35,501 nucleotides of DNA, from positions 1 to 35,501 of the forward strand of contig CACCYT010000007.1 in the NCBI GenBank assembly GCA_902550325.1, given 5' to 3'. Source of the stretch: an uncultured Bacteroidota bacterium (GTDB lineage: Bacteria > Bacteroidota > Bacteroidia > Flavobacteriales > Flavobacteriaceae). Every line of letters starts with the position of its first letter. Position 1 is the first letter of the stretch. This document shows, one piece after another, positions 1 to 35,501 of this stretch. The notes beneath the pieces were generated by a model. That model saw only the letters and a list, made by a program, of their open reading frames with translations. It did no database searches and had not been told where the DNA came from. A program made the translations under genes and the position numbers.

Positions 1-1
1 T

Positions 2-442
2 GTTGTTTACAGAAAACGTAAAATATATGTTGGTGGCAGAACCTTTGATGAACTTGTTGATGTTATAAAAAAATATCCTGATGAAAGTTATATTTTACCT
101 GGATCTGATGTGCTGTCACCTGCAATTGAAAAAAAACTAGATAATCTTGAAATTAGATGGAAAAAAGGTGTTTTTTACAAAACAGTTATCAGTGATTTAT
201 CTGACTTAAAAAATGTTTTTTATGATGTTTTAGTCTTTTTTAGCCCATCTGGTATTGAATCATTATTTAAAAACTTTCCCAACTTCAAACAAAATAATAC
301 TATGATCGCTGTATTTGGTAAAAATACAGTTAAAGCAGCAGAGGAGAAGGGGCTAAAAATAAATATTGAAGCACCGAGAAAAAGGGTTTCATCCATGTCA
401 AGGGCACTTGAAATATTTATCGAAGAGTCAAGAAAAAGCTAG
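2..442 (+). CDS. hemD: Uroporphyrinogen-III synthase, 3' part (partial at window edge)
   Basis: The reading frame is open from base 2 to a TAG at 440-442 (146 codons), so the gene starts upstream of the window; the GTG at 110 is internal. HemD closes linear hydroxymethylbilane to uroporphyrinogen III with inversion of ring D, in the cytosol, for heme and siroheme synthesis. Visible family features of the second alpha/beta lobe are the stretch VFFSPSGIESLF with a downstream IAVFGKNTVKAAEEKGL, and a C-terminal APRKRVSSMSRALE, as in Bacteroidota HemD proteins. Sequence identity in this family is low, so the call rests on these motifs and their spacing. The stop codon shares the palindrome CTAG with the stop of the convergent gene at 439-981. 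Confidence 0.85.
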   Translation, partial: VVYRKRKIYVGGRTFDELVDVIKKYPDESYILPGSDVLSPAIEKKLDNLEIRWKKGVFYKTVISDLSDLKNVFYDVLVFFSPSGIESLFKNFPNFKQNNTMIAVFGKNTVKAAEEKGLKINIEAPRKRVSSMSRALEIFIEESRKS

Positions 443-981
443 CTCTTAAACATACTTTTCATTCCAGCAAGAAAATCTCTAAATTCCTCTTGGTTTGTGA
501 CGCTTAGGTATCTATCACCAAGGAATAAATTAAGATAAACTTCTATTTGAGTTGGGCCTTGATATCCACTGATTGGTGCAATTGGCTTAGAATTCTTGTC
601 AAAGAACACAATTGTTGGATATGAATATATTCCTAGAAAACGAGAAAAGTCGTGTGATGAATTACGAATTCTACCACTTTTAAAATTAGGATTGCCATAA
701 ACTTTTCCATTATAAGAAACCTTCTCAGTACCTTCAGCGTTAAATTTGACTGCATAGAAATTATCATTTAAAAATTTAGCTATTAGAGGGTTATTAAATG
801 TATTTTTATCCATCATTTTACAAGGTCCACACCATTTAGTGTATACATCCATCATAATATTTTTAGGATTACTTTTTTGTAATTCAACTGCTTGCTCAAA
901 TGAAACCCAATTTACTTTTTGTGAATAAGTAAATTGAACTGAGAATATTAAAATAAAGAGAGTTAACTTATTTAATACCAT
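439..981 (-). CDS. Exported thioredoxin-fold protein (CGPC)
   Basis: The 180-residue product starts with a signal peptide (about residues 1-20, ending FTYSQ), so it probably works in the periplasm. The redox motif WCGPCK has Cys51 and Cys54, and a YPTIVFFD stretch near residue 122 supplies the cis-proline expected of the thioredoxin fold. A long insertion lies between the CGPC helix and that strand. Such proteins reduce or shuffle disulfides; the partner is unknown. It is the last gene of the minus-strand operon and its ATG overlaps the end of the POT transporter gene by 14 nt, which suggests translational coupling. It could be a DsbD-like C-terminal-domain homologue rather than a TlpA relative; the sequence does not decide this. 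Confidence 0.85.
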   Translation of the reverse strand: MVLNKLTLFILIFSVQFTYSQKVNWVSFEQAVELQKSNPKNIMMDVYTKWCGPCKMMDKNTFNNPLIAKFLNDNFYAVKFNAEGTEKVSYNGKVYGNPNFKSGRIRNSSHDFSRFLGIYSYPTIVFFDKNSKPIAPISGYQGPTQIEVYLNLFLGDRYLSVTNQEEFRDFLAGMKSMFKS

Positions 982-2533
982 GCATCATTCTTTTTATTTT
1001 ACCATTTAATAAAAACATTACTAATCCAGCGCTTATAGGCACTAATGCAAAAATGGCAAAAAATCCATTTAGCCCAATTTCACTAGAAATAGCATCAATA
1101 TAACTTCCTGTTATTCCAGCTAAGTAATTCGCAATAGCACTAGATAATAACCAAATACCAAACATTAGGCCAATTAATCTTTCAGGTGCAAGTTTACTAA
1201 CATAAGACAAACCTACTGGGGATAAACACAATTCTCCAAGAGTGTGAAAAAGATAAGCATACACTAACCACATCACACTAACGCTCGCAGTCTGAGCGCC
1301 TGCTGGTATTCCCAAAGCACCATAGGAAACAAATAAATATCCAACTCCTAATAAAATTAGACCTATTCCAAATTTTATTGGACCAGATGGATTATATTTT
1401 GATGCCCATATTTTTGAAAATACAGGAGCTAGTAAAATTATAAATAATGAATTAAGAACTGAGAACCATGAAGCAGGAATTTCGGATGTTTCTTGTCCAA
1501 TCTCAGCATTTAACATATAAATTACAATACCCCAAATTATTACAAAACTTAAACCTAGGAAAAAATTTGAAATAAAATAACTCTGAAAAATGTTCTGAAA
1601 AAGTTTAATTAGTACGTAAGTAATTACAACCATTGGAACAATGGTTATTACAGTATTTATGGTGTTAAAAATAACGGCTGAATTACCTGACAATTCTCTA
1701 TCTGTATAATCATTAGCAAAAATAGTCATAGACCCACCAGCCTGTTCAAAAGCCCACCAGAAAAAAATAGTTGCAATCGAGAATATAATAATCACAAAAA
1801 TTCTATCTCTCTCAACTTTTTTATTATTGGTGTTTGCCGACACTTTTACAGTATCTTCCTTTGAGTTTGATGAATTACTTTTATTTGTTGGCTTTACACC
1901 AATAGATCCAAAAATACCTTGGGCAAAATAAAACTGGAGCATTCCAAAAAACATAAAAATTCCAGCCAAACCAAAACCATAATGCCATCCGACTTTTTCG
2001 CCTAAATATCCGCATAATAATATACCAAGAAAGGCACCAGCATTAATACCCATGTAGAAGATTGTATATGCTCCGTCCTTACGTGCATCATCAGCTTTAT
2101 ATAATTGGCCTACAATTGATGAAATATTCGGTTTAAACAATCCATTTCCAAGAATTAAAAGACCTAAACCCAAATAAAAAAAACTTTGTTCAATTCCCTC
2201 TAAAGCCAATGATCCATGACCTAATGCCATTAAAAGAGCACCTAATACCACAGCATTTCTGTAACCCAAAATCTTATCCGCTAAAATACCTCCGATTAAT
2301 GGGGTCAAATAAACCAAGGATGTATATGCTGCAAACAGCTCCAGCGCATCTTTTCGTTCCCATCCCCAACCTTCATTCATTATTGAGGATGTTAAAAATA
2401 GGACTAAAATAGCACGCATTCCGTAATAACTAAATCTTTCCCACATCTCTGTAAAAAATAGAACAAAAAGTCCTGATGGGTGATCAAATATTGTTTTCTG
2501 ATTTAGGTCAGATCCGTTAAAAATTCTCTCCAT
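968..2533 (-). CDS. POT/PTR-family proton-coupled oligopeptide transporter
   Basis: The 521-residue inner-membrane protein has the family's ExxERFxYYG motif at residues 29-38 (EMWERFSYYG), the conserved lysine in GLFKPNISS (K134) and the PTR2 signature FYMGINAGAFLG at 159-170. The TM10 region has GELCLSPVGLSYV. Length and hydrophobic pattern fit 12-14 membrane helices of bacterial DtpT-like di- and tripeptide importers. A charged Ser/Asn/Lys-rich loop at about 215-243 is the central cytoplasmic linker. It lies 23 nt after cutC and overlaps the thioredoxin gene. Substrate could be peptides or another small amide; the family call is secure, the substrate is not. Confidence 0.93.
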   Translation of the reverse strand: MERIFNGSDLNQKTIFDHPSGLFVLFFTEMWERFSYYGMRAILVLFLTSSIMNEGWGWERKDALELFAAYTSLVYLTPLIGGILADKILGYRNAVVLGALLMALGHGSLALEGIEQSFFYLGLGLLILGNGLFKPNISSIVGQLYKADDARKDGAYTIFYMGINAGAFLGILLCGYLGEKVGWHYGFGLAGIFMFFGMLQFYFAQGIFGSIGVKPTNKSNSSNSKEDTVKVSANTNNKKVERDRIFVIIIFSIATIFFWWAFEQAGGSMTIFANDYTDRELSGNSAVIFNTINTVITIVPMVVITYVLIKLFQNIFQSYFISNFFLGLSFVIIWGIVIYMLNAEIGQETSEIPASWFSVLNSLFIILLAPVFSKIWASKYNPSGPIKFGIGLILLGVGYLFVSYGALGIPAGAQTASVSVMWLVYAYLFHTLGELCLSPVGLSYVSKLAPERLIGLMFGIWLLSSAIANYLAGITGSYIDAISSEIGLNGFFAIFALVPISAGLVMFLLNGKIKRMMHGIK

Positions 2534-2556
2534 AGTTCTGTAAAATTATACATTAA

Positions 2557-3186
2557 TTACAATTCTCCAACGATTTTTTTCCCATGATAAAATTTAGCAG
2601 ATAATTTCTGATTTATTTTATTTAAATTATTTGGTGTAATTTTTCCAGCAATGATAAGTTCAAAATTAGTTGGAGAACAGGCTACCATTTGTTTTAAAAC
2701 CTCTATACCCTCTTCGGCATTGCTAAAACCACCGGATGTTAAAACACCATCTATATTAGAATTTTTAATTAAATTCTTGAAAGATTTTAATGGATCCTTG
2801 GTTGAATCTATAGCCTTGTGGAAGATTACTTTTAAGGGTTTAGCATTTTTTACAAATAAGTTTATCTTTTTTAGATCAATTTCACTGTATTGATTTAGGC
2901 AACCTATGACAATACCATCAACTCCAATTTTTTTGAAATTTGATATATCTCTCAATATCATAGATGTGTCTTTTTCAGAGTAATTAAAAGATTTAGAATG
3001 AGGTCTTATCATAATCCTAATTGGAATACAAGTGTTTTTCAACAAATATTTTACTTCTTCTAAATCAGGAGTTAAACCCTCTTCATTAAGTTTTGAACAA
3101 TACTCAATACGATTAGCACCCAAATTAATTGCACGCATGGCGTCCTCAGTATTATCTACACATACTTCCTTTATGAACTTTTGCAT
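2557..3186 (-). CDS. cutC: CutC family protein (TIM barrel)
   Basis: The 209-residue protein matches CutC along its length: N-terminal CVDNTEDAMRAINLGANRIE, the IPIRIMIRPHSKSFNYS segment, KVIFHKAIDST and GVLTSGGF. CutC is a cytosolic TIM-barrel protein historically linked to copper homeostasis in E. coli; its direct copper role has been questioned and no enzyme activity is settled. This copy is about 35 residues shorter than the usual 240-250, mainly at the C-terminus. It lies 3 nt after the symporter and 23 nt before the POT transporter, inside an operon led by a sulfatase. The downstream window also encodes an FGE, a copper-dependent enzyme family, so a copper link is possible but only inferred. 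Confidence 0.9.
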   Translation of the reverse strand: MQKFIKEVCVDNTEDAMRAINLGANRIEYCSKLNEEGLTPDLEEVKYLLKNTCIPIRIMIRPHSKSFNYSEKDTSMILRDISNFKKIGVDGIVIGCLNQYSEIDLKKINLFVKNAKPLKVIFHKAIDSTKDPLKSFKNLIKNSNIDGVLTSGGFSNAEEGIEVLKQMVACSPTNFELIIAGKITPNNLNKINQKLSAKFYHGKKIVGEL

Positions 3187-3189
3187 TGC

Positions 3190-4971
3190 CTAAAAAAGTT
3201 TTTTTGAATAAAAATATAGGAGGGTCGAGAAAACAATTGAAGTAATTAAAAATAGAGATGCTTCGAAAATAAATCCATATATGAAATATCCAGTTGAAAA
3301 TAGGGCTGAATATATACATATACATCCTAATAACATACACAAAATACCTTTTGGGAGAATCCACTCCTCTTTTTCATCATCAATTTTAATATCTTTTTTG
3401 ATCATATTCCATCCAGGTCCTCCAGGGTTTGTTTTTTTGTAAAATTTTATGAGTATTTCTTTGTCATCTGCTGGGGTTAAAAATGTTACAATTAACCAAA
3501 TTGAAGTTGTGATGAACACTATGAAAGGAAATTTCATATAAACTGGAAAAGTTGAGTCATTAAAAATTAAATTGAATAAAGATTCGTTTGTTAAAGCAAT
3601 TGAAATTATTCCAGAACTTAACATTGCAGCAATTTCACTCCAAGCATTTATTCTCCACCAAAACCATCTTAATATAAAAATTAAACCAGTTCCTGCTCCG
3701 AACATTAATATAATATCAAAAAGTTGATACGCATTATTCAGTAATAATGCAATTATCGAACTTACAATCATTAATAGAATGACTGAAAACCTTCCAACTT
3801 TTACCAACTCTTTCTCTGAAGCTTTCTTATTTATTAATTGCTTATAAAAATCATTAACAACATATGAAGAGCCCCAGTTTAGATGGGTTGAAATGGTTGA
3901 CATATATGCAGAAACTAAGGAGGCCAAAACCAATCCCAATAGCCCATTTGGTAAAAATGTGAGCATAGCTGGATATGCTAAATCTTGTCCAAGTTTGTCT
4001 TTTTCAATATTTGGAAAAGCATTACTTATTGATTCAATATCAGGAAAAACAATCAATGATGCTAATGCAACAATAATCCAAGGCCAAGGTCTCAAGGCAT
4101 AATGCATAACATTAAAAAAAAGTGTTGCGCCCAATGCGTGATTTTCGTTTTTTGCAGCCAACATTCTTTGGGCAATATAACCGCCTCCACCTGGCTCAGC
4201 ACCTGGATACCATGAGCTCCACCACTGAACTGCAAAGGGGATAATTAATAAAGTCAGTAAGGTTTCTTTATCATCTAAGTTTGGAAATATTGAAATCTTA
4301 GTACTCAAGTTTTGGTTATTTAAAATTGAATCCATCCCACCGACTTCAGGTAAGTTGACTAAATAAATTGCCGCACCAATTGATCCAGCCATTGCAGTAA
4401 AAAATAAAATAAAATCTGTATAGACCACTCCTCGAAACCCCCCAAACGCACTAAATATTAGGGTAACCCCACCAGCACAAAAAATTGTTTCAATTGCTGA
4501 CAGACCGAGCATAATTGCCCCTATTTTAATTGCAGCAAGTGTTACACCAGACATTGCCAAAATATTAAATATTACACCCAAATAAACAGATCTAAAACTT
4601 CTCAAGAACTTGCCTGCTTTTCCACTATATCTGAGTTCGTAAAATTCCATGTCTGTTGAAACATCTGATCTTCTCCAAAGTTTAGCGTACACGAATACAG
4701 TCAACAAACCGGTTAAGAGAAAAACCCACCATACCCAATTTCCTGATACACCATTTGTTCTAACTATGTCTGTGACTAAATTAGGTGTATCCGTTGAAAA
4801 AGTTGTAGCAACCATAGAAATTCCAAGTAACCACCAAGGCATAGTTCTTCCAGATAAAAAATACTGAGAAGTATTTTTCGATGAAGTTTTTGATACTGAA
4901 AATCCAATTACTAGTACCAGTAATAAAAAAAATATGATTATTGCTGAATCAATAAATGATAATTCTACCAC
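3190..4971 (-). CDS. SSS-family sodium:solute symporter
   Basis: This is a 593-residue, highly hydrophobic protein with about 14 membrane segments. The N-terminal pattern (SKNTSQYFLSGRTMPWWLLG) and the stretch GFRGVVYTDFILFF are typical of the solute:sodium symporter (LeuT-fold) family in Bacteroidota. A long extracytoplasmic Gly/Trp-rich loop (AVQWWSSWYPGAEPGGGGYI) is characteristic of the subgroup often found with sulfatases and sugar enzymes. The GTG at 4971 is the only good start: it leads straight into the first helix, and lies 5 nt after the nucleotidyltransferase stop. The operon setting suggests uptake of a sugar or sugar-derived product, which is inference. Confidence 0.92.
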   Translation of the reverse strand: MVELSFIDSAIIIFFLLLVLVIGFSVSKTSSKNTSQYFLSGRTMPWWLLGISMVATTFSTDTPNLVTDIVRTNGVSGNWVWWVFLLTGLLTVFVYAKLWRRSDVSTDMEFYELRYSGKAGKFLRSFRSVYLGVIFNILAMSGVTLAAIKIGAIMLGLSAIETIFCAGGVTLIFSAFGGFRGVVYTDFILFFTAMAGSIGAAIYLVNLPEVGGMDSILNNQNLSTKISIFPNLDDKETLLTLLIIPFAVQWWSSWYPGAEPGGGGYIAQRMLAAKNENHALGATLFFNVMHYALRPWPWIIVALASLIVFPDIESISNAFPNIEKDKLGQDLAYPAMLTFLPNGLLGLVLASLVSAYMSTISTHLNWGSSYVVNDFYKQLINKKASEKELVKVGRFSVILLMIVSSIIALLLNNAYQLFDIILMFGAGTGLIFILRWFWWRINAWSEIAAMLSSGIISIALTNESLFNLIFNDSTFPVYMKFPFIVFITTSIWLIVTFLTPADDKEILIKFYKKTNPGGPGWNMIKKDIKIDDEKEEWILPKGILCMLLGCICIYSALFSTGYFIYGFIFEASLFLITSIVFSTLLYFYSKKLF

Positions 4972-4976
4972 AACTA

Positions 4977-5810
4977 TTAATTGATAAGCTTCTCAAGAAT
5001 TGCGATATCCTTTTTTGATGTCAGATCCGGAACATGTTCAGCAATTGGTATTGCCCTCATGTAAGACTCAGAACTTGTAATCATGTTCATTATCGCGGAT
5101 GGTAGTTCTTTTTCATTACGCAGAGGGTTAATTGGACAATTTATAATGAAATCAGACGAATACTTACCCGTAAATTTAAAAATGTTCATACTAACCCTGA
5201 TTTTGCCATTTTCATCAAGGTTTTGGTCAACTTGCTCCTTAGTTGGTTTTTCAATAAAATTCAACAAATTCATCTCTGAATTCATTGTCATAATGGAAAA
5301 TGAGGATACTCTTTCAGCAGGAAATTCTAAAGAATCTCTATCATAAGCTAAAACAGCATTTTCAAAATCATTTTCTCTAATGAGCTTTAAGGCATTCACA
5401 GAGTATAAATTATCACTGTTGCAAACACAATATGACTCTGATTTAAGATGAGGAAATTGATCTATGGCTTGTGAAACTGCATCTGCAGTTCCAAACGGCT
5501 TAACTCGATTTATTGGTATTTTTTGAATGGCAAATGAAATTTTTAACTGATTTGAGTCTTTATATTTATTAATATTTTTCTCAAAATCTGAATAATCTTT
5601 TCCAACAACTAAAATTAAATTCTTGTATCCAGCCTTTATAATATTATCCAATAAAAAATATATAAATGGTTTACCCTCTTTTCCAAATGAAATCAAGGAT
5701 TTACTTTTTTTATTAGCTTCATCTATTTTTGATTTATTTAATTCATCAGACTCAGATTTCTTCATTCTTGAGGACATACCTGCAGCAAGTATCATTATAG
5801 TATCTGTCAT
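4977..5810 (-). CDS. Sugar-phosphate nucleotidyltransferase-like protein
   Basis: The 277-residue protein begins with the NTP-transferase signature LAAGMSSRM (residues 8-16), followed by a lysine about 20 residues on (SLISFGKEGKPF), and has a metal-binding aspartate in CVCNSDNLY and a GTADAV segment that matches the uridine/guanine-binding loop of this fold. Such enzymes join a sugar-1-phosphate to an NTP, releasing pyrophosphate. An unusually long charged insertion (about residues 17-36, Lys/Ser/Glu-rich) sits just after the signature loop. It lies 3 nt after the sulfatase and 5 nt before the symporter, so it is co-transcribed. It lacks any added acyltransferase domain, so it is not GlmU. 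The sugar is not predictable. Confidence 0.8.
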   Translation of the reverse strand: MTDTIMILAAGMSSRMKKSESDELNKSKIDEANKKSKSLISFGKEGKPFIYFLLDNIIKAGYKNLILVVGKDYSDFEKNINKYKDSNQLKISFAIQKIPINRVKPFGTADAVSQAIDQFPHLKSESYCVCNSDNLYSVNALKLIRENDFENAVLAYDRDSLEFPAERVSSFSIMTMNSEMNLLNFIEKPTKEQVDQNLDENGKIRVSMNIFKFTGKYSSDFIINCPINPLRNEKELPSAIMNMITSSESYMRAIPIAEHVPDLTSKKDIAILEKLIN

Positions 5811-5813
5811 AAT

Positions 5814-7337
5814 TTAAAAATCTAATCCTTTTATGTAAAAGTTTTTTAATGTTGGTGTTATTCTAGCATCATTAAGAATCTCCTCTAGTAGACTAACAAT
5901 CTCCAAATTTGATTTGGAAACATCATTTTTTTCCATGGGATCTAAAGTTAGATTAAAAAGTTCAATTTCTTTATTTCCATTAGCAATATTCCTTCTTATT
6001 GCTTTCCATTTATCCAATCTGATGGCTTGTTGACCTAATCTTGAATTTGTTTCCCAATATAAATACTCGTGTTTATCTTGTTTATTCCCAAGTAATGTTG
6101 GCAGAAAACTTAAACCAGTTATGTAATTAGGTTTTTTAATTTTAAACAGATCCAGTATTGTTGCATAAAAATCTTGAGTTGATGAGATATGATCACTAAA
6201 TGAACCTTCATCAATCATCCTTGGCCATGTAACAAATGAGGGTACTCTTATACCACCCTCATAAAGAGATCCTTTAACCCTATCATTGTCATCACTGAAA
6301 ATAGCACTACTATTAAAAAAACCACTATCGACTTGGTCAAGATGAGTAACTCCATTATCACTAGTAAACATTATTATGGTGTTGTCAAATTGATTGATAT
6401 CTTTTAGTTTTTGAGTTAAACTACCTACTATTTCATCTAAATAAGAAATCATTGCTGCATATGTAGCTTTAGGATATCGGTTGGGATAATAAGCATAAGC
6501 AGGATAATATGGATTTTCATCTCCAAATTTTTCTACGTAATAATCAACCCATTTTTTTGGTGCTTGCAGAGGAAGGTGAGGAATTATTGAGGCATAGTAA
6601 AGAAAAAAATTATCATTCTTATTTTTTTCGATAAAATTTAAAGCCTGTTTCAGCATCAAAGTTGGGGCATAATCCTCTTGAAAATAATCTTCATAATTAT
6701 ATGGGTCCATTGGGTCAAGACCTTCTGCTAAATTTTGTTTTTTATCAACGATATAATTATTTAAAAATTCTCTTTTTTGATTTTTCCAAAGATGAGTTGG
6801 ATAATAAGTATGAGCTTGTCTTTGACAGTTGTATCCATAAAAAAAATCGAATCCCATTTTATTAGGTATGCTGTTAGTGTTGGGAGCACCAAGTCCCCAT
6901 TTACCAACCATACCGGTTTTGTAACCCTGACTTTTAAAAACATGAGCCACTGTTTTAATGGTATCAGGTAGAGGTCTTTGCCCCTCAAGACTAGGATCAT
7001 CAAGCATTGCTTTAAAACTCCAAACGTCACCTCTTTCTGCCCATTCACTATTGTTTCTAATATGGTTTTTACCAGTATGAATTCCACTAACAAAAACTGC
7101 TCGTGTTGGAGCACAAACTGCTGCTCCAGAATAATGATTAGAAAAAATCATTCCTTTGCTGGCTAAATAATCAATATTTGGTGTCTCAATCAATTTCTGA
7201 CCATTAAAACCAACATCACCGTAACCTAAATCATCGGCGAGTATATAGATAACATTGGGGGAATCTTTTTTTGGAGTCAAACAGGAAATTATAAAAAACG
7301 AACAGGATATTAAAAAAAATGTAATTAGGTTTTTCAT
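5814..7337 (-). CDS. Lipoprotein sulfatase (CxPxR, formylglycine-dependent)
   Basis: The 507-residue protein has a lipoprotein signal peptide with lipobox FIISC (Cys19), so it should be an envelope lipoprotein. The type I sulfatase features are clear: the metal pair in ADDLGYGDVG (D35, D36), the formylglycine motif C75-A-P-T-R79 with G-I-H-T-G downstream, and FTSDNG for the second metal-binding part. Cys75 must be oxidised to formylglycine; an FGE with an intact Cys pair is encoded at 9735-10751. It is the first gene of the minus-strand operon that continues to 439. The substrate is probably a sulfated polysaccharide fragment, given the marine setting, but no subfamily can be fixed by eye. 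Confidence 0.95.
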   Translation of the reverse strand: MKNLITFFLISCSFFIISCLTPKKDSPNVIYILADDLGYGDVGFNGQKLIETPNIDYLASKGMIFSNHYSGAAVCAPTRAVFVSGIHTGKNHIRNNSEWAERGDVWSFKAMLDDPSLEGQRPLPDTIKTVAHVFKSQGYKTGMVGKWGLGAPNTNSIPNKMGFDFFYGYNCQRQAHTYYPTHLWKNQKREFLNNYIVDKKQNLAEGLDPMDPYNYEDYFQEDYAPTLMLKQALNFIEKNKNDNFFLYYASIIPHLPLQAPKKWVDYYVEKFGDENPYYPAYAYYPNRYPKATYAAMISYLDEIVGSLTQKLKDINQFDNTIIMFTSDNGVTHLDQVDSGFFNSSAIFSDDNDRVKGSLYEGGIRVPSFVTWPRMIDEGSFSDHISSTQDFYATILDLFKIKKPNYITGLSFLPTLLGNKQDKHEYLYWETNSRLGQQAIRLDKWKAIRRNIANGNKEIELFNLTLDPMEKNDVSKSNLEIVSLLEEILNDARITPTLKNFYIKGLDF

Positions 7338-7408
7338 TTATTATTACCAAAATATAATAAGTAAGTTCTTAAATTAAAAATCTTACATTACTTATCTTTA
7401 CAATTATA

Positions 7409-8713
7409 ATGAAAAGTGGTTTCTCAAAGCTGAGTAAAAAGAAAAAAATAGATTGGGTAATAGAGAATCTCCTAAATAATAATGCCGAGGCTAAAAGACT
7501 TTTAGAACAATATCATTTGAGTGACTTAGAGTTACAAAAAATTCATGATGATTTTTCAGAAAACACCTTATCAAACTTTCTATTACCACTGGGTGTTGCA
7601 CCAAATTTTTTAATTGATGGCAAAGACTACACAATTCCGATGGTGGTTGAGGAAAGTTCTGTTGTTGCTGCTGCGTGTAATGCCGCAAAATTTTGGTATA
7701 AACGTGGCGGTTTCAAAACAAAAATAATTGACACAAAAAAATCAGGTCAAGTTCATTTTTTATTTAAAGGAAAGAAAAAAGATTTATTTTGGTTTTTTGA
7801 TGAAATTAAGTCAAAATTAATATCTAGTTGTGATAAAATAACAGCCAATATGAACAAAAGAGGAGGTGGAATAGTATCTGTATCTCTTATTGACAAGACA
7901 GAATTAATTAAAAATTATTATCACATAAATGCTGAATTTGAAACTGCTGATTCAATGGGTGCAAATTTTATAAATTCTTGCATGGAACAGATTTCTAAAG
8001 TCTTCGAAATTGAGTTTAATTCAGGGCCAATTTTTAATGATAATAATTTAGAAATTATAATGTCTATTCTTTCCAATTACACACCCAATTGTAAAGTCAA
8101 AGCTGAAGTTGAATGCGAAATAAATGATTTGATTTGTAAAGACATTAGAGATTCTAGTTTGTTTGCCAATAAATTTAAGACGGCGATTGAAATTGCTGAG
8201 AAAGATAAATCAAGGGCTGTAACCCATAACAAGGGGATTATGAATGGAGTAGATTCTGTTGTAATTGCTACTGGAAATGATTTTAGGGCAGTAGAGGCTT
8301 GTGCCCATTCATACGCATCCAAAGATGGGAACTATAAAAGCTTGACACACATAAAAATAATTGGAAATAAATTCAAATATTGGATTGAGTTACCAATTTC
8401 AATTGGAACAGTTGGAGGATTGACAAACTTGCACCCACTTGTAAAATGGTCCCTCAAATTGTTAGGTAATCCTAATTCAAAAGAGTTGATGAAAATAATT
8501 GCAGTTTCAGGGCTAGCTCAAAACTTTGCTGCCATAAAATCATTAATTACAACTGGTATTCAAAAGGGTCACATGAAAATGCATTTATCAAATATTTTAA
8601 ATGCATTAGATGCTGATGATCATGAAAAGTCACAACTTATTGAATTCTTCAATGAAAAGCTAGTGAGCCATAGTTTAGTAAAAGACAAACTAAAAGAAAT
8701 TAGAAATGGCTAA
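7409..8713 (+). CDS. mvaA: Hydroxymethylglutaryl-CoA reductase, class II
   Basis: The 434-residue protein makes mevalonate from HMG-CoA with two NAD(P)H, the committed step of the mevalonate route used by many Flavobacteriia. The class II sequence pattern is clear: GVAPNFLIDGKDYTIPMVVEESSVVAAA with the catalytic Glu at 81/82, NKGIMNG with Lys275, TGNDFRAVEA with Asp291, and GHMKMHL with His388. The 16-residue Lys-Asp spacing equals that of the Pseudomonas mevalonii enzyme (K267, D283). There is no membrane domain, as expected for the class. The stop overlaps the following kinase gene by 8 nt. Despite the family label 'degradative', the neighbour kinase argues for a biosynthetic role. Confidence 0.94.
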   Translation: MKSGFSKLSKKKKIDWVIENLLNNNAEAKRLLEQYHLSDLELQKIHDDFSENTLSNFLLPLGVAPNFLIDGKDYTIPMVVEESSVVAAACNAAKFWYKRGGFKTKIIDTKKSGQVHFLFKGKKKDLFWFFDEIKSKLISSCDKITANMNKRGGGIVSVSLIDKTELIKNYYHINAEFETADSMGANFINSCMEQISKVFEIEFNSGPIFNDNNLEIIMSILSNYTPNCKVKAEVECEINDLICKDIRDSSLFANKFKTAIEIAEKDKSRAVTHNKGIMNGVDSVVIATGNDFRAVEACAHSYASKDGNYKSLTHIKIIGNKFKYWIELPISIGTVGGLTNLHPLVKWSLKLLGNPNSKELMKIIAVSGLAQNFAAIKSLITTGIQKGHMKMHLSNILNALDADDHEKSQLIEFFNEKLVSHSLVKDKLKEIRNG

Positions 8714-9611
8714 GATTTTCAAAAGCCACGGCAAGTTGATGATTACAGGTGAATATTTCGTTCTTAGAGGAGCAAAATCCTTACTCTTACCTACTAAATT
8801 TTTTCAAGATATGACTGTATCTGAGTTTGATAACGAACCAATAATTTCATGGGAAAGTTATGATCACAATAACAAAAAATGGTTTTCTGTGGAGTTCAAT
8901 TTGCCTTGCATTACAATTGTGGGTGAGAAAACAGAACAAAAAATTTTTTTAAAAAAAATTCTGGATTTTGTGATCAAAAAAATACCTAAAATTTTTGATA
9001 ATAATATTGGTTTAAAAATTAAAACAAGAATGGATTTTCAAAGAAGTTGGGGACTTGGATCTTCTGCAATACTAATTAATAATTTATCAAATTATTTTGG
9101 ATTAGACCCATTTGAAGTTTCAAAAAATGTTACAAATAGTAGTTGTGCCGATATTGCATCAGTTGTGGCCTCTAAACCTATAACTTATTCTTTAACTAAT
9201 AAAAAACCATTGTATAAGCATGTGAATTTCAATCCTGAATTTTCAAAGAACTTATTATTTATTTTCCTGAACAAAAAACAAAGTAGCAGCAATGAAGTTG
9301 AAAAATTTAAATCATTAAAAATTAATGACAGTGAAATTAATTCAATAACTCAAATCACAAACGAAATTTTAAATTGTAAAGGAATTGATGATTTTAATTA
9401 TTTGATTAATGAACACGAAAAGATTATTTCAAATAAAATAAAGAGGAAACCAGTTAAAAATCTACTCTTCAATGATTTCGAAGGGTCTATAAAAAGTCTG
9501 GGTGCTTGGGGCGGAGATTTTATACTTGCTTGCAGTGAAAATAACTCTAAAAATTATTTTAAAAGAAAAGGATTTGAAACATCATTTAGTTTTGACGAAA
9601 TATTAAAATAA
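8706..9611 (+). CDS. GHMP kinase of the flavobacterial GYDIA type (mevalonate pathway)
   Basis: This 301-residue protein starts KSHGKLMITGEYFVLRGA, the N-terminal signature of GHMP kinases, and has the ATP loop GLGSSA at 116-121. It fits the 'GYDIA family GHMP kinase' found next to HMG-CoA reductase in Flavobacteriia; here the name-giving motif reads CADIA (147-151), with Cys-Ala in place of Gly-Tyr. A C-terminal glycine-rich GAWGGDF is also typical. The 8-nt overlap with the reductase gene indicates coupled translation. It probably phosphorylates mevalonate or phosphomevalonate; which one is not decidable from sequence. Cytosolic. Confidence 0.85.
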   Translation: MAKIFKSHGKLMITGEYFVLRGAKSLLLPTKFFQDMTVSEFDNEPIISWESYDHNNKKWFSVEFNLPCITIVGEKTEQKIFLKKILDFVIKKIPKIFDNNIGLKIKTRMDFQRSWGLGSSAILINNLSNYFGLDPFEVSKNVTNSSCADIASVVASKPITYSLTNKKPLYKHVNFNPEFSKNLLFIFLNKKQSSSNEVEKFKSLKINDSEINSITQITNEILNCKGIDDFNYLINEHEKIISNKIKRKPVKNLLFNDFEGSIKSLGAWGGDFILACSENNSKNYFKRKGFETSFSFDEILK

Positions 9612-9626
9612 TATTAAAAAAAAAGT

Positions 9627-9643
9627 TTGGCACGATTCATGTA
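9627..9643 (+). promoter_or_regulatory. Possible sigma-54-type promoter
   Basis: TTGGCACG at 9627-9634 is a full match to a -24 element. Twelve bases on, the -12 element reads ATGTA instead of TTGCA, keeping the key G but not the C. No CDS follows before the terminator at 9693, so the transcript would be short and non-coding. Weak single-site evidence. Confidence 0.3.
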
Positions 9644-9654
9644 TTTTATTTAGA

Positions 9655-9730
9655 ACAGAAAGTAATAATATTTTTTGGTTAGTTGTTGTTTTAAAATGCT
9701 CGCACAAACTCAAACGTGCGAGCATTTTTT
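9655..9730 (+). ncRNA. Candidate short RNA ending at a strong terminator
   Basis: If the sigma-54-like site at 9627 is real, initiation about 12 nt after its -12 element would give a transcript of about 75 nt that ends in the 13-bp hairpin at 9693-9728. The stretch has no convincing ORF. Alternatively this is only the 3' UTR of the mvaA-kinase operon. No known RNA family was recognised. Confidence 0.28.
9693..9730 (+). terminator. Strong intrinsic terminator between convergent genes
   Basis: A perfect 13-bp stem (AAAATGCTCGCAC pairing with GTGCGAGCATTTT) encloses a 10-nt loop and is followed by T6-C-T5 on the plus strand. It ends the HMG-CoA reductase and kinase transcript. On the minus strand the arm ends in a run of four T, so it may also stop transcription of the FGE gene, whose stop is 5 nt away. 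Confidence 0.9.
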
Positions 9731-9734
9731 CTTT

Positions 9735-10751
9735 TTAATCACTAACAACTGTTCTGAATCCCGTGTGTAATGAACTTGAGTCGGGTGTTGTCTTCATCCT
9801 CGCTGAGTTTCTGTATCCACTGCAATATGAGTCGTTACATAAAAAACTTCCTCCTCTGATAACTTTTTTTTCACTAAAGGGCTCAGCTGGATCATAACTT
9901 GTTTCTGGGCCTTTGGGATCTTTTATTTTTTTATCACCAATCATTGAATAATAATTTGAATGATACCAATCTGAGCACCATTCCCATACATTACCAGCAA
10001 GATCATGAATTCCGTAATCATTAGGAGAAAACGAACCTACCGGAGCAGAGTAATAAAATTTATCTTTATTAGTATTTAAAGATGGGAAATTTCCATTCCA
10101 GCTGTTTGCCTTAAATTGATTTTCTTCAATTCCTTCGTTTCCCCAACTATATTTTGTACTTTTTTTTCCGGACCTTATAGCATATTCAAACTCAGCTTCA
10201 GTAGGTAATCTTTTTCCTGACCAATTACAATATGCTAGTGCATCTTCCCAGCTTACATGAACTACTGGGTAATCATCTTTATTTATTACATCGCTTCCAG
10301 GTCCAAAGGGTTGTTTCCAATTAGCATTTCTAATTAATGACCACCAATTACTATAATTCTGTAAATTATTAGTTTTTACTTCTTTAAAAACAAGGGAAGC
10401 AGGCTCCAATAAACTATCATGCGGCTTTTCTGTACCTGGGGGTACAAATTCCTTGATTTCTTCCCAATTTATTTTTCTTTCAGCTGTTGTAATATATCCC
10501 GTTTCATCTACAAATTGTCTAAATTGTTTATTGGTCACCTCATTGATATCCATCCAAAAAGAACTTACTTCAACAACATGTGAGGGGAATTCATCCTCTC
10601 GTGACTCATCGTCACCTGCTCCCATTAAAAATGTACCACCTTCAATAAAAACCATTCCATCCTTTGAAATATGATTTGTTTTTGAATTTCTGTTACAAGA
10701 AATTAAAAAAATAAACAAAAGGAATGTGTAAGTAAGAAATTTTAAATTCAT
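9735..10751 (-). CDS. Lipoprotein formylglycine-generating enzyme (Cys pair intact)
   Basis: The 338-residue protein has a lipoprotein signal (lipobox FLISC, Cys19) followed by a full SUMF1/FGE domain: GGTFLMGAGDDE, VTNKQFRQFV, VVHVSWEDALAYCNW, RLPTEAEFEYA, GNVWEWCSDWY and a C-terminal TPDSSSLHTGFR. The motif RGGSFLCNDSYC contains Cys305 and Cys310 with the CxxxxC spacing of the catalytic, copper-binding pair of true FGE (human Cys336/Cys341). It should oxidise the CxPxR cysteine of sulfatases to formylglycine, with O2 and Cu(I). The lipobox places it in the envelope, whereas characterised actinobacterial FGEs are cytosolic. It is divergent from the DUF4212 gene by only 34 nt. A natural client is the lipoprotein sulfatase at 5814-7337. 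Confidence 0.92.
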   Translation of the reverse strand: MNLKFLTYTFLLFIFLISCNRNSKTNHISKDGMVFIEGGTFLMGAGDDESREDEFPSHVVEVSSFWMDINEVTNKQFRQFVDETGYITTAERKINWEEIKEFVPPGTEKPHDSLLEPASLVFKEVKTNNLQNYSNWWSLIRNANWKQPFGPGSDVINKDDYPVVHVSWEDALAYCNWSGKRLPTEAEFEYAIRSGKKSTKYSWGNEGIEENQFKANSWNGNFPSLNTNKDKFYYSAPVGSFSPNDYGIHDLAGNVWEWCSDWYHSNYYSMIGDKKIKDPKGPETSYDPAEPFSEKKVIRGGSFLCNDSYCSGYRNSARMKTTPDSSSLHTGFRTVVSD

Positions 10752-10785
10752 TGTTTAAATTTAACAAAACATTATCTAAATTAAG

Positions 10786-11031
10786 TTGAAAGAAAAAAAC
10801 AAACTTTACTGGAAAAAGAACCTGGGCTATTTAATAGTTTTACTTTCAATTTGGTTTGTCGTTTCATTTGGATTTGGAATATTATTCGTGGATCAGCTAA
10901 ATCTAATCGAGTTTTATGGTTTTAAATTAGGTTTTTGGTTTGCCCAGCAAGGTTCAATTTACACTTTTGTAATACTTATTTTTATTTATATCTACTTGAT
11001 GAATAAACTAGATAAAGAGTTTAAATCATAA
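10786..11031 (+). CDS. DUF4212 small subunit of a sodium symporter
   Basis: This 81-residue protein has a short charged N-terminus (YWKKNL) and two membrane helices, about residues 14-36 and 53-74, with the family stretch SFGFGILFVDQL between them. DUF4212 proteins are encoded directly upstream of large VC_2705-type sodium:solute symporters and are thought to act as their small subunit; the symporter follows after 8 nt. The start is TTG at 10786, giving the lysine-rich N-terminus usual in the family; no ATG is available. First gene of the plus-strand operon that runs to 17311. Confidence 0.9.
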   Translation: MKEKNKLYWKKNLGYLIVLLSIWFVVSFGFGILFVDQLNLIEFYGFKLGFWFAQQGSIYTFVILIFIYIYLMNKLDKEFKS

Positions 11032-11039
11032 CAGTTTCT

Positions 11040-12737
11040 ATGTCACTTCAACTATCAATATGGATAATTATTGGGCTCACATTCGCACTATATATTGGTA
11101 TAGCAATATGGTCAAAAACTAACTCAACCAGTGAGTTCTACATAGCAGGTAAAGGAGTAAATCCTATTGCTAATGGAATGGCAACAGCAGCTGATTGGAT
11201 GAGTGCTGCATCTTTTATTTCAATGGCTGGGATTATCTCATTTGTTGGGTATGATGGTTCAGTTTATTTAATGGGTTGGACAGGCGGTTATGTTTTACTT
11301 GCTTTATTACTAGCTCCCTATTTGAGAAAATTTGGAAAATTTACTGTTCCTGATTTTATTGGTGATAGGTATTACTCAAATACTGCAAGAACTGTTGCGA
11401 TATTTTGTGCTCTAGTTGTATCATTCACATATGTTGCTGGTCAGATGCGAGGAGTTGGTATTGTATTTTCCAGATATCTCGAAGTTGATATAAACAATGG
11501 AGTTTTTATTGGGATGGGTATTGTTCTATTTTATGCAATTTTAGGTGGTATGAAAGGAATAACTTATACACAAGTTGCACAATATTGCGTCTTAATTTTT
11601 GCATTCATGGTGCCAGCAATTTTTATATCGATTCAAATGACTGGAAATCCAATACCTCAGCTTGGTTTTGGATCTGAAACGCAAGATGGAGTATATCTGC
11701 TTGATAAGTTGAATGAATTACATAAAGAATTAGGTTTTAGTGAATATACATCAGGAAAAAAGTCAAAAATTGATGTGTTTTTTATTACTGCAGCTCTGAT
11801 GATTGGAACTGCTGGTTTACCTCACGTAATTGTTAGATTTTTTACTGTAAAAAAAGTTAGTGATGCAAGAAAATCTGCTGGGTGGGCACTTTTATTTATT
11901 GCCATACTTTACACAACAGCTCCTGCAATTGCAGTTTTTGCTAGAACAAATTTAATTGAAACTGTTTCAGAAAAAAATTATTCCGATATGCCCTCATGGT
12001 TTAAAAAATGGGAGGAAACGGAACTACTAAAGTTTAATGACAAGAATAACGATGGCATTATTCAGTATTTAGAGGATGAGAAACTAAATGAGTTAACCAT
12101 TGATAAAGATATTATGGTTATGGCAAATCCAGAAATTGCTCAGTTACCAAATTGGGTTATTGCATTACTTGCCGCGGGTGCTCTGGCAGCAGCTCTATCT
12201 ACAGCAGCTGGCCTCTTACTGGTAATTTCATCTTCAATTTCACATGATTTGATAAAAAAAATTATTAGTCCAAAATTAGTTAGAAGAAAAATTTTAAAAG
12301 AGGATATTTCAGAAAAAGGTGAATTAATTGCAGCTAGAATATCAGCTGTTTTTGCAGTTCTTTTAGCTGGTTATTTTGGAATAAACCCGCCAGATTTTGT
12401 TGCAGCTACTGTAGCACTTGCATTTGGTTTGGCAGCAGCTTCTTTTTTTCCTGCAATTGTACTGGGAATTTTTTATAAAAGAATGAATAAAGAAGGGGCA
12501 ATAAGTGGAATGATAATTGGAATCACATCAATGCTATTCTACATGTTAAAATTTAAGTTTGGATGGTTTGGTGGTGGTGATCAAACAAATTGGTTTTTTG
12601 GTGTTTCACCTGAGGGTTTTGGTACAATAGCCATGATGTTAAACTTTGCTGTTTCAATTTTAGTATCTAATTTTACTAAAGAACCTCCAAATGAAATCAA
12701 AAAGCTTGTTGAAAACTTAAGGACACCTGATGAATAA
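11040..12737 (+). CDS. Large Na+/solute symporter (VC_2705/ActP-like, SSS family)
   Basis: The 565-residue inner-membrane protein shows the SSS core: SEFYIAGKGVNPIANGMATAADWMSAASF near the N-terminus, TVPDFIGDRYYSNTARTVA, GGMKGITYTQVAQY, GTAGLPHVIVRFFTV and AAGALAAALSTAAGLLLVISS. Pairing with an upstream DUF4212 gene and the long insert at about 305-375 assign it to the VC_2705 subgroup near acetate permease ActP. The insert carries a textbook EF-hand loop, DKNNDGIIQYLE (residues 334-345). The substrate is probably a small monocarboxylate, but this is not shown. The 3' end overlaps the SUMF1 gene by 8 nt. Confidence 0.92.
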   Translation: MSLQLSIWIIIGLTFALYIGIAIWSKTNSTSEFYIAGKGVNPIANGMATAADWMSAASFISMAGIISFVGYDGSVYLMGWTGGYVLLALLLAPYLRKFGKFTVPDFIGDRYYSNTARTVAIFCALVVSFTYVAGQMRGVGIVFSRYLEVDINNGVFIGMGIVLFYAILGGMKGITYTQVAQYCVLIFAFMVPAIFISIQMTGNPIPQLGFGSETQDGVYLLDKLNELHKELGFSEYTSGKKSKIDVFFITAALMIGTAGLPHVIVRFFTVKKVSDARKSAGWALLFIAILYTTAPAIAVFARTNLIETVSEKNYSDMPSWFKKWEETELLKFNDKNNDGIIQYLEDEKLNELTIDKDIMVMANPEIAQLPNWVIALLAAGALAAALSTAAGLLLVISSSISHDLIKKIISPKLVRRKILKEDISEKGELIAARISAVFAVLLAGYFGINPPDFVAATVALAFGLAAASFFPAIVLGIFYKRMNKEGAISGMIIGITSMLFYMLKFKFGWFGGGDQTNWFFGVSPEGFGTIAMMLNFAVSILVSNFTKEPPNEIKKLVENLRTPDE

Positions 12738-13701
12738 GTTGATTTTGGTTATTAGATTATCGTTTATTTTTTTAGCAATTAATATTAATTCTCAAGAGAT
12801 TTTTTTAGAATATTCACAAAAAATACCAGGTACTAATGTTTCTATTGAGATGGCAGCAATACCTGGCGGAGAGTTTATAATGGGAAGTCCTAACAATGAG
12901 AAAAATAGGTTAGCTGATGAAGGGCCACAAAGAAAGGTTGTTGTTGATTCCTTTTGGATGGCGAAACATGAAACAACATGGAATTTGTTTCAACTATACA
13001 TGGACAGAGAAATTGATGAAAATCAAGTTAGAAATACTTCTAATGAAGTTAATATTGATGTTGATGGAGTTAGTTCAGCCACTACACCATATGTCGAAAT
13101 GAGCTTTGGTATGGGTACAGATGGTTACCCTGCAATTTCAATGACACAGCTTTCAGCATCAAAATTTTGTGAATGGTTATCCGCAATGACAGGCAACTAT
13201 TATCGTCTCCCAACTGAAGCAGAATGGGAATATGCATGCAGGGCAGGCTCAACTGGTCCATACCATTTTGATGAAAAATCTGAAAGTCTTGATGAATATG
13301 CTTGGTATAGTAATAACAGTGATGGTAAGTATCAAAAAGTTGGATCCAAAAAACCCAATGGTTTTGGATTATTCGATATGCACGGAAATGTATCTGAATG
13401 GACATTGGATCAGTATGATGCAAAATCTTATTCAAATCAAACAGATAATATGTTATATAACCCCTATAATTATGCCACGAAGTTGTATCCAAGAGTGGTA
13501 AAAGGTGGTTCGTTTATGAACCCTGATTACAGAGTGAGAAGTGCTACAAGATTTTCATCCAATAAACAATGGAAAAAACAAGATCCACAAATACCGAGAA
13601 GTAGATGGTGGCATACAGATGCACAATTCTTAGGTTTCAGAATTGTTAGACCATTTGAAGTACCAAGTGAAGAGGATAAAATCAAATATTGGATTAATTA
13701 A
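12730..13701 (+). CDS. Exported SUMF1-fold protein without FGE cysteines
   Basis: The 323-residue protein has an N-terminal signal peptide (about residues 1-22, ending INSQ) and a SUMF1/FGE-sulfatase-modifying fold: AAIPGGEFIMGS, GPQRKVVVDSFWMAKHETT, YRLPTEAEWEYACRAG, GLFDMHGNVSEW and QFLGFRIVRP. The segment equivalent to the FGE active site reads KGGSFMNPDYRVRSA (from residue 258), with no cysteine pair, so formylglycine formation is very unlikely. Members of this wider family act as C-type-lectin-like binding proteins or other oxidases. It overlaps the symporter gene by 8 nt and is followed after 19 nt by a Tat-exported oxidoreductase, which suggests an envelope job in the same pathway. Confidence 0.88.
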   Translation: MNKLILVIRLSFIFLAININSQEIFLEYSQKIPGTNVSIEMAAIPGGEFIMGSPNNEKNRLADEGPQRKVVVDSFWMAKHETTWNLFQLYMDREIDENQVRNTSNEVNIDVDGVSSATTPYVEMSFGMGTDGYPAISMTQLSASKFCEWLSAMTGNYYRLPTEAEWEYACRAGSTGPYHFDEKSESLDEYAWYSNNSDGKYQKVGSKKPNGFGLFDMHGNVSEWTLDQYDAKSYSNQTDNMLYNPYNYATKLYPRVVKGGSFMNPDYRVRSATRFSSNKQWKKQDPQIPRSRWWHTDAQFLGFRIVRPFEVPSEEDKIKYWIN

Positions 13702-13720
13702 AATTCACTAATTTAAAGGC

Positions 13721-15013
13721 ATGTTTAGAAGAAGATCATTTTTAAAAAGTTCATCGTTAATTGCAGGTGGATTGGTACTACCTAAATTAACTTTTAAATC
13801 AAAAAAGTCAAATCAAAAAAAAATTAAGATTGCTGTAGTTGGTTGTGGTGGAAGAGGTTCAGGTGCGACAGTTGAAGCTCTCAGAGCTGATGATAACACT
13901 GAGCTAATTGCTATGGCTGATGCATTTAAAGATCGGCTGGAAATGAGCTTAAATGCAATAAAAGATGAGTTTGCCGGGGAAAAGGAAATTAAAATTAAAG
14001 AAAAAAATAAGTTTGTTGGTTTTGATGCCTATAAAAAAGCAATTGATAAGTCTGATGTGGTTATCCTTGCAAGTCCACCAGGATTTCGACCTTCTCATTT
14101 TGAGTATGCCATAAATAAAAATAAACATGTCTTTATGGAAAAGCCTGTTGCAACGGATGCTCATGGAGTTCGACAAGTTTTAAAATCTGCTAAGATTGCA
14201 AAAGAAAAAAACTTGAATGTTGTGGTTGGTCTGCAAAGGCGTTATCAAAAAAGTTACCTAAGTGCAAAAAAACAAATTGATAGAGGTATCATTGGAAAGA
14301 TAATTTCTGCACATGTTAGATGGAATAGTGCAGGAGTATGGGTCAAAGAAAGAGAAATGAGTCAAACTGAGATGGAGTATCAGATGAGAAACTGGTATTA
14401 TTTTAATTGGCTGTGTGGTGATCATATATGCGAACAACATATTCATAACCTTGATGTTGCTAATTGGTTTTTAAACGAATATCCAGATACAGCACAAGGG
14501 ATGGGTGGGAGAGAGATTAGAAAAGATAAAAAGTTTGGAGAGATATTCGATCATCATTACGTAGAGTTTAAATATAAAAGTGGTGCGATTGTTTCCAGTC
14601 AATGCAGGCATCAGCCAAATACACACAGACAAGTCAATGAAACAATTATTGGGACAAAAGGAATCTTAGAAATAAGTGGAAATGGAAACGCCATCATAAA
14701 AAGCCACGATGGTGATATATTGTTTCAATACAATCAAAGAGGCGATGAAAGTCCTTACCAAATTGAACATAATGAACTTTTTAAAAGCCTAAGAAGTGGA
14801 GGGTATATTAATGACGGAGAAAACGGAGCAAAAGCTACATTGACATCTATAATGGGAAGAATGGCAACATACACAGGAAAAATTATAAACTGGGAGGATG
14901 CTATGAGCGCAGATGATAATATGATTCCAAAAAATTTAAGTTGGAATTCAAATCCCCCCACTCTTCCTGATTCAAATGGACTATATAAAATACCAAGACC
15001 GGGTTCTTCATAA
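13721..15013 (+). CDS. Tat-exported Gfo/Idh/MocA oxidoreductase
   Basis: The 430-residue protein opens with a twin-arginine signal (FRRRSFLKSSSLIAGG), predicting export in folded, cofactor-loaded form. A Rossmann domain follows with IAVVGCGGRGSG (about 37-48) and the family motif MEKPVATD, then an alpha/beta C-terminal domain with a conserved HICEQHIHNLDVANW segment. Such enzymes oxidise or reduce sugar-type substrates with tightly held NAD(P). The gene lies between a SUMF1-fold gene and an esterase gene, all in one direction with gaps of 19 and 9 nt. The substrate is unknown; a sugar or sugar acid from marine polysaccharide is a reasonable guess. Confidence 0.9.
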   Translation: MFRRRSFLKSSSLIAGGLVLPKLTFKSKKSNQKKIKIAVVGCGGRGSGATVEALRADDNTELIAMADAFKDRLEMSLNAIKDEFAGEKEIKIKEKNKFVGFDAYKKAIDKSDVVILASPPGFRPSHFEYAINKNKHVFMEKPVATDAHGVRQVLKSAKIAKEKNLNVVVGLQRRYQKSYLSAKKQIDRGIIGKIISAHVRWNSAGVWVKEREMSQTEMEYQMRNWYYFNWLCGDHICEQHIHNLDVANWFLNEYPDTAQGMGGREIRKDKKFGEIFDHHYVEFKYKSGAIVSSQCRHQPNTHRQVNETIIGTKGILEISGNGNAIIKSHDGDILFQYNQRGDESPYQIEHNELFKSLRSGGYINDGENGAKATLTSIMGRMATYTGKIINWEDAMSADDNMIPKNLSWNSNPPTLPDSNGLYKIPRPGSS

Positions 15014-15022
15014 TTTATCATT

Positions 15023-15931
15023 TTGAGATATTTCTTTAAATTATTATTTATAATACTTTTTATATTTTCTTGTAATACAAATAATGAGATTGAAAATAAT
15101 CAAATTGAAATTTCATACCCATTAGATTACTTATTCAACCATGATGGAATTAACCGAAGTTATACATTATATAAGCCTAACAATCTTGAGGATGATGCAC
15201 CCCTGATTTTTGTATTACATGGATATGGAAGTAACTCAAAAAATATCATGAGATATTCTCAAATGAATGATATTGCTAATAGAAATGGGTTTGCCGTCTG
15301 TTATCCCCAAGGCTCCATAAATTATTATACTAGCAGTACGCACTGGAACGCAAACCTTAAAGAAATGAGTAACGTTAAAGATGCCGACTTCTTATCAAAA
15401 CTTGCAACTTTTTTGCAAGCTGAACATAATTTAAGCAAAGAAAATACATTTGTTAGTGGAATGTCAAATGGAGGATTTATGAGTTATACACTAGCGTGCG
15501 AAAAATCAAATGTTTTCAGTGCAATTGCAAGTGTTACAGGAACGATGAGTGGTTATGACTGGAGAAATTGTAATCCAGAAAAACCAATTCCAATATTACA
15601 GCTTTCGGGAACTGTTGATTATGTAGTGCCGATGGATGGTTCGATGTCAAATGCTGGTGGATGGGGAGGTGCACCTGATATACATAAAATTATTGAATAC
15701 TGGTCTAGTTTGAATTCATGCGATAAAAAAGAAATTGTAAGGATTGCAAATGTTAATCAAAATGATAATTCATATGTGGTCTTAGAAAAAAACTACAATG
15801 AGAACCAATCTAATGAAGTATGGTTATATACAGTCTATGGGGGTGGACACACATGGCCTGGTGCTTGGGGAAATATGGATATAAGTGCTAGTGAAGAAAT
15901 TTGGTCTTTTTTTGAAAAATATTTGAGGTAA
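15023..15931 (+). CDS. Lipoprotein alpha/beta-hydrolase, PHB-depolymerase/feruloyl-esterase type
   Basis: The 302-residue protein has a lipoprotein signal peptide (lipobox FIFSC, Cys17). The hydrolase core has IFVLHGYGSN (oxyanion-hole region), the nucleophile elbow GMSNGG with Ser148, an acidic residue in SGTVDYVVP and a histidine in GGGHTWPG, forming the expected Ser-Asp-His triad in order. The match is to the LpqC/polyhydroxybutyrate-depolymerase (esterase D-like) family, which includes acetyl-xylan and feruloyl esterases. The start is TTG at 15023; no ATG lies before the signal peptide. It lies between two Gfo/Idh/MocA genes, with the next ATG directly after its stop, so deacylation of a decorated glycan is more likely than PHB breakdown. 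That role is inference. Confidence 0.88.
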   Translation: MRYFFKLLFIILFIFSCNTNNEIENNQIEISYPLDYLFNHDGINRSYTLYKPNNLEDDAPLIFVLHGYGSNSKNIMRYSQMNDIANRNGFAVCYPQGSINYYTSSTHWNANLKEMSNVKDADFLSKLATFLQAEHNLSKENTFVSGMSNGGFMSYTLACEKSNVFSAIASVTGTMSGYDWRNCNPEKPIPILQLSGTVDYVVPMDGSMSNAGGWGGAPDIHKIIEYWSSLNSCDKKEIVRIANVNQNDNSYVVLEKNYNENQSNEVWLYTVYGGGHTWPGAWGNMDISASEEIWSFFEKYLR

Positions 15932-17311
15932 ATGTCAAATTTAAATAGAAGGAAATTCATAAAAACATCTTCATTGGGTGCAATAGCAGCATCTACCTTA
16001 AGTATTAATTGTCAAAACAATCTTAATCTATCTAATCAAGGTAAATATCTTGGTGGGTTTAAAACTAATCCCATTTCAAATATCAAAGCTGCATTCATTG
16101 GCCTCAACCGAGGAGGAACGCATTTAAGAAATTTTGCCAGTCTTAAAAATACTGAGGTTGTCGGTCTTTGTGATATATACGAATCGACGCTGAAAAGAGA
16201 ATTGGAAAGGTTATATCAAATCACTGATAACTTAAAAAATCTCAAGAATTATTGGGGCTCAAAAAAAGAATGGATTAAAATGATTGATGAGGTTAAACCA
16301 GATGTTGTTTTCATTTCCACTGACTGGGAAAGTCATGCACCAATGATTAAAGAATGCATTAAAAAAGGTTGCCATGTTTTTTGTGAGGTTCCATTTTCAC
16401 TTGAGCTCAATGAGCTATGGGAAATAATTAATGTTTCTGAAAAATATCAGAAACACTGTATGATGCTTGAAAATGTAAATTATGGACGTGATGAATTGAT
16501 GTTTCTAAACATGTGTAGAAAAGGAGTTATTGGCGAATTGTTACATGGAGAGGCTGCATATATCCACGATCTTCGCTGGCAAATGGATCACGATAATACA
16601 AGGATGGGATCTTGGAGAACAGATTTTTACAGAGAAAAGAATGGGAATATATATCCGACGCATGGTCTAGGGCCAGTTGCACAATACATGAATCTTTGCA
16701 GATCAGACGATAATTTTCATAAAATTGTTTCATATTCAAGTCCTGCACTAGGGAGAAACCAATACTCACAAGAAAATTTGAGTGAGAGCAATTCCTGGAA
16801 AAATATTTCTTTTGAAAACGGTGATATTAATAGTTCAATAATTAAAACAAAAATCGGAAGAACAATATTAGTACAATGGGATGAAACAAGTCCCAGACCA
16901 TATACCAGATTAAATTTAATTCAAGGAACAAGAGGAACCCTTGCAGGTTTTCCAGTAAGAGTTGCTTTAGAAAAAGGTTTTGAGGATATTACAAAAGATC
17001 ACCACAGCTGGATAGAAAATGAAGATTTAATGAGATTGTATGAAAAGTATGATCATCCACTTTATAAAAAACTTAATAAAAAAACTGTAAAAAGTGGTCA
17101 TGGAGGTATGGACGGAATCATGATGTATAGAATTGTAGAGTGTCTAAATAATGGATTGCCACTTGACCAAAATGTTTACGAAGGTTGTTTTTGGTCTGCT
17201 GTAGCTCCACTTTCAAAACAATCAATTTTGGACGATGGAAAACCACAAGATTTTCCTGATTTTACTAGAGGAAAATGGAAAGAAACTGAGAAGTTAGGAA
17301 TTGTTACATAA
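15932..17311 (+). CDS. GH109-like Gfo/Idh/MocA protein (alpha-N-acetylgalactosaminidase type)
   Basis: This 459-residue protein has a Tat signal (NRRKFIKTSSLGAIAAS) and then a Rossmann-type domain. The usual EKP motif is replaced by EVP (HVFCEVPFS), and segments such as CMMLENVNYGRDELMFLNM, GEAAYIHDLRWQM, YPTHGLGPVAQYMN and GHGGMDGIMMYRI match glycoside hydrolase family 109. GH109 enzymes cleave alpha-N-acetylgalactosaminides by an NAD-dependent redox mechanism. It ends the operon that starts at 10786; its ATG follows the esterase stop with no gap. The family call is strong; the real sugar specificity of marine GH109 members is not settled. Confidence 0.9.
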   Translation: MSNLNRRKFIKTSSLGAIAASTLSINCQNNLNLSNQGKYLGGFKTNPISNIKAAFIGLNRGGTHLRNFASLKNTEVVGLCDIYESTLKRELERLYQITDNLKNLKNYWGSKKEWIKMIDEVKPDVVFISTDWESHAPMIKECIKKGCHVFCEVPFSLELNELWEIINVSEKYQKHCMMLENVNYGRDELMFLNMCRKGVIGELLHGEAAYIHDLRWQMDHDNTRMGSWRTDFYREKNGNIYPTHGLGPVAQYMNLCRSDDNFHKIVSYSSPALGRNQYSQENLSESNSWKNISFENGDINSSIIKTKIGRTILVQWDETSPRPYTRLNLIQGTRGTLAGFPVRVALEKGFEDITKDHHSWIENEDLMRLYEKYDHPLYKKLNKKTVKSGHGGMDGIMMYRIVECLNNGLPLDQNVYEGCFWSAVAPLSKQSILDDGKPQDFPDFTRGKWKETEKLGIVT

Positions 17312-17315
17312 TAAA

Positions 17316-17373
17316 AAAGCTCTCCTATTGGAAAGCTCTTCATTGGTCTCTACAAATTCTCTGTAAGAGAATT
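17316..17373 (+). terminator. Two weak hairpins after the GH109 gene
   Basis: Just after the GH109 stop, AGCTCTCC (17318-17325) can pair with GGAAAGCT (17330-17337) around a TATT loop with one mismatch. A second perfect 8-bp hairpin, AATTCTCT-GTA-AGAGAATT, lies at 17355-17373. Neither is followed by a T run, so this is a poor intrinsic terminator and could instead be a leader element of the downstream GNA1-like/glmS unit. Confidence 0.4.
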
Positions 17374-17449
17374 CACAACAGTACAAATTTACAATTAATT
17401 TTTTAAAGGTTGGTTGTTTAGGTATATTTACCATCGATTTCATAAGAAA

Positions 17450-17851
17450 ATGATAACTATAAAAAGCTTGGATAAGTCGCACTCATCAGATGTTGTCAAC
17501 ATACTGATTGATTCCTTTAGTAACAACTATGACAAAGAACTTAATGAATCAATTTTTTCTAGTGATGAAGTTGATGGTATAGTTGCTATGGAGGAAGGTA
17601 ATGTATTAGGTTATGCTTCTATTCATTACATCAAAAAAATTACCAGAAAGAGTGGGATAATTGAGGATGTTGTTGTTAAAGAAAATCAGAGAGGAAAAGG
17701 TATTGGTAAACTTTTGGTAAAGAATCTAATTGAAAAAGCAAAAAAGAATAATTGTGATAAAATTATTTTGAGCTCTAGTGAAAAAAATCTTAAATTTTAT
17801 GAAAAATTAGGATTCCAAAAAAATGAATTTGAAATGATAATGAGAATTTAA
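17450..17851 (+). CDS. GNAT acetyltransferase, GNA1-like
   Basis: The 133-residue protein is a single GNAT domain. Motif A reads RGKGIGKLL and the acetyl-CoA region continues with FYEKLGF. The stretch IEDVVV...GKGIGKLL...CDKIILSS...NLKFYEKLGF...EMIMRI follows the pattern of eukaryotic glucosamine-6-phosphate N-acetyltransferase (GNA1), including the IED before the beta-bulge and the FYEK segment. The ATG at 17450 is preferred; an upstream in-frame TTG at 17414 would add 12 residues unlike the family. It lies 2 nt before glmS, which makes glucosamine-6-phosphate, so acetylation of that product is a natural reading. A different small-molecule or protein target is still possible. Confidence 0.82.
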   Translation: MITIKSLDKSHSSDVVNILIDSFSNNYDKELNESIFSSDEVDGIVAMEEGNVLGYASIHYIKKITRKSGIIEDVVVKENQRGKGIGKLLVKNLIEKAKKNNCDKIILSSSEKNLKFYEKLGFQKNEFEMIMRI

Positions 17852-17853
17852 TT

Positions 17854-19701
17854 ATGTGTGGTATAGTTGGATATATTGGGGAAAAACCAACCAAAGATTT
17901 TATAATTGATGGTTTGAAAAAACTTGAATATAGGGGATATGACTCAGCTGGTGCTTTTTTATTTAATTCTAAAGGCTATTTAAGAAAATGTAAAGGAAAG
18001 GTTGCTGATTTAGAAAAGAAAATGCGTGATGATAATTTAAATTCTTGTACAATTGGTATGGGTCACACCAGATGGGCAACACATGGTATTCCTAACACAA
18101 AAAATTCACACCCACATACGTCAAACAATGGAAAAATATTTATTGTTCATAATGGAATAATTGAAAACTATGATTCCATTAAACAAATTTTAATTGGGAA
18201 GGGTTATACTTTTCAATCTGAAACTGATACTGAAGTTCTTGTTAACTTAATTGAAGAGGTAAAAAAAAGTAATCCATCATTAAAAATTGGCAAGGCTACA
18301 CAAATTGCATTAAATCAAGTTGTTGGTGCTTTTGCGATTGTTGTTTTTGATAAGGATTCACCTGATGAACTTGTTGTAGCTAAGTTGGGTAGTCCCTTGG
18401 CAATTGGATTAAAAGGAAAAGATTTTTTTGTAGGCTCTGATCCATCTCCGTTCATTAAAGAAACCAATCGTTGTCTGTATTTAAACGATTATGAGCTTGC
18501 AATATTAAGTAGAAAAAAAGGACTTGTACTTCGTGATTTTAGAACTAATCGTATAAAAGATCAAAAAATTGAAAAGCTGAAGCTTCAAATTGAACAGGTT
18601 GAAAAAGGTGGTTTCAAACACTTTATGCTCAAGGAAATATTTGAACAACCAAAATGTATCAATGATTCTTTACGGGGTAGAATTTTTTCAAATCCACCAA
18701 AAATTAAGATATCTTCAGTAGAAGAATACTGGGAAAAATTTAAGAAAAGTAAAAGATTGATTTTTATTTCATGTGGAACATCCTGGCACGCCAGCTTACT
18801 TGGTGAATATTACTTTGAGGAATTGGCTAGAATTCCTGTAGAAGTTGAGTATGCATCAGAGTTTAGATACCGAAATCCAATTATTTATAAAGATGATATT
18901 GTTATCCCCGTGTCTCAGTCAGGCGAGACTGCTGATACAATAGCTGCACTTAAATTGGCAAAAGAAATGAATGCATTTATTTATGGTATTTGCAATGTTG
19001 TTGGATCATCAATTTCTAGAGAGACCCACACGGGAATTTATACACATGCAGGACCCGAGATTGGAGTTGCATCAACAAAAGCTTTTACTTGTCAAGCTGT
19101 AACTATGCTGATAATCGCATCTGAAATTGGTCATAAGCTCAAAAAAATTACAAAATCTCAATACACTGAAATTATCGACGGGGTTCAAAACTTATCTGAT
19201 AATGTCAAAAAAATTCTGAAAAAATCGGATAAGATTGAAGAAATAGCTGAAAAATATACAAAATCCAAAAACTTTTTATACTTGGGAAGAGGATATAATT
19301 TTCCTGTAGCTCTGGAGGGAGCATTGAAGTTAAAAGAGATTTCATACATACATGCGGAAGGTTATCCTGCAGCTGAAATGAAACATGGACCTATCGCTCT
19401 AATCGATAAGAATATGCCTGTTGTTGTTGTTGCAACAAAAAAAGGTAACTACAAAAAAATTGTAAGTAACGTAATGGAAATTAAAGCTAGAGGAGGTAAA
19501 GTTATCTCTATTGTTACTGAGGGTGATAAGGAAATTAAGAAAATTTCTGATGATTTTATTGAAATTCCTGAATGCCACGAATTGATTAGTCCAATTCTCG
19601 CAAACATTCCCTTACAACTTTTATCCTATTACATTGCAGACTTCAAAGGATGTAGCATTGATCAGCCAAGAAACTTAGCCAAGTCTGTTACCGTGGAGTA
19701 A
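17854..19701 (+). CDS. glmS: Glutamine--fructose-6-phosphate aminotransferase (isomerising)
   Basis: The 615-residue protein begins MCGIVGYIG, giving the N-terminal cysteine nucleophile of the glutaminase domain after Met removal, with GHTRWATHG and HNGIIENY downstream. Two SIS domains follow: FISCGTSWHASLLG and SQSGETADT in the first, FLYLGRGYNFPVALEGALKLKEISY in the second. It ends with the invariant DQPRNLAKSVTVE. The enzyme makes glucosamine-6-phosphate from fructose-6-phosphate and glutamine, the entry to UDP-GlcNAc, in the cytosol. No glmS ribozyme-like leader fits here, since the upstream gene ends 2 nt before the ATG. Co-transcribed with the GNA1-like gene. It marks the left edge of the accessory region. 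Confidence 0.97.
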   Translation: MCGIVGYIGEKPTKDFIIDGLKKLEYRGYDSAGAFLFNSKGYLRKCKGKVADLEKKMRDDNLNSCTIGMGHTRWATHGIPNTKNSHPHTSNNGKIFIVHNGIIENYDSIKQILIGKGYTFQSETDTEVLVNLIEEVKKSNPSLKIGKATQIALNQVVGAFAIVVFDKDSPDELVVAKLGSPLAIGLKGKDFFVGSDPSPFIKETNRCLYLNDYELAILSRKKGLVLRDFRTNRIKDQKIEKLKLQIEQVEKGGFKHFMLKEIFEQPKCINDSLRGRIFSNPPKIKISSVEEYWEKFKKSKRLIFISCGTSWHASLLGEYYFEELARIPVEVEYASEFRYRNPIIYKDDIVIPVSQSGETADTIAALKLAKEMNAFIYGICNVVGSSISRETHTGIYTHAGPEIGVASTKAFTCQAVTMLIIASEIGHKLKKITKSQYTEIIDGVQNLSDNVKKILKKSDKIEEIAEKYTKSKNFLYLGRGYNFPVALEGALKLKEISYIHAEGYPAAEMKHGPIALIDKNMPVVVVATKKGNYKKIVSNVMEIKARGGKVISIVTEGDKEIKKISDDFIEIPECHELISPILANIPLQLLSYYIADFKGCSIDQPRNLAKSVTVE

Positions 19702-19712
19702 TTTGTGGAGAG

Positions 19713-19976
19713 TCACATTTCCTTTAACTCTTCAACTCCAAAATAGTCACATAAAATTTTTTCATGATCAATGTCCCAATCACAACCGTCACCGTTACAA
19801 TCAGTACTATCTGATGTAAAATAGTACCCTTTTGAATTACTCATTGAGTAAAATACTTCAAGAAATGAATCTCCTTTACTCACTGTTAAATATAAATCAT
19901 ACCCTTCACCATCCTCACATTCTTTTCTGATCTTAATTTCAAATCCCTTATTTTTTAATTTTTCTGAATACTTCAT
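19713..19976 (-). CDS. Small acidic protein of unknown function
   Basis: The predicted 87-residue protein starts MKYSEKLKNKGFEIKIRK and continues with a Ser/Gly/Asp-rich middle, including DCNGDGCDWDID, and four cysteines. A TTG at 19994 would add six residues and overlap the upstream stop by 4 nt; the ATG at 19976 looks better. No known domain is recognised. The DGEGYDLYLTVSKGDSFLEV part has an alternating pattern resembling DEYYFTVSYKGNKYKVMF in the protein at 20401-20643, so the two may be distant relatives. Last gene of a four-gene minus-strand run (20973 to 19713). Confidence 0.7.
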   Translation of the reverse strand: MKYSEKLKNKGFEIKIRKECEDGEGYDLYLTVSKGDSFLEVFYSMSNSKGYYFTSDSTDCNGDGCDWDIDHEKILCDYFGVEELKEM

Positions 19977-19990
19977 TAATTTGTTGTTAT

Positions 19991-20389
19991 TCAATTATTT
20001 TCACCTTCTACAACATCAATTTCTATTGTATCACTATCAACCATACCATCAAGAGAAGGATCGAAATAATCTCTCAATAATTGACCTTCATTCCATTTCC
20101 ATTCCTCAAGTGTATTTAATAAATCTTCACCCATTAATTCTTTATTCTCTTCAAACCAATCATGATTTAGGTATGGAAATGAATCTAAATCATAATCAAA
20201 ATAAGTAACACCTTTTCTTTTATTTTCATGAGTATTATCTAAGATATATTTGTTAAAGTAAGTTTTTAACTCTTCAAAGGTATTTCCGTTATATGGTGGA
20301 TTACAATTTTTTAATTTTTCTAAATCTAATTTAAAAGGATAATGAAATATCTGTCTATTAACTACTCTAAAGTTCACAATTTTTTTCAT
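19991..20389 (-). CDS. Hypothetical acidic protein
   Basis: The 132-residue product begins MKKIVNFRVVNRQIFHYPF and ends in a very acidic tail (DSDTIEIDVVEGENN). No signal peptide or membrane segment. The central part is rich in aromatic residues and Asp/Glu (TYFDYDLDSFPYLNHDWFEE). The ATG at 20389 lies 11 nt after the stop of the upstream gene; an in-frame TTG at 20425 would overlap that gene and is less likely. No family is recognised. Confidence 0.65.
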   Translation of the reverse strand: MKKIVNFRVVNRQIFHYPFKLDLEKLKNCNPPYNGNTFEELKTYFNKYILDNTHENKRKGVTYFDYDLDSFPYLNHDWFEENKELMGEDLLNTLEEWKWNEGQLLRDYFDPSLDGMVDSDTIEIDVVEGENN

Positions 20390-20400
20390 AAAAATATTTT

Positions 20401-20643
20401 TTAATGAGCGTAAACACAATTCCAAAACAAATCATCTAACTTAACATCAAATTCATTATCTATCTGAATTTCTTTACCTTGACTGTCCCAAACCTTTTCA
20501 TACGAACAACCTTTATTTCTATCACCAAACCACCAATCCTTAAACATTACTTTATACTTATTTCCTTTGTATGATACTGTAAAATAGTATTCATCACTGT
20601 CGCCATCTTTTCTTTTCTCCAATATTTCGATTAATTCTACCAT
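20401..20643 (-). CDS. Hypothetical acidic protein
   Basis: The 80-residue protein has a KRKDGDSDEYYFTVSYKGNK segment that looks like a beta-hairpin, then DWWFGDRNKGCSYEKVWDS and an acidic C-terminal half. No secretion signal. It is the second gene of the minus-strand set of small genes, 27 nt after the first. Function unknown; part of the cluster of small acidic genes that distinguishes this region. Confidence 0.65.
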   Translation of the reverse strand: MVELIEILEKRKDGDSDEYYFTVSYKGNKYKVMFKDWWFGDRNKGCSYEKVWDSQGKEIQIDNEFDVKLDDLFWNCVYAH

Positions 20644-20670
20644 AGTTAGTTTTTTATTTCTAGTGTAATT

Positions 20671-20973
20671 TTAAATTAAATTAATGAATTCATTATAATC
20701 CTTGGGATGCAGGGTTGTCATTATTTTTCCATCATTATCACAAATATCGACGCAAGGCTCTCCACTATCATCATATGTAAATCTGTATTTTTTATTTTCA
20801 GTCACAAAAGTGATATTATGGAGATATTCTTCATCCTCATAAAATTCGTCCGTAACAGTTTTGACATCAATATTCATATCATTCATAATGTTGGTAATTT
20901 TATTAATAAGCTCATTGACAGACTCTTTTGTTGGTTCGAAATCATGACCAAAAAAATTTTTTTCAGTTTCCAT
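20671..20973 (-). CDS. Small acidic protein, paralogue of 34768-35103
   Basis: This 100-residue protein carries 23 Asp/Glu against 9 Lys/Arg. Its N-terminal half looks helical; the C-terminal half has FTYDDSGEPCVDICDNDGKI followed by LHPKDYNEF. The protein at 34768-35103 has the same layout, with THDDDGIPCIDIVIDRDII and RPKEEVDLHNF, so the two share a domain marked by DDxGxPCxDI. No known family is recognised and no signal peptide is present. First gene of the minus-strand set, divergent from the glycoside-hydrolase-like gene with about 50 nt between. Confidence 0.72.
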   Translation of the reverse strand: METEKNFFGHDFEPTKESVNELINKITNIMNDMNIDVKTVTDEFYEDEEYLHNITFVTENKKYRFTYDDSGEPCVDICDNDGKIMTTLHPKDYNEFINLI

Positions 20974-21024
20974 AATTCTAAAATAATATTATTTTTCATG
21001 GAAATTTAACTATAATTTTAAGTG

Positions 21025-22188
21025 ATGAAAAAATATTTAACAATAATATTTTTTATAATATTTTCTTGTTTTTGTAATGCTCAGATTGATCGATTCAAAA
21101 TTCAAAAAACTAATAACAGCTATAAATTAATTTCACCAACCGGTAATTCTTTTTTTTCTTTAGGCATCACACATACCCAGGCCCTTAATTATCCAAATTC
21201 AATGAAAATTTTTGTCAATAAATATAAAAATGATTGGTCATCAGCATCTGCTGAAATATATCGCAATCTTATTTCTTGGGAATTCAACACAGCAGGTTAT
21301 GGAGCGCCAAAAGAATTAAGAAAATTAATCCCATTTATGATGCCCTCTCAACCTCTTGTCGGAAATTCATCTTGGCTAGAAAAAGAAAAATTTTTTTTCT
21401 CTGATATTTTTGATTTTGAAGTTAAGAAAGAGATATTGAATAAAATCCAGAACATGACGAGTGAAAAAGACAATCCTAACTTAATCGGCTATTTTTGGAC
21501 CGATATGCCAATGTGGAATCTAAAAAAATCAAAAGAAAAGTTTGGTTTTAATTGGGTAGATTACATAAAAAATCTTCCAGAAAATTCCGCAGGAAGAATT
21601 CGTTACGAAAAGTTTAAAAATGAGCAACTATTTGATAATTCTTTAACATTTGAAGAGAATTTTCTGAAGCTTATTGCGAAAGAATATTATAAACTTATTG
21701 GCGAAGAGACTAAAAGATTAGATCCAGGTGCCCTTATTTTTGGTGAAAGATATGCAATGCACAGGGTTCCTAAATATATTATAGAGGAAGCTTTGCCCTA
21801 TATTGATGTCGTTTCAATTCAGCCACATGACTGTGATTTTAATGAAAATTATTTTAGAGAAATACATGAGATTACTGGGAAACCAATTATAATATGTGAC
21901 CATCAATGTAGTTTTCCTACTGAAAAATATAGATATACGATGTGGCAACAGTTAAATAACCAAACTGAAGTGGCTGAAAAACACAGAGAGTATCTCAATG
22001 AGGTGGTTAATGAATCTTATTTGATTGGTTATCACAGATGTCAATATATTGACAGATATGAACCAACAAATAATTTATTAAAACAAGGTATGGTAAAAGA
22101 AAATGGAGAAACTTATGAGCCACATGCATCAATTATTACAAGGACAAATAAAAAAGTAAAAGAAATATTTAAAGACAAAAGAAAATAA
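21025..22188 (+). CDS. Secreted agarase-like glycoside hydrolase (TIM barrel)
   Basis: The 387-residue protein has a signal peptide (about residues 1-20, ending FCNAQ). The body resembles agarase-type (clan GH-A) TIM-barrel hydrolases: LISPTGNSFFSLGI near the start, IGYFWTDMPMWNL, YYKLIGEETKRLDPGALIFGERY with a candidate catalytic Glu, DVVSIQPHD, GKPIIICDHQ and IGYHRCQYIDRY near the end. The ATG at 21025 is preferred to a GTG one codon earlier. It would act on a polysaccharide in the periplasm or outside the cell. Assignment to a numbered GH family and the identity of the nucleophile cannot be settled by eye. It converges on the DUF481-like gene with 3 nt between. Confidence 0.75.
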   Translation: MKKYLTIIFFIIFSCFCNAQIDRFKIQKTNNSYKLISPTGNSFFSLGITHTQALNYPNSMKIFVNKYKNDWSSASAEIYRNLISWEFNTAGYGAPKELRKLIPFMMPSQPLVGNSSWLEKEKFFFSDIFDFEVKKEILNKIQNMTSEKDNPNLIGYFWTDMPMWNLKKSKEKFGFNWVDYIKNLPENSAGRIRYEKFKNEQLFDNSLTFEENFLKLIAKEYYKLIGEETKRLDPGALIFGERYAMHRVPKYIIEEALPYIDVVSIQPHDCDFNENYFREIHEITGKPIIICDHQCSFPTEKYRYTMWQQLNNQTEVAEKHREYLNEVVNESYLIGYHRCQYIDRYEPTNNLLKQGMVKENGETYEPHASIITRTNKKVKEIFKDKRK

Positions 22189-22191
22189 TTT

Positions 22192-22947
22192 CTATAGATC
22201 AATTTCAACACCAAAGGTCAGCTCAGTATCAGACTTTAATATTTCAACATAAGGCTTAGAATGATATCTATGTTTAAGATTGAGGTAAATTGGGAATGAA
22301 GTGTAATTAAGGTATAATCTAGGTTCTATAAATAATCTTGCATCACCCAAATCTTTTGTATTAATTTGATAATAAATGCTTGTATTTAGCAAAATTTTTT
22401 CTGTAATTGAAAAATTTGAAAAACTACTTAAACTATATCGATAATTATATTTTTCAATTTGTGATAAATTATTCTCTTCATACAGTTCATCCTCGTAAAA
22501 AAACCCAAAAGAAAAATCGAAATAATTGGTCATTTTTTCTTTAATTCTAAATCTGTATCCTGCCCCTACCAAGTATCGATGGAGTAACTTTAATGACTTA
22601 ACATTTTGACCTTGTATAAATAAAAAAGCAGAATTTTTATTATAAAACTTATTGAATCTTATTTGTCCCACCCAGTCATCAGCTAAAACATCTTTTTCCT
22701 CTGAAATATATTCATAACCAAATGAAAGTCTTAATAAACTATTATTGATTTTTTTTCCAATAGACAATGAATTGTTCAGTTGAGTAAATTCAATATTTCC
22801 AAAATTTACATTACCATCAATATTTAATTTAAATGCAAATGTGCTATCAATTTCTCTTAATAATGATTCAGTATTAATAATTGTCTGAGTAAAGGAATTT
22901 AAAATTAAAAATAGGATTGAAAAGATTGAAAGAACCAGTTTTTTCAC
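22192..22947 (-). CDS. Outer-membrane beta-barrel protein, DUF481-like
   Basis: The 251-residue protein has a signal peptide (about 1-20) and then about a dozen alternating amphipathic strands rich in Tyr, Phe and Asn, ending in a strand that closes FGVEIDL. The early segment LNIDGNVNFGNIEF, with repeated paired strands and turns, resembles DUF481 (salt-induced outer-membrane protein) members. The start is GTG at 22947, directly before the Lys-rich n-region. It probably sits in the outer membrane as a small barrel. Function unknown; a DUF2490-like barrel is an alternative. Confidence 0.7.
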   Translation of the reverse strand: MKKLVLSIFSILFLILNSFTQTIINTESLLREIDSTFAFKLNIDGNVNFGNIEFTQLNNSLSIGKKINNSLLRLSFGYEYISEEKDVLADDWVGQIRFNKFYNKNSAFLFIQGQNVKSLKLLHRYLVGAGYRFRIKEKMTNYFDFSFGFFYEDELYEENNLSQIEKYNYRYSLSSFSNFSITEKILLNTSIYYQINTKDLGDARLFIEPRLYLNYTSFPIYLNLKHRYHSKPYVEILKSDTELTFGVEIDL

Positions 22948-22967
22948 ATTTAAAACTAATAAAAGAT

Positions 22968-23429
22968 TTATGTTAATTCAAAAAACCAATCAATTCCATA
23001 ATATATTAACACACCAACGACAAAAAATCTTATGGATTTTCCAATAAGCATCCAAAGGGATACCTTAAATGCATCCACCTTAAATACACCCAAAGCTAGA
23101 GCTAAAATATCTCCACCAAGTGGGAGCCATGTAAAAAAAGCAGCAACACTACCCCATCTATCAATTTTTTTTTTAAATGAATAGACTTTTTCTTTTTTTA
23201 TCCTAAAATATTTTTCGATTTTTTTCCAATCACCAATTCTACCAATATAATAGGTTGTAACTCCACCTAGCCAATTACCCATACATGCAATTATAATGCA
23301 CAATTGAATATTAAATCCTTTAGCAATTAGTACTGCTAAAACAACTTCAGGACTCAAAGGAACTAGTGTAGCTGTTAAAAAACAAGCGATAAATAAACCC
23401 AAATAACCAAGCTCAACAAAGTAATCCAT
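22968..23429 (-). CDS. YqaA/DedA-type (VTT) inner-membrane protein
   Basis: The 153-residue protein shows the VTT/SNARE-associated pattern: LTATLVPLSPEVVLAVLIAKG, then GNWLGGVTTYYIGRIGDW, a basic loop (IEKYFRIKKEKVYSFKKK) and FFTWLPLGGDILALALG, the re-entrant Gly/Pro segment typical of YqaA. About four membrane helices. DedA-superfamily proteins have been linked to lipid-carrier (undecaprenyl phosphate or phospholipid) flipping; the YqaA branch is poorly characterised. It lies 20 nt upstream of the DUF481-like gene on the same strand and is divergent from 23463-23843. Confidence 0.85.
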   Translation of the reverse strand: MDYFVELGYLGLFIACFLTATLVPLSPEVVLAVLIAKGFNIQLCIIIACMGNWLGGVTTYYIGRIGDWKKIEKYFRIKKEKVYSFKKKIDRWGSVAAFFTWLPLGGDILALALGVFKVDAFKVSLWMLIGKSIRFFVVGVLIYYGIDWFFELT

Positions 23430-23462
23430 AATTGATGTAAATCTATTATATTTATAAAATCT

Positions 23463-23843
23463 ATGAGTGATATAGCGAAAAATCTTTTTGAAAAAAACAA
23501 AACGAAATATTTAGAGGGGGATTCTAGTGTTGAAGAATTAATAAATCGATATAATGAAGATCATGGACTAGAGCTAGATGAAGGATCTCTTTGGGATAAG
23601 AAATTTATTTCTGCTTATTTTCTTATTCTGAATCCTGACCATGAAAATTATGATTATGAATTAACAAAACTTGAAACTGATTATGCTGCAGCATCTATTC
23701 ATTTTAATGAAGCAGTCCATATGGGTTTTATCGTTCCTGAAGGCGAGGTATGTAGAACTATTCTGATGAAGGAGGATTTAGATTTATTTGAGCTGAACCA
23801 GATAATGCCCAGCATTATCTTTGATTCATACAAAATAAAATAG
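23463..23843 (+). CDS. Hypothetical acidic protein
   Basis: The 126-residue protein is mostly helical by composition and acidic, with SVEELINRYNEDHGLELDEG near the N-terminus and a mid segment YELTKLETDYAAASIHFNEA. No signal peptide, membrane segment or known motif. Its stop TAG abuts the stop of the convergent HAD gene, forming TAGCTA. Divergent from the YqaA gene with a 33-nt gap that must hold both promoters. Confidence 0.65.
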   Translation: MSDIAKNLFEKNKTKYLEGDSSVEELINRYNEDHGLELDEGSLWDKKFISAYFLILNPDHENYDYELTKLETDYAAASIHFNEAVHMGFIVPEGEVCRTILMKEDLDLFELNQIMPSIIFDSYKIK

Positions 23844-24347
23844 CTAATATTTTACATGTTGAACCTTCCACCTAACATTTGTTTTAGATAACATCTTCTC
23901 TGCTGCTTTGATATTTTTAATTGAGTCATCGACGTAGTAAATATCATTATAACCCTCATTATCTATTTTATCTTTTATCCAATTTGCTTTATCTTGAGGG
24001 TCATTGGATGCTAAAGCCGTAACATAAATTTTTGATGTGTCGATATCAATTTCACTCAGATACTTCCTTATTGGTTTGTAAGTTGATCTAGCAGTAAGAA
24101 TAAATATTCCACCTCTCCCTTTATTTAAAATCCTTCTCAGCACCTTAGTTACTTGCTTAATTTCTTTTGGATTTTTTACTTTTTGGAAATCAGAAAAATC
24201 AAAAATATCACCTTTTTTTTCATCATAGATAGCATACTGACCTGGTGTTAACTTAAGTTGTGAATCACCATTAGTAACATAAACATATGAGTCTGTTTTG
24301 ACTAATGTATCATCAAAATCAAATATCCTTAATCTTTTGTAACTCAT
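23844..24347 (-). CDS. HAD-superfamily phosphatase-like protein, phage type
   Basis: The 167-residue protein has the HAD motifs in order: DFDDTLV at 10-16 (Asp10 nucleophile, Asp12), ILTARS with Thr85, Lys120 in DPQDKANWI, and YYVDDS with Asp140/Asp141. The segment LTPGQYAIYDEKKGDIFDFS between motifs I and II is a feature I know from HAD proteins of marine phages and of nucleic-acid end-repair type. Hydrolysis of a phosphate, perhaps a nucleic-acid 3' or 5' end, is therefore plausible but not shown. It starts 6 nt after the DUF2779 nuclease gene on the same strand, which supports a nucleic-acid-related role. Confidence 0.8.
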   Translation of the reverse strand: MSYKRLRIFDFDDTLVKTDSYVYVTNGDSQLKLTPGQYAIYDEKKGDIFDFSDFQKVKNPKEIKQVTKVLRRILNKGRGGIFILTARSTYKPIRKYLSEIDIDTSKIYVTALASNDPQDKANWIKDKIDNEGYNDIYYVDDSIKNIKAAEKMLSKTNVRWKVQHVKY

Positions 24348-24353
24348 ATTTTA

Positions 24354-26246
24354 TTAATTAGAAAAACCGTGCAGTTTAAGTTCACTGGCAAAAAACTCAT
24401 AAATCATAACCATTGCTAAAGTGTCAAGTTCACAATATTTAAGTAAAGATTGTTTTATTATATTTCTCTCCTCAGATGACATTTCTTGGTACTGGATTTT
24501 AGCATATGCAGTTAAAGCATCCCCTCCATTATTAAGCTTATTTATGTCGCCAACTGGATTTTGAACTTTTGAAAAATCTGGAGCAGGTAATGAAATGTAT
24601 GGATCTAAATTTCCATCTTTAATCCAAATATGATTGCCTGAGAAATTAAGCGATGTTAGATTAATTTCACTAATTGGTTTGGAATATTTTTTATTTACAA
24701 ATTCACAAATTTTTATAACGGCTGGAAGAACAACTTTAATTGAGTTTGAACCTTTCATGTAGGAATCATAAAAATATTTCTTTACGAGGTCACACATATC
24801 GATCATGTCTCTGTCCCCTCTCCAGACTAGTTCACTGTTTTCTTTTTTATTTGTTATTGACTTGATGAAATCCATCAATTCACCTTTATCTTTTTCATCT
24901 GAGTCAATCAACTGATCATAAATTGCATTTAAAATCGAATTTTCATGGGTGGCATATTTAAAAACTGATCCCTTATCATTTTCTAAATCTTTTTTCAATG
25001 ATCTGACAAACTCGTAATTAGGAAACTTTCCAGGCTCTGCATTAATATATTCAGATTTGTGTTGAATGTTTCCATCAGAATATACAATATGATGAGAGTA
25101 CTGAAATGCGATTTGTTCATAGGGATGTCTACCTCTTGTGAAAGGGAGAGCTGATGTGCAAGTTTCAAAATCTATAAAATGTAATGGAAATTTCCATTCA
25201 ACCATTTCATCTCTTAAATTTTCAATATCCAAGTAAAAATCGACTGGCTTGCCAAGGCTTTCAGCTACTCTTTTTTCAATCTGCAACCATTGTCTGCTTT
25301 TTACACTTAAATGATTGTCACGAGTGTCATCAAAATCGGATTTAACTAATTGATCTAGAAAAAATACATTTGATTTGAATAATTTTTTCTGTTTTCTAAA
25401 CTGCCAAAGCTCATATATATTTGGTCGAAGCTTATCGTTCTCACTTATATCAAATTGTTCAATCCAACACTCCCTACAAACATGACCATTATAATTTTTC
25501 CAGTCAATTTCTTTTTGGTTGGTATAAACTTCAGTAAAATTTTCAACTAGCTCAAGGAATGACAAACCATGAATTTTATGAATATCTTTCTCTATTATAT
25601 CGTTAATCAAATCACTAATATTTCTTGATTCCATAATTGGATCTCCAGTATCTTCCAGTGTGTCTACTTTTCTCATTATTCCTGTTCGCACATTTGGATC
25701 TTTGGTAATTTGGAAAAGTTGATTGAGGCCATCAATGCTTGCTTTTTTTGATTTGTCAGCAAGCATTAAATGTGATTCTATTTTATGTTCAGGATAATTT
25801 TTTTTTACCACATATTTTTGAAATGCCAGGTCAAACAAATAAGTTCTCCACTGCTGTCTAATATTACCAGACTTTGATTTAAAAATATTTTCCACTGTTG
25901 AATCAAAAGATTTTGCTTTAACCTCAATGACTTTTATTACATTATCTGTTTTAACTAAAATATCCGTTCTAATAAAAAGGTTTTCATGTAAAAAGGCTGC
26001 CTCATAAATAATGGACTTGGGTTTTTTAATTAAATCACGTGTTTTTTGTAATGAAGTAGCATAATCGTAATCTTCTATTAAAACGCCAGGACTATAGTAT
26101 AGTCTAGATAATTCCTCAGCCTGAAACCCTCCATCAGCAAGAGCATCTAAAAATTCATTTTTATCCTCAGATGATTCATAATCAACGCTAAGCTTTATTG
26201 GGCATTCTAATCCCTTTTTAAATAATGTTTTTGTTAAAAATTTCAA
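24354..26246 (-). CDS. DUF2779 two-nuclease fusion (PD-(D/E)XK plus DEDD exonuclease)
   Basis: This is a 630-residue cytosolic protein. The N-terminal part resembles RecB/Cas4-type PD-(D/E)XK nucleases: a GLECPIKLS motif with Cys15, then FIRTDILVKT (Asp95) and VIEVKAKS (Glu108, Lys110), and later a VCRECW pair (Cys257, Cys260), possibly the rest of a metal site. The C-terminal part is the DUF2779 domain with a DnaQ-like core: HFIDFET (Asp359, Glu361), YATHENS, MIDMCDLVKKYF, GSNSIKVVLPAV and YCELDTLAM (Asp608). Both nuclease active sites look complete. Co-transcribed with the HAD protein. Proteins of this kind are scattered in mobile and defence contexts, but a role is not established. Confidence 0.88.
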   Translation of the reverse strand: MKFLTKTLFKKGLECPIKLSVDYESSEDKNEFLDALADGGFQAEELSRLYYSPGVLIEDYDYATSLQKTRDLIKKPKSIIYEAAFLHENLFIRTDILVKTDNVIKVIEVKAKSFDSTVENIFKSKSGNIRQQWRTYLFDLAFQKYVVKKNYPEHKIESHLMLADKSKKASIDGLNQLFQITKDPNVRTGIMRKVDTLEDTGDPIMESRNISDLINDIIEKDIHKIHGLSFLELVENFTEVYTNQKEIDWKNYNGHVCRECWIEQFDISENDKLRPNIYELWQFRKQKKLFKSNVFFLDQLVKSDFDDTRDNHLSVKSRQWLQIEKRVAESLGKPVDFYLDIENLRDEMVEWKFPLHFIDFETCTSALPFTRGRHPYEQIAFQYSHHIVYSDGNIQHKSEYINAEPGKFPNYEFVRSLKKDLENDKGSVFKYATHENSILNAIYDQLIDSDEKDKGELMDFIKSITNKKENSELVWRGDRDMIDMCDLVKKYFYDSYMKGSNSIKVVLPAVIKICEFVNKKYSKPISEINLTSLNFSGNHIWIKDGNLDPYISLPAPDFSKVQNPVGDINKLNNGGDALTAYAKIQYQEMSSEERNIIKQSLLKYCELDTLAMVMIYEFFASELKLHGFSN

Positions 26247-26343
26247 GAAGTTTTTTTAAAAAAGTACATCATACTATTGTAATTAAATATATTGATTTGA
26301 TATATAATTAATTAACTAATTTTATAAAAAGTGATTATCAAAT

Positions 26344-26622
26344 ATGAATAAATATAGTCATTTGAATAGAGTCCAAATGTTGGAAATTTGTAAAATTATT
26401 CATCCTGATACAATATGGGAATTTTTTCAGTATTTAGATAATGATGGAGAAGGTGGTGATGACTGTTTTGAATTTACTGCCAAAGACCAATCATGTATTC
26501 AATTTAATATTCACCAACCAGAAGATGATGAAATAAGGTGTTATCTAAGGGGGGATTGGGATAACGACGAAGTTCCTGAGGATAAAATTGATATGATTGA
26601 TACATATCTAAGCTTAATTTGA
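26344..26622 (+). CDS. Small acidic protein of unknown function
   Basis: The 92-residue product has 22 Asp/Glu against 7 Lys/Arg. An N-terminal helical part (MNKYSHLNRVQMLEICKII) is followed by DNDGEGGDDCFEF and an RGDWDNDEVPEDKIDMID tail. No secretion signal or known domain. It is 20 nt upstream of the PD-(D/E)XK-like gene on the same strand, so the two are probably co-transcribed. A highly acidic partner of a nuclease could be an inhibitor or DNA mimic, but this is only a possibility. Confidence 0.68.
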   Translation: MNKYSHLNRVQMLEICKIIHPDTIWEFFQYLDNDGEGGDDCFEFTAKDQSCIQFNIHQPEDDEIRCYLRGDWDNDEVPEDKIDMIDTYLSLI

Positions 26623-26642
26623 TTTATTAATAAAATACAATT

Positions 26643-27386
26643 ATGATTAATAAGGTTGAAAATGTAATTAAAGAATTTTTCAATAAAGAAAAATTTAATC
26701 CCAAAACTTTTATGTCTAGTATGAATGAAGAAACTTATTATAACGAAGCAAATCTGCAACATGATCTTGCTTTGTATATTAAAGAAAATGAAGAAATAAA
26801 TAATGATATTGAGCTTAGACTTGAATACCCTGTAACTAGATTATTCGATAATAATGATTTGATATTGTCTAAAAAGGAAATAGATATAATTATCAAGTTA
26901 AAAAAGAAAAAAAAAGATTTTGAGGATGAATTTTTAATTGTTGAGTTAAAATATCTGAAAAAAAGTGATGGAATACCACTTGCTTTATTAGGTTCGCTAA
27001 AGGATATTCTATTTTGTGAACAAATAAAATTTATAAATAGAAGGCATGATAATTATAAGAAAAGAAAACTCCATTTTATAACCATATTGCTTACAGATAA
27101 ACTTAATTGGACATCAAATAAACATATTTACGGAACTTTCAAATTAATGGAAACTATCAATAAACCGAAGGTTAATTTTAATTTAAAAAAAGACTCAATT
27201 TGCTACTCAAATCCAATTAATATCATAAAAAAAGGTTTTAAAGACATAAAAGAAAGGATTGAGAAAAGCAAAGAATTGAAAGATTTTTATTCAGTTGGTG
27301 ATAATAAAATAGTATTTAAAGAAGAGCATAAAATTTTTTGGAAAAAAATTAATGGAAAATGGTTGTATTACATTAATAAATTTTAA
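26643..27386 (+). CDS. PD-(D/E)XK nuclease-like protein
   Basis: The 247-residue, Lys-rich protein has a layout typical of small PD-(D/E)XK enzymes: an N-terminal helix with Glu36 (YYNEANLQHDLALYI), LEYPVTRLF, then KKEIDIIIKL with Asp81, and FLIVELKYLK with Glu101 and Lys103. The spacing D-x19-E-x-K is within the family range. A C-terminal basic stretch (about 185-247) could bind nucleic acid. No family name can be given. Upstream is a small acidic gene (20 nt); downstream is a 190-nt gap without genes. Confidence 0.7.
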   Translation: MINKVENVIKEFFNKEKFNPKTFMSSMNEETYYNEANLQHDLALYIKENEEINNDIELRLEYPVTRLFDNNDLILSKKEIDIIIKLKKKKKDFEDEFLIVELKYLKKSDGIPLALLGSLKDILFCEQIKFINRRHDNYKKRKLHFITILLTDKLNWTSNKHIYGTFKLMETINKPKVNFNLKKDSICYSNPINIIKKGFKDIKERIEKSKELKDFYSVGDNKIVFKEEHKIFWKKINGKWLYYINKF

Positions 27387-27490
27387 TGGTTACTTACATT
27401 TTGATTTCTTGTAATATTTTTAATTTAAGGATTGGATTACAAAATCAATAAAATAAGTAAACCTATTAATTCTTCTAATTGGTTTTTTTT

Positions 27491-27504
27491 TTAGTTTAAA
27501 CTAA
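27491..27504. promoter_or_regulatory. 14-bp palindrome in a 190-nt gap
   Basis: TTAGTTTAAACTAA at 27491-27504 is a perfect palindrome. It lies in the 27387-27576 gap, about 70 nt upstream of the membrane-protein gene at 27577, a position suited to an operator. In an AT-rich genome a palindrome of this kind can also arise by chance. The rest of the gap has T- and A-runs but no ORF or RNA that I can support. Confidence 0.3.
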
Positions 27505-27576
27505 TTAAATTTATTTGAATGAGATACATTAAAATTATCAGCGGCTGGAAAAATCTTGAAACTAACTAATTAAAAT

Positions 27577-28407
27577 ATGGGAACTAAAAAGTTTGTCGAA
27601 ATATTTAAATACACATTATTAGTAATCTCAGGATTTTTATCTCATGTATTCACCCTTTTTGCTACTTTAAAGTTTGAATTTGTGAAAGCAGAATTGGGTG
27701 GATTTGTGGCTTATTTTGGTGTAACAATTGAAGCACTTTTAATAGCGACCATTTTCTTTATTTTTTATCCTAAGTACGCAATCGGCGATACAAAACAGAT
27801 AGAGAAAAAGGGCTACAGCAAGTGGAATAATATAAATTGGATTGCTATTGGAGGCCTTCTAGGCTATATATATGTAGTGCAAAGAAGAAGTAATTCAGCA
27901 AAATACTTAGCAATTTTAATCGATAAACTAGATAAAAACATCATTCCATCTAGCGAACTAATGAAAGATTCTGGGTTTAGTAGCAAACATCCGCTTTGGA
28001 ATAAATATTTAGAATTAAAGTCAAATAAAGTTGATGCAGATAAAAAATTAGCTGAAAAAAGAAAAAGAAAAGCTGAAGAAACCAAGAAGAGAAAAGCAGA
28101 AGAAAAGGAAAAAAGAGAGGAAGAAAAAAAGAATAGGCTATTGGCATTTAAGAAAAAATATGGTGAAGATGCAACTAGAGCATTAGCTGGAAAGATATGG
28201 GTTAACATGTCTTTTGAACTATATAGACAGGCTCAAGTGATACGGCCAAAAGGTAGAAAATTTGGTAAAAAATTTGAAAATGTAGTTAATGGCGAGGAAA
28301 GGCATAAATACCGATTTGACCCTTATGAAAATAGACAGGGTAAAACATCCTACAACTTCGAGGTTGATACAAAAGATGGATTAATTACCGGATGGAAAGA
28401 ATTGTAA
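27577..28407 (+). CDS. Membrane protein with coiled coil and BamE-like C-terminal domain (copy 1)
   Basis: The 276-residue protein has two N-terminal membrane helices (about 10-30 and 42-68) and a further hydrophobic patch near 88-102. A Lys/Glu/Arg-rich coiled coil spans about 147-190. Residues 192-276 form a small domain beginning KKYGEDATRALAGKIWVNM and ending YNFEVDTKDGLITGWKEL. The pattern 'GkI..gM..el...a' then 'Y.......y.fe...g.l.gw' resembles the SmpA/BamE fold, a guess from layout. The next gene carries the same 85-residue domain. Function unknown; probably in the envelope. Confidence 0.72.
   Translation: MGTKKFVEIFKYTLLVISGFLSHVFTLFATLKFEFVKAELGGFVAYFGVTIEALLIATIFFIFYPKYAIGDTKQIEKKGYSKWNNINWIAIGGLLGYIYVVQRRSNSAKYLAILIDKLDKNIIPSSELMKDSGFSSKHPLWNKYLELKSNKVDADKKLAEKRKRKAEETKKRKAEEKEKREEEKKNRLLAFKKKYGEDATRALAGKIWVNMSFELYRQAQVIRPKGRKFGKKFENVVNGEERHKYRFDPYENRQGKTSYNFEVDTKDGLITGWKEL
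28150..28404 (+). repeat. Duplicated domain-coding segment, copy 1
   Basis: This 255-nt segment codes for 85 C-terminal residues; copy 2 lies at 28815-29072. By direct comparison 77 of 85 residues are identical, with one single-codon indel. The upstream parts of the two genes are not similar. Confidence 0.9.
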
Positions 28408-28424
28408 ATTTGTAAATTTAAATT

Positions 28425-29084
28425 ATGAAAAGTAATAAAAAATATGTTAAGTGGGTTATTCTTTGGGGTATATTATTTTGGGTACCTTTTATAGCTGGAG
28501 CTAATGAACAAGAACTTCCAGCATTACCAATTGTAACTATTGGATCATTATTCGGAATAATAGCATTCACAATGAATGACAAAGGTCATGGAAAAATTAA
28601 TAATTTATTTTGGGGAGCCTTTGCAAATATAGCAGGATTGATATACGTAGGGTCCAGAGGTTATAAGAAGGGGTCTAGTGCTTACAAACAAAAAGTAAAT
28701 GCAGAAAAAGAAAGAAGAAATCAATTAGCAAAACAACATGCAAAACAAAAAGCTGCAATTAGAAATGCAGAAATTGAAAGAAAGAAACAATATACTAAAG
28801 CAGCTACAGGATTAAAGAAGAAATATGGCAATGAGGATGCAACTAGAGCATTAGCTGGAAAGATATGGGTTAATATGCCATTTGAATTATATAGAGAGGC
28901 TCAAGCGATACGACCAGAAGGAAGGAAATTTGGTAAAAAATTTGAGAATGTAGTTAATGGCGAGGAGAGACATAAATACCGATTTGACCCATATGAAAAT
29001 AGACAGGGTAAAACTTCTTACAATTATGAGATTGATACAAAAGCTGGATTAATTACAGGGTGGAAAAACCTTGAAGATAATTAA
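28425..29084 (+). CDS. Membrane protein with coiled coil and BamE-like C-terminal domain (copy 2)
   Basis: The 219-residue product has two or three membrane helices (about 8-28, 34-53 and 62-82), a basic and Glu-rich coiled coil (about 90-130) and the same C-terminal domain as its upstream neighbour, residues 131-216. Its N-terminal membrane part is unrelated in sequence to that of copy 1. Spacing to copy 1 is 17 nt, so they are co-transcribed. Its stop is 5 nt from the stop of the convergent STAND ATPase gene. Function unknown; a two-component envelope complex of the two paralogues is a reasonable hypothesis. Confidence 0.72.
   Translation: MKSNKKYVKWVILWGILFWVPFIAGANEQELPALPIVTIGSLFGIIAFTMNDKGHGKINNLFWGAFANIAGLIYVGSRGYKKGSSAYKQKVNAEKERRNQLAKQHAKQKAAIRNAEIERKKQYTKAATGLKKKYGNEDATRALAGKIWVNMPFELYREAQAIRPEGRKFGKKFENVVNGEERHKYRFDPYENRQGKTSYNYEIDTKAGLITGWKNLEDN
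28815..29072 (+). repeat. Duplicated domain-coding segment, copy 2
   Basis: This segment of 258 nt repeats 28150-28404 in the same orientation about 665 nt downstream. Long runs are identical at DNA level, including the part coding GKKFENVVNGEERHKYRFDP. This suggests a recent duplication or gene conversion limited to the domain. Confidence 0.9.
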
Positions 29085-29089
29085 TGTAA

Positions 29090-32000
29090 TTATGATGTTG
29101 AAATTAATTTTTTAGCCTCTTCAATTAGTCTGATCTCAGTTTTTGTGAATTTTTTTTCTAATTTTTCTAGTTTTTTTAATGAGTCACTAATCAATTTTGA
29201 ACCTTTGATTGATTTATTATAAACTAAATTTATTCCTTTCTCAAGCTGACTCAAGTTATATAATTTAGGGAATGTGTAGTAGTAATCAGATGCTTTATCA
29301 ATCATTTCAATTGCTGCCTTATATTTTTTTTGCATTGATAAACATCTTGCGTGATTTAAAATACATTGGCCATAGCCAATTATGGTAAGTCTCTCTCTTC
29401 CTGATCGTGTATAAAATAATTCTTTTGGATCTTTAGAAAGTGGTACTAGCTCACCATTTATGAAATCCCACTTAGGAGGTACTCTTTCTATATAATTTTT
29501 TTTGTGGAAATCTAATGCTTTCAAGGTATAATCTAAAGCATTTTTAAATGATTTCTTTTTTAAATATAAACTTGAAAGTTTTTGATAACGTTGTGCTAGC
29601 TGAGAGTGGCTAACATTTAGACTTAAACTTAATGATTGTTTAGTTTCATCATCAAATTCCTCAAAATCTTTTCTTTTAGATAAATAATAATTGATTGCCT
29701 TATTCCAAATAGTTATACAATCATTAAAAAAATCAGGACAATTTGGTGTATGTTCTGTATGCCACTCTAAATCATTAGCAATATTTACACATGCTTTATC
29801 AAACTCACTAGATTCTTCACCAAAATCAGTTTTTAATCTGTTTAAATAATCTAATTGTAGATTTTTATATGTTTTTAAATCTTGCTTCTGAAGATAATAT
29901 AGTTTTTCTGCATCTAAAAACCACATTGAAGCTTTATTAACAGAGCCTTTGTCTAAAATTTTGGCTAAGAATTTTTTTGCATCTTCAAAGTTTTTTTCAG
30001 CAATTTCTGGGTTTTGATTAATATACAATTTACCGGGTCTTAAAACACCATTATTAAAATTATAATAGGTTTCTTTTTTAAAGCCTTTACATTTACTGAG
30101 AATAAACTTTATAAAAGTTAATACCCAGGCTTCATTGATTTTACCATCATTTTTCAACCTTTGATTATATAGCTTAAATACTTCGTTTGATTTTACACCG
30201 TCTTTAAAGTTTAGATGACAATAATTCAGATAACTATTAACACAGTCATATAAAAACTTCGGATTTTGATCTTTTAAACTATCAATTAGAGACTTATATT
30301 TATCAAATAATTCATCAATTTTTTCTTGAGATTCACCAACAGTTCTAGCAGCCTTTTCAATTTCCCATAGTTTTTGTTCCCTAACTGCTAATTTGTGGAA
30401 CTTTGTAGATTTTAATTGGTCAACAGCATATTCAAACATTACTTTTTGTCCTTCTTCTATTTCTTTTTGTCTTTTTTCATATTCTCCAGAAATAATCATT
30501 TCGACTTCATCATCAAGAGACAAATTTATTTTTCCAAGATCTTTAATAAAATAAATTAGAGATAGGCCGTTTAACTTGGTTGGAAATTTGCTAAGCGTAT
30601 TAGTAAAGCTATTGAAATTATTGCCTGAAAATCCAACCCTGGTTGTAGTTACAACAGAAGTTGATGAAGTATCCATAATTTCACCATTTAAAATAATCAG
30701 TAACCTTAAATCATTTGATAGCTGATCAGTATTAATTCCAGGCGGAAGAGGGATTTTAGACTTTCTTTTTTCTTCCTCAGCTAGTTCATCTAATATTTTA
30801 GTCTTTTCAGCAAATGAAAAATTAATATCATCAGCAATTATTCTTAGTTTTTTTACTAAATCTGAAAGCTCATTAAATTTTTTCTTGTTAAGTAAATTTG
30901 CAAAAGCATCAAGTTTTCCTAATTTTTTTAAATATAAATACCTACATATAAGATCTAAAATTAGTTTATTGCAATTTACTCTGTAATGTTCTATTGAGCC
31001 AAGTGTAAGCATTCTCCTGATTACTTTTAGTACGTCTTCGGTATCGTATTTTTCTGGATTTTTAATTATATCCGATTGTAATTCTAGATATCTTTTATTA
31101 TACTCAATAATTATTTGTTTTTCTCCTTCATCTTTTATTGAGGCGTCTTTAAAATATGATTTCAATGCACTAACAATTCTTCTGTCTTTGAACTCATAAA
31201 AATTATCTTGGCTGGATACATCAATTAGAAGATTTTTATTTACGGCATTTTCTAAGAAATCAAGTACATCTAGTAGTTTATAGCCCCATACCTGAGCAAG
31301 AATATCTGCGTCAAATTTATTTCCTATGACTGATGCGCTTTCAAGTATTCTCCTCCACTTAGGGTCGAAGGTTTCAAAAATGGTGTGATAATAACTATCA
31401 ACATCCTCGTCTGGGGGCAGTGATTCAATATCCACTGTCTTTGTTAAGAGATATCCATCGGGTGAATATTTAAGTGAACCATCTGAAATCCAAGACTCTA
31501 AAACTTTAAAAATATACAAAGGGGTTAATCTTCCATTTTCTGTTTCGGATTTTAATTTTTCATCTAATTCATTAAATAAAGTATTAATTTGATTCATTGA
31601 ACTAGTGGCAATTCTAAACTTATTTTTTTCAGTGCTTAAATTTTTAACAAAGTCCGTAAGGTTAAATGAATTGGTGTCCAACAAATCCATAATGTGAAAT
31701 GGATTATTGGTTTCTTGATTTAAATTATCTAACTCCGTTCTAAGTTTTTCATAGTTCAACCCACGAAATAATCCTTTTATTTCTGATCGAACTGAAATTA
31801 AAATACAAAGGTTTTTTCTTAAAAATGTATTTCTATTTACAGTCTTTATAAAATGCTTAAGTAATGTTAATGTTTCTGGATCAATCCAGTGAATATCCTC
31901 CATTATAAATAAAACTTTTTTATTTATAATTGTCAGTTTATCCAGTATCTCAAGTGAAATTTCATTCATCGTTTTTTCTGAACTATTATTGAAATCTGAA

Positions 32001-33913
32001 AAATTAATTGGGATTCCTGCCTTGTCACTTGCAATATTTATAATACCCTTTGTAATTTTATCTGTTGATTCTGTTCTACTATTCCAATCTTCACCGATCA
32101 AACCACTAAAAGCCTCTAAAAAAGGCTCAAACGAAACTTTATTTTCATCTTGAATCTCATCACAATCACCAATAAAAACTTTCCAATTATTTTTCTCGAA
32201 AGATTTTATAGCTTGATTTAAGCTTCTTGTTTTACCAATCCCCATAGGACCATTTACTAACATTATATTCAAATCATCTGTCATATTCTGATCAACAGTT
32301 TTATAAATTGAATTATTTGGATTCATAACGCTTTTAATATATGGTACGTTAAGAATTGTACTTTCAACAGAATTTTTTGATCTTTTTTCGAATAATTTAT
32401 CAAGAAAATTATCTAATAAATTATTGATTATTGAAATTGGTGCTATAATTATAAAACTCAAAAATAAATTTTGAATTGAAAGTTCAAAAATTATTATTCT
32501 ATTAAAGATTATCAGTGCTATTAAGCCAAGAGTTAATCCTATAATTGCTTGGCTCCTCTTGTATGTGTTTCTAGTTTTTATTCCATATTGATAATATGAT
32601 TTACCAAGTAAATTACCAATCAAAAGGGTTATAAATATTAGAAGTATATTAATTAAAAAAGGATATGTTTCATATTGAATAAAGTAAAAAATAAAAATTG
32701 GAAAGTATGTAGCGTACAAACAAGAATTAGCAAAAAAAGTATAACCTAAGGATGTATGAAAACCGTCAATATTTAATCTGTTAACAATAAACAAATTAAT
32801 AACAATTGGTAAGAAACTCATTAAAATTGTTAGTGATACAATCCATAGCTTGAAGGATAATTCACCTATGTCAGTATCTGATCTGGGTATAATGTATGAG
32901 GATATATAGATCATTAAAAATGATAAAATAATTGGGACAAGAAAATATAATGCCACGTACTTAAGCTTATTTAATACTGAAACCAATAATTCAATATTCG
33001 AGTCTTTTGAAGAAAGAAAAATATTTTTTCTATTTATAAAAATTAATGATAGACCATAAGCAAATGAAACAAAAATTATTGCCAAAAATAAAACAACCAG
33101 AAGCTCTAAAATTAAAGGCAAGCTAGTTTTATCCACGCTAAAACCTCGAGTAAAAACTGATGCTTTTAAACCCTCATTTTTTTCATATATTTTAAAATCA
33201 GTATTTGCTAGCCAAATTTTGTTTTCAATTATATCAAGGTTATTCACTGTAAAAATTCCAAGTCGATCTAAGTTTAAATATTTCATCAATCGATTAATAC
33301 TATTTTCATTTAATGAACCATTTACCAACTCTTTTGCATCATCATATCCAATTATATCATTTAGCAACTCAGGTGAAATAATAAAATGTTTGGTATTTGA
33401 AATTAATGTCTGATTAATAATTTCGAATGTTTCTTCATCACAATTTTCCTTTATGATTATAGAATTAATTCTGTATTCAGATAATGGAGCATTACCTAAA
33501 AATTTATATTTGGATTCTAGAAGTTTTGAGAGAGCATCATCAAAAGCATACTCAACAGGTGGATCTATAAACCCAAAGTATTCTGGTAGTCCTGAATAAA
33601 AGTCAAAAAATTCAATTTTACTTATTACATCGTTACTAATTGCATTTTTAGTAAGTAATAGAGATTTTTCAATCTCAGATGCAAATCTGTTAGTGTTATC
33701 ATATTTTTTTATAGAATCAATATATTTTAAAGATAGATTTAGAAAATACTCATTATTAAAAGTCTGTCTTGAAATATATCTCAGAGAATTTACATGTCTT
33801 TTAAATCTTTCAATCTTGACTGAGTCATTTTCAAAAGTCACATGATTTTCTGATGAGAATAAAAACATGGAAAAGGACAAAAACAAAAAATAATAAACCA
33901 GGTTTTTTTTCAA
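29090..33913 (-). CDS. Giant membrane-anchored STAND ATPase with TPR tail
   Basis: There is no ATG near the 5' end. A TTG at 33913 gives MKKNLVYYFLFLSFSMFLFSS, a proper signal or anchor segment; a TTG at 33931 would add six residues, and the numbers below count from it. Residues 25-270 form an extracytoplasmic domain of unknown type. Between 271 and about 510 lie roughly seven membrane helices. The cytosolic part has a Walker A motif GPMGIGKT (561-568) and a Walker B motif VLFIMEDIHWID (673-684), followed by LISVRSE, as in AAA_16/STAND NTPases. The rest is helical, with TPR-like repeats near 1437-1475 and again near the C-terminus. STAND ATPases switch on by ligand binding; here a membrane and envelope sensor is fused on. 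Function unknown; the domain order is unusual. Confidence 0.85.
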   Translation of the reverse strand: MKKNLVYYFLFLSFSMFLFSSENHVTFENDSVKIERFKRHVNSLRYISRQTFNNEYFLNLSLKYIDSIKKYDNTNRFASEIEKSLLLTKNAISNDVISKIEFFDFYSGLPEYFGFIDPPVEYAFDDALSKLLESKYKFLGNAPLSEYRINSIIIKENCDEETFEIINQTLISNTKHFIISPELLNDIIGYDDAKELVNGSLNENSINRLMKYLNLDRLGIFTVNNLDIIENKIWLANTDFKIYEKNEGLKASVFTRGFSVDKTSLPLILELLVVLFLAIIFVSFAYGLSLIFINRKNIFLSSKDSNIELLVSVLNKLKYVALYFLVPIILSFLMIYISSYIIPRSDTDIGELSFKLWIVSLTILMSFLPIVINLFIVNRLNIDGFHTSLGYTFFANSCLYATYFPIFIFYFIQYETYPFLINILLIFITLLIGNLLGKSYYQYGIKTRNTYKRSQAIIGLTLGLIALIIFNRIIIFELSIQNLFLSFIIIAPISIINNLLDNFLDKLFEKRSKNSVESTILNVPYIKSVMNPNNSIYKTVDQNMTDDLNIMLVNGPMGIGKTRSLNQAIKSFEKNNWKVFIGDCDEIQDENKVSFEPFLEAFSGLIGEDWNSRTESTDKITKGIINIASDKAGIPINFSDFNNSSEKTMNEISLEILDKLTIINKKVLFIMEDIHWIDPETLTLLKHFIKTVNRNTFLRKNLCILISVRSEIKGLFRGLNYEKLRTELDNLNQETNNPFHIMDLLDTNSFNLTDFVKNLSTEKNKFRIATSSMNQINTLFNELDEKLKSETENGRLTPLYIFKVLESWISDGSLKYSPDGYLLTKTVDIESLPPDEDVDSYYHTIFETFDPKWRRILESASVIGNKFDADILAQVWGYKLLDVLDFLENAVNKNLLIDVSSQDNFYEFKDRRIVSALKSYFKDASIKDEGEKQIIIEYNKRYLELQSDIIKNPEKYDTEDVLKVIRRMLTLGSIEHYRVNCNKLILDLICRYLYLKKLGKLDAFANLLNKKKFNELSDLVKKLRIIADDINFSFAEKTKILDELAEEEKRKSKIPLPPGINTDQLSNDLRLLIILNGEIMDTSSTSVVTTTRVGFSGNNFNSFTNTLSKFPTKLNGLSLIYFIKDLGKINLSLDDEVEMIISGEYEKRQKEIEEGQKVMFEYAVDQLKSTKFHKLAVREQKLWEIEKAARTVGESQEKIDELFDKYKSLIDSLKDQNPKFLYDCVNSYLNYCHLNFKDGVKSNEVFKLYNQRLKNDGKINEAWVLTFIKFILSKCKGFKKETYYNFNNGVLRPGKLYINQNPEIAEKNFEDAKKFLAKILDKGSVNKASMWFLDAEKLYYLQKQDLKTYKNLQLDYLNRLKTDFGEESSEFDKACVNIANDLEWHTEHTPNCPDFFNDCITIWNKAINYYLSKRKDFEEFDDETKQSLSLSLNVSHSQLAQRYQKLSSLYLKKKSFKNALDYTLKALDFHKKNYIERVPPKWDFINGELVPLSKDPKELFYTRSGRERLTIIGYGQCILNHARCLSMQKKYKAAIEMIDKASDYYYTFPKLYNLSQLEKGINLVYNKSIKGSKLISDSLKKLEKLEKKFTKTEIRLIEEAKKLISTS

Positions 33914-33922
33914 AATATAATT

Positions 33923-34000
33923 GTTGTACAACTAAAATTAAAATAAATAAACAATTTAGCAAGTATTGAATCTTACAATAATTTTATGATGTACAACTAA
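33923..34000. promoter_or_regulatory. Repeated TGTACAACTAA motif in the divergent promoter region
   Basis: TGTACAACTAA occurs at 33925-33935 and again at 33990-34000, same orientation, 65 nt apart. The first copy lies in a perfect 10-bp palindrome GTTGTACAAC (33923-33932). Both sit between the divergent STAND ATPase and acidic-protein genes, which fits binding sites for a dimeric regulator. Evidence is motif recurrence only. Confidence 0.4.
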
Positions 34001-34068
34001 TTAATAGATGATTTATTACCAAATTCCAATTATTATTCTATTTTTAATTATCTATTAAATATTAATCA

Positions 34069-34731
34069 ATGAAAAAATATAGATTAGAAATTTATGGCTG
34101 GATGATGAACGCAAGTGCACACTCAATCGGTGAAAAGGATCTAGATTCAGTTAGTAATATTTTGTCAGATAATGCTGAAAATACTTGGGAATTGTACGAC
34201 TATTTTACTGACAGCATTAGAGATATTCATGAGCCCGATCTTTTTAGAAATGAAAAACCATTTTGGTACGATGATGATACTAAGTTTTTTTTATTTGATG
34301 CAAATACTGAATTACATGATAATGAATCAAAACCAATCAAAGAGTGGAGCTTAAAAGAATGTTCTGCACATTATGATATTGATGAGGATTTTGATGATTA
34401 CACCAACATCGTTTGTTTTCCTGGTAAAACACCAGTTGACGAACTTTCAAAAAAATATGCAGATCCACCATATGATTATGATATTGCCAACAATATAGTT
34501 CTGCATATCTCAGAGGGTAAAGGTGGCTTGTTCTATTTTGAGTTTGAAAGTGATGAGGAAATAAAACCTAAAGATTTTTCTGTAGCAGCTGGATGTATTG
34601 AAAGTCCAAATGGTGATTGGGATTTCTGTGATAAATTTTTTTATAAAGGAAAGGAACTAGAAATTATTGATTATTTAGATAATTCCGGAAAAGCTACACA
34701 CGCATACATATTCAGAAAAGATGAATTATAA
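34069..34731 (+). CDS. Hypothetical acidic protein, 220 residues
   Basis: The protein starts MKKYRLEIYGWMMNASAHSI and is strongly acidic throughout, with segments such as YDIDEDFDDYTN and KYADPPYDYDIANN. It has no signal peptide or membrane helix. The final part (about 150-220) alternates short strands and turns. No family is recognised. It is the largest of the small acidic proteins in this region, first in a plus-strand set with the genes at 34768 and 35206, and divergent from the STAND ATPase gene. Confidence 0.68.
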   Translation: MKKYRLEIYGWMMNASAHSIGEKDLDSVSNILSDNAENTWELYDYFTDSIRDIHEPDLFRNEKPFWYDDDTKFFLFDANTELHDNESKPIKEWSLKECSAHYDIDEDFDDYTNIVCFPGKTPVDELSKKYADPPYDYDIANNIVLHISEGKGGLFYFEFESDEEIKPKDFSVAAGCIESPNGDWDFCDKFFYKGKELEIIDYLDNSGKATHAYIFRKDEL

Positions 34732-34767
34732 AAATGTTAACTTATATAAAAACTAAAATATTTAACC

Positions 34768-35103
34768 ATGGAAAATATTATGAAATTTTTTAAAGAAACT
34801 TATGAATTAGACAGTTCCATCCCTATGGATCAAGATGATCCCTTAGTTATTTCTATGCAAAATGAATTTAAAGGATTATTAGAAGAAAATGGTTACACTG
34901 TGAGGGATGCGTATTCTGAGTATGATGAATATATCAATTCAATGTCTTTTGATTTAGAAAATAATAAAGAAATAAGAATAACTCATGATGATGATGGAAT
35001 TCCATGTATAGATATCGTTATCGATCGAGATATTATTTTTACGGTAAGACCAAAAGAAGAAGTTGATTTACATAATTTTGTCAGAGATTTAGGCAATCAC
35101 TAA
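34768..35103 (+). CDS. Small acidic protein, paralogue of 20671-20973
   Basis: The 111-residue protein has a helical acidic N-terminal half (DPLVISMQNEFKGLLEENGY) and a C-terminal half with THDDDGIPCIDIVIDRDII and RPKEEVDLHNF. The same order and the DDxGxPCxDI core occur in the protein at 20671-20973, some 14 kb away and on the other strand. The ATG at 34768 gives MENIMKFF; the second Met at position 5 is an alternative start. No known domain. It follows the 34069 gene by 36 nt. Confidence 0.72.
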   Translation: MENIMKFFKETYELDSSIPMDQDDPLVISMQNEFKGLLEENGYTVRDAYSEYDEYINSMSFDLENNKEIRITHDDDGIPCIDIVIDRDIIFTVRPKEEVDLHNFVRDLGNH

Positions 35104-35205
35104 TTATGATAGGAAGATTTTGTAAATTTTAAAGTTCCTGATTTGTGTTTTGAAAACCAAGATGATATTTGGGAATAAATTAAAAACTAATAAAATATTA
35201 AACTT

Positions 35206-35406
35206 ATGAAAATATATGGTAAAAAAACTGTTATTACTGATTGTGAGTGGGAACTTGAAGACCAACCAGACCTAAAAAAAAAATTAGAATCAATGGATGA
35301 TTATGAACTCATTGACTTTTTAAATTCTAATGGTAAATATGAGGATACAGGTGAAGATGAACTTAGTTTTGAAGTAGACTATATTGGTGACGATTGGAAA
35401 GATTAA
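35206..35406 (+). CDS. Small acidic protein of unknown function
   Basis: The 66-residue protein has 21 Asp/Glu against 8 Lys/Arg and no secretion signal. It begins MKIYGKKTVITDCEWELE and ends SFEVDYIGDDWKD. The 102-nt gap before it holds a 21-codon open piece without a start (35113-35178). Function unknown; third of the plus-strand set of small acidic genes. Confidence 0.6.
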   Translation: MKIYGKKTVITDCEWELEDQPDLKKKLESMDDYELIDFLNSNGKYEDTGEDELSFEVDYIGDDWKD

Positions 35407-35460
35407 TTCATTAGGTTAACTAATTTATAACACACTTTAATTTGTTCTATCATAAAAACG

Positions 35461-35501
35461 ATGTCATTTGAAAATTTTTTTATTTGTGTAAAGAATGGTA
35501 T
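35461..35501 (+). CDS. Possible start of a further gene (cut by window edge)
   Basis: An ATG at 35461 opens 13 codons, reading MSFENFFICVKNG, to the end of the window. Its position, about 55 nt after the preceding stop on the same strand, matches the gene spacing here. Too short to assign, and it could be chance. Confidence 0.3.
   Translation, partial: MSFENFFICVKNG

Follow-up and report, generated by a model that had tools for sequence, protein, structure and literature searches.

The locus and its main gene

The window, that is, the whole stretch of DNA analysed here, is one entire contig of 35,501 nucleotides from a source genome of 979,612 bases that is 58% complete. On its minus strand, positions 29090-33931 are open over 1613 codons, counted from the first in-frame TTG at 33931. 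Because the TTG with which three relatives begin, in a TTGAAA context, aligns with codon 7 here, the start is likely at 33913 and the protein then has 1607 amino acids; the residue numbers given below follow the 1613-residue reading. The predicted order of its parts is a signal or anchor segment, a periplasmic domain, seven transmembrane helices, an AAA_16/STAND NTPase and a TPR-like tail, and we refer to the gene and its family as STAND-TM. The structural statements come from AlphaFold models of moderate confidence (pLDDT 62.9 and 64.5). The features of the gene are the following:

29090..33913, minus strand: STAND-TM gene, 1607 amino acids from the conserved TTG start
33848..33913, minus strand: signal peptide or N-terminal anchor (lysine pair and hydrophobic run; aligned in relatives; hydropathy of some relatives)
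33512..33847, minus strand: predicted helical subdomain in the periplasm, carrying a conserved GF-DD-EYAYDDAL-type motif (model, of low confidence at residues 101-153, and alignments)
33128..33511, minus strand: predicted periplasmic alpha/beta subdomain, weakly LpoB/GNA1162/PelC/TolB-N-like (Foldseek and VIA)
32387..33127, minus strand: seven predicted membrane helices, N-out/C-in (model; six of the seven by hydropathy; loop charges, the 3-4 loop excepted)
32741..32782, minus strand: NRLNIDGFHTSLGY stretch between helices 3 and 4, predicted cytosolic (nearly invariant columns in near relatives)
31532..32344, minus strand: AAA_16/STAND-type NTPase domain (Pfam AAA_16)
32228..32251, minus strand: Walker A, GPMGIGKT (residues 561-568)
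31880..31909, minus strand: Walker B, FIMEDIHWID (residues 675-684)
30932..31531, minus strand: most conserved segment (residues 801-1000), with 52-90% identity to five relatives
29093..30931, minus strand: helical tail, with a TPR-like superhelix from 30400 to 29093 (TPR_12 matches and model fold)

The full architecture is covered by no model in Pfam, NCBIfam or PADLOC (the NCBIfam matches of the protein all lie far below cut-off), and a literature search, with few subscription journals and no bioRxiv preprints in its scope, returned no description matching it. The sequence-only reading of this DNA had known of no named family with this order, which holds for these three collections, and its central proposal, that a STAND switch is joined to membrane and periplasmic parts, has support from both sequence and structure prediction.

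The NTPase domain and the tail

Pfam AAA_16 matches residues 551-705 above its cut-off (2.7e-12) and is found in nine of ten family members. The Walker A and Walker B motifs that the sequence-only reading had picked out are both present: the first occurs in all 13 sequences scanned, with its first G replaced by A in seven, and the second is recovered by pattern in 12 of the 13 and reads TIEDLHWID in the alignment of the thirteenth (G156). STAND NTPases carry a hhGRExE-type motif before Walker A, and a winged helix and a GxP-type motif after the NTPase. Here, the first profile position covered by the AAA_16 match is number 21 out of 167, so that the N-terminal part of the profile is unmatched. 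The most conserved segment, which follows the NTPase, is perhaps the winged-helix/arm region of STAND proteins; a TPLY/SPLH-like motif is present after the NTPase in part of the sequences, at a place where no model matches and the predicted structure is partly of low confidence. Judged by its P-loop with both Walker motifs and by the repeats at its C-terminal side, the NTPase fits the AAA_16 branch of the STAND class.

The description of the C-terminal part as a long helical tail with TPR-like repeats is supported by the relatives and by the model. In the protein itself the Pfam TPR match is sub-threshold (E 0.079), TPR_12 is found at E up to 0.1 in four of ten members, this protein included (best 7.4e-13), and the C-terminal 436 residues of the model have a fold like that of TPR superhelices (Z 14-17).

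Membrane helices and topology

The AlphaFold model forms helices for seven membrane spans at about residues 272-512, in agreement with the "roughly seven" first counted from the sequence; six exceed a hydropathy of 1.6, and the fourth (about 394-420) comes from the model alone. With loop borders set by hand from the model in six sequences, loops 1-2 and 5-6 carry positive charges, as does the segment that follows helix 7, and acidic residues mark loops 2-3, 4-5 and 6-7, a distribution that fits a periplasmic N-terminal domain and a cytosolic ATPase. Two places depart from it: after helix 7 of AF_MB37, acidic residues outnumber basic ones, unlike what is expected for the cytosolic side, and the 3-4 loop has no positive and one or two acidic residues within its borders, with an N-R pair just ahead, so that the charges of this loop lend no support to a cytosolic position. 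The stretch in this loop (NRL-IDGFH--GY) is among the most conserved in near relatives and is not kept in two distant members, G107 and G841. The helix bundle also resembles TMEM147 and APH-1 (Z 11.5 and 9.9, rmsd 5-7), a likeness that we set aside because helical bundles may reach such scores by chance.

The 7TMR-DISM receptors of bacteria combine a signal peptide, an extracytoplasmic domain, seven helices and a cytosolic signalling module. STAND-TM is like them in predicted layout only: their output is a kinase, a cyclase or a GGDEF domain, whereas that of STAND-TM would be a STAND NTPase. When six N-terminal halves from the family were compared with Pfam, the matches listed, up to E 10, included no 7TMR model, in a search whose HMMER filters may hide weak matches.

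The periplasmic module

Residues 7-28 resemble a signal peptide or anchor. The predicted periplasmic part that follows comprises residues 29-268; the extracytoplasmic stretch noted at first is therefore retained, at about 240 residues instead of 245. At the sequence level, Pfam gave no family below E 0.05 for the six N-terminal halves, and no PDB sequence matched the periplasmic module below E 1. At the level of the predicted fold, the top Foldseek matches of residues 141-268 are LpoB, GNA1162 and PelC, with a probability up to 0.99 and E values of 0.04-0.4, and a second aligner, VIA, gives LpoB at Z 7.6 over 117 residues and TolB at Z 5.7, which are below the safe level and may be due to chance. 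The alpha/beta subdomain would thus weakly resemble LpoB, GNA1162, PelC and the TolB N-terminal domain, through matches that are not significant. We take these proteins to share one common fold and to be periplasmic or outer-membrane; because this fold and location come from general knowledge, we treat the likeness as a lead. Presumably, all four are without a membrane bundle or an NTPase, unlike the STAND-TM protein.

Family and distribution

The homologue search proposed with the sequence-only reading found the full architecture again, so that a lack of conserved homologues, named there as a refuting result, was not the outcome. The STAND-TM order is present in nine further genomes, with five complete copies (L017, L018, L020, L021 and L022) and four cut by contig ends (L019, L023, G211 and G156, the last on two contig ends). 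A scan of a genome collection gave ten loci with relatives: seven members (L017-L023), a broken copy of the gene (L024) and two cyclase-AAA_16 proteins (L025 and L026), related only in the NTPase region and what follows it. The records of the relatives are labelled uncultured Bacteroidetes, Flavobacteriaceae, Flavobacteriales or Bacteroidia, and that of the broken copy Rhodobacteraceae; genome names beginning with AG- we take to denote marine single cells.

The gene is carried by 4 of 23 genomes of the genus, many of them incomplete (55-87% complete). At the family level, 6 of 397 genomes match: G000, G156, G211, the broken G375, the distant G107 and G194, the last being dropped as a match of 55 residues with one stop; a match in G049, short and with two stops, was likewise dropped. 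For the order, a search with the membrane half as query matched 3 of 395 genomes, namely the source genome, G841 and, weakly, G984, where the ORF is unrelated to the family and was discarded. G107, from another genus, and G841, from another family, are 23-26% identical and have the same order of parts. Profile comparison with hhalign extends over 795 columns for G107 (99.7%, E 9e-27) and 814 columns for G841 (99.95%, E 1.9e-38), and both retain the N-terminal hydrophobic segment, further hydrophobic spans, the P-loop and the long tail; Pfam gave no match for the G107 protein. Such conservation argues against a chance reading, and the ORF represents a real protein family whose architecture has been kept over long evolutionary distances.

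With the full profile, 52 of 395 genomes of the phylum match, at most a few candidates being scored per genome. Apart from that of the source genome, these matches fall within the TPR tail, save in four genomes where the NTPase or the region just behind it is matched; because none covers the membrane module, we did not count them as members, and a wide distribution of STAND-TM across the phylum was discarded. No relatives were found in viral contigs, phages or plasmids, and a viral or plasmid origin was set aside on that result.

The two adenylate/guanylate cyclase-AAA_16 proteins (L025 from Shimia, L026 from a Mycobacterium MAG) share with STAND-TM the NTPase type and the following region, at 22% identity over 222-329 residues, and have an N-terminal cyclase domain where STAND-TM has its periplasmic and membrane module. 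As the sole relatives from outside the family in the named-genome scan, they would favour a regulator of nutrition or stress, like MalT or the cyclase-STAND proteins, which lies in a variable island by chance. We consider this very improbable, given that the STAND-TM protein has no cyclase or DNA-binding domain above cut-off and that its neighbours recur across genera (see below), from which it follows that the position of the gene is not random.

Evolution of the parts

Compared with Ww290 and AF_MB37, the protein of the window is least conserved in its tail (20-26%) and most conserved in residues 801-1000 (52-53%); in AF_MB37 the short signal segment falls equally low (23%). Compared with G011, G008 and AG-313-F11, the most divergent folded part is the periplasmic one, with a dN of 0.28-0.37 against 0.15-0.17 for the membrane part, while between G011 and G008 the dN of the tail (0.20-0.24) exceeds that of the periplasmic part (0.15-0.19); in these comparisons many dS values are saturated. 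The periplasmic part of the window is 54-57% identical to those of four relatives, which share 67-73% with each other.

The trees of the different parts are in conflict. For residues 269-1000, the best tree pairs G011 with G008, and the AU test rejects every topology that joins the window to G011 (p at most 0.002). For residues 1001-1613, the best tree pairs the window with G011, every G011+G008 topology is rejected (p below 0.003), and one topology lacking the window+G011 pair survives the test (p = 0.11). The topologies are hardly told apart by residues 29-268. It follows from the conflict between residues 269-1000 and 1001-1613 that the alleles are mosaic, and the tail has apparently been exchanged between them as a unit.

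In comparisons of distant members no part diverges as much as the tail, which by the AU tests has apparently moved between alleles; a sensor might behave in this way. Such a tail would suit a conflict protein working from the inside out: it would recognise an intruder or a damage signal in the cytosol, the STAND core would form oligomers, and the membrane module would perforate or remodel the envelope. The same reading agrees with the order described for STAND proteins, effector N-terminal and sensor C-terminal (PMC12931631). We regard it as possible, if doubtful: a periplasmic domain of 240 residues with conserved motifs exceeds the needs of a pore, the absence of relatives among the viral contigs, phages and plasmids searched speaks against it, and so does the PADLOC scan of 20 proteins, in which STAND-TM had no match and the 19 others gave only weak ones. 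These fell on three other proteins (C3a181 at 0.006; PDC-S48 at 5.4e-6; PDC-M71B at 2.1e-5 together with PrimPol at 3.2e-4), which we read as coiled-coil, BRCT and TPR overlaps. A known defence system was accordingly discarded, and the link to phage suggested by the sequence-only reading received no direct support from either search.

The island and its recurrent neighbours

The STAND-TM gene sits in an island absent from three close relatives, a distribution that the inside-out reading would also accommodate. In G007 and G021, trxA, VTT and glmS are adjacent (the names trxA and glmS being assigned by eye), and in G010 a single gene lies between VTT and glmS, unlike DUF481 and 82% identical to 21022-22188 of the window. 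In G008 the island separates trxA from VTT, and DUF481 and some small genes come between VTT and glmS; the window has the same order as G008 up to its end, trxA being near the start of another contig. In DnaE identity to G008, G010, G005, G007 and G021 are as close as the source genome (88-89%), and yet they give no match. The neighbours of the gene with relatives elsewhere are the following:

22192..22947, minus strand: DUF481 protein, whose relatives adjoin the STAND-TM gene in three lineages
23844..24347, minus strand: HAD-like protein, in the same 4 of 23 genus genomes
24354..26246, minus strand: DUF2779 protein, linked to the STAND-TM gene in six lineages
26643..27386, plus strand: 247-residue protein, with a 51% relative just downstream of the STAND-TM gene in L020
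34069..34731, plus strand: 220-residue protein, with relatives near the STAND-TM gene in G008 (87%), G211 (28%) and AF_MB37 (31% over 87 residues)

Of the 23 genus genomes, the four that carry the STAND-TM gene are exactly those that carry the DUF2779 gene and also the HAD gene (Fisher p = 1.1e-4 for a pattern of this kind). Within the DnaE subclade alone the association, 2/2 versus 0/4, is not significant (p = 0.067), and the co-occurrence may be due to a clade effect. The six lineages in which DUF2779 is linked are G000, G008, G011, AG-313-F11, Ww290 and AF_MB37. The L020 version of the 247-residue protein has in turn a 29% relative in L022, and an NT5C phosphatase, assigned by Pfam on the G008 copy and by similarity on the others, lies near the STAND-TM gene in G008, G011, Ww290, G211 and G107. 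The pair of genes at 27577-29084, first suggested as partners, had no match in the stretches of relatives compared (E 1e-3; E 1e-2 in one), and its co-conservation with STAND-TM was abandoned.

The DUF481 gene, whose product we take to be of outer-membrane type, lies 132, 88 and 2 bp from the STAND-TM gene in AF_MB37, G107 and G841, and farther away in G000 and G008. This makes 5 of 11 lineages, some with short or one-sided flanks, in a count that omits G019 (a 3.7-kb contig) and the broken copy. In a control of 11 stretches of at least 10 kb without a STAND-like match (L060, part of the G008 island, excluded), no DUF481 was found; the control is small and made of chosen regions, two of which (L058 and L059) flank the G011 STAND-TM gene. 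These neighbours, together with the weak resemblance of the periplasmic part to LpoB, PelC and GNA1162, could also point to a machine for envelope assembly or maintenance, in which the ATPase powers or gates a complex between inner and outer membrane (the LpoB/PelC-like part with DUF481) and no signalling takes place. Such a role seems unlikely to us: the patchy, island-borne distribution (the 4 of 23 genus genomes, many incomplete) is unlike that of a housekeeping function, and the NTPase resembles AAA_16 proteins such as the cyclase fusions.

The MoxR gene, found beside LRR and VWA genes, adjoins the STAND-TM gene divergently in G156, is within 1 kb of it in AG-313-F11 and about 13 kb away in G011, and lies on other contigs in G008 and G211; this co-occurrence would be in keeping with the inside-out reading. 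It is present in 5 of the 10 near-relative genomes that carry STAND-TM, and was not found in G000, G019, Ww290, AF_MB37 and S_MB74, nor in G107. Across the family, MoxR occurs in 5 of 397 genomes, among them two of the three with a clear STAND-TM gene (p = 3.8e-4), or two of five with G107 and the broken G375 included (p = 0.0013); G328, G188 and G429 have MoxR without STAND-TM.

Relation to known STAND systems

Two described groups come near to this set of genes. Avs5 and other STAND defence proteins share with STAND-TM a STAND NTPase at the centre and repeats towards the C-terminus, which are TPRs in some Avs5; Avs5 has an N-terminal Sir2 effector (PMC12931631), whereas STAND-TM is without a PADLOC match. 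The iSTAND MoxR-vWA ternary systems, known in Bacteroidetes, bring a STAND-type protein together with the genes for MoxR and vWA, in some cases close to the membrane, and what defines their third component is a STAND domain that is inactive (PMC7159879). STAND-TM differs in having the Walker motifs and in its partial association with MoxR, at only half of the near-relative genomes tested; because Walker A and B are both present, membership as the iSTAND ternary component was rejected.

A possible route across the envelope

Among the readings considered, we tentatively prefer an inner-membrane receptor in which the STAND NTPase would serve as a cytosolic switch, signalling from the envelope to the inside, a proposal based on sequence and models to which we give somewhat less than an even chance. 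What favours it over the inside-out reading is how the protein is laid out, that its periplasmic domain is conserved and that DUF481 genes lie nearby. The full architecture is conserved together with the Walker motifs, the topology is predicted by the model and the loop charges, DUF481 lies next to the gene in three lineages, the predicted periplasmic fold is weakly like that of periplasmic and outer-membrane proteins, and against G011, G008 and AG-313-F11 it is the periplasmic part that diverges most. On the other side, the tail is least conserved between distant members, recombines as a unit and, between G011 and G008, diverges more than the periplasmic part; DUF481 is nearby in fewer than half of the lineages, the 3-4 loop is not conserved in G107 and G841 and its charge speaks for no cytosolic side, the models are of moderate confidence and the LpoB-like matches are not significant. 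The original suggestion, with an envelope event as input and the ATPase as output, keeps the adjoining DUF481 on its side and has the textbook STAND order and the variable, recombining tail against it.

In the preferred outside-in reading, the periplasmic domain, perhaps touching an outer-membrane DUF481 partner, would detect a state of the envelope or a ligand. The seven-helix bundle would relay the change to the NTPase, with the conserved 3-4 loop as a possible path in near relatives; the NTPase would swap ADP for ATP and then oligomerise, and the tail would recruit or release a cytosolic partner, for which the DUF2779 protein and the MoxR-LRR-VWA module are candidates.

STAND switches such as NLRs, Avs and MalT are mostly regarded as soluble detectors of cytosolic ligands. 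The STAND-TM family would mean either that bacteria read the envelope through an NLR-type switch, or that such a switch can drive a trans-envelope effector. A bolder and rather doubtful extension of the outside-in reading is that Flavobacteriales have a class of STAND receptors working across the envelope, in which DUF481 and the LpoB/PelC-like domain would read the envelope and the seven helices would pass the signal to an NLR-like ATPase with exchangeable TPR tails; the cytosolic response of such a class may include the DUF2779 protein and a MoxR-LRR-VWA-ligase module.

Loci in relatives' genomes

Parts of one gene run, in genome G008, were seen again close to the STAND-TM gene (membrane helices joined to a STAND-type NTPase) in G011 and AF_MB37, and also in G328, there without a STAND gene. 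The loci described here are the following:

L085:7599-19901 (G008), genes for a BRCT-like protein, MoxR, LRR and VWA, together with a 1453-aa LRR-related protein, two proteins that match no family and an ATP-dependent DNA ligase
L095:3319-12095 (G188), WGR+TPR+LRR+BRCT protein gene, with MoxR and VWA genes nearby
L024:7971-10939, broken copy of the STAND-TM gene, adjoined by two upstream genes
L106:10605-15971 (G841), genes upstream of DUF481 and STAND-TM

Because the G188 protein lies near MoxR and VWA genes in a genome whose search for STAND-TM gave no match, these data suggest that the partners of the MoxR-VWA module vary. The broken copy is apparently the G375 copy from the family genome search, and its two upstream genes share 98-100% identity with the ones beside the intact Ww290 copy.

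Among the distant members, the G841 products gave no match in Pfam or NCBIfam; by eye, one resembles actin/Hsp70-like ATPases and another tubulin. The C-terminal segment of the G107 protein (L097:10000-10142) appeared TerB-like, also by eye.

Other genes of the window

27577-28407 and 28425-29084, pair of tandem paralogues whose C-terminal domains resemble each other
20671-20973, minus, small protein, first of a similar two
34768-35103, plus, small protein, second of the two
5814-17311, cluster that encodes one sulfatase along with two FGE-sulfatase-domain proteins, a sodium:solute symporter, GFO/IDH oxidoreductases and an esterase

The C-terminal domains of the tandem paralogues are 87.5% identical over 88 aa, and by eye each product is hydrophobic at the N-terminus and charged in the middle; a Pfam scan gave nothing at cut-off, and the relatives' stretches compared gave no match either. 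The two small proteins are 40-46% identical over 37-63 aa, the second showing a sub-threshold Pfam match to immunity protein TriTu. Finally, the sulfatase cluster, in which one GFO/IDH oxidoreductase is of GH109 type, probably serves sulfated-sugar use.
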